A stretch of 64,000 nt of DNA. Origin: Agelas oroides. Lineage: Eukaryota; Porifera; Demospongiae; Agelasida; Agelasidae. The notes below the pieces were generated by a model. It saw only the letters and a program-made list of their open reading frames with translations, ran no database searches and was not told the DNA's origin. Numbering within the stretch: position 1 is the stretch's first letter; every line of letters starts with the position of its first letter. This document shows positions 1 through 64,000 of this stretch, piece after piece. The stretch is from positions 18,851,353 to 18,915,352 of the forward strand of contig OX422185.1 in the NCBI GenBank assembly GCA_949130485.1, given 5' to 3'. The translations under genes were made by a program, and so were the position numbers.

Positions 1-3000
1 ACCCTCTTACTCTGCCCTTGTCTTGTACAACTGAGGCTAATCATATCCTACCCTCTTACTCTGCCCTTGTCTTGTACAACTGAGGCTAATCATATCCTAC
101 CCTCTTACTCTGCCCTTGTCTTGTACAACTGAGGCTAATCATATCCTACCCTCTTACTCTGCCCTTGTCTTGTACAACTGAGGCTAATCATATCCTACCC
201 TCTTACTCTGCCCTTGTCTTGTACAACTGAGGCTAATCGTACCCTACCCTCTTACTCTGCCCTTGTCTTGTACAACTGAGGCTAATCATATCCTACCCTC
301 TTACTCTGCCCTTGTCTTGTACAACTGAGGCTAATCATATCCTACCCTCTTACTCTGCCCTTGTCTTGTACAACTGAGGCTAATCATATCCTACCCTCTT
401 ACTCTACCCTTGTCTTGTACAACTGAGGCTAATCATATCCTACCCTCTTACTCTGCCCTTGTCTTGTACAACTGAGGCTAATCATATCCTACCCTCTTAC
501 TCTACCCTTGTCTTGTACAACTGAGGCTAATCGTATCCTACCCTCTTACTCTGCCCTTGTCTTGTACAACTGAGGCTAATCATATCCTACCCTCTTACTC
601 TGCCCTTGTCTTGTACAACTGAGGCTAATCGTATCCTACCCTCTTACTCTGCCCTTGTCTTGTACAACTGAGGCTAATCATACCCTACCCTCTTACTCTA
701 CCCTTGTCTTGTACAACTGAGGCTAATCATATCCTACCCTCTTACTCTGCCCTTGTCTTGTACAACTGAGGCTAATCGTATCCTACCCTCTTACTCTGCC
801 CTTGTCTTGTACAACTGAGGCTAATCATACCCTACCCTCTTACTCTACCCTTGTCTTGTACAACTGAGGCTAATCGTATCCTACCCTCTTACTCTGCCCT
901 TGTCTTGTACAACTGAGGCTAGTCATATCCTACCCTCTTACTCTGCCCTTGTCTTGTACAACTGAGGCTAATCGTATCCTACCCTCTTACTCTGCCCTTG
1001 TCTTGTACAACTGAGGCTAATCGTATCCTACCCTCTTACTCTGCCCTTGTCTTGTACAACTGAGGCTAATCATATCCTACCCTCTTACTCTGCCCTTGTC
1101 TTGTACAACTGAGGCTAATCGTACCCTACCCTCTTACTCTGCCCTTGTCTTGTACAACTGAGGCTAATCATATCCTACCCTCTTACTCTGCCCTTGTCTT
1201 GTACAACTGAGGCTAATCATATCCTACCCTCTTACTCTGCCCTTGTCTTGTACAACTGAGGCTAATCATATCCTACCCTCTTACTCTGCCCTTGTCTTGT
1301 ACAACTGAGGCTAATCATATCCTACCCTCTTACTCTGCCCTTGTCTTGTACAACTGAGGCTAATCGTACCCTACCCTCTTACTCTGCCCTTGTCTTGTAC
1401 AACTGAGGCTAATCATATCCTACCCTCTTACTCTGCCCTTGTCTTGTACAACTGAGGCTAATCATATCCTACCCTCTTACTCTGCCCTTGTCTTGTACAA
1501 CTGAGGCTAATCATATCCTACCCTCTTACTCTACCCTTGTCTTGTACAACTGAGGCTAATCATATCCTACCCTCTTACTCTACCCTTGTCTTGTACAACT
1601 GAGGCTAATCGTACCCTACCCTCTTACTCTGCCCTTGTCTTGTACAACTGAGGCTAATCGTACCCTACCCTCTTACTCTGCCCTTGTCTTGTACAACTGA
1701 GGCTAATCATATCCTACCCTCTTACTCTGCCCTTGTCTTGTACAACTGAGGCTAATCATATCCTACCCTCTTACTCTACCCTTGTCTTGTACAACTGAGG
1801 CTAATCGTACCCTACCCTCTTACTCTGCCCTTGTCTTGTACAACTGAGGCTAATCATATCCTACCCTCTTACTCTGCCCTTGTCTTGTACAACTGAGGCT
1901 AATCATATCCTACCCTCTTACTCTGCCCTTGTCTTGTACAACTGAGGCTAATCATATCCTACCCTCTTACTCTGCCCTTGTCTTGTACAACTGAGGCTAA
2001 TCGTATCCTACCCTCTTACTCTGCCCTTGTCTTGTACAACTGAGGCTAATCATATCCTACCCTCTTACTCTACCCTTGTCTTGTACAACTGAGGCTAATC
2101 ATACCCTACCCTCTTACTCTGCCCTTGTCTTGTACAACTGAGGCTAATCGTACCCTACCCTCTTACTCTGCCCTTGTCTTGTACAACTGAGGCTAATCGT
2201 ACCCTACCCTCTTACTCTGCCCTTGTCTTGTACAACTGAGGCTAATCATATCCTACCCTCTTACTCTACCCTTGTCTTGTACAACTGAGGCTAGTCATAT
2301 CCTACCCTCTTACTCTACCCTTGTCTTGTACAACTGAGGCTAATCATATCCTACCCTCTTACTCTGCCCTTGTCTTGTACAACTGAGGCTAATCATATCC
2401 TACCCTCTTACTCTGCCCTTGTCTTGTACAACTGAGGCTAATCATATCCTACCCTCTTACTCTGCCCTTGTCTTGTACAACTGAGGCTAATCATATCCTA
2501 CCCTCTTACTCTGCCCTTGTCTTGTACAACTGAGGCTAATCGTATCCTACCCTCTTACTCTGCCCTTGTCTTGTACAACTGAGGCTAGTCATATCCTACC
2601 CTCTTACTCTGCCCTTGTCTTGTACAACTGAGGCTAATCATATCCTACCCTCTTACTCTACCCTTGTCTTGTACAACTGAGGCTAATCGTATCCTACCCT
2701 CTTACTCTACCCTTGTCTTGTACAACTGAGGCTAATCATATCCTACCCTCTTACTCTGCCCTTGTCTTGTACAACTGAGGCTAATCGTATCCTACCCTCT
2801 TACTCTGCCCTTGTCTTGTACAACTGAGGCTAATCGTATCCTACCCTCTTACTCTGCCCTTGTCTTGTACAACTGAGGCTAATCGTATCCTACCCTCTTA
2901 CTCTGCCCTTGTCTTGTACAACTGAGGCTAATCGTATCCTACCCTCTTACTCTGCCCTTGTCTTGTACAACTGAGGCTAATCATATCCTACCCTCTTACT

Positions 3001-4485
3001 CTGCCCTTGTCTTGTACAACTGAGGCTAATCGTATCCTACCCTCTTACTCTGCCCTTGTCTTGTACAACTGAGGCTAATCGTATCCTACCCTCTTACTCT
3101 GCCCTTGTCTTGTACAACTGAGGCTAATCGTATCCTACCCTCTTACTCTGCCCTTGTCTTGTACAACTGAGGCTAATCGTATCCTACCCTCTTACTCTGC
3201 CCTTGTCTTGTACAACTGAGGCTAATCATATCCTACCCTCTTACTCTGCCCTTGTCTTGTACAACTGAGGCTAATCGTATCCTACCCTCTTACTCTGCCC
3301 TTGTCTTGTACAACTGAGGCTAATCGTATCCTACCCTCTTACTCTGCCCTTGTCTTGTACAACTGAGGCTAATCATATCCTACCCTCTTACTCTGCCCTT
3401 GTCTTGTACAACTGAGGCTAATCGTATCCTACCCTCTTACTCTGCCCTTGTCTTGTACAACTGAGGCTAATCATATCCTACCCTCTTACTCTGCCCTTGT
3501 CTTGTACAACTGAGGCTAATCGTATCCTACCCTCTTACTCTGCCCTTGTCTTGTACAACTGAGGCTAATCATATCCTACCCTCTTACTCTGCCCTTGTCT
3601 TGTACAACTGAGGCTAATCATATCCTACCCTCTTACTCTACCCTTGTCTTGTACAACTGAGGCTAATCGTATCCTACCCTCTTACTCTACCCTTGTCTTG
3701 TACAACTGAGGCTAATCATATCCTACCCTCTTACTCTGCCCTTGTCTTGTACAACTGAGGCTAATCGTATCCTACCCTCTTACTCTGCCCTTGTCTTGTA
3801 CAACTGAGGCTAATCGTATCCTACCCTCTTACTCTGCCCTTGTCTTGTACAACTGAGGCTAATCATATCCTACCCTCTTACTCTACCCTTGTCTTGTACA
3901 ACTGAGGCTAATCGTATCCTACCCTCTTACTCTGCCCTTGTCTTGTACAACTGAGGCTAATCATATCCTACCCTCTTACTCTGCCCTTGTCTTGTACAAC
4001 TGAGGCTAATCGTATCCTACCCTCTTACTCTGCCCTTGTCTTGTACAACTGAGGCTAATCATATCCTACCCTCTTACTCTGCCCTTGTCTTGTACAACTG
4101 AGGCTAATCGTATCCTACCCTCTTACTCTACCCTTGTCTTGTACAACTGAGGCTAATCGTATCCTACCCTCTTACTCTGCCCTTGTCTTGTACAACTGAG
4201 GCTAATCATATCCTACCCTCTTACTCTACCCTTGTCTTGTACAACTGAGGCTAATCGTATCCTACCCTCTTACTCTGCCCTTGTCTTGTACAACTGAGGC
4301 TAATCATATCCTACCCTCTTACTCTGCCCTTGTCTTGTACAACTGAGGCTAATCATACCCTACCCTCTTACTCTACCCTTGTCTTGTACAACTGAGGCTA
4401 ATCATATCCTACCCTCTTACTCTGCCCTTGTCTTGTACAACTGAGGCTAATCGTATCCTACCCTCTTACTCTGCCCTTGTCTTGT
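1..4485. repeat. 49-bp satellite array, 91 full units plus a partial unit
   Basis: The unit begins accctcttactctgccc and is 49 bp long. The phase is kept exactly: a unit starts at base 1 and again at 4460 (91 x 49), so I see no net length change over 91 copies. Differences cluster at four unit positions (14 G/A, 40 A/G, 43 A/G, 46 T/C), all transitions. The array continues to the left beyond the window. The partial last unit (4460-4485) runs straight into tctgcag and the first GBF1 exon, so the repeat lies inside a GBF1 intron. Each unit holds a pyrimidine-rich stretch and a ctaatc that resembles a branch point. Confidence 0.98.
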
Positions 4486-4492
4486 TCTGCAG

Positions 4493-4575
4493 GAGCTGAT
4501 ACGCAACCAGCGCAAGACGAACAACGGTGAGGACTTCCCAGCAGAGTTCCTGACTGAGATTTATCACAGAATCAG
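4493..4575 (+). CDS. GBF1: GBF1 exon (late Sec7 domain)
   Basis: It reads ELIRNQRKTNNGEDFPAEFL and onwards, the C-terminal helices of the Sec7 domain. The acceptor is ttctgcag, directly after the 49-bp satellite; the donor is gtgag. The exon ends in phase 2 (AG), and G of the next exon completes an Arg codon. Confidence 0.95.
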
Positions 4576-7500
4576 GTGAGACGCTGCGGGTCGTTGCTTG
4601 TCAAACGGTCGTCCATACTACACCAACTCACACGGGGAAATTGTGGCATATTGTGATAAATGGTCCATTTAAGTACCAGCTCATTGACTGCACTTGGCTG
4701 CTGTTAGATTACATATGCAATGATTATTCTTAGCGTTCTCACGTCCCTACCTCCCTCTCTTCTTTCTATATTTCACACTCCCTTTTACCCTCCCTCCCTT
4801 TCTGCCATCTTCCTTCTCCCTCTCTCTCTTCCTCCCTCCCTCCCTCCCTCCCTTCCTCCCTCCCTCCCTCCCTTCCTTCCCCCTCCCTCCCTCCCTCCCT
4901 CCCCTCTCCCTCCCTCCCTCCCTCCCTCCCTCCCTCCCTCCCCTCTCTCTCCCTCCCTCCCTCCCTCCCTCCCCTCTCTCTCCCTCCCTCCCTTCCTCCC
5001 TCCCTCCCCTCTCTCTCCCTCCCTCCCCTCTCTCTCCTTCCCTCCCTCTCTCTCTCCCTCCCTCCCTCCCTCCCTCCCTCCCTCCCTCCCTCCCTCCCTC
5101 CCTCCCAGGGATGATGAAATCATCATGCCAGAAGAACACACTGGTGTCGTGAGAGAGAACTACATGTGGAAGGTGAGAGATGGAGACAAAGTTGTACCCT
5201 TGTATTGCCATGGAAACCAACTGCCATAGAAACAGTTGCCAAGGAAACCGACTGCAGCACCAACAGCTTGCTGTATTGGTATTATTCACAGCTGAGTAAC
5301 GATATTCACAGCTGAGTAATGATATTCACAGCCCAGTAACAGTGTTCATGGCTGACTTCCTAACCCACAATCACTAGGTTTGTGGAGTCGTTTATAAGAA
5401 CAGCTGCCAACTGTCAGAGTAGTTTCTTGTGGGTGTAGTCATGATGGACTACATTGGTGGTAGGACTAACCACCTTCAAAATTTTTGGAAGGCTCATTTG
5501 AGCCTACATATCTAACGTCAGTAACATTCAACACACACTGCAGTGTACTGTGTACCATTTCAAATAGGGCCCTCCTTCTGTTATATACTAGAGTACATGC
5601 AGACCATTGTGGAGTGAGCCTTGACTTGCTACACTTGCAGTTACTAATTGACACAGCCACCTGTTATATTTGTTGACCTGTCAGAAAAATTGCAATAGGT
5701 ACATGCACCTTTAGGCCAGTTTCTATAGTAACCCTCTGTCAAAGGTGCTACTGTCAAAGGTCAGAATGAAGGGAAAATAGAACCCAGAGTTGATATTGGA
5801 GAAGTGAATCCTTCCCCAGGAGTAGCCTTGGGCAATCCCTCTCTCCCTCCCTCTCCCTCCCTCCCTCCCTCTCTCCTCGCTTCCCTCCTCTAGAAAATGC
5901 AAAGGCTGTTGAATGAGAGGAAGAGTATTCAACAAGAGTATGATAACCTGGAGGGGGAGTTCATGTTGGTGTCTTCATGAAACAAGAACCCAGGGTGTGG
6001 TTCATATTGGAGAAGTGAATTCTTCCCTGGGAGTAGCCTTGGACAATCCCTCCCTCCCTCCCTCCCTCCCTCCCTCCCTCTAGAAAATGCAAAGGCTGTT
6101 GAATGAGAGGAAGAGTATTCAGCAAGAGTATGATAACCTGGAGGGGGAGTTCATGTTGGTGTCTTCATGAAACAAGAACCCAGGGTGTGGTTCATATTGG
6201 AGAAGTGAACTCTTCCCCTGGAGTAGCCTTAGGCAATCCCTCCCTTCCTCTCTCCTAGGCAATCTGCAATGTGATCCTAAAGCCTAGCTAATCAGTTATA
6301 TTACCCATGACCAAATAAGGGAGTAAATTAAGTTTGGAAAAATGTTTTAACTTTGTGTACACATAGAGTGTACCTGTGACCCCATTAGCTTAAAGCTGTA
6401 AGAAACTGTAATCTAATTAGCTTTCCCCCCTCCCTCCTCTCTCCCTCTCTCCCTTCCTCCCTCCCTCTCTCCCTCCTCATCTCACTCTCCGTCTCCCTCC
6501 CCCTCTCTCTCTCTCCGTCTCCCTCCCTCCCCCCTCCCTCCTTCCTTCCCCCCTCCCTCCTTCCTTCCCCCCTCCCTCTCTTCCTCCCTCCCTCTCTCCC
6601 TCCCCCTCTTTCTCTCTGTCTCCCTGTCTCCCTCCCTCCCTCCCTCCCCCCCTCCCTCCTTCCTTCCCCCCTCCCTTCCTCCCTGCCTTTCTCCCTCCCC
6701 CTCTTTCTCTCCATCTCCCTGTCTCCCTCCCTCCCCCCCCTTTCTCCTTCCTTCCCCCCTCCCTCTCTCCCTCCCCCTATTTCTCTCTGTCTCCCTGTTT
6801 CCCTCCCCCTCTCTCTCTCCGTCTCCCTCCCTTCCTCCCTCCCTCCCTCCCTCCTTCCCCCCAGGTTCTTCTCCATCGCAGTGCTGGTCCCGAGGGTACC
6901 TTCCTCCCAGTATCTTCCTCAGAGTTTGATCAAGATCTCTTCCTCCTGACGTGGGGACCCACCATTGCCGCCCTCTCCTACGTGTTTGATAACGCTGAGG
7001 AGAAAAGTGTTGTACAGAAGGCCATTCGGGGATTCAGGTACATCTCCTGTAACCATGACAACATGCTCAATATTTTGCCTCAGTTGAAAATAAAAATACA
7101 TTTGACTTTGATGTGAACAACTTGTCCAATTTTTCAGAGGCTTGATGACAGTAGGTGCCAAAAAACAGAAGTTTTTTGACAGCCAAATATTGACAGCCAA
7201 GTATATAAGGATATATTTGATGTTTTGAGGTAAAAATAGAGGGAGGTGAAAAGGCGGCAGCAATTAAAGTTAGTGCGGTACGTATGTGAGGGTTTGTCTG
7301 ATTGTCGTAGCTCAGTGGCAGAGCACTGGCTGCAGAAGCCCTGGGTTTGATTCCTGTGACTGCCGGCTTTTCACTTTACATATAGTACGGTAGTGTATAC
7401 ATGTAAAAGGCTGGTGGTTGTCTGATAGTGATAGCTCAGTGATAGAGCACTGGTGACTCGAGCCAGGAGCCCTGGGCTCAACCCCCGTGACTGCTGGCTA

Positions 7501-10500
7501 TTCACTTTCCTCTATCAGTCAACCACTGTTATTATGCTGAGCATGCTTTGTGTATTTATGAAGAAAAATTCCCACCAGAGAATTAGTGGACAATAGCTAT
7601 TGATACTGGACATTCATTGAGTGAAATCAATATAACAATGCATTGTATGTATATTGTGGCTTGAATTTCCACTAGGGGATTAGCGGAGGTCGTAGATGGT
7701 ATGTACCTACTTACACCTGATGAACTCATCTTGCTCTTTTGTGTGTGTAAATATGCAGCTAGAATTCCCACTAGAGAATTAGTTGATAGTAGCCGCATTT
7801 GGTTTACACAAGGCTACTATACTTCATGCAACATTTGCAAGAGTAACATTCGCTGTTTTTACTAATTGTCTTGTGGGAATTTGTGGGAATTTGTGCGGAG
7901 ACATAAGCATAGATAATAGAGCATAGTAGGGATTGGAAACGCGTATACGCAATGTATTGCGTGACGTCACTTCCCCCTTACAATCCGAGTTGCACCCGTT
8001 GTGCTTCATTGCTCAGTGGAAGGTGCTGTTGATAGCAGTACAGTTTCGATATAATACACCACACATGGATTTCATTGCACCAATAATAACTAAAACACTC
8101 CGACGCATGAAGCTAAGTCCTTCGCAAGTTCAAGGATCACTTTGCTTCTTGATAGGGCTGATGGAAGTATGAAAATAGACCTTTGTGTAATTTTCTAGCA
8201 GACTGTAGAGTTAGTATTGACATAATGTGAACAACAGATAATTGGCTGGGTACTAAAGAACTGTTTGGCATGCATAGATGAACACAATTGTAGTTCTTTG
8301 GCACGTGAAATTATGCATAAAAGTAGGTATGTTTTGTGTAATTTTAGTAGGAAAATAATGCAACTTGAAACTTTTTGCCTGACACACACTTGTTACGATG
8401 TCCATGAGTTGTCGTTTAAGGGAGAAGATGAAGGCCTACCGCAGATGGACTGCGGAGTGAACTCCTCCGGGATGTACCGTGCAAGTCCCTCCCATTGGGG
8501 GTGTGGTTTTCGATCGAATGCTGATGCTAGCAAACTGACAATGCCCTCACTTCCCGGATTGAACTGGAGGGATCCCATTGGTACCGCTACATAGTGTAAA
8601 TGGGCTGTAAGTAGATACTGCCAGGTGAGTTCAATATGCACGAACCCCCAGCTTTGATGAACAAACCTTTTCTGGACGAACATGAATCCCTCATCTACTA
8701 GATGGACAGCTATAGTTCTTTCCTATTTATAGAGCGGTTCGCCCAGAAAAGGTTTGTTCATCAAAGCTGGGGGTTCGTGCATATTGAACTCACCTGGCAG
8801 TATCTACTTACAGCCCATTTACACTACGTAGCGGTACCAATGGGATCCCTCCAGTTCAATCCGGGAAGTGAGGGCGTTGTCAGTGCACAACGGAATTTAA
8901 AATCCAGAAAGTCTCCGCAATTTGTAGCCATTTCGACCAACACGTGTATCATGGACAGGAAAGGAGGTTTCTGGTGACTTTGAGGGATTCATGTGCACAC
9001 ATGAATCCCTCAAAGTCACCAGAAACCTCCTTTTCCACACATGAATCCCTCAAAGTCACCAGAAACCTCCTTTTCCTGTCCATGATACTGAAAGCGATTC
9101 CTGTAGAGTCTACTACCTGGCAGACAAACACAAAGAGTCTGTATGACTATCTCCCTGCATCCTGGTTTGTATAGACCCCTTTCTAACCATCTGGTTTCCA
9201 TGGTATTATGTTATATTCAAAGTCAAGGAAATGTCGTGTGCTTGTAAGCATGTCAGCAAATAAGAATGCTCGACATTTTGTGCACAATATTTACTGTAAC
9301 CCCCCTTCCAAAGACTCATTGTACAACACACCGAAAAAGAGAAACTTTAGAGCTCTAACAATTAGCTAAATAAAAGTTCTTGCCATTTTGTTTAAAGGTG
9401 GTCTCAGAGAGCATGTTTTCCATGTTGTTTGAAATCAGCAGTATACAGAGAGAACAAAAAGTGCAAAATAATGGCTAGTGAAGCAGATCCCAAACGAGTG
9501 TGCAGGAGGGGGATACGAAACTAATATGCACCAGATTTAAACAGGCCCATGGCCCTAATTTGTTGAATATTAGTTTCTCATTGTCCACCAACATGAATTT
9601 GCTGCAATTTATCACACTTCTCCTTGCATTTGCCACTGATCGTGATGATAAACAAAAAAAGATAAGTAACGCTGACAAATATATCTCGCTAGTGCACATC
9701 TTCCAAAAGAACGAAGAGGAAGGTTATCTGTTACCAACTTGAGCTCGGTAAAGAACTTGCCGATGTTTCGACTGAATGCTCCAGTCGTCATCAGGGCGCA
9801 CTGATGATGACTGGAGCATTCAGTCGAAACGTCAGCAAGTTATTTTCCGAGCTCAAGTTGGTAACAGATAATCTTCCTCTTCGTTTATGCAGAAACCAAC
9901 TGAGAAGCCACTGAAAGTTCCAAAAGAACGCTTGTAGAATGATGTATATTGAGTACTGATCCTCCTGCCATCATGTTTGTCAACTTCTTTCTTGAGAAAC
10001 ATATGGACAATTGCATAATGGTAGTACCTGCCCGAACTGTGTGCATGGAAAGCACCTGATGAGAAACAGGAATTAACAAATTGCTTCTATGATAGAAACA
10101 GGACATTGCTTATTGTGTAGAACCAACTCCCTCTTGTTTCTTGGAAGGGGCTGTGAGAGAGAGGGCGAGAGATATGTACGTACCAACAGGGGATAACTGG
10201 GCAGGAAAAAAATTATGTAATTGACCTCCGGAATTAATTAACTAGTAACGGGTACACTAAATGACTAGTTGAACTTACCGGACAGAATATATAATTCCCC
10301 ATAACGCGGCAAATAATCACTCGTCGCACCCCTCACAGCCGCTTCTAGGAAATCTGGTGTCTGTATCCCTCGACACAACAAGTAAACAGACGCAAACGAA
10401 TGCCTTTCAACATGAACTCACTCACGCAGTCACGGACATGGACGACCATCAGATAAAAGCCCCGCCTAATGCCGCCCGGCACCATAGATAATAGAGCACT

Positions 10501-13500
10501 GAAACAATTCTGGACATTCGCTCAGCTTTTAGCTGTACCACTAGCTAACCCGTGGGTCCCAGATTCACCGACCGCGGAAATTAAAATCTCTGAAACCCGA
10601 ATTTCAGCCCGTTTCGGGGAAATTTGTACCCGCGAAAATTGCCAACCATACGATACCTACTTGCACCTGAAGAACTCATATTGCTCTTGTGCGTGTGTAA
10701 ATATGTAGCCAGAAAATCCCACTAGAGAATTAGTTGATAGTAGCCACATACGGTTTACACAAGACTACTATACTTCATGATTTGTGCACAGGCATTCATT
10801 GTTGACACTGTCACTAGGTGTTTGCATGCAATCCTTAGATGGTATGTACCTACTTGCACCTGAAGAACTCATATTGCTCTTGTGCGTGTGTAAATATGTA
10901 GCCAGAAAATCCCACTAGAGAATTAGTTGATAGTAGCCACATACGGTTTACACAAGGCTACTATACTTCATGCAACATTTGCAAGAGTAACATTTGCTGT
11001 TGACATAAACATTCTTTGCTGACGCTGTCGATAGGTGAAAGTAAGGGGTGCTAGGTGTTTGCATGCAGCCCTTCTCCCTCTTGCTCCCCTTCCCTGCCCT
11101 TGTCCTCCCTCCCTCTTGATCTCTCGTTCCTCTCTTCCTCGCTCACTCTTTTTATCATCTCTGTACAATGTATACACATGCTCAGCACTGTAGTGGTACT
11201 TTCACATACCTCCCCCTCCTTTTCTCCTCTGCCCATCTCTTCCTTCCCTCCCTCCTCCCCCCCTCCCTTCTCCCCTCCTCCTCCTCAATTCTTTCTTTCC
11301 TCCCTCCCTGCCCTCCCCCTCCCTTCTCTCCTCTCTTCCTTCCCTCCATCCCTCCCCCCTCTCCTCTCCTCTCCTCTCCTTTCCTTTCCTCTCCTCTCCT
11401 CCCCTCCCTCCCTCCCTCCCTCCCTCCCTCCCTCCCTCCCTCCCTCCCTCCCTCCCTCCCTCCCTCCCTCCCTCCCTCCCTCCCTCCCTCCCTCCCTCCC
11501 TCCTTTTCCTCCTTCCCCCCTTCCTTCTTCCCCCCTCTTTCCTTCTCCCTCCCTCCAACCCATCCCCCCTTCCTCCTCACAGTCAGTGTGCGTCAGTGGC
11601 TGCTCACTACGAGCTACGAGAAGTGTTTGATAACCTGATCATTTCCCTCTGCAAGTTCACCATCCTCCTCAACACACACGAGGTAACCATGACAACAAGC
11701 TGCTACACACACACCAAGCACATGCCCTACACATTGAAATGATTTTATATTGAGACATAGGGAACACACAATGTCACATAAGTGGGGAAATCCCTTCTAG
11801 AGTCGCTGTGGGAGTGGTGTAGCTTGTGAAGAGAGGGTTGAGAGTTCTATTCCTGTAGTAAGTGGCTTTAACAAATTTGCATTCAGATTCGATGTCCTGA
11901 CAATTACATTGCTTCTTTCATTACACAAATCGTTTTTCTGGGAACTTGGTGGGTATAACGAGATTAGTGTGTTTTGGTTCATCTACTGCTTCTGTGTGCA
12001 GGCAGTCTCGAGACTGCCTGCGTGCAACTAACAAGATAATTGTCATTTGTCATTTGAGGCAGCTGTTAATGGTTAAAACAAAATTAGGATAATTTCTCAG
12101 ACATAAACAATGCAGGATTCTTGAGATGCTTGACAGCACAACCCTGACAGGATAGCCTTGAGGCGCTCATATTTGTGAGCAAACAATCATCTTCAAATAC
12201 ACATCATACGTTTTGGAGAGGACTTCTTCAGACAATACAACACTGGAGACGTTCTTTACAAACCAGACCTTGAAATTTTTTAAACACTACCTGCCAAAAA
12301 CAATAAAAATTCCTTCAAACACAGTGTTGTCAAGGAGATCGTAAAATTTTTTCACAGCACAAATTGTAAAAATCTGGAGATCTACCACAAGAATGATCAG
12401 CAGTTCTGTTAGAGCTGCTGCTGTATGTTTTGTAGACTATGTGTTGTAACACTTTGTCTAAAGAAGTGTTCCCTATGAAGTGATTTACTGCCAAAAGGAG
12501 CTTTGCTACTTGTGTTGTAATCATTGCCAGTGATTTACTGCCAAAAGGACTTGTGTTGTAACCATTGCCAGTGATTTACTGCCAAAAGGACTTGTGTTGT
12601 AACCATTGCCAGTGATTTACTGCCAAAAGGAGCTTTGCTACTTGTGTTGTAACCATTGCCAGTGATTTACTGCCAAAAGGACTTGTGTTGTAACCATTGC
12701 CAGTGATTTACTGCCAAAAGGACTTGTGTTGTAACCATTGCCAGTGATTTACTGCCAAAAGGAGCTTTGCTACTTGTGTTGTAACCATTGCCAGTGATTT
12801 ACTGCCAAAAGGACTTGTGTTGTAACCATTGCCAGTGATTTACTGCCAAAAGGACTTGTGTTGTAACCATTGCCAGTGATTTACTGCCAAAAGGACTTGT
12901 GTTGTAACCATTGCCAGTGATTTACTGCCAAAAGGAGCTTTGCTACTTGTGTTGTAACCATTGCCAGTGATTTACTGCCAAAAGGAGCTTTGCTACTTGT
13001 GTTGTAACCATTGCCAGTGATTTACTGCCAAAAGGACTTGTGTTGTAACCATTGCCAGTGATTTACTGCCAAAGGGAGCTTTGCTACTTGTGTTGTAACC
13101 ATTGCCAGTGATTTACTGCCAAAGGGAGCTTTGCTACTTGTGTTGTAACCATTGCCAGTGATTTACTGCCAAAAGGAGCTTTGCTACTTGTGTTGTAACC
13201 ATTGCCAGTGATTTACTGCCAAAAGGACTTGTGTTGTAACCATTGCCAGTGATTTACTGCCAAAAGGAGCTTTGCTACTTGTGTTGTAACCATTGCCAGT
13301 GATTTACTGCCAAAGGGAGCTTTGCTACTTGTGTTGTAACCATTGCCAGTGATTTACTGCCAAAAGGAGCTTTGCTACTTGTGTTGTAACCATTGCCAGT
13401 GATTTACTGCCAAAAGGAGCTTTGCTACTTGTGTTGTAACCATTGCCAGTGATTTACTGCCAAAAGGACTTGTGTTGTAACCATTGCCAGTGATTTACTG

Positions 13501-16500
13501 CCAAAAGGAGCTTTGCTACTTGTGTTGTAACCATTGCCAGTGATTTACTGCCAAAGGGAGCTTTGCTACTTGTGTTGTAACCATTGCCAGTGATTTACTG
13601 CCAAAGGGAGCTTTGCTACTTGTGTTGTAACCATTGCCAGTGATTTACTGCCAAAAGGAGCTTTGCTACTTGTGTTGTAACCATTGCCAGTGATTTACTG
13701 CCAAAATGAGCTTTGCTACTTGTGTTGTAACCATTGCCAGTGATTTACTGCCAAAATGGGATGTTGTGACTAGAGAGTGTTCAAACACAATACTGTACAT
13801 TTCACTTCCTACCCCTCCCTCCCTTTCTCTCTCTCCTTTATTTCACTCCTCACTCCCTCCCTCCCCCCCTCAGCCTCCCAGTGCAATGTTTCTCTCCATT
13901 GGTCTCAACCAAAAGGTCAGGAACAGCATCCAGACAGTCTTCACCCTGGCTCATCGTCATAGCAACATACTCCGGGAGGGATGGAAGAACCTACTAGACT
14001 GCTTACTAGCACTGTTCAAGGCAAAACTTCTACCAGAAGGACTTGTGGAGGTGTGTGTGTGTGTGTATGTGTGTGGGTGGGTTGGGAGTGTGGCTTGCAA
14101 CATTTAGCATGTTGATTGATTGATTGATTGATTGATTGAATTTGATTATTTTACCAATGAGGAATAAATACATGAGCGGTCAATGCCTAAATGCACAACC
14201 CTAAACCTCAACTGGAAATAAAAATTTAAAAGTAGAGGAAAGTTAAAAGCCAGCCAGTTGCTGGAAATCGAAACCAGAGCTACCAGTGCTCACCAGCACT
14301 CACAATCCTCTCTATGTACTGTACAGGTGGTACTGAATGCCTCAGTCGCACACCTGGCAACCACTCAGTACATGTCATCAAATATGTTGCATCCCTCCAC
14401 AATGATATCATATTCCATATTGTACTATACTTGGCAAATTCAGAAAGCTTAGAAATTGCTGCAGAAGGCGAAGATGGCCTCCCCAACATACACCCACATA
14501 ATTATATGACCTAAAGTGCATAGGAACGGGTGACTAAAGTAAGAGTGTGTAACTCTATGAAATTTGAAACTGGTCGGAATTTACCATGAGTACTAAAAAT
14601 AGTAACACGTACTGCTCATGCTGTGTAGACATTGCCCGGACTTAACACGTCCAAGTCACCCATTCTTATATGGTCTTGTATGACCTATGATACACCTTCA
14701 TCTCGAGCTGTTTGTGTGACATCCTGTTTCATGAAGTAGTGATACCATTTGGTCGTACTAGTGAGGAGAGCTTTATTTATTGAAGTGAAACTGTATTCTG
14801 CCTTGGGAGGGAGATTAACTGCAAATAAACTTGCACAAAGAATTGGAAAACAACTTGACTTGCATTTGGTACATACGGTCCTAATATTGCATTATTTATG
14901 AATCTCTAAACACCTTAGCTAACAGTGTTTCTTGTTAGACGAACAGCTGGCAGAGACCCCACTTCATGCATACGGATGATTCCTGTCATTAATGGCTCCA
15001 TTATTACTCACAATGCATTATTGTCCCTCCCTCCTCCCTGCCCACTCTTCCCCCTCTCCACTTCCCTCGTTCATTCCCCCCCCCCTCTCAGGTTGATGAC
15101 TTTCTCCACCCCGAGGGTAAAGTGTCTCTATTTCGTGAGGAAACTCCAGTTCGGACTGACTCTTCCCTTCTCAGCTCCCTCTACTTCTACTGGGTCAGCA
15201 ATGACCAATCAGGAAAGGCCCTCACCCCAAGCGAAATACGAGCACGAAAAACTGCACTCAAGTGTATTAAGGTACAATACAATGTACAATGTACCTGACG
15301 TCATTCACGTAATAAGTGTTCCCCGTTTTTCTCCGCTTTTCCGTGTATTATACTAATCGCAAGACAGAGAACAAAAGTGGGGGAGGCCTGGGAGCGAGGC
15401 TACTCAAAAAACAATGAATGAGATAAATAAGTTAACTGTGCTCACAAACAGCAGAGATTCTCGTCCTAGCTTTTTGGTCACATGTCATAACTTCATGCAT
15501 GTACTTTTAGGTAAATTTACTGCTAGTTGATACACAATCTGTTGGATCAGCACTGCACTTTGCTCACGCTCTGTGCATCTGGAGGTGATGGTCCTAAATA
15601 TTCCCCCATGATGATAAATCATCTCTATATATTGTGAATGTAAAGATGTGCTGATATCAACTGGCATGCTTCTGGCAGGATATTAATAGGGTTTCAGTAA
15701 CAGCACAAAGTCCACTCATCAAAGTGCAGCGACCTAGCTGCCACCCACATTCCAGTATTATGAGGAAATATTATTGAGCTAGCAGTGTCTGCACTGATAA
15801 TTACTACTTTGCATGTAATGCTTTTGAAAGCAGTCAAACAATTCTCACAAGTTGTAACCCATGGACTATTTCTGAGCCAGTGTTGTTTTAGGTAACTTTT
15901 AACTAAATAACTTAGTATGGCCTTTGAAAATTTTAGTTACCATATTTCTTCGATCAGACGCCATGGCTACTGTTTATTTCGCTGCTCATTTTGTGCGGCT
16001 ACTATTCAAGGGTGGCGTTTATTTCTTTGGAAAGCCTGGAGACATCAATGACAGCTGGATGGGGTACATACGAGTGAGACGGTGACGGTTGCTAGACACT
16101 GTCAGTAGTATGCGCAGCCTCTCAGTCCTGCTGTCAGCCGTGGGAACGACTCGTACAACACAAACAGTCCTAGCGCTAAGCGTGGTGACCGTCGTCAGAA
16201 ATCATTCGCACACATGTGCACATGCTGCATTTACTAGCCGCGGCTACTATTTGAGGGTTGTGTTTATTTTGTTCAAGAGCTTCGGATTGTGCGGCTACTA
16301 TTCGAGGGCGGCGTCTATTTGAGGGTGGCATCTATTCGAAGAAATACGGTAATCAAAACTACAACTAACTAAAATTACTGTCCAAACTGGACTCTGCACA
16401 TGTGTAGGACTGTCATCCAGAACAGCTGTTCTCAGAGTCTAAATTCCTGCGTCAAGACTCTCTCCTGGAGCTGACAAAGGCACTCACATTTGCGTCACGA

Positions 16501-19500
16501 GGTCCAGAACACCACCAGACGTTGGGGACACTCTTTGACGAGGACTCTGCTGTGTTCTTCCTAGAGCTGCTAGTGTCAGTGGCACTGGAGAATAAGTGAG
16601 TTTATGATTGTATATCAGCCTCATTCCCAAGCTCTCATGTGGGGGAAGAATGAGAGCCTGGGAATGAGCTCATCTACATTGTGTAACATGTACACACTGC
16701 AGACAGTGAGTCCCACCTCCCCTTACGTGGTTACTTTGTGGGATGTGAAATTTTAATTCCTTTGGTTGCCTTGTATGATGTGGGTTGAATTCCTTTGGTT
16801 GCCTTGAGGTTGAATTCCTTGGTTATGTCTGGTATGTCATGACATAAAGTAGTTATTACATAAGCCAAGTCTATATCGATATTTTAAAACAGTGTGCATT
16901 TGCATAATTACGTAGCTGAGATTTACCTGAACACACAAGAAGCTGACACAGAATATAGGAAATTTGAACCAACAAACCTATATTCCTACTTGTGAAAGGT
17001 TACAACTTACCAAACACTAGCATACTAAGTTAATGCGTCATTTAAGACTTTTTCCATGCAGTGATAGATTACAATTTCAGAAATGAACCTCATATGATGA
17101 CATATCATCATATCATGACATAAAATTACACGACATAATGATCTAGAATTTAGCCATGTTGTGGCAGCCCTAGTAGGATGTGAGGTTTATTTCCCTTGAG
17201 AAGTAGCCTCATTCCCAGGCCCACTGGGGAGGACATGGGAATGAGACTAGGTAAGGTGGGGGTAGTGGTAGAGGGGCATGGCATATGGAAGCCAACCACC
17301 TTCCCTTGGTTGCTGTGTGAAGATAATGCACTCATGCGTTATTAAGTGCATGCGACAGTGGAATGTACCTAACAAGGAAGTGCATTTAGTCTGTGCTTTA
17401 TTTACAACCAACACTTAATGCCAAATATGTGCTTTTAAGATCTTAACAATGTGCAAGTTTCCCTTGGTTGCTGAGTGTAGGGATGTCCCTTGGTTGCTAT
17501 GGAGCTGTTCCTGTATAGCTACCACTTGGGGAATTTCAGACAGCCATGACAGACTGCATCAATGATAAAGTTAACTGACAGACCTTACAGTTACTGTTTG
17601 GAAGGTGCTAATAAGCTGAATGTGCTTAACAATTGCCGAGTGTAGGAATATCCCTTGGTTGCTATATTGGCAGTTGCAGCTCTGGGATTGTCTTGGATTG
17701 TAAGCTGCAACTTAGAGGTAATTACTGATTTCAAACAACTGACAGACTGCATCAGTAGCCTTGCAAGTATATGGGCCAAGTTGTCGTGAAAGTTTATAAT
17801 TTTACCATGGCCCCAGCCCATGTCGAATTTTTGTTACTAAATTTAACTTGGTAGTTGCTCTGCCACGACCCACCAATAGTAGAATGATATTATCATGCTA
17901 GAAAATGTAGAACATTGTGGGGGTGAGCCTGAGCAAGCAGCTACTATGGCTACACATAAAGAGACTAAGCTGAAGTCATGAGCTGGATTGGTAGCGTTTA
18001 TGAGTGCCGTTTATGCACGGGCCTTACCTGAAGCGATCTCAACCCGGCGTGTATAATTCGTACCGTCTGCGAGCAGCCTGCTGTTGATGGTCCGTAGCTG
18101 CCGTGACAAACAAGAAGTAAGGTGCCGTACATGCTTTAACTTGAGCCGTCTCCACTACGGTTGCCGACGCTGCACTCTGGCAGTAGCCCAGCATTGCCAT
18201 AAGTGCACGAGGATGTTCAATTTTCAGAAAATATTTATGTGTATTTAAAAATTTATGGTATATGGCCGCAAGCAGACATACACACGTGTCTTGCAATGCA
18301 GTCCCACTAGTATGGGGCTCGCTCAGCCTCACCCCAATAAATATGTGCACAACTTCTCTCGCTGTTACTTAACTGTTACAAAACTAAGCTACTGTTCTAC
18401 CTGTTACTAAATGTAGCTTTGCTGGATGTGATATTGCCCAATCAATAAGTGCACAGTATTCAAGACAGGCTAAAACATTGGGCACACACATGCACTTTTG
18501 TGGCCTTTCTCAACAATACTATAATGAGCTGCCAGTCTAGTTCAGGCTACATGAGTGTAGTCAGTGCCATAGAAACATGATCCTTCTCTTCATCGTGCAA
18601 CCTTGCAGATATCATGAGCTGTAGCTTCAGAATTGGTGCTCTTTGCCAGTCTAGTTCAGGCTACGCAAGTGTACTAGCATAGTCAGCACCATAGCAACAT
18701 ACATCTTCATCTTGCTGCCACTTCCAAAATTGGTCAATGAATAGGTAACCGAGATAGGATTACCTATGCACAGCCCTTTCCTAATGCAGTTAAAATGATA
18801 TTCATTACATTACTAGAAAACAATTGTTACTAATGAACTCAGGAATGCAAGATTCCATGAGGCCAGTTGTGCATGTTCATTCACACCGTGGTGAACGTCA
18901 ACACAAATATTCATAGAACTGGATCACTAATACTTCACATGCACATTTAGCATGTATCATATTATTTCCCAGAAGTTGTGGCGTTTGTATCTACAGTGTT
19001 TCTTCTTATACAATTATTTAATTCAGTGTCGTGACATCTGGTATAGTATTTGTGCACTGAACGTTTCTTTGATGAAAAGAACCATGAAGAACAGGTTGCT
19101 GAGGGATAGTGGGAGCTCTCTTGAAAACGTTCAAAAAAAAAAAGAAGCCAGTGATCTATAATTAAGCTATTTAGCTTATCAATCTCTGGATATGTACAAG
19201 GTGTAATATGCACTGCACCTTCTCAAACTTTGCAAGCTAGCAGAAACAGATCGTGACTAACAAGGCCCTGGATTGTGCTGATCTCATATCGATCTTCTAT
19301 TCTTCCTGTAGTAAAGGAAGTGTGGTACCTTCTCAGCTAGTTGATGTTTACACCACTACAGCAATACTTCAGCTTTCCACCCCCAGCCATCATGTTACCA
19401 AGGAGATGGAAGCTGTTGATTCTTCTTCAGTTTAGATCAGGCTATAGTATCTTCTTACAGTGAAAACCACTCCCAACTGTCACCTAATGAGCTCCTAGGG

Positions 19501-22500
19501 CTGCTGCAGGAAGTTGCAGCTTCTGAAACCACAACTGGTGTAGAAAACAGACCCATGTTATTTGCTGATATCGGCTGATCTTCTATTCTTCCTGTAGTAA
19601 AGGAAGCGTGGTACCTTCTCAGCTAATTAATGTTTACAGCAATACTTCAGGTTTCCACTCCCAGCCAGGTAGTCTTGTACACACCATCATGTCACCAAGG
19701 AGAGTACAGTCAAGTGATGTTCTTCCTCAGTCAAGATCAGGCCGTAGTATCATCTTACAGTGAAAACCACTCCCAACTGTCAACTAATGAGCTCCTAAGG
19801 CTGCTACAGGAAGTTACAGCTTCTAAACCACAACTGGTGTAGAAAACAGACCCATGTTATTTCGTGTGAGGAAGTGGCGACATCAACATGATGATATAGC
19901 ACTGGATCACTCATAAGTTCACATTACATTTTTATTCACATAAATTATTTACATTAATTAATCACATACATTTGTATCTGCCTGTTACAGTGTTTCTTAG
20001 TGTGCAATTATGTTCTTCAGTGTCGTTATGAACTGGACATCTGTTGTAGTGTTTGTGTGCTGAGTTTCTGTGAAGGTGTAGTGTAGAACAGACGCAACTG
20101 TTTTCAACTGGCTGAGGAGTGGAGATCTTTAATGGAGGTTTGTCAAATTGTACAAAGTTAGATTGTCCAGTGACAATATTATTATGTGTACAGTCGTGTT
20201 CCAATGTATCATTGTGAACTGGACAGCGATGATAGTAACAAACATTCACTGAATTTCCATGGACGTGCAATGAACTGCAAATACACCGATCTTCTACTGC
20301 CTGGGGAGTGTCCAGTCGACCATCACTTGGTACAATCAATCCAGGAACAGTGTTCTTACTCGTACAATTGTGCTCCATAGTATCATTGTGCAGCGGACAT
20401 CTGTGACTGTATTTGTGTGTCAACCTTCCCTGGACGTGTGAGGATAAACAAATGCAAGCATCTTCCCCTCTCTTTCCAGCATGGATGGTCTCTGACTCTT
20501 CAACAGCCACTGCAATTTCTGTGGGAGAAATCCAACAACGAGTGAAGCTCATGATGTGTAGCCAACATGAACATTTTTTGCGGTCCCGCATTACATATAA
20601 ACTCGCTTCTGAGCATGCGCAATCGAAAGGGTCTTTCCCTACTCGGAATTCCCCTTACCGGCTTCTTTCGATTCACGTTGGAAATGAGCATAGGGCGGTT
20701 ATACATCCCCCCACAGTACTATTACGCACAACGCACACACGCAGCTGCAGAATAAATACACAATTATGTTTTATAAACAAACTTAGCTAGTAGTCTCGGG
20801 AGGAGGGTCTGGGAACGAGACGATCTGTTTGTAGCCAATGTGGATGAATATATTTGGGCCCGAGAGACAGCAACAAAAAAAATACATTTTTTTGTCGTAT
20901 TGGGCTTGCCACAGAGTTGCAGCATATCTGGGCTCCGAAGCAGCTTTTTTAAAAGCATACAATGGTTGTACTACACACACTAGCTGCTATCGGGAGCTCG
21001 ATGAATTCATGTAAAGTACACCTTGCGTGTGCGTGGAAACTATGGAGCTATTTATACCACAGTTTACATACCCGCAGCAAAGGCTTGTGGCCGCCACCGA
21101 TCACCGCCGTGCCTGTAAACAGTTCGTCCCTCCTGCACTGCCTCGAAGGTTAACACAAACGACCACGAACCTCGTGCGATGTTCGGTCTGCTCGCTGCCA
21201 TCACTGTTCGCGCGTCGAATAGTATTGGAGATATTGTAAATATACACTGCACAAGTCTGGTGGAAAGTACTGAAGGCGGCAGCAACGACCTACACGTTCG
21301 TGATCGCAGACTATTTTCGACAGTAAGCGAGAGCGCAAATGCAATCTGCAGCAAGTGTGGCGGTGTTATAAGTTACACTTATAGGCTTACTATGATTACG
21401 AACCTCCGTTTCCGGATGAATTCCGGCGGCAGCACGTTATTAACGCTTGTCTTATTCGGAATGTCACTATGAATACGTTTCCTTGCCGGTATGAATTCCC
21501 TTAACTGTTGGAGTACGCACCTACACTAGGAGACATCCTGGATACAGCAACCTTACCAGAAGAAGAAAAGATGCTAAGCTCCTTAGATAGATAGAATTTT
21601 ATTTTGACATCAGGAATGCTGTATCTACATATCAGTAGATTTTCATACAGGTCAAACAGACAAACAAAAAATGATAGTCACTACACAGTACCAAAAGCAA
21701 GGCTCTATAAGGTTACTTAATAACCACAACACATGCACAGGACTATGAAATAATGCCCTCGAGCACTACAGAATTATAAAATAGCTTACTTACTAAAGTT
21801 TACAAGAAGTTTTGCTTCGCTTCTTGTAATTTCTAAGTATGCAAGATTGACTTCACAAGCTGCAAACAATGGTGCACACTCTGTCTCCTGCAAGCATCTT
21901 CTTTTCGCATTTGCTATTAAAGTTGTTTAAGTGTGTTTGCTAAGTATGACTAACTTCTGTGCCCAATACTTGTAGTCTGCCAGTGTGTGTGGTGAGTCTT
22001 GGCAGTGAAAGACACTGTTCCTGAAGATCTTGGGCAAGTGCAACAACAAGTTGGCTCCTCAATACTAGGTTGAGTGCAACAAGAAGCGGTGTTTGAATAC
22101 CCATTAATTGAGGTGGGTAGAACATCTGGGTTTAGCAGCTTTTCAGCATACTCTGTAGGTGTCATGAAGCTGTGCACTACAAAACCAGAACTTGCCAGCT
22201 TGGTTCTTCAGGTGAGAGAGGTGTCTCACTGTTGACGGTTCCAAGTCTTCAAAGTATGCTTTAAGAATATTAAAAACAGCCTCTGCAACTGCCATCATGC
22301 ATGCACCCACATCAACATGCTCAGGGTATGCTGCTGACTCGAGCTTTACAACATGCAGGGGAACATGTGGTGTGTCAGGCAGAGTCTTGAGGATGATGAC
22401 CGACGGGTGACCATTTTGTGTGTTGTTAATCAAACTCCGTCAATGGTAGAATAGGAGAGGTAGAGGAGAGAGAAGCAGAAGAGAGAAAGAGGAGAAGAGA

Positions 22501-25500
22501 AGGAGAGGAGAGAAAGAGGAAAAGGAGAAAGAAGATTAATTGCTCATGCATGCACGTGCACACATGCATGTGGACCTACCTCAAGGTGAGTGCAAGCTGG
22601 TCTGAGAAGCAGCAGTATAACATCTGAAACGGGAACACTTGGAACTGCTCAGGTAAGGGAATAAGTGATGAGATAGGTATCTCATACTGACCACCATAGT
22701 CTGGAAAATAATAAGTATTATAAATTAGCTTGGAAGCTTTTGGTGCTATCTCTCCTCTGTTGATTGATTGGATAGAGTTCAGGAATGTTATTAACTCCAT
22801 TATCCTTGGGGTGGGAAAGCTTTGAAGAGGAATGAAAGGAGAAATGAAATGGGGAGTGGAAAAATGAATAAGTTCTTACCTTGATCAGCAAGTTGTTGGT
22901 GCAGACTTGATGGCTCATTGTCATGGAGCTCAAAGAGAATAGTGCCTCAGTCCTGGGTGCACTCATTACAAATTCAAGCCGAGCTTCGATTCTGCTGAGT
23001 TTCAAAATTGTTGCCTCTCAGATCTGGTAATACTCCAGCCACTTGGTCGTACTGTTGTTGGATGTGCTTGAATTCCGGGTGGTCTCTGACATAGTCCTTC
23101 CCCAGCATAAGAGTTAACAGGAAGGGTCTGTCACGAAATGGAGAGCTGTCATTGGTGTATAAGCCTGAGGATAAGTAAACCTCGTGACAGCACGATCTCT
23201 CCTAGAGATGGCTTGGTAGAGGTGTGTGCCTGTCGGGAATGTTGATGTGATGTTTGACAGTTCGTGTAATCCCAGGAATGGATATTTCCTTGTTGACATG
23301 CCTCTAAGGTACGTTGCAGTGCTGTCAGAGTTAACTGAGAATCTCCAATCGTTGTGGGAGAAATTTAGTGCAATGTGGATGCTTGCGCCAAGAAGACTGA
23401 TCGATGTGTCTGCTACCACCATATCCAAGTTCAGTGATTGTAAAGAAACGCGACTATGGAAATGGCTTTCATCTGTCCGTATTTGAAATACATGAAGTAG
23501 TATCGGTATGTTATGTGTGGCTGTAATGTGCCACAAACTGGGTTTCAATGCTGTTGGAAATAGCTGTGATATCGTCTTTGTAAATGGGGAAATAAAATGG
23601 AAGGGTATTTGAATGTCTGGCGGTTGTAACCAGGTTGTTGGATCTAGTCTGGGATAGGAGTGACAAACCTTCGATTGTTGGAATAAGAATGTTTGTGTAG
23701 AAGCAAGAAGTGTATCACTGGACTTGATTTGTTCTGCTTCTTCTGGTGTGGCAGTGTCATTTACCTAAGATGTTGAGACTTGTAACTCCATGAATTTGAA
23801 GCCAGGGTTGAAGTTAGCAAGTGGACGTAGTATTGGGTAGTAAGTCGTGTTAAAGAAGTCGCATTTAGAGAGGTACGGTCGTTGGTCGGTGACTTTGCGA
23901 GTGGTGTAAATTCTCTCCTCTCCGAATGCGCATGTCTTGAAAGCAAGTAGTGACCTAAAGTAGTGAAAACTTGATAATATAAGCTTCCTCAAAACACATT
24001 AAGTTAATTAGGAGTTAATTAGGAGACAAATTCCATCAACATCTGTTGTATATGACATCATCTGTCTCAGTGACGTTAGGGTCATTGAAAATGGAGAATT
24101 CCCCTTCCATCAGTAGAGGGGACGATGTCGTGTTGAGATTCGGGTTGCCATTCTGAGGTGGAACAGTGGAGTTCTGTTGGATTAAAATTGTTCTGTAAGC
24201 ATGACGTAATCAGAAATGGCAAGAATTTTCACCTTGCTACCATAAGAAGCTAGGGAGTGAATGTGCTCAATGCAAGAATGCTTTCAGTATTTACTCTCAG
24301 ACCCCTTCTTTGACCCTTTAGGGCCGATAGCGTTTCAGGACCCCTTCTTTGACCCTTGACCTTTGACACTTGACCTTTGACCCTTTAGGGCCATAGCGTT
24401 TCAGGACCCCTTCTTTGACCCTTGGCCTTTGACCCTTTAGGGCCGATAGCGTTTCAGGACCCCTTCTTTAAATAGTTAAACCATTGGTCTATTTTTTAAG
24501 GGTAAAATTTCTCACCAGGTTTCTACTTGCTGAGGGGATTTTTCAACATTGGTTTCCACTGCAGTGCAATTTCCTGTGAACAACAATCCCCAAGTGATTT
24601 TCATTCCTCACTACCATAAGGAACCTGGGCGTGGGTTCAATTTAGTATCTTGTTACTGTTCTCAGTCTCGTTTGATTGGTTGGACCAGAATAACACAGCT
24701 CATTTGGGGATGTTATCATAACTTCAAGAGTTGTTATGCAAACACTTGTGCTAAAGTTACGTAAAAACCATGCCTGGGTTTGTAAATTATGTAGGACAAT
24801 TTCTGGATTTGTAACGCTACTCCTGGATTTGTAAATTATATAAGACAACTTCTCAAAGAATTTTGAAAGTGCATGCACCTAATGAGGCCCAAACCACAGG
24901 CATGTATTTGGTTAATGAAAAGTTTGAGTGTGTAATGGCAATGAAGACTGCTTTGGGGAACCCGCAAAAGTGGTCTAAATCTTGTAACAAATTATCACAA
25001 GTTGGTTTGTGATGTGTACTTAAGCATTCTTTACCTGGGTATTTAACCGCTGACTTCTTTGATCCGTATTTTCACTTCTGTTGTGGAAGTAAAGCTTCCT
25101 TTGTACAATCTGTGTAGGTTCATGACCTTCACCACACCCACCCATTAGCGAGCTTTAGGGCTATCCAACCAGCAAACGCTTCTCCTGACTGGAAACTGCC
25201 TACAGTGCCAGAAATGGAGTTCCTGCGAGGGGAGAGGGGTGGTTTCCGACCAAGGCTTTTCTACAGCCAGCCAAGACAGCCGCCATGTGCACGACAACCC
25301 ATGTCTAAACCCACCCATCTCCCCTATTCAACTCTTTTGCTACCGCAAAACCTATCTTCAAAACAGATTGCACCAACTGATAACGTGCAGCCAAAGTTGG
25401 ATGACAGATTTTCAAGTCATCGATCATTTAAAGGATTTTTTGCCCTCTGCAATAAAAAATGATGTCATCATGCACTCTTGAGGTTAATAAAAGCAGTTTC

Positions 25501-28500
25501 TGTTTTAGTTATGATTAACTTAAACAACACTTATGTGCCTTTAAGTGCGGGATCAGGCAGGCACTGCTATACTGGAAATTGGCAGAAGATGCCAGCCAAA
25601 GTGGTTCGTAATTGTTTGTGCCTATATCCCTTGTGTATGTTGCATTCAACAATGCCTGCACTCTGCATGTCCATACACATCAGATGACATGTCCTCCTGT
25701 GTTCATATGAACCATGAGTTGAGTCTTCCAAGGACGTGACCGTTGAGAAATTAGCAGAAGCTACAAAGCTGTAACTCTTATTAGATTAAGTGGGAAGACG
25801 GATGTACAATGGAACCCTGAGCTGCCTCTTGCGATTTACCTTCCCTTTTCCTTAACAGCTGCGTAACAAACCATCATAACACCATAATTGTGTGTCCATT
25901 AGGGCACTCAAGCCGAAACAGCAATTATTCATTAGCAGATTACAATATTCACTCTCCCAATATCTTATCAATATGCGCTGTGTAGTATTGATATATGAAA
26001 TATCATAACAATCTATCAAAATATTATGATTTATTATACATACGTCTAACTCATGCGAATGTATGTGAGTCAATGGGGAAGCCTTGCAGCTGCATACAGT
26101 TTATAAAAAGCTGTATTTTTCTACTACAAGTTGCGTGAGAATCCGTATCAGGTACTGCGCTGCATCTTCCCTTTTCCTTGTCAACCGACTCCACAGGAGT
26201 TCACAGTTCTGTTTAAAGCTTCAAATCAGCCGCTAGATGAGCACAATCAAGTGAATTCTTTGCACACAGTATGCCGCCATAATAAATCTACGGACAGTGT
26301 TAACGTTTAGTATCAAAATTATGCATCACGAATGGACGAAAGTATGTCAATAGTATGCGGAGGCCGTGGAATTCCATGGCGATTAAGTACATACACAAAT
26401 GGCTGAAACCTAGAAGCTGTGAAAGTGGTTCTTAATTTGTTTTTGCCTTTAAATGTGGGTTACGATGGTACGTAGCAGCCGCTGCTAAACTAGAAATTGG
26501 CAGAAGCTGCCAAGTGATTCTATAATTTGTTGTACCTGTGTATGTTTGCATTCAACAATGCCTGCACTATGCGTATCAGTACACATCAGATGACATGTCC
26601 TCCTGTGTTCATATGAAGCATGAGTTGAGTCTTCCAAGGACGTGACTGTTGAGAACTTAGCAGAAGCTACAAAAGTAGACGCCAATTATAATTCAATTCT
26701 TATTAGATCAAGTGGTGCAGGTCACCGTACTATGTAGGAGGCCCTAGTAATTGGCAGAAGAGACAAAGTGGTTTTTAATTTCATTAGAGGATGCAGGATA
26801 ACTGAAAAGTTTAGAAAAGAATTGTGTGCTATGAATGCTGTATGATACATGTTGCTGTACATGTGCTGTACATGTGCTGTACATGATGTGCCTGTAATAG
26901 TTACATCCCTCCCTGGGGACTTAGTAAGTATCCCAGTTCCGTACCATGCACTGGTGAGTGTCCCAGTTCCATACCATGCACTTGGTAAGTATCCTGGTTG
27001 TATGGTATGGAACTGGGACAATGTGGTCAATTTACAAATTGGTATCCCAATGCCAATCTACAAGACCAAGCATTTAACTTACCTAGGCAACACCACTGTA
27101 GAAGAGAGATGTGAGCAGCATTCTTATATGTTGCCATGGTGATTGTTGTATACCATGATATATGATGTGTCATCACATAAATTGAAACTCATGACGAGTA
27201 CTTACACGTATATGTATTTTATTTCTGTGTTTGCAGGGATCGGATTGGTCTGTTCTGGTCTGAGTTGTCCAATCACCTCTCCCGCATCGTGGTCACTTCT
27301 CACAAACACAGGTAACAGACTTAGTGACTGTCAGGATTGTATTGACCTTGTCCCCATGCCTTTCCACTGTCCTCCAGTTTTTTTGATTGCTTGCAATATG
27401 CAAAAACAGAGGGGGGGCTGGTATATTTTATCACGTGAATGACATCAGTGTCTACCTGCGAAGAGTGTCTGGGAATGAGGCCAGCCAGCCATGTGATAGT
27501 CTTGTTCCCAGACCCTCAGCAAGACCCCATGTACCATACCAAGGGTCTGGGAACAAGACTAGTACATTAAGTGTTCCAGCAAATATTCCCACTTTGACAC
27601 TCTACTTGCCAGCCATGTGTTGGGGACTGGTGCAGGGACTGCCCTCTTTCTGTGAGGTCTCCCTCCTTTGTGATGTTTGTACTTCCTGTACCTCATGTAG
27701 GAAGTACTCACAAACCACAGATGAGACATACCTAGGAGGTACTCTGAACCAAAAGCTTGTCGCCCACTGTTATCCCCAAACATGGACAACCAATGATATT
27801 GTTAGGATGCATGTTTACATATTCAAGTGCCAACCAATTAGAGGCGATGATTATGCACCATCTTAATACCTCCTTTGTAGTACTCCCCCACCTCCAAGGT
27901 AACAAGCAGATATTATATCTGTCACGTCTTGATTGCGCCACTTCGTTCATAGAACTGTAGATATTGCCGAACTTTTAGATGTTATGAAGCGAAAGTAGAG
28001 AAAAGTGAAGAGGCCGGCAGTCACCGGGAACCAAATCCAGAGCTGAGAGAACACCCGGTCACATGCTTAGCAACAACGGCTTATATAAGTCTACACAGCA
28101 TGTGCAGTGCGTGTTACTATTTTTAGTACATGTACTGGTGGTAAATTCTGACTGGTTTCAAATTTTACAGAGTTGCATGCTCTTACTCTAGTCGCCTGTT
28201 CTTATGCGCTCTTGTGTCCTATTGTGTCCTTGAGTTTATCAGAAAAACAGACATTGTTGTTTGTTTTTTAATCCCTACTGCGTTACATTTTACTCTGCAT
28301 TCACTTGTTGCTAGGTTTCTTCTGGAGCGTGCGGTGGTGGGAATACTACGACTAGCCATCAGACTCATGAGCAGAGAGACCCTGGCCTCACAGGTGAGTG
28401 TCCGTGGTTGCAATTGAGAATTGTGATTGAGAATATGAATGAGAGATTCAACGGCTAGAAACATTGGTTATCGACAGCTGAACTTCTCGCTGATGATGGA

Positions 28501-31500
28501 AGTGGCAGAAACTAGTAATTGTTGTCCATAGTAGCATGCTTAGCAGCTGTGTTATATTAGAGTGTTGAAGCAGTACAGAACAGTGTACCACACACAGAGA
28601 AAGAAAAAAATCCATATAATTATCTCGTGAAAATTCACCGTTCAACACACTGTTGTAGATAAAACTCGCTCAAGTTTGCCCCAACAAGTGTGTTCATTGT
28701 AAGCATGAATTGTAATGCTAATACTCGTGGGTATAAATTCCGGTCTTAGGAAGCAGCCTTTATTGTAATCTGGTCTGCAGCAAATATTCACTAGCAGTAT
28801 TGTTGTTTCAAATTGCAGTCTAAGTGTATTCATGGCAACAGTTGAAACCATTTGTAGCCGTCCCTCGTCAAAATCTGATATTATTGTGTTACAGCGTTTA
28901 ATGCCAAACTTCCATAAAAGGTGAGGCTCACACACGCTGTGTATACACATAAATATCTGACATGTCTACACAGCCGCATGTTAGCCCCACCCATAGTGAA
29001 AGTTTGGCACTATTAATAGCACATCAAAGGCTGTAATGCGATCGAAATACACGACAGAATACTGTTCAACCGTGACTGCCACTACTGAGTAACAGGAGAT
29101 GAGTATAGAAACTTTATTTCCCACGTACACGTTTGCATCTGTCAACTGTGTGATTGAATTGGTAAGACACTGCATGGGGGAACCCCTCTGTACACAGCAG
29201 TCTGAAATCACCAAACTTTCTAAGGCAGGCTTCAAGAGTGAGCTATGTAAATCTAGCCTCGTTTCCATGCCTCCCCCGTTTGTGTTAACAATAATACACG
29301 GCTGGCGAAGAACGGGGAAGGCCTGGGAGCATTCATCACATGAATGACGTCAGGTGGACACAAGGTGGACACAAGGTGGACGTAGAGGGGAAGGGTCCAG
29401 CTGCCAAAACAACACACTGGGTCATCCATTCGAGCGCTCTATTGCAGTTTTGGACTCCAGACGTTAGCGTGATCAAAACTACTCGCTCGTCTTGAACGGT
29501 AAGAAACTCGCTTTCAAGTTTGGTACGTACATATTTGAATATCGGCCCCTCCCTCAGAGTCCCTCCCTATGTCCACCTCATGTCCACTCACGTGATGAAT
29601 GCTCCCCCGTTTTCCACCGGTCTTCCACAGTAAAAACTGGGAGGCCTGGGAACGACAAATCCTCTTAGAAGCCTTGTAGGAGTCGTGGTTGCTGCAAGTG
29701 CTTCCAGATGTGTTGATTCGATTTGTGGCCATTGCAAAACACTTACGCAGCCCACTCTTGAAGCCTGCCTTAGAAAGTTTGGTGATTTCAGACTGCTGTG
29801 TACAGAGGGGTTTCCCCATGGAGTGTCTTACATGTTGCAGCCAATTCAATCACACGGTCAACACATGCAAATGTGTGCGTGGGAAATGAAGTTTCTATGA
29901 TCAGAAAACGAGAATTTAGTCGGCTGTGTATGTGACTGGATATGTTGCGCATTCATTTCTATTTCCGATATAACCTTGCTGTAACTGAGAACTGAGATAA
30001 GGCTTCTGTGGGAGAATAAAGATCATGTCATATGCTCAATTAATTAACTGCAACATGCACCGATGCTCCTACTCAATAATACATGTGCTGACCACTCATG
30101 TGTGCAGCAGTATCCTTATAAGGCAGGCTTCAAGTGAGTAAGTGTTTTGTAATGGGACACAACTCAAATAAGCAAAACTGTCTGGAAGCACTTTACAAAC
30201 ATGACAGAATGTTGCTTAGTAAGGACGTTGGAGATGAAACGGTGACTTGTGAGCTGCTGCCAGTCGCTTGACTCCCGTTAATGGGGCTGGTTGTCACCAT
30301 CACAGAATCACCACATGGCCACGTTTCCACAAAACTTTAATTAAATTTCCTCACAGAATCTGCCTATTATGCTTGCATTATGCTCAATGCTTTTACCTAT
30401 TATGCTTATTTAATGCATAATCCACGCACCCCTAAGCACTTCACAAACATGACAGCCATACAAGAATGTCGATCCAAGATGTCCTAAACATTTGTACTGT
30501 CACTAACAAGTGTTGTGAAGTAAATGTACAATCATTTATAGTTTTTGTGAGTATTTGTGGTTTAAGTGGAGTGAAATACTCTGAGTGATAAATATGTTTG
30601 TGAGTATTTGTGGTTTAAGTGGAGTGAGTCAGGTGTGTGAATTTCTCCCCAAAGTGTAAACAATTAAGAGAGTAATCTTCCTGTTGTTCTAGCTGTTCTT
30701 CCTTGTGGTGGGTTAAATCACATCAGATGACCTAGCTAGCTTGCAAAGTTTTAGACATGTGATCATCATTGATTTCTGTGGTTTTGTGTCACATCATTTC
30801 CCTCTCCCTTCCTCCCTGCTCCCCTCCCTCCTTTCCTCCCTCCCCCTCCCTCCCTCCCTCCCTCCCTCCCCCCCAGTTACTGGGTTCCCTTCGAGTCCTC
30901 CTCACCCTCCCTCCCCCCACCACGCCCCACATGAAAGAGATTCACAAACAAGTCTCCAACGGCATTACAGAACTCATCCACTCACACGCCGGCACCATCA
31001 AAACCCCACATGATTGGTCAATCTTCTTCACCATTCTTGAATATGCAGGTGAGTTTATGATACTCTCTAATAATCACGGTATTACTTAACGACATGATTG
31101 TCATAAAAAATTACAGTGGGAAGTCACTTAGCCGAACTTCATTATCCGAATCTTCACTTATCTGAACCCCCAAAACAATCTTTCAGTGGCTTCTTAGTTG
31201 CTACATAAAAGAAATAAATAACAGTTGTTCACACTTTTTCACTTTCGCTCAGTCAAAACGGCGGCAAGTTATTTTCCAAGCTCAAGTTGGTAACAGATAA
31301 CCTCTTCATTTCCCAAATAATTTGCTGTGCATTAAATGGGCTACTTTGCATTCAAATATTATTGTTTCACTTATCTGAACACTCCTTGGTCTGAGCATAT
31401 TAGGATAATGACTTCCTACTGTATGTAGCAATGCTCATCCCTATACACAGGTACAGGTCTTTCCCAATATGGCCCTCAAGGACAAGTTACTATGGAAACA

Positions 31501-34500
31501 GTCACCATGGAAACTGGATCACATGAGCTGGGTGTGGCTACAGCAGCAGATGGGGAAGTCCCTGCTAATTATGAAACAATAGATGGGGAGCAGACTGATT
31601 CAAACACGAATCACCTAGCGTCTGATTGGGTGTGGATATCGGAAGCGGAAGGAGCTCAGCGTCCGGTGATGTCGTTAAATCAATTTGACTTGCTGGTTGA
31701 GGAAGCAATTCCAGCCCACGAACCTCACGCATTCTTCAAATCCTGCGAGACTCTAGCCTACCTTGTTAGAAGTGATCCTTACGTGACCTCCGCTAATTTC
31801 AGTGGGTGTGTTCGATGTATCAGGACCTTCTCTGAAATCAGTGCAACCTCAACTGCGATGGAGTATGATCGAGTGCACACGAGTACTGTATCAAAACCAA
31901 GCTCAAAGCGAGATCGAACACGATCGCCAACTCGACTCACCCAACCATCCTCCTCCTCCTCATTGTCCAATCAAAACACTGGAAGCAGTTTGACATACAC
32001 AACAGTGTCGCTACGACTACTGGATCTACTTGACGCACTTTACTCGCGTGTTGGGAGAATATTCGACTCCGAGACCGTCACTAAACTGCAGAATGAAGTG
32101 ACTTCAATGGAAAATAGAGCAAAAGCTAACACAAAGCTAGACACTCAACGAGAAGGCCGCTCACAAGTTCTATCCTCCACTGATGTCACACAGGGTACAA
32201 CTACCGAGGGTCGACCTGCTAATCCCGCCTCTCCCCGCCATCCCTACTGTCCTGAAGCTGACCAGGACAAGGGATCTTGTTCTAGGACAACTGTCACTAC
32301 TAGTGGCCTCCTGTGGCATATGGCGTGGTGTCCGCTGCTGCAGGGGATGGCTCGCATGTGCTGTGATGCGAGGAGGTCTGTACGACAGACAGCCATCACG
32401 TACCTCCAGCGTGCTCTGTTAGCTCATGGACTACAGAGTTTGAGTGCTCAGGAGTGGGAGGCATGTTTTCTAGAGGTGAGTATCTTAGGAATTATCTGAT
32501 TTTATAAGGTTGCTATGGCAACCACACCCAGTGGCAGTCTTTTATGAGGTTAAGAGGTATTTGCCAGGAATGGAGAGTGAAGACACTCATTAGACCCAGA
32601 AATGGAACCTCACATGACCACCACTGATGATGGTAGTGTTGCTATGGCAACCACACCCAGTGGCAATCTTTTATGAGATGATTAAGAGGAGAGTGAAAAA
32701 GCTGGTAGTTGCCCGGAATGGAACCCCACCACTCAGTATGTGCCATCAGAACTCCGTTCCAGAACAACTGGGATGGCTGTTGGGTATGTGACTGAGGCAT
32801 TCAGTACCACCTGTGCAGTACATATAGAGGATTGGGAGGGCTGGTGGTTGTCCGGTTGCTGTAGCTCAGTGGCAGAGCACTGGCGGCTCAAGCCAGGATC
32901 CAATTCCCGGCAACTACCAAATTTTGTTTCACCTTCTTAATCACCTTAATCACCTAAAAGCATCAGATTAAACCGATGACGCTTTTTGGCGTTGTCTGAC
33001 TTTGGCCGCATGTTATCAGTTGGCGCAATCCGTTTTGAAGATAGGTTCTGCCCTAGCAGAAAGGGTGGGACAGGGGAGGTGGGTGGGTGCACCCCTCTGG
33101 GTGACGGTGCATGGCAGCTGTTGCAGTTGGCTGTAGAAAAGCCCTGATCAGCGCCGGGTGGGCCATTTGTCTGCTTTCTTGCACAAACGGGCGTAGAAAA
33201 CACTCCTTTCACCTTGTAGAGACTCCATTTCTGGCATTTTAGGCAGCTTTTAGTCCAGAGGAGCGTTCTCTGATCAGAGGGTCCTGACTGTTGAACGCTC
33301 ACTAATGAGTGGATGTGGCTAAGGTCGTGAACCCACAGAGAATGTGTCAATAAAGCTTTGACTCAAGTTTCCAGTGCTATATAGCTCCAAGCAGAAGTGG
33401 AAATATGAACCAAGGAAGGTATCAATAGCCTAATAAAGACTCCAGTAAATAGCCCACAGTGGTTAAAGAGTTGCTTTAGTTCCACAAGATGTTCTAAAAG
33501 GAGTCATTATTATTAGATTGCACCGTCTTCCACTCATATTTGCTAGTAGCATCACGTACGGCCTTGTGACTTACAAGTGCATACACAGCGCATAGTTGTC
33601 TGTAACCATAATTTAAAGCAATTACCTCATCATTGTAACCTGAACTTGCATGTTTTCAGCCATTTTTGGTCGTTTTGAGCATTACCATGCTACCAGACTG
33701 CACCGCCCCCCTCTCACATTTACTACTAGTATCATGTTTCAGGTACAGTTGCACCTGGTGACTTACAAGTATAGTTGCCTGGTGACTATCATCATTAACC
33801 CTGACATCCAGTGTAACAACCACTTGCACAATCTTCCATTTTTAGTCATTTTTTGAGCATTACCATGCTACCAGACTGCACCGCCCCCCTCTCACATTTG
33901 TTAATAACATAACTTTTCACATACGCCTTGTGACGTACAGTTGCAAGTTGTCTGTAATCATCATTAAAATTAAACCATTGACCCTGCACATCCAGTGTAA
34001 CCACCACTCTGCACAGTTTACCATTTTTGGTCATATGTGGTTCTACTAGCCATGAAACCACAAGAGATATGATATCTTACTCATCCCTGCATTATATGCT
34101 TGTTACCCACCCATACATTGTGCTTTGGACAAACACCCAATCATATGACATTATAAAGTTGTTAGCAGTCTTGTGCATGTGACGAACCATCAACCATGCA
34201 TTTCACAGTTTAGAATGATCTCGTACTCATACATCTAGTGATTAAATCACAAGACATACGATATCTTACTCAGCCCTACATTTGTAGAGTGTGTACTAAC
34301 CCCATACATTGTACTTCAAGTCATTTTGTCATTTCGTGACATTAAACTTAAACCATTGGCCCTGCATCCAGCATAACCAAAAACTTGCACCATTTTCAGC
34401 CATTTTGGTCATTTTGAACATTAGCATGTGGTTCTACAAGTCATGTAATCACAAGGCATATGATATTTTACTCAGCCCTACATTATAGTGTTTTATACTC

Positions 34501-37020
34501 ATCAAGGTAACCATGGTGACCGACCTCGTGAATATTTTAGCATGTCTAATGTGTTTTGAAATTTTTGGCATTTTCAACATCATATTTTTAGTGAGTAGTC
34601 TAACCAATAGTCACAAGCCTGCAGCCCCGCATTATAGAGTGTGTTATGCTTGTTACCCAACCGTACATTGTACTTCGGATTAACCAAGTCATTTTGTGAT
34701 ACTTTCATAATGACATTATAAAGTTGTTCGCAGTCTTGTACATACGAACTATCAACCATGCATTTCACAGTTTAGAATGAAATCATACTCGACATAATAG
34801 AGTAGTCTAACCGGTAATCACAAGATATCTTACTCAGCCCTACATTATAGAGTGTGTTATATTTGTTACCCACCCATCATTGTACTTCAAGTCATTTTGT
34901 GACATTAAAGAATTGTACTTTGAGTTGGTTTACAAGATGTTCTTCAATCATGAATTAAATGAACAGCACTGAAGTGCGGAACCCTCGGCGCAAGCTAGAT
35001 GATAAGTGTTTATGCTTATCCGGTATTACACTGTGGGCATACCTTTCTGAACCTCTCGCAAGAGACAGTCACTTGGTCACAACCGTCTAAGTTCGACGAG
35101 AAAACCACAATACCACGTGCTCCAAGTCACGTGACCACATATTATTACAGAGAGGTATACGGAAACATTGCACGTTAAGAAAATGGCTGACTTAGTCGTG
35201 GTAAGTTTATAACGCTTCTAACTTTTGAACTAAGCAGTTTAAGAGAAAACAGCTTTTTAGTTTTACTGAATTTTCCGTGCTGTAGCCGCTGATACCTCTC
35301 GTTGGACGCCTAAAAGCGTGAGAAGGCAGAATAGAGAAAACGGACAAACAGACACACAGGACAACTACTGTAACCCTCGCGCATGTGCGCCGAGGGTTAA
35401 TTATTCTCTAGTGAGTATATTTACACTTGTAGTCTAAATTGCCCTAGTACTATGAAAAGATTTGAATTAGAAAACTTGAATGCTCACGAGTGAAGACACG
35501 CTTTCTAGAGGTTATTAGCCTTGAACCAGACTTTCCATATTTTGTCTTTGGAGAAAATTTGAATGAAAAGCGTGTAGAATGACGTTTCTCCACACAATTA
35601 CAAATTTCACACATTGCTTATCAAGACCTTTATATAGTCAGGCCAAGTATAACAGTTTGTAGTAAACTTGCTGCGTTGTTTGTAGTAATTGTTGTCTTGT
35701 TTGTAGTAAACTTGCTGCGTTGTTTGTAGTAATTGTTGTCTTGTTTGTAGTAAACTTGCTGCGTTGTTTGTAGTAATTGTTGTCTTGTTTGTAGTAAACT
35801 TGCTGCGTTGTTTGTAGTAATTGTTGTCTTGTTTGTAGTAAACTTGCTGCGTTGTTTGTAGTAATTGTTGTCTTGTTTGTAGTAAACTTGCTGCATCGTT
35901 TGTAGTAATTGTTGTCTTGCTTGTAGTAAACTTGCTGCATCGTTTGTAGTAATTGTTGTCTTGTTTGTAGTAAACTTGCTGCATCGTTTGTAGTGAACTT
36001 GCTGCATTGTTTGTAGTAAACTTGCTGCATTGTTTGTAGTAAGCTTGCTGTGTTTGTAGTAAGCTTGTTGTCTTGTTTGTAGTAAACTTGCTGTGTTGTT
36101 TGTAGTAAACTTGCTGCGTTGTTTGTAGTAAACTTGCTGCGTTGTTTGTAGTAAACTTGCTGTGTTGTTTGTAGTAAACTTGCTGCGTTGTTTGTAGTAA
36201 GCTTGCTGTGTTTGTAGTAAGCTTGTTGTCTTGTTTGTAGTAAACTTGCTGTGTTGTTTGTAGTAAGCTTGCTGTGTTGTTTGTAGTAAACTTGCTGTGT
36301 TGTTTGTAGTAAGCTTGCTGTGTTGTTTGTAGTAAGCTTGCTGTGTTGTTTGTAGTAATTGCCGTCAATTAGAGGGTTTACCTTTGAATCTTCCAGGACA
36401 CACAAAGACTTGTATGTACATGAGTAGGCTTGGGTTGATTGTGTTGTCTTCATGAAGCTGGGTAGCTATGTGAACCATTTGGGTATTCATGGTCAAGTAG
36501 TTTTTATGAAGCCAGCCGATGCACTGCCATGGGTAGCTATGTGAATCATGTGGGTGTTCATGGTCAAGATAGTTTTTATGAAGCCAGCCGATGCACTGCC
36601 ATGGGTAGCTAGGTGAATCATGTGGGTGTTCATGGTCAAGATAGTTTTTATGAAGCCAGCCGATGCACTGCCATGGGTAGCTATGTGAACCATTTGGGTG
36701 TTCATGGTCAAGATAGTTTTTATGAAGCCAGCCGATGCACTGCCATGGGTAGCTATGTGAACCATTTGGGTGTTCATGGTCAAGATAGTTTTTATGAAGC
36801 CAGCCGATGCACTGCCACGGGTAGCTTGGTCAAGACTATCCTTATTGCCTTCATAGAAGCCAGATCAAGATCAAGATAATATCATTATTGTCTGTCTCTT
36901 CTTCTTGAAGCTCAGTAAAACCACCCACACACAGGTGTTGGATAACTCAGTAAAACTCAGTATTCTTGAGTGTGAACTTGGTATATTATACTAGACTTCC
37001 TGGGCAGTCTAATGTAACAT

Positions 37021-37098
<78 letters not shown>

Positions 37099-40000
37099 AC
37101 ACACACACACATACACACACACACACACACACACATACGCACACACACACACTCACTCACACAGGTATTCTTCCCGATGCTCTCTCGCCTCTTGGAGGAC
37201 ATTGCTACCAGTGATCGTGTTGGTCTGGAGGAGACGAGAGTCCGGGCCTGTAACATTCTCTGTAAGGTACGTCCATCCTCAGTTGAACTCTTCCCTTGTC
37301 CAAAGTATTATTAGGGCCTGGGGCGAGCATGAGTGAGCCCCACACTAGTCTCGTGCCCAGACCCCACCCATGAGGGGAGGGTCTGGTGACATTCGGCTGA
37401 TTCCTCGGGCTTCATTACAAATTCATAGATTACTGTATGCATAGTTGAGAACTGATAACTAGTTTACGCACCAAAAAAGTGCTGTGTCATCGTGCTGAAG
37501 TAGCCAAGGATTTCCGGTGTTGCACTACAGATTGTGTTTTCTGCAATGTGATTGGCGGTTGGAAAATTCTCCGCAGAAAGCAATCAACGTTAATGAGGCC
37601 CAAGGGATCGGTTGAACGTCACCAGATGCTCTCCTCTTGGGTGGGGTCTGGGCACGAGACTACACGCTAGTAACTCAGAGTTGAATTGCAAGTCTTCATA
37701 TATATGTCGTTCCGTATGGTTTTTGACGATGTAATTTAAAGCAACAACTGCGTGCTTCGTACAGACAAAAGTAAAATCCTACTCAGCAAGACAGAGCCAG
37801 CCTAAGAGGTCGAGTGTTTCCACTGTTTCGGGAAATATTCAAAAGGATCCGCTGGAAGCGTGAGCATCTACTGTACGAGGGCTAGCAGTTGTGTAGACGA
37901 ACTACAGAACACAAAAGGCAGCAGAGATGTCTCTGATCTGATCACTTCATCGTGGTTCAGAATAGTTTGTCAAAGCTAATCAACTACACCTTTGCTACCA
38001 TTCTTTCTTCCCTGACTTATGTGACTGCAGATAAAGGTTTCCAGGCCCTCTCCACTTTTCGGTACTGCAAGAGATGGAAACTGGGCAAGTGCCTGGACTA
38101 TGTCGCTAACAGGAACCATAGATGGCGATGTCACAGATTAGTTTTGTGCCCAGACTGTCTCGCACATGTGAGAAAGAGGTCTGGCTTTGGTTGCTCTCTG
38201 ATTTGAGAACTTGAATCAAATGTGTAATTGTATGGTGTAAGCAATCATATTTTGAATCAAATTGGACGTAGAGCAAAAGCAGTATTTAACGTGTGTGGGG
38301 ACTTCCTCTGAGGTTTGTGACAGTAAGGACTGGGGCATGACAAACCTGGCTGTTCACGGGCAAACTCTGCCTATCAATGTGTGTACACTGCATTAGCCGA
38401 TCCACGCATTTCCGCATCACTCACGCTCGCTCCACAATATTTTTAATTCCCCTAGTTATTATTTGTTACATCTATTGGCTGATTAAACACAAACCCTGTG
38501 GGTTGAGTGGGCGGGCACCACCCACAAGATTGACACAAATTGTCACATAAGTAGTGAGTGGGCGGATGCCACCCACAAGATTGACACACAAATTGTCACA
38601 TAAGTAAGTAGTGAGTGGGCGGCATCCACCCACAAGTAGGAAGCCTCTTCACCAGGCCAGCTACACATAAACAAGAATTAAATTTCAGTCGGACAGTTGT
38701 TTGAGTGGTTGTTTGAAGGTCAATTTAGTAGTTGGGTTTAGTACTTGACTGGAAGATGGAATGAGTAGTTAGCTGGAACATTACTTGGTAGTGCTATGCC
38801 ACATCTGGGATCCTCTCCCGGTGCTATTTTGGGACACTTTTGATAAATATGGCCATATATGGCTTTTCCCATTTCTTTGATCGCATCTAACTTTCACATT
38901 CTACTGTTAAATCTATAATAGCACATACTGTAAGGAAATAGAGTCTTAATTTCTGCTATTGAACGGTGTAAAAACCAATGCGATCGAGCAATAGATGAGC
39001 GAGCTACGCTGTCATGAACTCTCTTGAATTAAGATGCTAGCCTGCATCAGATAAACAGACTGCTGTGAGTATAAGTAAGGGAATGTATTGAGTGGGCAGG
39101 CGGCCCACAAATTGTGAATATTGAGCAATGGTAGTAAGCAGTGAGTAGGCTGGCGTAGCCATCAGATGTAAAGAAGCCTCTTCAATTAAGGCTCTCAAAA
39201 GAAGCAGCTATCCACTTAGCTCTCGTTTATCCACTTACCTGTGTGCAGCCATGCAGCTGTCGCTAGGTGGATTACCAACCATTTTCAAGTAAAGAGCAAT
39301 TGCCTGCACTTCCATTGTTGTATCCTTATCTCATGTGGCAGTCCCATGTAGAGATTGAAGATTATTCCGTTGCGTGTTTCGATCGCATCGCTGCATTCAA
39401 ACCGCCGTATCGCCGAACTTCCGTTAAGGGCGGGGCTCATACACGCTTCATAGACTCGTTAGCTATTCATGCATCTACGAAGCGTGCATGAGCCCCGCCC
39501 TTAACGGAAGCTCAGTGATACGGCGCTTACACAGCGATACGATCAAAATACGTGACGGAATAATCTTTGATTTCTACACGGGACTGAGTTTAGTTGTGAC
39601 TAAGTTATTGGTCATAAATGATACCTCCTCTCTCACAGGTGTTTCTCCAGCACCTCCCCTCACTGTCACAGCTACAAAACTTTCCTGAGCTGTGGCTGGG
39701 CATCCTCGACTTCATGGACAAGTTTCTCCACCTTGACAACTCTGACCTCCTGGTGAGTCTCATTCCCAGACCACTCTAGCCCCATTCCAATGTCACACTC
39801 ACAATCGTTTAGTGAGTAAAGCTCCTTTTTCTGAATGTCGTGGAACAATTTATCCCCAGGCATTATTTGTTTATTAACCCTTTAACTGCTCATGACGAGT
39901 GTACTCGTCATGCAACTTTGGCCGCATGTTATCAGTTGGTGTAATCCGTTTTGAAGACAGGTTTTGTGCTAGCAAAAAGGGTGGGATAGGGGGAGATTCA

Positions 40001-42885
40001 TGACATGCCTGGCACATGGCGGCTGTCTTCGCTAGCTGTAGAAAGGCCTTGGTTGGCACTGGCTGGGCCATTTCTCTCCTGTTTAGCACAAACGGGTGTA
40101 GAAACCGCTCCTCTGCCTTTGTAGGGGCTCCATTTCTGGCACTATAGACAGTTCTTAATCGGAAGAAGCGTTCACTGGTCGGAGAGCCCTGACCATTGTA
40201 AGCTCGCTAATGAGTGGGTATGGCAGAGGTCATGAACCTCGAGAGGATTGATGCAAGAACCCTTAGCTCAGGTTTCCAGTGCTAGCTCGAAGCAGAAGTG
40301 GAAATACGGATTATGCAAGGTATCCATAGCCTCAGAAAGACTTGTAGAAAATGAAACTCGGTGTATAATGGGTTAAACAAGCCTGAGCCAGCCATGGGGG
40401 GTGGTAAGTTAGCCTTGTTCTTATTCCTAGCCCTCTCCCCTTTTGCATTCATGCATTTCCTTGATCATATTAATGTTATTTAACTTCCTGTTTCCCCTCA
40501 CACACACCCTCTCTCCCTCACACACCTCAATCCCTCACCCTCCTCACTCCTCACTCCCTAACCCCCTCACACATACACAGTACGAGGCTATTCCAGAGTC
40601 TCTCAAGAACATGCTATTAGTGATGTCAACACAGGGCATATTTGATGTTACTATAAATAGCAACCAATCAGATTCCAGCATTGCTCTCAGTAAGGTAAAA
40701 TGAAAATAAACTCATTTTTTTGGTATGTTTTAACTATCTTGTTAAGTGCTATTATATCAAGCCTAACCACACCCCAAGATGCTTATAAGGGGTTAGTGCT
40801 GCAGGTTTACCTACCAAGGTAAATTTTAAAATTACAACGTTGGATATTGACGTTGTTTAAGATCACTGGCTTCTGTTGGGGTCTGGACAGAGCTAGGAGC
40901 AAACTTCTGAGTTTTGTATTTGTACCTTCTGTTTGTAGAGCTGGGGCTACAGTAAATTGCATGGAATCTGTTCAGAGTATTTTAGGCTGGTTAATTTTTC
41001 TCTCTCTCTTTCTTTCTTCAGGCTGTGGACTCCACAAAGCTGTGGGGTGTGACCTGGACTCGAATAGACCAATTTCTTCCTGGCTTTCTCAAGGATCTCT
41101 TCCCTAACGTCACACCTCCTCCTCCTCCCTCTCCACCTTCTCCCCCCTCCTCACAATCACCTCCACCAGTAGAACAAGGCGACTCTAGTACCTCACCAGA
41201 CAGTCTTCCTAAAGCTTCCTCCCCCCTCCCCGTGTCCCAGAGTCCTGCGAGGTCACCTGACAGGTCCCCCCAGGCGTCCCCTCCTAGCAGTAGCCCAGGT
41301 AACCATGCTCAGTGCTCCACCCCCTTCTTCATGAAGTTGCACAAGTTGATACAAGATCTGTACCAGGACGTACCTTGATGGGGACGGGTTGGGAGTCTGA
41401 ACTTTAGTTGATGAGTGACGTTCGGATGGAAGGCCAGGGTAGTAATTTGTCATGACCATGAAAACAAGCTAAGTTAGCTGGTCCTTCCGTCAGAACATCA
41501 CTCTATGCTCATCAGCTAAGCTGAAAGGAAGGACAAAAGTTTTAGCTCCAGCCAGGGAGGAAGGAGATGAACATTGCATCAGAGTGTCCCAACTTCATTC
41601 AGCTAATTGCCGAGCACCTTAGCGCGAGGCTACTAATCTTGCAGTGCGTGTTCTTGGTTGGTGGGGTGTGGCTTTGACTTCCGTCCCGCTTTAGGAATGC
41701 AATTAAAGGTGTGGCTTGTGTGCAAACATCCATCCCACTTAGGAATGCAATTAAAATATCCTGTTTACAAAAAGTTGTGTACACTCACGTAAGTTTATCA
41801 TTCTCAGCGCTGTAGCGGCGCTAGTGGTCTCATTGTCGCGACGTCAAAATGGCAAAAATTGTGATGGGAGCAAGGAAGAAAGAACTAGGAGCCTGGCGCA
41901 TAAACAGAAGAGAAGACAGCGAGCGTAAATGCAGCCACAACACCGTGAAGTCCGCGTCGAGAACGATGAGTACGAGAGAGCAGCAATGCCTAGCGAAGCA
42001 AATAAAGCGCGTGGTCGTCTTGAGAAAAGACCATATCCTCGCGTTCTGTGCGGTTCAAAACCGCGCTCACATCCTCAAACTCTTTCAACGTAGTACGTAC
42101 GCTTTGCCTCCTTCTCACACTTTTCACACTTCGTTCCACATGCATGACCGGACCGACAGTCCCAAAAGCACGTGCCACGCCTACTAACTAATCCACACGT
42201 GTTGGTTCAAAGGTCATTGAGATGCGCGCGAGGCATACACTGCGAATACGTACACCTAGTATATAATATGGCCTACCTGGATGGGGACGGGTTGGGAAAA
42301 GGGACTCACCTTAGCTTGTTTTCATGGTCATGACACATGGCCCTTCCGTCAGAATGTCACATCAACTAAGAAGATGAACATTGCAGCTTAAATTTTGCAG
42401 CTCCGGGAAGGGAGGGTCAACTCAATATTTGTGGGTTAGGCCACTCTGACTCTCAGCCCTTCTTATTAGTATGAGCAAGCAATTTAATATTTATTCACTA
42501 CTCACCAACTTGATATGTAAAGACATTTCTTATCTAAAAATCAACTGCACACAACGTTGTTCTCAACTGTTCCTTTATTTCTGCAGTTCCTGAGATGCGA
42601 GCTGAGGTGGGATCCTTCCCAGGTATCATCCTCCACCCTCCACTGCCCTCCCTCATGCACCAACAAGACACCCCGGCTAAACCACACCAGCAATCAACTG
42701 AAGCTGAACTAGACACTCGTCAAACTGGTTTAGAACCCTCTCCATCTGCCATCTCTGGCACCACGATAGGTCCTCCTCCTCCTCTGTTGCTGCAGCCCAC
42801 ACCACCTTATGAGCACACAGTGGACACTGACACTAGCAAGATTCAAAACTCTACTGCACAGCTCTCAACTGTGTTCAGTGTCTGA
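4493..42885 (+). CDS. GBF1: GBF1, Golgi brefeldin A-resistance ARF guanine nucleotide exchange factor (3' part, 16 exons)
   Basis: GBF1 activates ARF1 at the cis-Golgi and ER-Golgi intermediate compartment, which allows COPI coat recruitment. Exons: 4493-4575, 5109-5172, 6865-7037, 11583-11682, 13874-14050, 15092-15271, 16408-16595, 27237-27311, 28315-28393, 30877-31048, 31451-32475, 37165-37266, 39639-39752, 40581-40694, 41022-41298, 42587-42885. They join without any phase conflict into 1073 codons and a TGA stop. Landmarks remembered from vertebrate GBF1 appear in order: MPEEHTGVVRENY at the Sec7 end, TWGPTIAALSYVFD, VFDNLIISLCKFT, HRHSNILREGWKN, LLERAVVGILRLAIRL, CPLLQGMARMCCDARR, LDFMDKF, AIPESLKNMLLVM, then a Pro/Ser-rich tail. 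The N-terminal DCB, HUS and most of the Sec7 domain, with the catalytic glutamate finger, lie upstream. All exons are open, so the gene looks functional. Introns run from about 0.3 to 10.6 kb and are full of repeats. Confidence 0.96.
4757..5106. repeat. (CCCT)n / pyrimidine tract before a GBF1 acceptor
   Basis: A nearly pure C/T tract of tccctccc units that ends at the acceptor of the exon at 5109. Long open frames through it (Leu/Pro/Ser-rich on +, Gly/Arg/Glu-rich on -) come from the simple sequence and are not genes. Confidence 0.95.
5109..5172 (+). CDS. GBF1: GBF1 exon (Sec7 C-terminal end)
   Basis: It encodes DDEIIMPEEHTGVVRENYMW plus K, nearly the same as vertebrate GBF1 at the Sec7/HDS1 junction. 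The acceptor follows about 350 bp of (CCCT)n; the donor is gtgaga. The exon ends in phase 0. Confidence 0.96.
5173..5760. other. GBF1 intron, no gene seen
   Basis: It holds a short tandem motif of the type gatattcacagctgagtaa (about 5286-5335) and otherwise unique-looking AT-balanced DNA. No gene is supported. Confidence 0.5.
5894..5968 (+). other. Candidate cassette exon, copy 1
   Basis: Between tctag and gtgtct lie 75 nt reading KMQRLLNERKSIQQEYDNLE then GEFML, a charged helical stretch. The flanking GBF1 exons are both phase 0 here, so including it would keep the frame. The gtgtct donor is weak, and vertebrate GBF1 has no such insert at this place. It could instead be a stray exon of another gene. 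Confidence 0.35.
6084..6158 (+). other. Candidate cassette exon, copy 2
   Basis: A tandem copy of the 75-nt stretch at 5894. The one difference I see is a synonymous CAA/CAG change in a Gln codon. It has the same acceptor-like tctag and the same gtgtct donor. Confidence 0.35.
6420..6864. repeat. Pyrimidine-rich expansion before a GBF1 acceptor
   Basis: About 440 bp of C/T-rich repeats (ccctcc, ctctct, ccttcc). Within it a roughly 100-bp higher-order repeat carrying tctctctgtctccctgtct recurs. It ends at the acceptor of the exon at 6865. Confidence 0.93.
6865..7037 (+). CDS. GBF1: GBF1 exon (start of HDS1)
   Basis: It opens with VLLHRSAGPEG and contains LLTWGPTIAALSYVFD, a hallmark of GBF1-type ARF-GEFs just after Sec7. 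The acceptor (ccccccag) ends a 440-bp pyrimidine tract; the donor is gtacat. It ends in phase 2. Confidence 0.96.
7300..7510 (+). repeat. tRNA-derived SINE-like repeat, two tandem heads
   Basis: Two copies of a tRNA-like promoter region sit in tandem. The first has TAGCTCAGTGGCAGAGCA (A box) and GGGTTTGATTCC (B box). The second starts near 7427 with a similar A box and a weaker B box. Both are followed by the same ctttcact-like tail. Neither looks like an intact tRNA gene. Confidence 0.75.
7692..7860. repeat. Dispersed repeat, copy related to 10648-11010
   Basis: It shares a run of about 170 bp (atggtatgtacctacttacac through ctactatacttcatgc) with two copies at 10648-10790 and 10845-11010. 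No coding potential is evident. Confidence 0.85.
8535..8883. repeat. Large inverted repeat (arms about 141 bp)
   Basis: The left arm 8535-8676 and right arm 8743-8883 are near-perfect reverse complements around a 66-bp loop (for example ctgacaatgccctcac pairs with gtgagggcgttgtcag). It is likely a foldback transposon. Open frames inside are mirror images of one another and are not genes. Confidence 0.93.
8946..9090. repeat. Compound palindrome, one forward and two reverse copies
   Basis: A block of about 45 bp (ggaggtttctggtgactttg and onward) is followed by two reverse-complement copies in tandem, ending in cctgtccatgat, which mirrors the atcatggacagg start. Confidence 0.93.
9712..9883. repeat. 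Foldback element with GAAACG-type arms
   Basis: Arms of about 80 bp (9712-9796 and 9803-9883) pair around gggcgc. They contain gactggagcattcagtcg and caagttggtaacagataa. One arm-like piece recurs at 31251-31309 inside another element. Confidence 0.92.
9884..10640. other. GBF1 intron, no gene seen
   Basis: Mostly unique DNA with short open frames that show no family resemblance. A stretch near 10470-10640 is CpG-rich and may be part of an old element. Confidence 0.4.
10648..11010. repeat. Tandem pair of a dispersed repeat
   Basis: Two near-identical copies (about 10648-10790 and 10845-11010) carry cctacttgcacctgaagaac and cccactagagaattagttg. A third diverged copy is at 7692-7860. Confidence 0.88.
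11075..11580. repeat. Pyrimidine-rich expansion before a GBF1 acceptor
   Basis: C/T-rich DNA with a pure (CCCT)n core at about 11400-11505, ending two bases before the exon at 11583. Open frames on both strands are simple-sequence artefacts. Confidence 0.95.
11583..11682 (+). CDS. GBF1: GBF1 exon (HDS1)
   Basis: It encodes SQCASVAAHYELREVFDNL then IISLCKFT, aligned with the vertebrate segment CAMISAHYGLSDVFDNL. The acceptor ends a roughly 370-bp pyrimidine-rich expansion; the donor is gtaacc. It ends in phase 0. Confidence 0.96.
11683..12480. other. GBF1 intron, no gene seen
   Basis: A short palindrome gcaggcagtctcgagactgcctgc is centred near 12011. The rest is AT-rich DNA with no supported gene. 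Confidence 0.5.
12481..13757. repeat. 41/50-bp two-length minisatellite, 27 units plus a partial unit
   Basis: Units start tgatttactgccaaa. Ten short units (41 bp) and seventeen long units (50 bp, with an extra agctttgct) tile 12481-13740 exactly (10 x 41 + 17 x 50 = 1260). Order from the left: LSSLSSLSSSLLSLLLSLLLLSLLLLL. Some long units carry aaaggg in place of aaaagg. It lies in the GBF1 intron before the exon at 13874. Confidence 0.97.
13874..14050 (+). CDS. GBF1: GBF1 exon (HDS1)
   Basis: A 59-codon phase-0 exon carrying TVFTLAHRHSNILREGWKN and LLPEGLVE, typical of HDS1. The acceptor is ccccctcag and the donor gtgtgt. A 1.26-kb minisatellite lies just upstream in the intron. Confidence 0.96.
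14110..14141. repeat. (TTGA)n microsatellite
   Basis: About six gattgatt units just after the donor region of the exon ending at 14050. Confidence 0.9.
14220..14345 (-). repeat. tRNA-derived SINE-like repeat, minus strand
   Basis: The reverse complement reads gagcactggtagctctggtt and tttcgatttccagcaact, then a tail like the copies near 7300. The A box is degraded. Confidence 0.55.
14515..14690 (-). repeat. Dispersed repeat, inverse of 28080-28215
   Basis: The stretch with ctaaaaatagtaacacgtac and cataggaacgggtgactaaa is the reverse complement of DNA at 28080-28215. Together with the SINE-like head next to each copy it may form one composite element. Confidence 0.75.
15092..15271 (+). CDS. 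GBF1: GBF1 exon (HDS1)
   Basis: A 60-codon phase-0 exon starting VDDFLHPEGKVSLFREETP, matching vertebrate VEDFVDPNGKISLQREETP, and ending ARKTALKCIK. The acceptor is tctcag and the donor gtacaa. Confidence 0.96.
15372..15905. other. GBF1 intron, no gene seen
   Basis: It begins with a piece of a TAGCCTCG-type terminus (ggcctgggagcgaggcta near 15386-15404). I see nothing else beyond AT-rich unique DNA. Confidence 0.45.
15938..16351. mobile_element. Short DNA transposon (MITE) with taccatatttcttcga ends
   Basis: The left end taccatatttcttcga and right end tcgaagaaatacggta are inverted repeats, and sub-terminal ggctactattcgagggcgg-like motifs repeat inside. It is about 410 bp without a transposase frame. 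TA lies at both edges, which would suit a Tc1/mariner-type element. Confidence 0.8.
16408..16595 (+). CDS. GBF1: GBF1 exon (HDS1 end)
   Basis: It encodes DCHPEQLFSESKFLRQDSLL, then a helical stretch to FFLELLVSVALENK, matching vertebrate CDPEKMITESKFLQLESL and LEMLLRIVLENR. The donor gtgagt is followed by the gene's largest intron in this window (10.6 kb). Confidence 0.95.
16596..18938. other. GBF1 intron, proximal part without recognised genes
   Basis: This stretch holds small palindromes of the TAG(C/T)CTC-TTCCCAG type (about 16617-16670 and 17207-17262) and short repeats of a cctttggttgcc motif (16757-16830). A minus-strand frame at 18039-18350 contains a CVC and nearby His residues that faintly resemble the Cys/His module found further on. 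I see no supported gene. Confidence 0.6.
18960..19090 (-). pseudogene. Degenerate copy of the Cys/His module
   Basis: Read on the minus strand, the frame contains SVHKYYTRCHDTELNNC and RRNTV, which aligns with SAHKHYNRCPVHNDTEEHNC and RNTVTG of the intact copy about 1 kb away. Part of the CPVH core is lost. It appears to be a decayed extra unit. Confidence 0.6.
19280..19857. repeat. Direct duplication, two copies of about 285 bp
   Basis: Copies at about 19280-19562 and 19571-19857 share cttctattcttcctgtagta, gtggtaccttctcagcta and cagtgaaaaccactcccaac. A + frame in the second copy reads ENHSQLSTNELLRLLQEV, and the same reading in the first is interrupted. Most codon differences change amino acids, so I do not call a gene. 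Confidence 0.85.
19962..20518 (-). CDS. Terminal exon with three copies of an unrecognised Cys/His module
   Basis: I do not recognise this protein. On the minus strand a splice acceptor (ctcccacag, just above 20518) opens a frame that runs to a TGA at 19962-19964. It holds three tandem units of about 50-62 residues. Each has C-x-C-x3-H near the start and then R-C-P-(L/V)-H-N-D-T-x-E-H-(N/D)-C-T. Examples are HRCPVHNDTLEHDC and NRCPVHNDTEEHNC. The units differ mainly at third codon positions, which points to protein-level selection on this strand. The Cys and His spacing would suit metal binding, but that is inference. A diverged single unit ends the minus-strand exon at 45208. Upstream exons were not identified, so this may be part of a gene or a remnant inside the GBF1 intron. 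Confidence 0.6.
20560..21490. other. GBF1 intron, element-rich, no gene called
   Basis: It contains a gtctcgggaggagggtctgg / gggaacgagac palindrome (about 20790-20822) of the TAGTCTC family, and CpG-rich DNA (21060-21330). Short frames on both strands overlap without family resemblance. It may be a composite of short transposons. Confidence 0.4.
21500..21945. other. GBF1 intron, AT-rich, no gene seen
   Basis: AT-rich DNA with a small hairpin at about 21806-21834 (acaagaag...cttcttgt, with gcttcgctt in the loop). Confidence 0.5.
22440..22530. repeat. Purine-rich (GAGA) tract
   Basis: An A/G-rich stretch of gagaggaag-like units, which forms the pyrimidine tract of a minus-strand intron in the Tudor-like remnant. 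Confidence 0.85.
22580..22700 (-). pseudogene. Extended-Tudor-like exon
   Basis: Bounded on the minus strand by ttattttccag and gtaggt, it reads DYGGQYEIPISSLIPLPEQF then QVFPFQMLYCCFSD. This fits the DYGN-x-E-x-V...L-x-x-LP-x-x-F-x-x-(L)P-(F)Q-A-x-x-C core of extended Tudor domains, which bind dimethyl-arginine and are common in piRNA-pathway TDRD proteins. The usual Asn of DYGN is Gly here. The domain's N-terminal half is not evident. Confidence 0.5.
24255..24475. repeat. Tandem repeat of a ccttctttgacccttt motif
   Basis: About three diverged units of 60-75 bp carrying ccttctttgaccctttaggg and gatagcgtttcaggac. Confidence 0.9.
24990..25450 (-). repeat. Dispersed repeat of about 480 bp, minus-strand copy
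   Basis: The reverse complement matches the copies at 32965-33450 and 39895-40375 (shared blocks: atgttatcagttggcg, ctccatttctggcact, aagcagaagtggaaat). No coding capacity is supported. Confidence 0.85.
25520..26720. repeat. Direct repeat pair flanking about 660 bp
   Basis: The segment at about 25520-25790 recurs at 26450-26720: both contain cattcaacaatgcctgcac, catcagatgacatgtcctcc and gagttgagtcttccaagg. The DNA between is AT-rich with no gene. Whether these are ends of one element or a segmental duplication cannot be told here. Confidence 0.85.
26895..27022. repeat. Small repeat/palindrome cluster
   Basis: Repeated cccagttccgtaccatgcac units (26930-26995) are followed by their inverse (ggtatggaactgggac near 27003-27018). 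The cluster follows acatccctccctgggg, which resembles ends of the element at 55663-57290. Confidence 0.7.
27075..27135. repeat. Palindromic cctaggcaac motif
   Basis: Contains cttacctaggcaacaccac and agaagagagatgtgagcag. The same arrangement occurs at 56101-56180 and, inverted, at 57145-57215. Confidence 0.75.
27237..27311 (+). CDS. GBF1: GBF1 exon
   Basis: It encodes DRIGLFWSELSNHLSRIVV and TSHKH, matching the vertebrate segment DRVGCVWQTVRDHLYHLCV. The acceptor is tttgcag and the donor gtaaca. The first base completes a Lys codon started in the exon at 16408; it ends in phase 2. Confidence 0.94.
27500..27565. mobile_element. Minimal foldback element of the TAGTCTC family
   Basis: gtcttgttcccagaccct and agggtctgggaacaagac pair over about 60 bp. 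Confidence 0.8.
27566..28000. other. GBF1 intron, no gene seen
   Basis: Contains a hairpin gtacttcctgtacctcatgt / aggaagtac near 27677-27708. Open frames here have no family resemblance. Confidence 0.45.
28005..28215. repeat. SINE-like head plus dispersed repeat
   Basis: ggccggcagtcaccgggaac is the inverse of a SINE B-box tail. The following gtgttactatttttagtaca block is the inverse of DNA at 14515-14640. Confidence 0.65.
28315..28393 (+). CDS. GBF1: GBF1 exon
   Basis: It encodes FLLERAVVGILRLAIRLMSR and ETLASQ, nearly the same as vertebrate FLVERAVVGLLRLAIRLLRR. The acceptor is ttgctag and the donor gtgagt. It ends in phase 0. Confidence 0.97.
28394..28868. other. GBF1 intron, no gene seen
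   Basis: AT-rich DNA between an exon and a degraded foldback element. I see nothing supported in it. Confidence 0.45.
28870..29905. mobile_element. Nested inverted-repeat elements
   Basis: Outer arms at about 29105-29242 and 29755-29905 are inverse copies (aatcaccaaactttctaagg / ccttagaaagtttggtgatt). Between them sits an element starting tagcctcgtttcc at 29254 and ending ggcctgggaacga near 29655, with internal tcacgtgatgaatgctcccc arms. A degraded copy of the foldback element of 39348-39575 lies at about 28875-29065 (ccaaacttcc...agtttgg, gcgatcgaaatac). Confidence 0.8.
30000..30780. other. GBF1 intron, no gene seen
   Basis: Contains a local duplication of tttgtgagtatttgtggtt (30543 and 30596). 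Nothing else is supported. Confidence 0.5.
30800..30876. repeat. Pyrimidine tract (CCCT)n before a GBF1 acceptor
   Basis: A C/T tract with a ccctccctccctccct core that ends in cccccag at the exon at 30877. Confidence 0.93.
30877..31048 (+). CDS. GBF1: GBF1 exon
   Basis: It encodes LLGSLRVLLTLPPPTTPHM and then ITELIHSHAGTIKTPHDWS, equivalent to vertebrate HELLKTNAANIHSGDDWA. The acceptor ends a (CCCT)n tract of about 75 bp; the donor is gtgagt. It ends in phase 1. Confidence 0.95.
31114..31421. mobile_element. Tc1/mariner (pogo-like) MITE with TA duplication
   Basis: The left end CAGTGGGAAGTCACTTA and right end TAATGACTTCCTACTG are imperfect inverted repeats. Each is flanked by TA (31112-31113 and 31422-31423). 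It is 308 bp without a transposase frame. An insert at 31251-31309 matches an arm of the foldback element at 9712. Confidence 0.85.
31451..32475 (+). CDS. GBF1: GBF1 large exon (linker and HDS2)
   Basis: A 1025-nt exon. The first third is a variable linker. Then come WVWISEAEGAQRP and LNQFDLLVEE (vertebrate GWLVVGKDD and INQYSLTVG), a Ser-rich insertion, YTTVSLRLLDLLDALYSRV, and CPLLQGMARMCCDARRSVR with YLQRALLAHGLQSL. The last block is strongly conserved in GBF1. The acceptor is tacacag and the donor gtgagt; it ends in phase 0. Confidence 0.96.
32505..32700. repeat. Direct repeat of a ggttgctatggcaaccacac block
   Basis: ttgctatggcaaccacaccc and agtggcagtcttttatgag occur at about 32509 and again at about 32639. 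Confidence 0.85.
32850..32940 (+). repeat. tRNA-derived SINE-like repeat
   Basis: It contains tagctcagtggcagagcact (A box) and a degraded B box (ggatccaattcccgg), as in the copies near 7300. Confidence 0.7.
32965..33450 (+). repeat. Dispersed repeat of about 480 bp
   Basis: Shares blocks with 39895-40375 (same strand) and 24990-25450 (opposite strand), starting ctttggccgcatgttatcag and ending near agtggaaatatgaacc. Confidence 0.88.
33480..34930. repeat. Decayed tandem repeat region
   Basis: Diverged units of roughly 180-350 bp recur: gcattaccatgctaccagac at 33680 and 33857, and cagccctacattatagtg-like blocks at 34270, 34470, 34620 and 34835. No gene is seen. Confidence 0.75.
34980..35399. 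mobile_element. MITE with aaccctcggcgca ends
   Basis: aaccctcggcgca at the left and tgcgccgagggtta at the right are inverted repeats about 420 bp apart. Inside, ATGGCTGACTTAGTCGTG is followed at once by gtaagt, which looks like a tiny first exon. There is no long frame. Confidence 0.75.
35653..36362. repeat. 23/21-bp minisatellite
   Basis: Monomers gtttgtagtaaacttgctg(c/t)(g/a)tt (23 bp) alternate with gtttgtagtaattgttgtctt (21 bp) as a 44-bp dimer on the left, then run mostly as 23-bp monomers on the right. Long minus-strand Gln/Thr/Tyr-rich frames here are repeat artefacts. Confidence 0.96.
36459..36832. repeat. 72-bp minisatellite, about 5 units
   Basis: Units start gggtagctatgtgaa at 36459, 36531, 36603, 36675, 36747 and 36819, exactly 72 bp apart. 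Because 72 is a multiple of 3, frames stay open on both strands. No other sign of coding is seen. Confidence 0.96.
37021..37164. repeat. (CA)n microsatellite at a GBF1 acceptor
   Basis: About 140 bp of CA repeats with a few T interruptions. It ends in cactcacacag, which is the acceptor of the exon at 37165. Confidence 0.97.
37165..37266 (+). CDS. GBF1: GBF1 exon (HDS2)
   Basis: It encodes VFFPMLSRLLEDIATSDR and LEETRVRACNILCK, matching vertebrate VLFPLLTKLLENIS and MEETRMRASTLLSK. The acceptor is the end of the (CA)n microsatellite (cactcacacag); the donor is gtacgt. A 34-codon phase-0 exon. Confidence 0.95.
37346..37662. mobile_element. Foldback element of the TAGTCTCG family
   Basis: The start TAGTCTCGTGCCCAGACC and end GGTCTGGGCACGAGACTA are perfect inverted repeats, 317 bp apart. 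I find no matching target duplication for this copy. Confidence 0.88.
37663..38470. other. GBF1 intron, no gene seen
   Basis: Contains ggtttccaggccctctccac and related pieces (38036-38180) that resemble decayed TAGCCTCG-family interior. No gene is supported. Confidence 0.45.
38495..38640. repeat. Short tandem repeat, about 2.5 units of 55-65 bp
   Basis: Units carry gagtgggcgg, ccacccacaagattgacac and aattgtcacataagta. A diverged piece recurs at about 39090-39180. Confidence 0.9.
39348..39575. mobile_element. Foldback MITE of about 230 bp
   Basis: Arms of about 100 bp: attattccgt...gatcgcatcgctg at the left, cagcgatacgatc...acggaataat at the right, with cttccgttaagggcgggg pairing cccgcccttaacggaag. 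A degraded relative is at 28875-29065. Confidence 0.92.
39639..39752 (+). CDS. GBF1: GBF1 exon (HDS2/HDS3)
   Basis: It encodes VFLQHLPSLSQLQNFPELWL and GILDFMDKFLHLDNSDLL, matching vertebrate VFLQHLSPLLSL and LDFMDKYMHAGSSDLL. The acceptor is ctcacag and the donor gtgagt. A 38-codon phase-0 exon. Confidence 0.96.
39895..40375 (+). repeat. Dispersed repeat of about 480 bp
   Basis: It begins with the palindrome catgacgagtgtactcgtcatg and then ctttggccgcatgttatcag, as in the copy at 32965. Confidence 0.88.
40581..40694 (+). CDS. GBF1: GBF1 exon (HDS3)
   Basis: It encodes YEAIPESLKNMLLVMSTQGI then F, matching vertebrate SEAIPESLKNMLLVMDTAEIF. The acceptor is acacag and the donor gtaaaa. A 38-codon phase-0 exon. 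Confidence 0.96.
41022..41298 (+). CDS. GBF1: GBF1 exon (HDS3 and proline-rich tail)
   Basis: It begins AVDSTKLWGVTWTRIDQFLP, matching vertebrate ALWEITWERIDCFLP, and then becomes Pro/Ser-rich. The acceptor is ttcttcag; the donor gtaacc gives an in-phase join to the last exon. If the donor is not used, the frame stays open to a TGA at 41377-41379, giving an alternative 27-residue tail that ends DLYQDVP. Confidence 0.9.
41370..42425. mobile_element. Inverted/direct repeat element in the last GBF1 intron
   Basis: gatggggacgggttgggag at 41379 recurs at about 42281 in direct orientation. Inverse blocks around them (catgaccatgaaaacaagct at 41453, agcttgttttcatggtcatg at 42315) show a composite foldback structure. 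A CpG-rich centre (41800-42190) has an open + frame starting MAKIVMGARKKELGAW with no recognised homology. Confidence 0.65.
42587..42885 (+). CDS. GBF1: GBF1 last exon and stop codon
   Basis: After tttctgcag the frame reads PEMRAEVGSFPGIILHPPL and ends FSV then TGA at 42883-42885. The segment is Pro-rich and resembles the vertebrate C-terminus (EIPSEL, later PPPLAQPPLILQP against PPPPLLLQPTPP). No canonical AATAAA is seen in the next 100 nt; an AT-rich stretch with AATAAT lies near 42965. Confidence 0.9.
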
Positions 42886-43099
42886 CATGATAGGAGAATA
42901 TTTATCAATAGTTTTGATAATCAAAACACTGCATATGTAATAGGATCTTTTGTAAGTATATAAATAATCCAAAAATTTAATTCAATGGTTTGCATGACAT
43001 TCAGTGGAAGTACAACAATCACTAGTATTTTTTCCTTCCAAATGATGCTCACTTAGACAATAATGTGAATACTCTCATACAAACAGGTGGCACATGCAG

Positions 43100-43131
<32 letters not shown>
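43100..43131. repeat. (C)32 homopolymer
   Basis: An uninterrupted run of C followed by cacaaaaaaa. The exact length may reflect assembly limits. Confidence 0.95.
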
Positions 43132-43240
43132 ACAAAAAAAATCCCCTGTCCAAGTCGGTCAGTGGTGATCCATAGCCCTATTCCCATGCAGGCCTGGGCT
43201 CCAGTTTTAATTGCTTGCAGCTAAAATTAATCTGGGAAAG

Positions 43241-43350
43241 GCTGGGAACAAGAATAGTTTTCATCAGATTCTAAACAGCTTTTCAATGTTTTGCAATTCT
43301 AACATTGAAAAGCTGTTTAGAATCTGATGAAAACTATTCTTGTTCCTGGC
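43241..43350. repeat. Hairpin with 50-bp arms
   Basis: 43241-43290 and 43301-43350 are near-perfect inverse copies (cagcttttcaatgtt / aacattgaaaagctg). Confidence 0.95.
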
Positions 43351-43399
43351 AGGGTATAGTGAGTCATTGTAATCATCATAGTTTAGACTACACCCCAAT

Positions 43400-43860
43400 G
43401 CATGATACAATACAGAGGAAGCACCAAATCTCAAATTGTATTGGCTCATGTTATGGTGCACCAAGTATTTATTTTTGTTTACTAGACACTATTACTGGCT
43501 AATTGAGTGAAACTCCCTTCTGTATTTTGATGTCGGAACCGTTTCATATGTGTAAATCCAGGAAATTAGATTGATTGCCTGTGTGGCAGTCCCAGATTGA
43601 AATTCAGCATTTGGGATGCTGTTTCTACTAAATAGACGTGAATGAAATCAAAATTTACCATGCATGGTGCAAATAATCTCATACAAACAGGTAGCACACT
43701 CATGCAGCCAAAAATAAAATTCCTGATTCCAGGTCTGCATGGTCAGTGGCGATCCATATAGTTTGGGCTCCAGTTTGTAATTGCAAAGCAGCTAAAACTA
43801 AAGGGTAGAAATAAGAAGTTTCCATCCAAACACCTCTTGGTGATGGCAAACTGTGTCTTG
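43400..43860. other. Intergenic, no gene seen
   Basis: Some text of 43010-43230 recurs in diverged form at 43640-43800 (caaacaggt(g/a)gcacac, gtcagtggcgatccata), so this is an old duplication. Confidence 0.6.
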
Positions 43861-43941
43861 TACAGCAGTCACAGTGAGACTGTAGAACAAAGGGGACATC
43901 CCCTTTGTTCTACAGTCCCACTGTGAGATCTGTGAATACCG

Positions 43942-44172
43942 TGAGATCCAGGAAACAAATTTTGAACAGGTCAAAGAATTGCACCTTCTAGCAACCTAGA
44001 AACCACTTACCAAAAAGATCCCAATAGCACAAAATCAAAGCTAATGGGTTCTCTGTGATTGATGGTTTAGAGCGGAGGGCACAGATTGGAGTAGACCAAC
44101 TTCTAGACTTTAAGTTGCTAGAATGTGCAATTCTTTGACCTGTTCAAATATTTGTTTCCTGGCCTGGATCTG
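43942..44172. mobile_element. Foldback element of about 230 bp
   Basis: Arms of about 50 bp: gaacaggtcaaagaattgca and tgcaattctttgacctgttc, with gatccaggaaacaaa / tttgtttcctggcctggatc outside. Confidence 0.9.
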
Positions 44173-44269
44173 TAACCATGCATACACTGTACATGTAGTT
44201 TCTCATCAGGTGCTTTTCTTGCACACAATGCAGGCAGGTATTAACATTGTGTTATTCTGTTATTCCAGC

Positions 44270-44312
44270 CATTTTCTCCCAATCTAAAGAATGGGAGAAA
44301 ATGGCTGGAATG
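44270..44312. repeat. Hairpin with 19-bp arms
   Basis: ttccagccattttctccca and tgggagaaaatggctggaa flank a short loop. Confidence 0.95.
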
Positions 44313-44726
44313 TTCCAAGTATGTGAGCTATGTGAAGTTGATATCCAACGATAGACATGTGAAGGCCTTCAGTGTTTGTGTGACTTGTACTGATACGGAT
44401 TCTCACGAAACTTTCCAAGTAAACACACATGTGCATATTGTAGCATGCAAAACTATAAAAGGCAGTGTGGTCTGTCCTGTTTTGGAAGATGGTAAAATTA
44501 TCTCTTTTACCAACACTACCTCGCCCTTCCTCCTACTCTCCTTCCTCTTTGCTCTCAATGATCCCCCTTCCTGCCTCATGCAAAACACATTCTTGTCGCT
44601 TCTTACCTCCCCCTCTGCCTTTCTTCCTCTCCCTTGTTCCTACCCCTCCCACGCATACACCTACATACACCGGTCTTTTCTCCCAACCTCACACACCAAC
44701 ATACCACACACCCATCCCATGGTCAG

Positions 44727-44781
44727 AGATGAAGGGAGTACCAACGGAACTTTTCTTAACAGAGAAGTGGAAGACGTCTAG
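44727..44781 (+). pseudogene. FHA-like exon fragment
   Basis: After an acceptor-like ccatggtcag the frame reads DEGSTNGTFLNREVEDV and then stops. The GSTNGTF(L/V)N string is the signature loop of FHA (phosphothreonine-binding) domains. No upstream half with the G-R and S-x-x-H motifs was found, so it may be a remnant or a chance match. Confidence 0.3.
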
Positions 44782-45207
44782 TATTGCCTAGAGGGTGAAA
44801 ATCAGTTGGAATTTGACTGAGCCTCTAGGCAATGCTAGCTTGTCTACCACTCCTCTGCCAGGAGTCCTATGTGGCTTGAACTGCTCCCTCTCCTCCCCTT
44901 CTCTAAGCAAAAGAACACTTAATATGTATTTAATACATAATTATGGTACCATGACAACAAGCCTTCTTAGTTACACAGGTTTCTTGATTGCATGGTGCAT
45001 CGCATCATCCTAGTTCCTCTAAGGTTTATCTTATACTATATTTATTAGCAGCAAAAGCTATAACAATGGTTAGCTTGAATCAAAACTTACAAAAGGAGAA
45101 ACTAATAAAATATTTTTGTCAAATAACAAGATGGGAATTACAGTACTCATATAAATAATACACAGTAAATCAACAAGAAATTTTGCACAGTTGTATTATG
45201 TTGTGGT

Positions 45208-45411
45208 TTATTTAACTGTCCTGCCACAGTGCCAGTTGTGTGGAGATACATCTTGGTGGAGAGGACAAGCACTCAAACTTGGACACTCATACTCCAACCT
45301 TCCATGCACAAATAATGATGGACCACAACAGTTCTCCACCAGTTGGGGGTATGGAAGCGGGATTGGTGTTGGGGAGTCAGACTGTGTATCGTCATCAGTG
45401 GAGGTCTCCAC
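45208..45411 (-). CDS. Terminal exon with a diverged Cys/His module
   Basis: On the minus strand the acceptor ccaacag precedes VETSTDDDTQSDSPTPIPLP, then PYPQLVENCCGPSLFVHG, CPSLSACPLHQD and HNWHCGRTVK, ending in TAA. It aligns with the modules at 19962-20518 (PQPVENSCVCSTLHLH...CPVHNDTEEHNC). The exon starts in phase 0, compatible with the coiled-coil exon at 47348-47608. An AATAAA on the minus strand near 45041 could end the transcript. Function is unknown; zinc binding is a guess from the Cys/His pattern. Confidence 0.6.
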   Translation of the reverse strand: METSTDDDTQSDSPTPIPLPYPQLVENCCGPSLFVHGRLEYECPSLSACPLHQDVSPHNWHCGRTVK

Positions 45412-45575
45412 CTGTTGGTTAAAATGTAGGACATGATCATGCAGAGTGCTAACACTGGTTAGCTCTCTCTATAACGCATACTGACAGGTTGTTGCACAGT
45501 GCCATGATAATCCTGTGCCAGGTGCCAGTGCATGGGGTGGACTGATGAATGAATTTTATTTTTATGTCTTGTCCC

Positions 45576-45677
45576 TAGCCTCGTTCCCAGGCCCTGCCCA
45601 GCTTTCCGTCGCTTGCAGTACGGAAAAGCCGTACTAATAAGCGACAGAAAGCTGGGCGGGGCCTGGGAATGAGGCTA
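45576..45677. mobile_element. Foldback element, TAGCCTCG family, 102 bp
   Basis: TAGCCTCGTTCCCAGGCCC at the left pairs with GGGCCTGGGAATGAGGCTA-like sequence at the right. The 9-bp flanks tcttgtccc (45567-45575 and 45678-45686) are identical. Confidence 0.95.
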
Positions 45678-45768
45678 TCTTGTCCCTAGGACAGTAAGTA
45701 TTGAGTATAATATAAATACACAGTAAATCAACAAGCAGCCTTCTTTACATTCATGATCTCAAGCAACA

Positions 45769-45866
45769 GTGTAGTTTCACATGAGTTTGGAGCAGTTCAA
45801 CACTTTCGAACCTGCTCAAACCACTTTTAGACTGAGCAAAAATAGCAAACCATGGGCCAGGACTAT
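45769..45866. repeat. Isolated unit of the 96-bp repeat
   Basis: gtagtttcacatgagtttgg through gcaaaccatgg matches the units at 46868-47225. It is separated from them by later insertions. Confidence 0.9.
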
Positions 45867-46207
45867 AGCATATGAGGCCAGACCTACTTAATGTTTTGTT
45901 GCTCGAGCTAGCTTAATCACAAAGTAGACCTGGGTGGCCGGTAAAAAAAAAAAGGAAAAAAAAAAAAAAAAGTCAATCTCTGACAACTTGACCTCCTCTA
46001 ATCTTGACAATAAATTGCCAAAAGTTTCCTCCTGGAAACAGTTAATGATTCTACACCCGAATAGCACGGTGCAGCCTGAAACAACTTCCACGCTGAGCCA
46101 CAAACGAGCCATCTGTGACGAAGCTGCGTGCACGTGTGCATTAATTCAATCACGTGATCAAATTTCTTCTTTTTTTTTTTTTTTTTTTTTGAAAACGACC
46201 CACCGGG

Positions 46208-46833
46208 TAGCCTCGTTCCCAGGCTCTCCCCGCGCGCAAACGAAAAATCGAAAGGAAAGGGGAGAGCCTGGTAAAATTTATCACGTGAGAAACGTCATGG
46301 GTAGAGAGAACTTAATTACATGTGGGCGAACGAATGAACTCGCCCACGCTGTATGGACAGAATACAGTTGCGATAGCTTTATGGCCGACAGAATGGGACT
46401 AGACGGCACTATGCTACATTACCTGGCAGTACGGAAAGCTATGGTGAGCTTACACAGACCCGTACATTTGAAAATCACGCTAACCTACTCGCTTACCTGG
46501 CAAACTGACCCGAACTGACCGCTGTACACCCCGGAGAATGGCTTTCAAGGCGCTATTAAACGCCAAGGCGGACCTTTCCTAGGCTTTGCTCAAGTTTTCT
46601 CTGCGCTTATTGTTCGACAGAACGGGCTCCTACTAAAAAAACAGCTACGTGTACTGTCGATTATCGATCAACTACGTGCGTGGGCACATCGACGATCCGC
46701 CTACACTCAATTAAGTCCTCTCTACCCTTCTCTCTACCCCTACGTCACTCACGTGATGAATTATTCCAGGCCCTCTACCGCTTTTCCGTACTGCAAGCGA
46801 TGGAAAGCTGGGCGGGGCCTGGGAACGAGGCTA
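46208..46833. mobile_element. Foldback element, TAGCCTCG family, 626 bp
   Basis: The ends are tagcctcgttcccaggc and gcctgggaacgaggcta. Inner arms are tatcacgtgagaaacgtca / cactcacgtgatgaatta. The flanks ccaccggg (46200-46207 and 46834-46841) repeat. A + frame inside (MGRENLITCGRTNE) has no recognised function. Confidence 0.92.
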
Positions 46834-46867
46834 CCACCGGGCTCGAGCAACAAAACATTAAGTAGGT

Positions 46868-47225
46868 CTTGTCTGAGTTTGGAGTAGTTCAACACTTTCG
46901 AACCTGCTTGAACCACTTTTAGACTGAGCAAAAATAGCAAACCAGGACTATAGGGTAGTTTCATATGAGTTCAAGGTGGTTCAACACTTTCGTACCTGCT
47001 TGAACCACTTTTTTAGACTGAGCAAAAATAGCAAACCAGGACTATAGGGTAGTTTCATATGAGTTCAAGGTGGTTCAACACTTTCGAACCTGCTTGAACC
47101 ACTTTTTTAGACTGAGCAAAAATAGCAAACCAGGACTATAGGGTAGTCTCATATGAGTTCAAGGTGGTTCAACACTTTCGAACCTGCTTGAACCACTTTT
47201 AGACTGAGTAAACTCCGACTATAGA
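46868..47225. repeat. 96-bp minisatellite, about 4 units
   Basis: Units carry gttcaacactttcgaacctg, ttgaaccacttttttagact and gcaaaaatagcaaaccagga. Confidence 0.95.
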
Positions 47226-47347
47226 TCAAGGTGGACCACGTATTGGACTTGTACTACTTAGGCCATAAATTGTGAAACCATTTATGATTGCAGTGCATGT
47301 ATTATAATATCATGGTTACTTACAATAATTATTTTGCAATAACCTAC

Positions 47348-47608
47348 CTGAAACTGTATAATTACTGCATGACTTCCAGTCTCCTGCAAATGTTCAACTT
47401 GTAGATTTCTCTGGTGCATTGTACGTTGCAGCATTTCTAACTTTACCCTAATTTCATTTTGACTCTCGTCAAGCCTCCTCTCCAACTCCGCCAATCGATC
47501 CTTCAGCAGTTCGATTTCGCTGTCGTCCTGCCCTGTGGGCAGTTGCAGGCCGAGTGGGCTCCGTGGGCGCCGAGTGATTGTGCTCCACGAACTCTCGTTT
47601 TCCATCAA
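47348..47608 (-). CDS. First exon of a small coiled-coil protein
   Basis: The minus strand opens with two Met codons (MMENESSW), then IELLKDRLAELERRLDESQ and a further charged helix to VEHLQETGSHAV, ending FQ before a consensus gtaggt donor. It has 87 codons in phase 0. Heptad-like Leu spacing at residues 32-75 predicts a coiled coil. The family is not recognised. Joining it to the terminal exon at 45208-45411 would give 154 residues; more exons between are possible. The intron between them is filled by a 96-bp repeat and short transposons. Confidence 0.6.
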
Positions 47609-47609
47609 G

Positions 47610-47890
47610 ACTGCTGCTCGTGTAATTTGCTCGATACTAAACTGGTTTGCATACGCTGCATACGTTCACAGGAACAGCATCTATGTCGCTTCTTTTTTCT
47701 TCTTGCGGTCTTTGATATATTTTTGCAACCAAAACGCTTTTAAAGAAAAAACACATTTGTTTTTTGCAACAGAACATGCATGCTCAAGCGGGGGCACGTA
47801 AAATATTTTATTCCGCCCCTGAAAACCGGAAGATATGACATAATATCATTGTGAGACTTAGTTCCGTTTGCTGCTTCAACAGAGCGTGGC
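47610..47890 (-). promoter_or_regulatory. Possible promoter region of the coiled-coil gene
   Basis: The DNA just upstream of the minus-strand start is moderately CpG-bearing and has an ETS-like ccggaag at about 47827-47833. No TATA box is placed well. Call made from position only. Confidence 0.25.
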
Positions 47891-48447
47891 TGAGTGGATA
47901 CTTAAGAGATATTGTGATCAAATCACATTCATCCATATGTGGATGTAATGCTGGCTTGGGAAATCATATTACACAATTTCACAAGTTATATAAAATTATA
48001 GCCCAATTAAACAATGTATGAAAGTTCAATTTGAATGGCTCTGCATGTTATGAAGACGTTCCTTTCAGCTGTGATATTTTACGTTGACCAATGCAATGCT
48101 CAATGGAGCAATACATAGTCAGTAGACCAAGGACATTCATTTTTGCATGATCGAGACACTTACTGGTGGGCAAGTGGTAATCTACCAACCACAGTACGGT
48201 TCGATGGACCGGAAGATGCTGACACACACTGTAATGAGAGACTTCCTGTCGGGTAGACCCCCACATTCTCCCTCCAAAACTATAATGAACACACAGATCC
48301 CTCGCAACCTTATTGGCCATAGACTGCAAGACAAGTTCTGTTTGCTTGTGTGTCTGATACTTAACATTTTGATCAAACTACATTCATCCATGTGGATGTA
48401 AAGCTGGGTTTAGATCAATTCACAATCTCATAAGTCAGACCCAAATG

Positions 48448-48645
48448 TAGTCTCATTCTCAGGCCCCAAGAGGAGGGGCCTGCTTTCAGCTGGGCCAAGA
48501 CGCTGAGATAGAAACTACTCAGGCTAGTGATGTCATGCAATTGACCATCATTAGCACCCTCCCAAACAAAATTAGGTGCATGCACAAATTGCTGAAACCA
48601 GGCCCTTCCTCCTACTCCTTCTCTTTGGGCCTGGGAACAAGGTTA
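48448..48645. mobile_element. Foldback element, TAGTCTC family
   Basis: tagtctcattctcaggccc at the left and gggcctgggaacaaggtta at the right. The flanks acccaaatg / acccaaaca agree at 7 of 9 bases. Confidence 0.75.
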
Positions 48646-48659
48646 ACCCAAACACAGCT

Positions 48660-49110
48660 CAATGAAACCAGTTAGTAGACTAATGAGAGTTGTTCTTGCA
48701 TGAAGCACTCGAGTCTTCTTGATAGCATAATTATCAGTCAGGTGTAGTTATTGTTGCATCCCCACACATTACCATGTGGTCAGCTGAATGGGCTGGCAGT
48801 TGTTTGAAGGGAAGGGACTTGTCAATATTTTTATAAGTAAAACCTCACTATATATGATTACCACACACTTATTTTGCAGTGTAAGTGGACACAGCATTCT
48901 GCAAAGATGGCGGCATTTCTGATAATTAATATCATGTGTTAAATCATTCGAGTAAATGTCCATAAATTGTGATCAGCACAATGTTACTACAACAAACTAA
49001 AAAATTCTTTCCAGATTTTTACACAACAAAGACAGGGACCCAGGCTTGCTTTCTCTTCTTCTTCATAACAACCACCTCAGTCTGGCTCATTAGTGTGTCC
49101 ATGTAAATGA
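48660..49110. other. Intergenic, no gene seen
   Basis: AT-rich unique DNA. No supported feature. Confidence 0.5.
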
Positions 49111-49120
49111 GGAACAGTGG

Positions 49121-49146
49121 GGCTGTGTGTGTGTGTGTGGGTGTGT

Positions 49147-49177
<31 letters not shown>

Positions 49178-49180
49178 GGG
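49121..49180. repeat. (GT)n then (G)20 tract
   Basis: A GT microsatellite runs into twenty consecutive G (49161-49180). Confidence 0.95.
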
Positions 49181-49446
49181 ATGAAAGTGTACCATAAGCA
49201 TATTCATGAAGTACTAATAAACACATACTAGGTATACGCATGTGCATCATGTGCTTCACACCGAGCACGTGGAAAGTTGTCGATCAGACGAAATGGCAAA
49301 GTGAGGTCGAGATGCCGTTGAGGATTCTGCTCTGGAGTCTCCCAACTGAGACAGCATGCTGTCCTCCACCTATCCTGTTCACGGGTCAGTGAGCAAATTG
49401 AATTGCTCAGGTGCTGACACGCAAGTCGTCTCCTGTCACCGTTATC

Positions 49447-49516
49447 TTGTCTATTTGTTGAGCAGTTAACTGTCTTCTATCTTGTCTATTTGTTGAGCAG
49501 TTAACTGTCTTCTATG
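49447..49516. repeat. Tandem duplication of 35 bp
   Basis: atcttgtctatttgttgagc and agttaactgtcttct occur twice in a row. Confidence 0.93.
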
Positions 49517-49964
49517 TCTCTGGACTCGTTCTCTAGCCTGCCATCGTCTTCATCCTCCGAGTCCTCCATCATGCTAGCGCTGGCACCATGAGCGGCACGT
49601 GCAAAAAAAAGGTACCGTACATATCAACCATAAACCCGTTACAGATATACATACACACATACATACAAGCACAACCTCAGACTGAGACCCCACCCACTAG
49701 TGCCCAGCGCGCCTGCACGATTATGAGCCTCATGCTAAAGCGTTCGGCAATCATATTCTGGTAGTGTACTGTTGTGTAGAAATGGTTGTGTAGCAGTGAT
49801 ACATTTTAGGCCTAGAGGTTTGTTCTACTAATCCCTGTCCCATGTTTGTAGCTTTTCTGGAACCAGAGATACAGTCAGCAATCCCATCATTGCCAACCCC
49901 CGCCCACCAACACAAAGCGCTTGGAAGTGACGAATCTGTGAGAGGCTTTTGTTATCAGAGAGTC

Positions 49965-50150
49965 GGTAGACTCTCTATGTAGGGATGGCGCCTATGATGC
50001 CCTATCCCTACATCTTTTTACATTACAGTTGCAAACTTATGTGAAAACGATGTAGGGATGAGGCTTTGTCCTTCACTATTATATCATCCCTACCTTGTTT
50101 GCATACTTTTTGGCATGCCATCCCTACATTTTTTTAACATTTTTAATTTT
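49965..50150. mobile_element. gtagggatgg-family inverted-repeat element
   Basis: Repeated tgtagggatgg / ccatccctaca motifs (49978, 50008, 50050, 50117) form partial foldback arms. The same family appears at 58131-58680 and 59585-59612. Confidence 0.75.
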
Positions 50151-50199
50151 TAAGTCTTGTGTTTTATTAAGTAGCCTTGCCTAATCTTTAGGTTGTTTG

Positions 50200-50742
50200 A
50201 ATGGTGATAGCTTGCTTACAATCAGAGATAGACGAAAGTTAGCCGCTACGTTCGGAAAACCCAATCGGCAAATTTACTTCAAATTGTGCAATAACAGGTG
50301 CCTTTCATGTGGCGTCCCTATTTTTGTATGAGTGCTTATGAACGTGATGTGGCTGTTGTAATCAAAATGGGTGCCTATTTCATGGAGTTCTTATTTCCTA
50401 CGGGTGCCTATATGCTCATATGACTAAGTTAATTATGCTAAGTGTAGGCCATGCATGACCACTTGATCGGATTCATCTTTGCAACCAACTTCATGGTCAT
50501 CCGGTTAGTTCCTGTACCGGTAAGGTTGCTAAGAGAGAAAACCCTCCTCCACATTCATGGACTGTAACTCCCATAGAAACTCAATTCAGGAATGTTATTC
50601 CTAACAGCTCAGCTAATCCTGAACCATGAAAGGTTGTTTACATGCCAATGTGTAACATTATGTAATTTAATACATTGGCATGTAAACAACTGATGCCCAA
50701 GCACATGCAGTTGGTAACCAATGGTTGAGAAGTGGTCAAGTA
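50200..50742. other. Intergenic, no gene seen
   Basis: Holds a palindrome tacatgccaatgtgtaac / taatacattggcatgta (50638-50686). Nothing else is supported. Confidence 0.55.
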
Positions 50743-50751
50743 TGGCACACC

Positions 50752-51146
50752 TAGCTTCATTCCCAGGCCCTGCCCAGCTTTCCGTCGCTTGCAGTACGGA
50801 AAAGCGTGGAGAGCCTGGTATCTTTTCTCACGTGAGCATGACGTAATCGGAAAATGGCGAAAATTTGCAGAACTACCAGGCTGCGTTTCGCGTATTGTTC
50901 AACCGACTACACGCTCAACGCTCGGTATATACGACAATCACCCTCCGCTAGCTAGATACGTGCAGTAAGTTACCTGCTACGTTGGCTCTTTTTGCTGTTC
51001 TGGGCCTTGTGCACCCACGCACAATTAAACCCTTTCTACCATCCTTTCTATCCTGACGTCACTCACGTGAGAAAAGATACCAGGCCCTCTCCCGCTTTTC
51101 CGTATAATAGCGATGGAAAGCTGGGCGGGGCCTGGGAACGAGGCCA
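50752..51146. mobile_element. Foldback element, TAGCCTCG family, 395 bp
   Basis: Termini tagcttcattcccaggccc and ggcctgggaacgaggcca. The 9-bp flanks tggcacacc (50743-50751 and 51147-51155) are identical. Inner arms are cttttctcacgtgagc / ctcacgtgagaaaag. Confidence 0.95.
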
Positions 51147-51247
51147 TGGCACACCTACAAGGGTGGTATTTCAATAAATGTAGTCTAACTTCAATGAAAA
51201 TATCTCCATACCCAGACTCTAATACTTTATACTTTACATGTCCTAGC

Positions 51248-51345
51248 TACAGTGGAACCTCTATAATGTGGACACACCATTGGTGCCATCTAAAGTAAAG
51301 AGGTGTGGTAAATATTGTCGGAGTTACGGTGGAACCTCCCTTAAC
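51248..51345. repeat. Two cagtggaacctc-type terminus motifs
   Basis: tacagtggaacctctataat and tacggtggaacctcccttaa resemble pogo/Tigger-type transposon ends, in direct orientation about 80 bp apart. Confidence 0.5.
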
Positions 51346-51721
51346 GCATGTCTCCCAATGGTAGTTACTCATATTCTTCACCTTGATCTCTCGTCTGTTC
51401 ATGGCTTCACTTCCTCTGTCACTTTTGTAGAAGTCCCCTCACTCACTTCACAACAAAACCACCCTGTGATATGATCCATACGCTCACCTGTGTGAAAGGA
51501 TTAACACAAAAGAGTAACACATTTTGAATGAGGTTACCAGTACTGTATAACCATATACTATATATGGAGTATAAGTAAACAAAATACTGTAATCTGATTG
51601 GTCAATTACAGGTAGACTAAGTATAAATCACTTATACCACCTGTAACTGAATTTTCATCTTAATAATTACCATGAATGCTAAGTGATAATGTATGACGTA
51701 GATAGCCACGTGGCAAGCGAG

Positions 51722-52286
51722 TAGCCTAGTTCCCAGGCCCTGCGCGTTCGTCGCTTGCAGTACGAAATTCGCGCAGAGGGCCTGGGCTCGTTCATCACGT
51801 GATGTGTGCCGCAGCTTACGTCACGTCCATTCTACTGGAATCAATGATGTCATAGATGAGCTAGCGCCCAGTTTAGCGTTGAAAGAGGCCCACAGAGATC
51901 ACAGTAATGGTTCGTGTGCGAACTTACGTAAGTGCTAAAAGTCTTGGCAGCGAAAGAGCACAAGCTGCCATGTTTAGCTGGATAGTAGACGTCTATATTC
52001 AGATACCTTGCCACATCGTGTTACTAGGTAGACCCTGGATTTCGGCTCCTCGTCTTCTTCAGCTTGAGTTTACTATTGTAGTCTATCGTACGCGCGTGAC
52101 CTGTTTCAGGTTCTTCCAACTCCATTTGTGGTTATCTCTACAACCAATGCTGCAACACGGCGTGGCCATATCTGGTGTGATGTAAAATTACGGCTGCGGC
52201 ACACATCACGTGATGAACGAGCCCAGGCCCTCTGCGTGAATTTCGTACTGCAAGCGACGAACGCGCAGGGCCTGGGAACGAGGCTA
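51722..52286. mobile_element. Foldback element, TAGCCTCG family, 565 bp
   Basis: Termini tagcctagttcccaggccc and gggcctgggaacgaggcta. The 9-bp flanks gcaagcgag (51713-51721 and 52287-52295) are identical. Inner arms are tcatcacgtgatgtgtgccg / cacacatcacgtgatgaacg. It is a near copy, in inverted orientation, of 53372-53944 and sits inside an older repeat whose uninterrupted relative is at about 54235-54460. Confidence 0.95.
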
Positions 52287-52295
52287 GCAAGCGAG

Positions 52296-52510
52296 ACTAC
52301 ATGCAAGCGTCGTCAGCGCTAGCATCTTTTCTACCAGCACAGAGTGAAAGGAGGTCCTGTTGTGTCACTATGGTAGTCACTCTGTCGCTTGGCTGTGTTC
52401 GTTAATTTTTAATCCAAGAGTGCACGCTCAGAGACGCCTGCTCCGTCTCAGGTTCACAGTTGATGTACTTTATTCTGTCCTGTCGTAAGCCACCGCAAAA
52501 CCGAGAAAAC
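52296..52510. repeat. Dispersed repeat interrupted by a foldback element
   Basis: actacatgcaagcgtcgtca, agcacagagtgaaaggagg and gcgctcagagacg-like blocks match 54260-54460. The left part lies before 51722 (atagccacgtggcaagcgag). Confidence 0.88.
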
Positions 52511-52554
52511 TGGAGGCCCTTATATCCAAGGCCGGCACACATGGAGGCATGATT

Positions 52555-52960
52555 CAGTTTAAACGGTCTTCTTTCCAGTGTCAGAAATGAGCTACCCGCA
52601 TCTGTCCATCTATATGCCGATATCCCTAAATGGAGAGCATCTGACTCTCCTCCAGCGACAATCCCTACCAACATCAGCACTTCGCTGGCAAGACCCGACA
52701 TTGTCCTCATAGAAGACATGTCAGTCAACATCCTAGAACTCACTATCTCCACCAACATGGGAGAAGCCCTTCAAGCTGACAGGAAGAGGAAATCAGAAAA
52801 GCCACTATATCTCCAACCAGGAGCTTATGAGCGCCATGAAGCGACCAAATGACCAGTGATCTGGACTTTTGGCCTCTCAGTTTCTTTCAGAACTCTGGAA
52901 ATTGGCTCCCTTGGTCACTATGAACCATGTGCCATCAAAATGCCTGACCTGTATTTTTGA
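52555..52960 (+). mobile_element. LINE (non-LTR retrotransposon) 3' ORF2 fragment
   Basis: One + frame reads LYADIPKWRASDSPPATIPT then ARPDIVLIEDMSVNILELTI, and after a break TLEIGSLGHYEP. This fits the region downstream of the reverse transcriptase in invertebrate LINE ORF2 proteins (W-A-S-x-PPATIP, RPDIV, LELT-x-P-N, EIGSLGH). Only the C-terminal end is present; the frame has a stop before the EIGSLGH block, so it is a dead 5'-truncated copy. Confidence 0.7.
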
Positions 52961-53371
52961 TCTCTCGAAACAACTTGCCAAAAGCACACAACTCAACTAC
53001 CACAGATCTCTGCCACATGCTCCTATCACATTTTTAATTCAAGAAACTGCATGAGCTTGGACTCCAACAAACCTTTTCTACACTTTCTAGCCTGTTTTGT
53101 ATGTTTGTAGATGTATTGATTATTTTCTCTCTCGGTTGCCTTGCCAAGCTCTTCCACCTTGCATCCTAGGCTGTATACTTATCTCATGTACCCATATACA
53201 TGACGGTACTTCTCTTCAACCAAGCCCTCCTCGGGCATCCTTGGAATCGGGTGGTTATTGACCATAAATCCCAGGTGAGCATGCCAAGAATGGAGGCCCA
53301 CTTTGCAACAGCACACAGAAATGAGTCAAATACAACATTCAGCTTGACCTTCAAGGGCAGTGGATAAATGC

Positions 53372-53944
53372 TAGCCTCGTTCCCAGGCCTTCGCGCGTTT
53401 GTCGCTTGCAGTATGAAATAGTTCGCTCAGAAGGCCTGGTCCATTTCATCACGTTATGTATGCCGCAGCCGAAATTTTACATCACACCAGATATGGCCAC
53501 GCCGTGTTGCAGCATTGGTTGTAGAGATAACCACAAATAGAGTTGGAAGAACCTGAAACAGGTCACGCGCGTACGATAGACTACAATAGTAAACTCGAGC
53601 TGAAGAAGATGAGGAGCTGAAATCCAGGGTTGACCTAGTAACACGATGTGGCAAGGTATCTGAATACAGACGTCTACTATCCAGCTAAACATGGCAGCTT
53701 GTGCTCTTTCGTTGCCGAGACTTTTAGCACTTAGGCAAGTTCGCACACGAACCATTACTGTGATCTCTGTGGGCCTCTTTCAACGCTAAACTGGGCGCTA
53801 GTTCATCTATGACATCATTGATTCCAGTAGAATGGTCGTGACGTAAGCTGTGGCACACATCACGTGATGAAATGGACCAGGCCTTCTGAGCGAATTATTT
53901 TGTACTGCAAGCAACGAACGCGCGAAGGCCTGGGAACAAGGCTA
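53372..53944. mobile_element. Foldback element, TAGCCTCG family, 573 bp
   Basis: Termini tagcctcgttcccaggcc and ggcctgggaacaaggcta. The 9-bp flanks gataaatgc (53363-53371 and 53945-53953) are identical. The interior is the inverse of 51722-52286. Confidence 0.95.
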
Positions 53945-54234
53945 GATAAATGCTGCAGGCAATCATGTGTGAAACAAGAGCAAAGAGCATCTGCTTGGTT
54001 TTCAGCTGTATATAGTTATGTTTCCTCCCAGTTTCCTGTGTGCTGATAGTCTTTGTACACTGTCATTTGCCAGTGCCGTCAAAGTAGATGCTCTGAGATC
54101 GCTTCTGAGGCTATATTGGGATCCAAATGCCACTAGTCCTACTAGGAAGGAGGTATTTATATCTACGCTAGAACTACCACGCCTCACCTTCAGGCTTTAC
54201 AAATCGACATCGAGAGGTACCAGCGCGCCACCTA

Positions 54235-54465
54235 GTCTCGCTAGCCACGTAGCCAGCGAGACTACGTGCAAACGTCGTCAGCGCTAGCATCTTTCCCACC
54301 AACACAGAGTGAAAGGAGATCCTGTAGTGTCGCTATGGCGGTCACTCGTCGCCTGGCCGTGTATGTTAAATTCTCATCCGAGAGTGCGCGCTCAGAGACG
54401 CCGCTCCATCTCAGGTTCAGTCTATTCTGTCCTGTCGTAAGCAAAACCGAGAAACTTCACTGGAA
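54235..54465. repeat. Dispersed repeat with agtctcgct / agcgagact end
   Basis: It starts with a short palindrome (tagtctcgctagcc...ggc/agcc agcgagacta) and matches 52287-52510. This copy is not interrupted by the foldback element. Confidence 0.85.
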
Positions 54466-54589
54466 CAGTCCGTTTATAGTATCTATGCTGGAATCTTCCG
54501 TCTCGTGCACGCAGGACCACGCCCCTTAAGCATTTTTAAAATTTCCGAATACCGATAATTAGAAAAACGCCGGTTACTAAGTTGCATTG

Positions 54590-54968
54590 CAAGAAAGACC
54601 ATTCATGTGCACCTGAGACTCAGCCACCTACCACAGCAGAGACTGTTGCTGCTACAAACTCAAGTATCATGGCCGAACGTGAAACATCAGAGTTGGTTAT
54701 TACACCAGATAAACTTCCTCCTGCTTGGATAAAGAGGCTTCCACAGCACACAATGGATGCTGCTCACCACTCTCTCCTTTCCTCAGCTGCTCCACAGAGA
54801 TGCCACAATGTGAACTTCTGTCAGTCGTGCATTAGTTTTGTAAGCCGAGAAAATGATGATACCGCTGATGGCCAGCCCCGCCTGCAGCTGATGGTAGTGT
54901 CCGAGAATGAGTCACAGAGAGGACATGAGGGGACTACTGCACTTGTTAACGGTCTCTTCGGAAATTAA
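54590..54968 (+). CDS. Possible terminal exon of an unknown gene
   Basis: An open + frame of about 125 codons ends at a TAA (54966-54968). It contains ITPDKLPPAWIKRLPQH, then CHNVNFCQSCISFVSREN and acidic/polar sequence. Codon use and lack of simple sequence make it better than background, but no domain is recognised. The true 5' boundary is unclear (tactaag and attgcaag near 54580-54592 are possible acceptors; a Met occurs at 54669). An AATAAA lies at about 55306. Confidence 0.35.
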
Positions 54969-54969
54969 A

Positions 54970-55660
54970 TCTCTCCAAACTTGTTCAAGGTCTCTTCAGC
55001 AATTAAATCTCTCCTAACTTGAACTAGGCTGAGTGCCTGAAATGTACTGGGATTTCATTGTCATTGTGTGTGTCTTTTACATGATACATGTATAAATGTT
55101 GCGTGATAACTTGTTCAAACATGCACCAGGCACCTCTCTTTACAGTGGACACTGCAAGTTTCATGATAAACTACTTTAGACTCCAAATACATTGCAATAG
55201 CTGCTATCATCTTGTGCCTACCAAGGCAATTCTGCTCGATAGTAAATTTGCAGGAAAAAACTTGAGCAAAGATCATACAACACTATGGGTGGGCTGGCAG
55301 GTTGTCAATAAAGATTGATCAAACTTCACAGAGTCTGTGGGATTGTCTATATTAGCACTAGTGAGACAAGATCTATATTTAGCTGTGCATTAAATGGAAG
55401 AACCTGTCTAGCATTCAAACAGCATTACTCCACTGGATTAGGCCTTCATTTAGAAGAGGGGGTGAAAGCTGTGTTAAAAAGGCTGAGGTGGCAACACTCA
55501 TTCTCAGGCCTCACGCAGCATTCCTTGTTTTTATCCAAACACGTCTGTTAGTCATAAAGCTTCTTAGCCCCAACATGTTTGATTAGTGACATTGACAGTA
55601 GAGTGCCCAGAAGGAAACAGAAGCATAACAATTTCCAGCATGAAAGGTTTCACAGCTTTA
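54970..55660. other. Intergenic, no gene seen
   Basis: A ggcttaaatctctcc-like block is repeated once (aattaaatctctcc at 54963 and 55001). The rest is unremarkable. Confidence 0.45.
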
Positions 55661-55744
55661 AGTGATAGTTATATCCCTCCTGGGGGGCAAAGGGGGGGGG
55701 TCATTGTTAAACATTGGCATCACACCAACCTGCAAGACCACCCC

Positions 55745-56067
55745 TAGTCTCGTCCCCAGACCCCACCCTCTCCCGAGGAGAAACGGTCTGGTGAACCAAG
55801 TCGAATTTCTTGGGCTAGCGCACACTTTTGCAACATTGTAACCTAGCAACGATCAAAACATTTTGCGGCCAACCCGCTCAAAAAGGGTACGGATACTCGA
55901 ATGGAGATTAACAAATTTTACTGTTGTAAGGGAAGTGCTACGTAATAATTACCGATCTCGCGATCTCATTGGTCATTACCCGTTTTGGGTAATAAGCCCA
56001 AGAAATTCGACTTCGTTCACCAGACCGTTTCTCGCCGGGAGGCGCGCGCGGGCGGGGCACGAGACTA
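55745..56067. mobile_element. Foldback element, TAGTCTCG family, 323 bp
   Basis: It begins TAGTCTCGTCCCCAGACC and ends CGGGGCACGAGACTA. The 9-bp flanks gaccacccc (55736-55744 and 56068-56076) are identical. Inner arms are ccaagtcgaatttcttggg / cccaagaaattcgacttcg. Confidence 0.95.
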
Positions 56068-56284
56068 GACCACCCCTCAGGGAGGGATATAGCTATTATA
56101 ACCTGTTACCTAGGCAACACCACTGTGTAGAAGAGAGATATGAGCTAGTTTGTATGTGTTGCCTAGGTAACATGTTATGGTTTTGGCTGGAGTACAGCTT
56201 AGAACTTCCCAAAAGAGTACATACTTTATTATTTCCTCACCAATCTCCACGAGGTAACAGTATCTCATCACAAGACAAGCAGAG

Positions 56285-56690
56285 AGAGAAGCTGTCGATG
56301 AACTGGAGGGAAAGGGGAGGAAAGGGAGGGGGAGGAGAGAGAAGAGGAGAGGAGAGAAGGAGGAAGGTGAGGGAGGGAAGAGAGGGAAGAGAGGGGCGAG
56401 AGAGGGAGAGGGAGAGGGAGAGGGAGAGGGAGAAGGGAATAGAAAGAGAAGGAGGAAGGGGAGGGAGGGAAGAGAGGGAAGAGAGGGAAGGGGAGGGAGA
56501 GAAGAGGGGAGGGAGGGAACGGAGGGGCGACAGAGGGAGAGGGAGAAGGGAATAGGGAGAGGAGGAGGAAGGGGAGAGAAGAAAGGGAAGGGAGAGAACG
56601 GAGGGAATGGAGGGGCGAGAGAGGGAAAGGGAGAAGGGAACAGGAAGAGGAACGGGGAGGGAAGAAGGAAGGGGAGGGAGCCTCACACTA
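56285..56690. repeat. Purine-rich (GGGA/GAGA) tract
   Basis: About 400 bp of gagaggga/ggaagg repeats with a larger period near 100 bp (gagggaagagaggg blocks). Frames in it are artefacts. Confidence 0.95.
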
Positions 56691-56799
56691 ATATTTCCAC
56701 TAAATTATCTCCAAGAGGTACAGCTGTGCAGTTGCTATAAGACACATAGTAGTTCAACACAAAGCAGTCAAACTGTACTGTCACCCTGGGGTGTCTCAA

Positions 56800-57075
56800 G
56801 GGAGGAAGGGAGGGAAAGAAGGGAGGGGGAGGAAGGGGGAGGAGGGAGGAAGGGGGAGGAGGGAGGGAGGGAGGAGTGGAGAGAGAAAGGAAGAGGGAAA
56901 GAGGGAGGAAGGGGAGGAGGGAGGGGAGGAGAGAGAAGAAAGAGGGAGAGAAGGAGGAAGAGAGAGAGAAAGTGGAAAAATCAATTGGATGTATATGGCA
57001 AACATTATTCTATGGAGAGAGAAAGAAAGGAGAGGGGGAGGGAGAGGGGGGGGAAGGAGGGAAGAAGGAAGGAGG
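56800..57075. repeat. Purine-rich (GGGAGGAA) tract
   Basis: A second A/G tract of gggagga units interrupted by about 60 bp of ordinary sequence near 56976. Confidence 0.95.
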
Positions 57076-57424
57076 TATTCAAAGTTTAGACCCCAACTGG
57101 AATTTAGCTTTTGTAACCTACTATTGCAGATACATGTACAAGTTCAAACCTGTTACCTAGGCAACATATAGGAACGTTGCTCATCTCTCTTCTACAGTGA
57201 TGTTGCCTAGGTAACAGAAGTTATATCCCTCTCTGGGGTGTGGTCTTGCTACGCTGGACACCAACGGTAAAACGACCACCCCCCAGGGAGGGAAACATGA
57301 AAGTGCCTAATGCCGACATAGCCATGCTGGTTTAGTACAGTTCAGCTGCTGGCTAATTTACTTAGCACCTTTATTGTTTACATACATGTAGCACCTACTT
57401 GACGTGGGCATTGGGCTGGTTCCC

Positions 57425-57995
57425 ATGTATCCCCAGGTGCAGAGGAGGGAAGAGCATCTAGTATACACTGTTTGCGCATGCACTTAATCGTCATGGATTT
57501 CCGTGGCGATTGTGTTCGTACCTGTACATTTGTATGTATGTAAACTGGTGACATCATAAACTCACCGCGTTGATGTGCCAGTTCTGTTCGAGTGAGTTTT
57601 ACATCACGCAGTTCTAGGCCTTCTGGTAGTTAGGTACCTCAAGATAAAAGCTCAAGAAAGAACAGGTTGCCTCCAATGAGTGCGTTTACCGAGGAAACGT
57701 ACCTTTATGGGGTTATCCACCATTTTCGGTAAGTTGATTCCGAACACTGCTTACCAGACATTTCTCTTTGTATCCGACAGTATAAAACTAGGCAGAGCAC
57801 GTAGCAGCGATGTTTATAGTGTCCTAAGAACAAAAGCTGAAGTAGTTTTTATGACGGTTTATGCTATTCACGTGATAACCGGATCGTCATATTAGTACAC
57901 GCCCCTAATTCTGCCATGTTGTCTTTCCTATAATTACGTGCATGCGCAAACAGTGTGTACCAGATGCTCTTTCTCCTCCCCCCTCGGGTATAGAT
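57425..57995. mobile_element. Foldback element of about 560 bp
   Basis: Arms: gaggagggaagagcatctag and gtttgcgcatgcac at the left, gtgcatgcgcaaacagtgtg and agatgctctttctcctcccc at the right. A weak + frame inside (57680-57895) has no family match. Confidence 0.85.
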
Positions 57996-58009
57996 AGAAC
58001 TACACTATT

Positions 58010-58090
58010 TTATAATTCTTCCTATATACTATAGGGACGAAATAGTGTAGGGTACACTCCCTATAGTAATATAGGGACAAAACAGTGTGG
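58010..58090. repeat. atagggacgaaatagtgtag motif pair
   Basis: The motif occurs at about 58031 and 58069 and again at 59612-59670, usually next to members of the gtagggatgg family. Confidence 0.75.
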
Positions 58091-58130
58091 GGTCACCAAT
58101 TCATTCTTACAAGAAATAAAAAACATTAAA

Positions 58131-58680
58131 AATGTAAAAAGATGTACGGATGGCATGCCAAAAAGTATGCAAACAAGGTAGGGATAATGCATGAAAGCAA
58201 AGGTCAACATATTGGCAAAGCCCCATCCCTACATCTTTTTCACACTACAGTTAGACAGTGCATGGGGGTCTTTTCTAAAACATACCACAAGTTCACAACC
58301 TTTACTGGCAATTCATGGCTGTAGCTTCATTCTCAGGCCACTTCCTTCACCCATGTTAAGGCCACGTGGCCTGGGAATGAGAAGTATTGACCCTCTTGGC
58401 AGCATGGAACCTCTTCAACAACCAGAGTTGACAGACTTATGATAGTAAGTGTTGTTAAAGTATATGGCATGGTTCTAGCCTCGTCCCCAGTCCACTTTTC
58501 TTCTCCCACAGCCGGCTCAGGAATGAGGCTAATATGATCTAGCAGCATTACATCAGCTGTAGTGTGAAAAAGATGTAGGGATGGGGCTTTGTCAATATGT
58601 TGACCTTTGCTTTCATGCATTATCCCTACCTTGTTTGCATACCTTTTAGCATGCCATCCCTACATCTTTTTACATTTTTA
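58131..58680. mobile_element. Large inverted repeat, gtagggatgg family
   Basis: Arms 58131-58250 and 58556-58680 are near-perfect inverse copies (ggatggcatgccaaaaag, tgcatgaaagcaaaggtcaa). The roughly 300-bp spacer contains two short TAGCCTCG-type palindromes (58321-58382 and 58478-58532). Confidence 0.93.
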
Positions 58681-59097
58681 CTGCTTTTTAAGTCTTGTTT
58701 CTGTACTTTTTTTTGATGTTAATCTCAGTTACAGTTAGACCTAAGCCTAAGAAGAATATTTCAAGTGTAACCACAACATCAGAACTTGAAACAGCGTCGA
58801 GTTTAGTAGTGGTTCCAGGCAAGTAATAATTGTGCAATATAGCCAGCTAGAACCTGATGAAGGGCCAACCACTCTCCATACTGAACTTTGTGAAAGCAAT
58901 TTCATGATTCAGTTGTCAATCACATGACAGCTGCAGCACAGAAAACTATCATACCATACTGACAACTGACCATCCTAGCCTTACAGTTCACTAAAGCTGT
59001 GAGTAGGCTATTTTTGGTATAGCTACCAGTAGGCAGCTGAATGCAGCCCCTTACCTACGTGGTGTTCATAAGACCGTGCCAGCCATGCGTACTGCCG

Positions 59098-59155
59098 CTT
59101 ACTAGTCTCACTTCCAGACCAATGACCGTGGTCTTTGGTCTGGGAACGAGACTTC
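59098..59155. mobile_element. Minimal foldback element of the TAGTCTC family
   Basis: actagtctcacttccagacc and ggtctgggaacgagact pair over about 58 bp. Confidence 0.8.
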
Positions 59156-59224
59156 GTATGCACATGCATACAAAATCAGAAAATGGCGTCCTAAGCAACG
59201 GACAGCAGCCTCAGAGTGTTGTGA

Positions 59225-59323
59225 ATGGCTTTTGCTGACCAGGATGAATTTGAAGCTATGAAGTCGCTGAGTGGTTGGGAAGCTGCATGCTGTGATGAGT
59301 ATCCGTTTCGTGCAAAAACCAAG
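59225..59323 (+). CDS. Possible first exon of an unknown protein
   Basis: ATG at 59225 opens MAFADQDEFEAMKSLSGWEA then CCDEYPFRAKTK, ending at a consensus gtgagt donor (33 codons, phase 0). The sequence is acidic, not low-complexity, and looks like a genuine start exon. I could not find the next exon with confidence. It may belong to the helicase-bearing unit 2.5 kb downstream or to an inserted element. Confidence 0.4.
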
Positions 59324-59699
59324 GTGAGTGCTTGAACCGTTTTTGAGTTATCGTTGTTTGAACAAAAGTCGTAACGAAGAAAGAAACAAAGAATAACAAA
59401 AATGGCACTTTCGCTACCGCACACTTTTGCGTTTAGCTGTTTTCCGCGTGGCTTTTGGCCACTTATATGAGTCTTGCTGATCACAAAGGCACTCAAAGAG
59501 GAAGCCTTGACGCTTAAATAAGCTTTTAGCGTGTTTGTGGTGAAGATATACGGCTTTTGCTTAAGTATTGCATATATTGCGCATCGGCGCCATCCCTACA
59601 TAGAGAGTACTATAGGGACGAAATAGTGTAGGGGTACACTAAATTCTCCCTGTGTCACCACAGGGATGAAATAGTGAATGTGCGTACACACATGGGCAC

Positions 59700-61170
59700 A
59701 TTGCAGATGATGTAAGCATTACATAGGTGTAATAAATTCTACCAATTCATTTGTGGTACAGTTGTACCATATCAGAATCATCACAGGATGTCAGTAGGAC
59801 ATGGTGTGAAGATTTTTTATAGTTTACCAGTGAAATTGAGAACAGACAGTGAACTACTAGGGGAATGCAGTGCATTGTGGGGCGAGCGTGAGGGAGTTGT
59901 ATGGTGCATTAGCGTTTCATAGTACTACATTTTCCCACTTGCAGGCACCTCATGCATAACAGTCTCATTCCCAGTTCTTCCCACCTTCAATATTTGCCTA
60001 TGGAACTGGAGGCGGGAAATGCCTGGGGAAGAGGCTAGGGTATCAAATGTATGCCTGTGACCAGTGTAGCTTGGTATGTGCTCATCTTGCGTTTGTTGGT
60101 GGCCTGAAGGGTTGCAAGTTAAGAATGAGGATTCAACATCTCAGTACGAACAAGTATATACCGTTGGTTTCCTGTGACTCCAACTTTAAATATTGACATC
60201 TTGGCACTGTCTTCTCAAGTGTCAATAGTGCATAGATATTTGCTGAGCACATACAGCTGTGGAGTCAGGCCTCTTTTGCTGTAGTCTATAGCTATTGTCA
60301 GCCCTTTTCCTGAGCACTGTGTGTACTGGACTTGTTCATACACAATCAGGAAAGCTGTTGAAAAGTCGCAGTTATTCAATTATCAGCTACCTTGGTCCTA
60401 CAGAATAATACTTAAAACAGCAAAATTTCCCATGTGTAACACATTTAGGTCACCTGTCTCACGTGTAACACTGTCCCTCCCTTGTCAAATGTGTAACACA
60501 TGGGGAACAATTAAGTCAGACTTAAACAGTCAGTGATTAACTTTCTCTATACTTTATATATTGGGGAACAGTTAAAGTCACCTGTAATTAATTCGTTCAA
60601 AATGAAGGGTTAGTCCAAAAGGTATGAATACAATTAAACTTTGCACAAACAGAAACTACTACAGAGGTTTGTAAGTTGCTTGTCCAAACTGCAGGATGCA
60701 ATAGGCACGGGTTGAATGACCACTAATTGTTTACATACCATGTATTCCCGTCAGATCCATTCGTGGATGTCATGCGTGCTATATCATCAGAGCCCGTTGT
60801 CCTCCCCCTCCCAGTGGTGAGGATGTAGCTACTACAGTCTACAGTACTAATAATACCAGTGGCAGAGAACCTAACTATGCATGCAGTGGATTCACAATGA
60901 CTCCTTTCCCTTCAGATTGACTTATAAGCAAGACTACCAACCCCAGAAGCACTCAGAGAAGTGATTAGGCCTATGATTAAACGGTGTACAGGTCGAGGAG
61001 GTTGTTTTTAGACTGATGAACTTTCTAGAATGAAGAAAACCAGGATGAAAATCAAGGTAGTTCAAAATGATGCCACTGAATTTGAGCTGGACAAGCAAAA
61101 GGTGCTTTGTAAGTGAAGAGAAAGCAAAAGAAATAAAACGTCAGCAGCCAAAGTACAATGTAAACATGCT
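59700..61170. other. Intergenic, no gene called
   Basis: It holds a TAGCCTC-type palindrome (about 59963-60041: agtctcattcccag ... ggggaagaggct) and repeated catgtgtaacaca motifs near 60430-60500. No supported coding sequence. Confidence 0.5.
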
Positions 61171-61229
61171 AGGAATACTTTGGGAGCTCATTTATCCTTT
61201 TTAGTTTTATATGCAAGGGTCAGAGTGAA

Positions 61230-61475
61230 ACAGTTGAGTCTGTTAAACACTGGTCTGGAGTCTCTGACGCTAATCGCCCTCTCCTGTAACCCAAAACTCT
61301 CTCCCGCTGGGCAGCAGACCGCGAAGCACGATGGGCTCTATCACTTACTCTCCGTCTTGCTAACCGTACCTCCCTTTGTTGAGCGCTTCAGCAGAACGAC
61401 GATCCCTGTCGCGTTGGTTTCTACGCCTTAGCCTTTCCTCCTTCTTTCTTCGGATTCCATAAGTGAGTCGAACAT
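61230..61475 (-). pseudogene. Arg-rich repeat fragment, possibly from a transposon protein
   Basis: Minus-strand frames read SEERRKERLRRRNQRDRDRR then, in a shifted frame, REVRLARRRVSDRAHRASRS and GRLASETPDQ. Strings of the type RLxRRRxRDRxRR...ETPEQ are common in N-terminal parts of invertebrate transposon (for example Helitron-associated) proteins. The frame is broken, so it is at best a fragment. Confidence 0.35.
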
Positions 61476-61639
61476 ACCACTTCTTTCTGGCTTTCAAACG
61501 TAGCTAGCTTAGCTATATCTTTCGACATGACAACATGCGGAAATATTGCATCACGCACAAATAGGGCAGAATATATATACGGAATACGCATGTACCATAT
61601 ATATATACATATAAATAAATAGACAAATTTTCGTTTTAT

Positions 61640-61672
61640 CCACAAGTGTGGGGCTCGCTGCGCTCGCCCCAA
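61640..61672. repeat. ggggctcgctgcgctcgcccc hairpin
   Basis: A perfect GC-rich hairpin (tggggctcgc / gcgctcgcccca). A degraded relative lies near 18315-18335. Confidence 0.8.
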
Positions 61673-61747
61673 TTAGGCAGTTAACTACTAGACAGTGTAC
61701 AGTTAAAGCAGCATTGGATGGAACCATAGCTAGCTACATGCTGCAAA

Positions 61748-61968
61748 ATGGAAATTATGGATGATCTGGTTGTGGAGGACATATGTGACCAGTGCCAGAG
61801 TGAGGCAGTCCTGTTTTGTGAGGAGTGTCGAAACAGCTACTGTGCTACATGCAGCCTATTGAGACATGGGAAAGAGGCAAACCCACACCACTGTGAGGAT
61901 TTCGAAGGTTCCAAATATCACCCACATCTCCCTGGAGGAGGATGCTCTCTCACAGCCTCAACAAGAAG
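61748..61968 (+). CDS. B-box zinc-finger exon
   Basis: It reads MEIMDDLVVEDICDQC, FCEECRNSYCATC and HGKEANPHHCED: C-x2-C-x7-C-x2-C-x4-C-x2-C-x4-H-x8-H, a B-box pattern as in TRIM-type proteins. The donor gtaaat leaves phase 2, which fits either acceptor of the helicase exon. It could also stand as a short protein ending at 61972. Confidence 0.6.
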
Positions 61969-62015
61969 GTAAATTAGGGTAATAATAGTAATTTATTCAG
62001 CTTGGCTCATTACAG

Positions 62016-62514
62016 AGACAATAAATTGTACAATCAAACCAGATGTTGTTACACCACAGAGCACAGAGATGCCCAACTAACAGGCCTTCTGGTGAAGCAT
62101 TTCAAGAAGACCTCCTTCAAGGACTGGCAGCTTACTGTGATCAAAGCCACTGTTGATGGAAAGAATTCCTTCATAGTGCAGCCAACAGGATCAGGGAAGA
62201 GTCTCTGCTTCCAGTTTCCAGGAGTTGTTACAGGAAAGATCACAGTTGTTCTCATGCCAACTGTGAACCTTATCATGGATCCGGCTTGAGGCAGCAGGAG
62301 TAAAGGTTACTTACCTCGGGAGCATGCAGAAAGACACCGGAGTCTTGGGGAAGGTGTCACAGGGCCAGTACGATACCATTTTGTGCGCACCCGAGTCCTT
62401 CTTCAACAACCTTGGGCATCCAAAGGCAGTCTTCAAAAGCTTGGCGGTCCAGAGAAAGATTGGTCTGCTGGCAGTCGATGAAGCTCACCTAATTCGGTCA
62501 TGGAGAACCTTCAG
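62016..62514 (+). CDS. RecQ helicase exon with Walker A and DEAH box
   Basis: Two acceptors 15 nt apart (attcag at 62000 and tacag at 62015) are both in phase with exon 1. The exon carries SFKDWQLTVIKATVDGKNSF, PTGSGKSLCFQFPG and, after one frame shift at 62287, LEAAGVKVTYLGSMQKD and VDEAHLIRSW. The donor is gtatga. Confidence 0.7.
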
Positions 62515-62619
62515 GTATGAGGAAGTAATATGCTATAGTTAAGAAAGAGATATAGGTGGGATACTTGTATCACTAACTATTTGTGTATCGATATGTACCA
62601 CCTCTCTGGTCCTATGCAG

Positions 62620-63135
62620 GCCTGCATTTGACTACCTGAAAAAGCTCCCATCACTCTTCCCTTCTGTGCCGTTGATGGCCCTCACGGCTACAGCAACGTG
62701 TGATATAGTGGCTGAGCTCAAAGAGCTGTTGGGAAACCCAGTTTGTGAAATAGCGAGTGCCAACAAGCCCAACATCACCTACTCAGCTCTTCTAATTCAG
62801 TCCAAAGGTATATACCTCTAAAAGACGATGTTTATGGAGTATGTTCTGATGTACCATTATGATTTCTTTTCTACACTGCAGCCAAAGTCGACAAATACAC
62901 CAATCTTGCAAGCCACATAATTCCCCTGCTCGGTGATGGCAAAGCAATTATTTACATTGATTTTGTGAAAGATGTAGCTCCACTGGCTATTAGCCTACGC
63001 CAGCAAGGTCTGGAGAGCTGTGGTTATCATGGAGAGAAGATGTCCACTCATGACAAGCAAGCTACGCTTGAGAACTGGCAGAAAGGGCAAAAAGAAACAG
63101 CTGGAAAATCTGCAAGATTTTCAAAGTTGTTGGAG
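62620..63135 (+). CDS. RecQ helicase exons (motifs III-IV)
   Basis: Two exons (62620-62807 and 62882-63135) are joined in phase by a 74-nt intron (gtatat...ctgcag). They read AFDYLKKLPSLFPSVPLMAL then TATAT, PNITYSALLIQSK, KAIIYIDFVKDVAPLAISLR and GYHGEKMSTHDKQATLENWQ. Intact frame. Confidence 0.75.
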
Positions 63136-63198
63136 GTAAGTACATAAATTAAAACTACTGTTTGCAATGACTCACACATGTATCTTACTAACATGTAG

Positions 63199-63900
63199 AT
63201 TTGTCTGCGTGAATCTTGCCGGAAAATGTCGGCGAACTGTGATTCTGGAGCACTTTGGAGAAGATGCAACAGCTGCTACTTGCGAGGGAGTCTGCTGTGA
63301 TGTGTGTGACACTCAGCCAGAGATGGCCAATGCGCAGAACGAAATAAGTCTAGTGCTGAAGACTGTGAGAGATCTCCCTGGTTATGGAGAAGTGAAAGTG
63401 AGTGCTAATATATCAGACAGAATCAGACAGAAATACATTCTTGTTCATTATGGCATCACATTTAGCTTGCTGAAGTTCTGCGAGGGTCGAAGACAGCTTC
63501 CAAAGCTCCACTTGCCAGCAGCCAATTTGGAGAGGGCACATCACTAGGTTTGTCCCTTGATACCTGGAGAGCTCACATTCGTCAGGCCTGGATTCTGGGG
63601 TTGCTAGAGCGAGAAATGAAACTTGGAAAAGGGCACAATCTTTTAGGTCAGATGACTTTCAACTCGTTTACACTCTCTGAAGCAGGCAATGCATTCCTAG
63701 AAGGTCCCCATACGCTGATCCTCCCAGTTCTTGATAGCAAAAGTGGGAGAACTATAGTACCAGCAAAGCCAGAAGAGGATGAAAAACCAAGACGAAAAGG
63801 CAAAGGTTGCCATGCCATTGAAGGCATTAGGTCGCTTTTGAGCTCTTGTGAGAAGTGGTTCACAATCACTGCCAAGGAATCTTCAGGTCCCCTTACCCTC
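63199..63900 (+). CDS. RecQ zinc-binding and winged-helix exons
   Basis: GKCRRTVILEHFGEDATAAT, CEGVCCDVCD and DLPGYGEVK precede a 68-nt intron (63398-63465). Then come LAEVLRGSKTASKAPLASSQ, LDTWRAHIRQAWILGLLERE and FTLSEAGNAFLEG. This is the RecQ C-terminal zinc module and winged helix. The entry from the previous exon is out of phase. Confidence 0.7.
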
Positions 63901-64000
63901 AAAGGCTAGGCTACTGCCCTGACATCAGTGCCCTTCCTGAGTACAAGAGTACCAGCCAAAACTTCCTGTTTGAGGATATCATGTTTGGCAAGGGAAAAGC

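Follow-up and report, generated by a model that had tools for sequence, protein, structure and literature searches.

A candidate family of tandemly duplicated genes encoding a predicted zinc-binding Cys/His module in the sponge Agelas oroides

Introduction

The closest described systems to the locus analysed here are the TRIM/RBCC proteins, the CCHHC zinc finger of MYT1 and the AN1-type zinc finger. TRIM/RBCC proteins join a coiled coil to small Cys/His modules, as does one of the two gene types described below. The CCHHC finger of MYT1 resembles our module in being a short tandem Cys/His module, with weak similarity around G...CP; its ligand order and spacing differ from those of the module, which counts against placing the two together. 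The AN1 finger is defined, in the section of a published account that sets out its consensus, as C-x2-C-x(9-12)-C-x(1-2)-C-x4-C-x2-H-x5-H-x-C (PMC9696418).

Here, we analysed a window of 64,000 nucleotides (the whole stretch of DNA under study) on the sponge chromosome that we label C3. The genome contains integrin beta, which marks it as that of an animal. An earlier note on this DNA, made from the letters alone, had pointed to three tandem Cys/His units in a minus-strand terminal exon. We found these units to be part of an orphan-looking gene family that is larger than first noted and that has been seen so far only in this genome.

Results

The window gene and its paralogs

The three units lie in a two-exon gene on the minus strand, which we call A1 (window 21201-21072 and 20518-19962; spliced product of 228 aa). 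Its features, and those of its neighbourhood, are as follows.

21072 to 21201, minus strand: type A exon 1, with its ATG at 21201, 43 codons plus one base, and the donor GTATGT at 21071
20519 to 21071, minus strand: type A intron, GT...AG
19962 to 20518, minus strand: type A terminal exon, three Cys/His units and a stop, in phase with exon 1
20340 to 20465 (limits approximate), minus strand: unit 1, GEDACICLSSHVQG...RCPLHNDTMEHNCT...VPG
20166 to 20297 (limits approximate), minus strand: unit 2, VEDRCICSSLHVHG...RCPVHNDTLEHDCT...VTG
19980 to 20108 (limits approximate), minus strand: unit 3, VENSCVCSTLHLHR...RCPVHNDTEEHNCT...VTG
18992 to 19072, minus strand: damaged fourth unit, about 1 kb downstream, matching unit 3 with a DNA identity of 73% across 90 columns

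Most of what the earlier note had read at this place stands. The frame 20518-19962 holds the three units and closes with a stop, and a CAG sits immediately before 20518, where an acceptor had been proposed. The damaged fourth unit is also real; its frame, RCHDTELNNC, has lost the second-half His as well as about three of the residues in RCPVHN. The motif said to be shared by the units, C-x-C...H-x-H..., needs an amendment: H-x-H is H-V-Q in unit 1, and its second His is Q in six of the nine units of this type (type A) that we collected. An AATAAA occurs within 35 bases past the stop of A1; none was found in the 90 bases past the stops of the paralogs A2, A4 and A5.

Two paralogs, A2 (220 aa, terminal exon at C3:18944209) and A5 (169 aa, terminal exon at C3:19085122), are on the same chromosome and have the start codon, donor, an acceptor and the phase as in A1. 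Exon 1 has the same start, donor and reading frame in all three genes, and just 5' of its ATG a 2-base gap shifts the frames. In blastn at E 1e-6, both exons of A1, with up to about 90 bases 5' of the ATG, match A2 and A5, whereas the A1 intron matches neither. Aligning exons around a non-aligning intron fit a gene and not a DNA repeat. A search of the genome with exon 1 returned four places, all of them on the minus strand of C3; an isolated copy of exon 1 near C3:18994000 has intron sequence in common with A5.

Type A paralogs carry between one and three units. In A2, a frame shift has removed the end of unit 3, and A5 has only two units, with R replacing the last Cys of unit 3. The terminal exon of A4 (C3:19054091) holds a single unit and has, by eye, an in-phase acceptor; a weak candidate for exon 1 lies 1 kb upstream (tblastn E 0.097). 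A fifth type A place, C3:19020608, is a partial unit. Some of these copies (A2, A5, A4 and the fragments) thus look relaxed or decayed, and this counts against the explanation that we favour below. In a tree of the units, the second units of A1, A2 and A5 group together with a support of 0.87, which suggests that the units were repeated before the genes were copied; support is mixed elsewhere and unit 3 of A5 is not firmly placed.

A second gene type in the same cluster

Another copy of the unit had been noted in a separate gene at 45208. It does end a gene of its own, with two exons (47605-47348 and 45411-45208) and a spliced protein of 153 aa, but it is not the same unit: it is a divergent second type, which we call type B.

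47348 to 47605, minus strand: type B exon 1, with the donor GTAGGT and, by eye, the heptads of a coiled coil, grouping with the type B first exons of the cluster
45208 to 45411, minus strand: type B terminal exon with one divergent module (VENCCGPSLFVHG...ACPLHQDVSPH...), acceptor CAACAG, phase 0

A search with one type B sequence found 14 places between 18.896 and 19.128 Mb of C3, the window copy included, all on the minus strand. Weaker fragments occur on C17, at 7.3 Mb of C3 and twice on C2. We read the first two of these and one of the C2 pair, and each is a lone short piece. Relatives of the first exon, at E <= 0.01, number 12 in the cluster, with one more on the plus strand at C3:17736370; this genome search missed the window's own type B exon 1, which is known from its grouping with the cluster exons. 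The 4.5 kb at C3:17736000 contain coiled-coil frames, and a motif scan of three frames did not find the module there. Type B exons show regular heptads by eye, and several of their weak Pfam matches are to coiled-coil families. Five of the 12 aligned type B modules end right after SPHT or SPHK, with a common insertion there and without the C-terminal HNWHC; the stop falls inside the match in four of these five, and it probably predates the duplication of such copies.

Altogether, both branches occupy 19 places on one strand within 0.26 Mb of C3, and outside this cluster we found only fragments and one partial gene. The type B counts leave aside matches at E 0.15 to 5.5 on C11, C16, C17 (1.89 Mb) and C2 (25.36 Mb), among which the places read on C11 and C2 have frames in common and resemble a dispersed repeat. 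We also rejected four matches of the CPVHND type: their frames have 38-39 codons and lack the remainder of the module (two were read, and the other two are listed with the same frame).

The region is rich in repeats. Just before the window, Sec7 matches lie on the plus strand at C3:18838755-18848730, and a GBF1-like repeat (PF23325) is found on the plus strand at window 31429-32496, with 26.9 bits, just below the cut-off of 27 bits. Given these two anchors, a GBF1-like gene on the other strand probably has A1 within one of its introns. We take the plus-strand frames 13694-14104, 14919-15353 and 40995-41375 as candidate GBF1 exons; Pfam has no match for them, and PDB searches did not confirm this identity (one SEC7 protein at E 0.74).

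Selection on the coding sequence

Units 2 and 3 had been said to differ almost only at third codon positions over RCPVHNDTxEHxCT, as a conserved protein would. This is what we find: of the 14 codons, five are identical, and in six the third base is the sole difference (H, N, D, T, H, C). One of the others has a two-base synonymous Arg change, and two alter the amino acid (L/E and D/N). Among the three units of A1, pN is 0.22-0.27 and pS 0.74-1.07 (saturated), which gives pN/pS ratios of 0.21-0.36, not near 1, with bootstrap intervals below 0.61.

Comparisons between paralogs go in the same direction. The ratio is 0.43 (bootstrap 0.30-0.67) for A1 and A2 over nearly the whole terminal exon and, over units 2-3, 0.39 (0.25-0.63) for A1 and A5 and 0.35 (0.18-0.70) for A2 and A5. 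For exon 1, the three pairs give 0.26-0.54, with upper limits of 0.59-0.95. Single-unit pairs have ratios of at most 0.50 in 12 cases out of 12. Yet the upper bootstrap limit is at least 0.96 in five of them (A1u2-A2u2, A1u3-A2u3, A2u2-A5u2, A1u3-A5u3 and A5u3-A4u3), which makes single-unit comparisons between close paralogs weak. In type B, pN is below pS in 64 of the 66 pairs among 12 modules (pairs that are not independent), and the pooled pN/pS is 0.31 (bootstrap 0.17-0.52). Protein-level purifying selection is hence supported, and the better-kept copies look, from their sequences, like real protein-coding genes.

These results bear on the view that we are dealing with a repeat, non-coding or derived from a transposon, in which open frames arose by chance. 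The fragments of type B module on C17, on C2 and at 7.3 Mb of C3, together with the repeat-rich setting, speak for such a repeat. Yet a repeat would account neither for the synonymous bias and low pN/pS in both branches, nor for a conserved splice phase around a non-aligning intron, nor for exon 1 places all on the minus strand of C3 and near-complete copies confined to one same-strand cluster. We therefore consider a repeat very improbable, and on this point the earlier note, which had argued for a conserved protein, was right.

The module and the kinship of its two types

The module has a length of about 40 residues. We counted its putative ligands in 22 modules, nine of type A and 13 of type B; the remaining type B place, C3:19127692, does not enter these counts. 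The residues C1, C3, P, H3 and D are invariant in 9/9 type A and 13/13 type B modules. H4 is kept in all nine type A modules and in 12 of the 13 of type B, where D replaces it once. Type A has extra Cys and His residues: C2 and H1 in 9/9 units and C4 in 7/9. The first half reads C-x-C-x3-H in every type A unit, and an adjacent C-C in 12/13 type B modules. Both branches thus have in common C...C-P-x-H-x-D-x3-H, which suggests one zinc site.

Kinship between the branches was assessed with an HMM that was built from the nine type A units and run against the ORFs of 260 kb and their reversed copies. Ranks 1-6 went to the six type A ORFs, and the 12 type B exons all fell within ranks 7-20. Two other unreversed ORFs stand among these, at ranks 16 and 19, one of them antisense to a type B module; more unreversed ORFs follow at ranks 21-23, before any reversed decoy appears, at rank 24 (E 1.5). 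Taken singly, type B exons have E-values against this HMM of 0.00075 to 0.22, so that the case rests on the whole set. Alignment of the type A and type B profiles gave a probability of 89% and an E-value of 2.3e-6. At the level of sequence, A and B modules are hence one family with a common origin.

One might think of a metallothionein-like metal buffer, in which the number of units sets the capacity and a fixed fold is not needed. With 14 Cys and 19 His in its 228 residues, the A1 protein has the composition for it, and the number of units does differ among paralogs. But non-ligand positions are conserved too (P, D, mostly G and hydrophobic positions) and spacing is nearly fixed. In type B, moreover, the modules contain fewer Cys and have a coiled coil next to them. 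A buffer is thus an unlikely reading. The shared ligands, the nearly fixed spacing and the non-ligand conservation favour instead a folded module with one zinc.

Searches of databases and structure prediction

The earlier note could match the pattern to no known domain, and our searches agree, with no significant match in Pfam or PDB. Pfam had nothing for the module in the two exons of A1 and the type B sequences, and returned one weak match (DUF2043, E 0.021) in one of 20 modules scanned singly; NCBIfam matched neither the type A exon nor the terminal exon of the type B gene in the window, and gave weak matches for the two coiled-coil sequences. PDB searches gave one match by single sequence (E 2) and three by profile, the best of them to MYT1 at E 1.2. 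Pattern matches numbered 31 in viral contigs and 10 in bacterial and archaeal genomes, without a relative in either set, and a text search of the literature did not find CPVHND. By eye, no signal peptide was seen.

That best profile match raises the question of whether the module is a DNA-binding CCHHC finger, or one of another known zinc-finger class, that has diverged past detection. The matched stretch includes the shared G and CP. However, its E-value is at chance level, Pfam gave no such match, and ligands are arranged otherwise in MYT1; we regard this as quite unlikely. Structure prediction was of little help: AlphaFold2 returned mean pLDDT values of 47.8 for one unit with 20 rows and 30.9 for the terminal exon with four rows. 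Both predictions being of low confidence, neither a fold nor a metal geometry was obtained, and the beta hairpin modelled for each unit of the exon, at pLDDT of about 29-40, was given no weight.

Discussion

Gene structure, kinship between copies, selection and one-strand clustering are shown here at the level of sequence. The reading that we favour, with a probability of roughly 0.55, is that of a tandemly duplicated gene family encoding small proteins with one to three Cys/His modules of about 40 residues. In type A, a leader of 43 residues comes with as many as three modules; in type B, a coiled coil comes with one C-terminal module. Each module would hold one structural zinc through the quartet C1...C3-x2-H3-x5-H4, while the extra Cys and His of type A might form a second metal site or none. 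Within the cytoplasm or nucleus, the modules would serve as small units of protein interaction, displayed in multiples through the coiled coil in type B and by repeats within one chain in type A. Protein interaction is the likeliest role that we infer; any naming of partners would be guesswork. Against this reading stand, besides the decayed look of some type A copies, the early stops in five type B modules, the D at H4 in one, the wide bootstrap intervals of five single-unit comparisons and the low confidence of both structure predictions.

A bolder proposal is that the module represents a new kind of metal-binding domain, whose ligand set is C,C,H,C,H,H,C in A and C,C,H,C,H,H in B, in a lineage-specific, expanding same-strand cluster where module number varies. 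We find this possible, though doubtful. If true, the cluster would fit proteins of intracellular recognition or defence that diversify rapidly. A new fold would add a domain to the zinc-finger repertoire; otherwise the family would show how far a known one can drift. General interest would be modest unless fold or role proves unusual. Short Cys/His modules missed by domain libraries are a likely source of "orphan" animal genes. Here, ligands have been replaced between the two branches, over 22 modules in one genomic segment, and the residues that are essential can therefore be tested directly.

How does the module compare with the AN1 finger (PF01428), as that finger is set out in the consensus section quoted above? 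The end of type A, C-x2-H-x5-H-x-C, has the spacing of the last four AN1 ligands and is complete in 7/9 units; the first three of these ligands occur in 9/9 type A and 12/13 type B modules, and in a local alignment to AN1 sequences of this genome it is this end that aligns, without gaps. One might then see in our module a highly divergent AN1 finger, and in the proteins adaptors of ubiquitin or stress pathways. But the final Cys position is not kept in type B, and the first half is at odds with the quoted consensus: instead of C-x2-C-x(9-12) we find C-x-C-x3-H (9/9 type A) or C-C (12/13 type B), and in place of C-x(1-2)-C-x4-C an alignment of 20 modules has no conserved Cys pair. Aligning type A with five AN1 sequences of this genome by local hhalign gave a score of 15.05 and a probability of 6.4%, and 5 of 200 column-shuffled AN1 decoys, scored in the same way, were higher. 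No A or B exon was among the 20 best matches of an AN1 HMM built from this genome, and Pfam scans of the exons and of 20 modules returned no AN1 match. Because two features of the quoted definition fail and the profile match falls within the decoys, we do not file the module as AN1, and think it improbable that it belongs there.

The comparison with TRIM/RBCC proteins, whose RING and B-box lie upstream of the coiled coil, concerns architecture. Pfam found no RING or B-box in four type B sequences (the two exons of the window gene and two sequences of the cluster). Type B genes also differ in the order of their parts, the Cys/His module being C-terminal, past the coiled coil.

Genomic surroundings of the type A gene

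The type A gene, which encodes three Cys/His units on the minus strand, seems to be intronic and antisense within a GBF1-like gene. This placement is read from sequence matches on the chromosome carrying the window (C3): the putative host gene is suggested by Sec7 matches upstream of the window (C3:18838755-18848730) together with a GBF1-like repeat inside it (window 31429-32496, plus strand) scoring just under the cut-off. In the stretch that separates the stop codon of the type A gene from the damaged fourth unit, a sequence of about 300 bases is directly repeated (window 19276-19862), and its copies are 81% identical.

A type B first exon is also found 1.1 Mb from the cluster of type A and type B places, on the opposite strand (C3:17736370-17736843). 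Coiled-coil frames follow it, and a motif scan of the 4.5 kb read there found no Cys/His module.

Other features of the window include a 216-codon open frame on the minus strand (23117-23764), part of which is copied near C3:19047000 with 80% identity; a Pfam search with this frame gave no match. Short tandem repeats occupy two blocks at 35610-36864 (minus strand), with several frames open and LLQTTQQVYYK-like and ATHGSASAGFIKTILTMN-like units. Finally, exons of a RecQ-like helicase (61978-62286 and 63140-63544, plus strand) carry a DEAD match (E 1.3e-8) and a RecQ zinc-binding match just below its cut-off.
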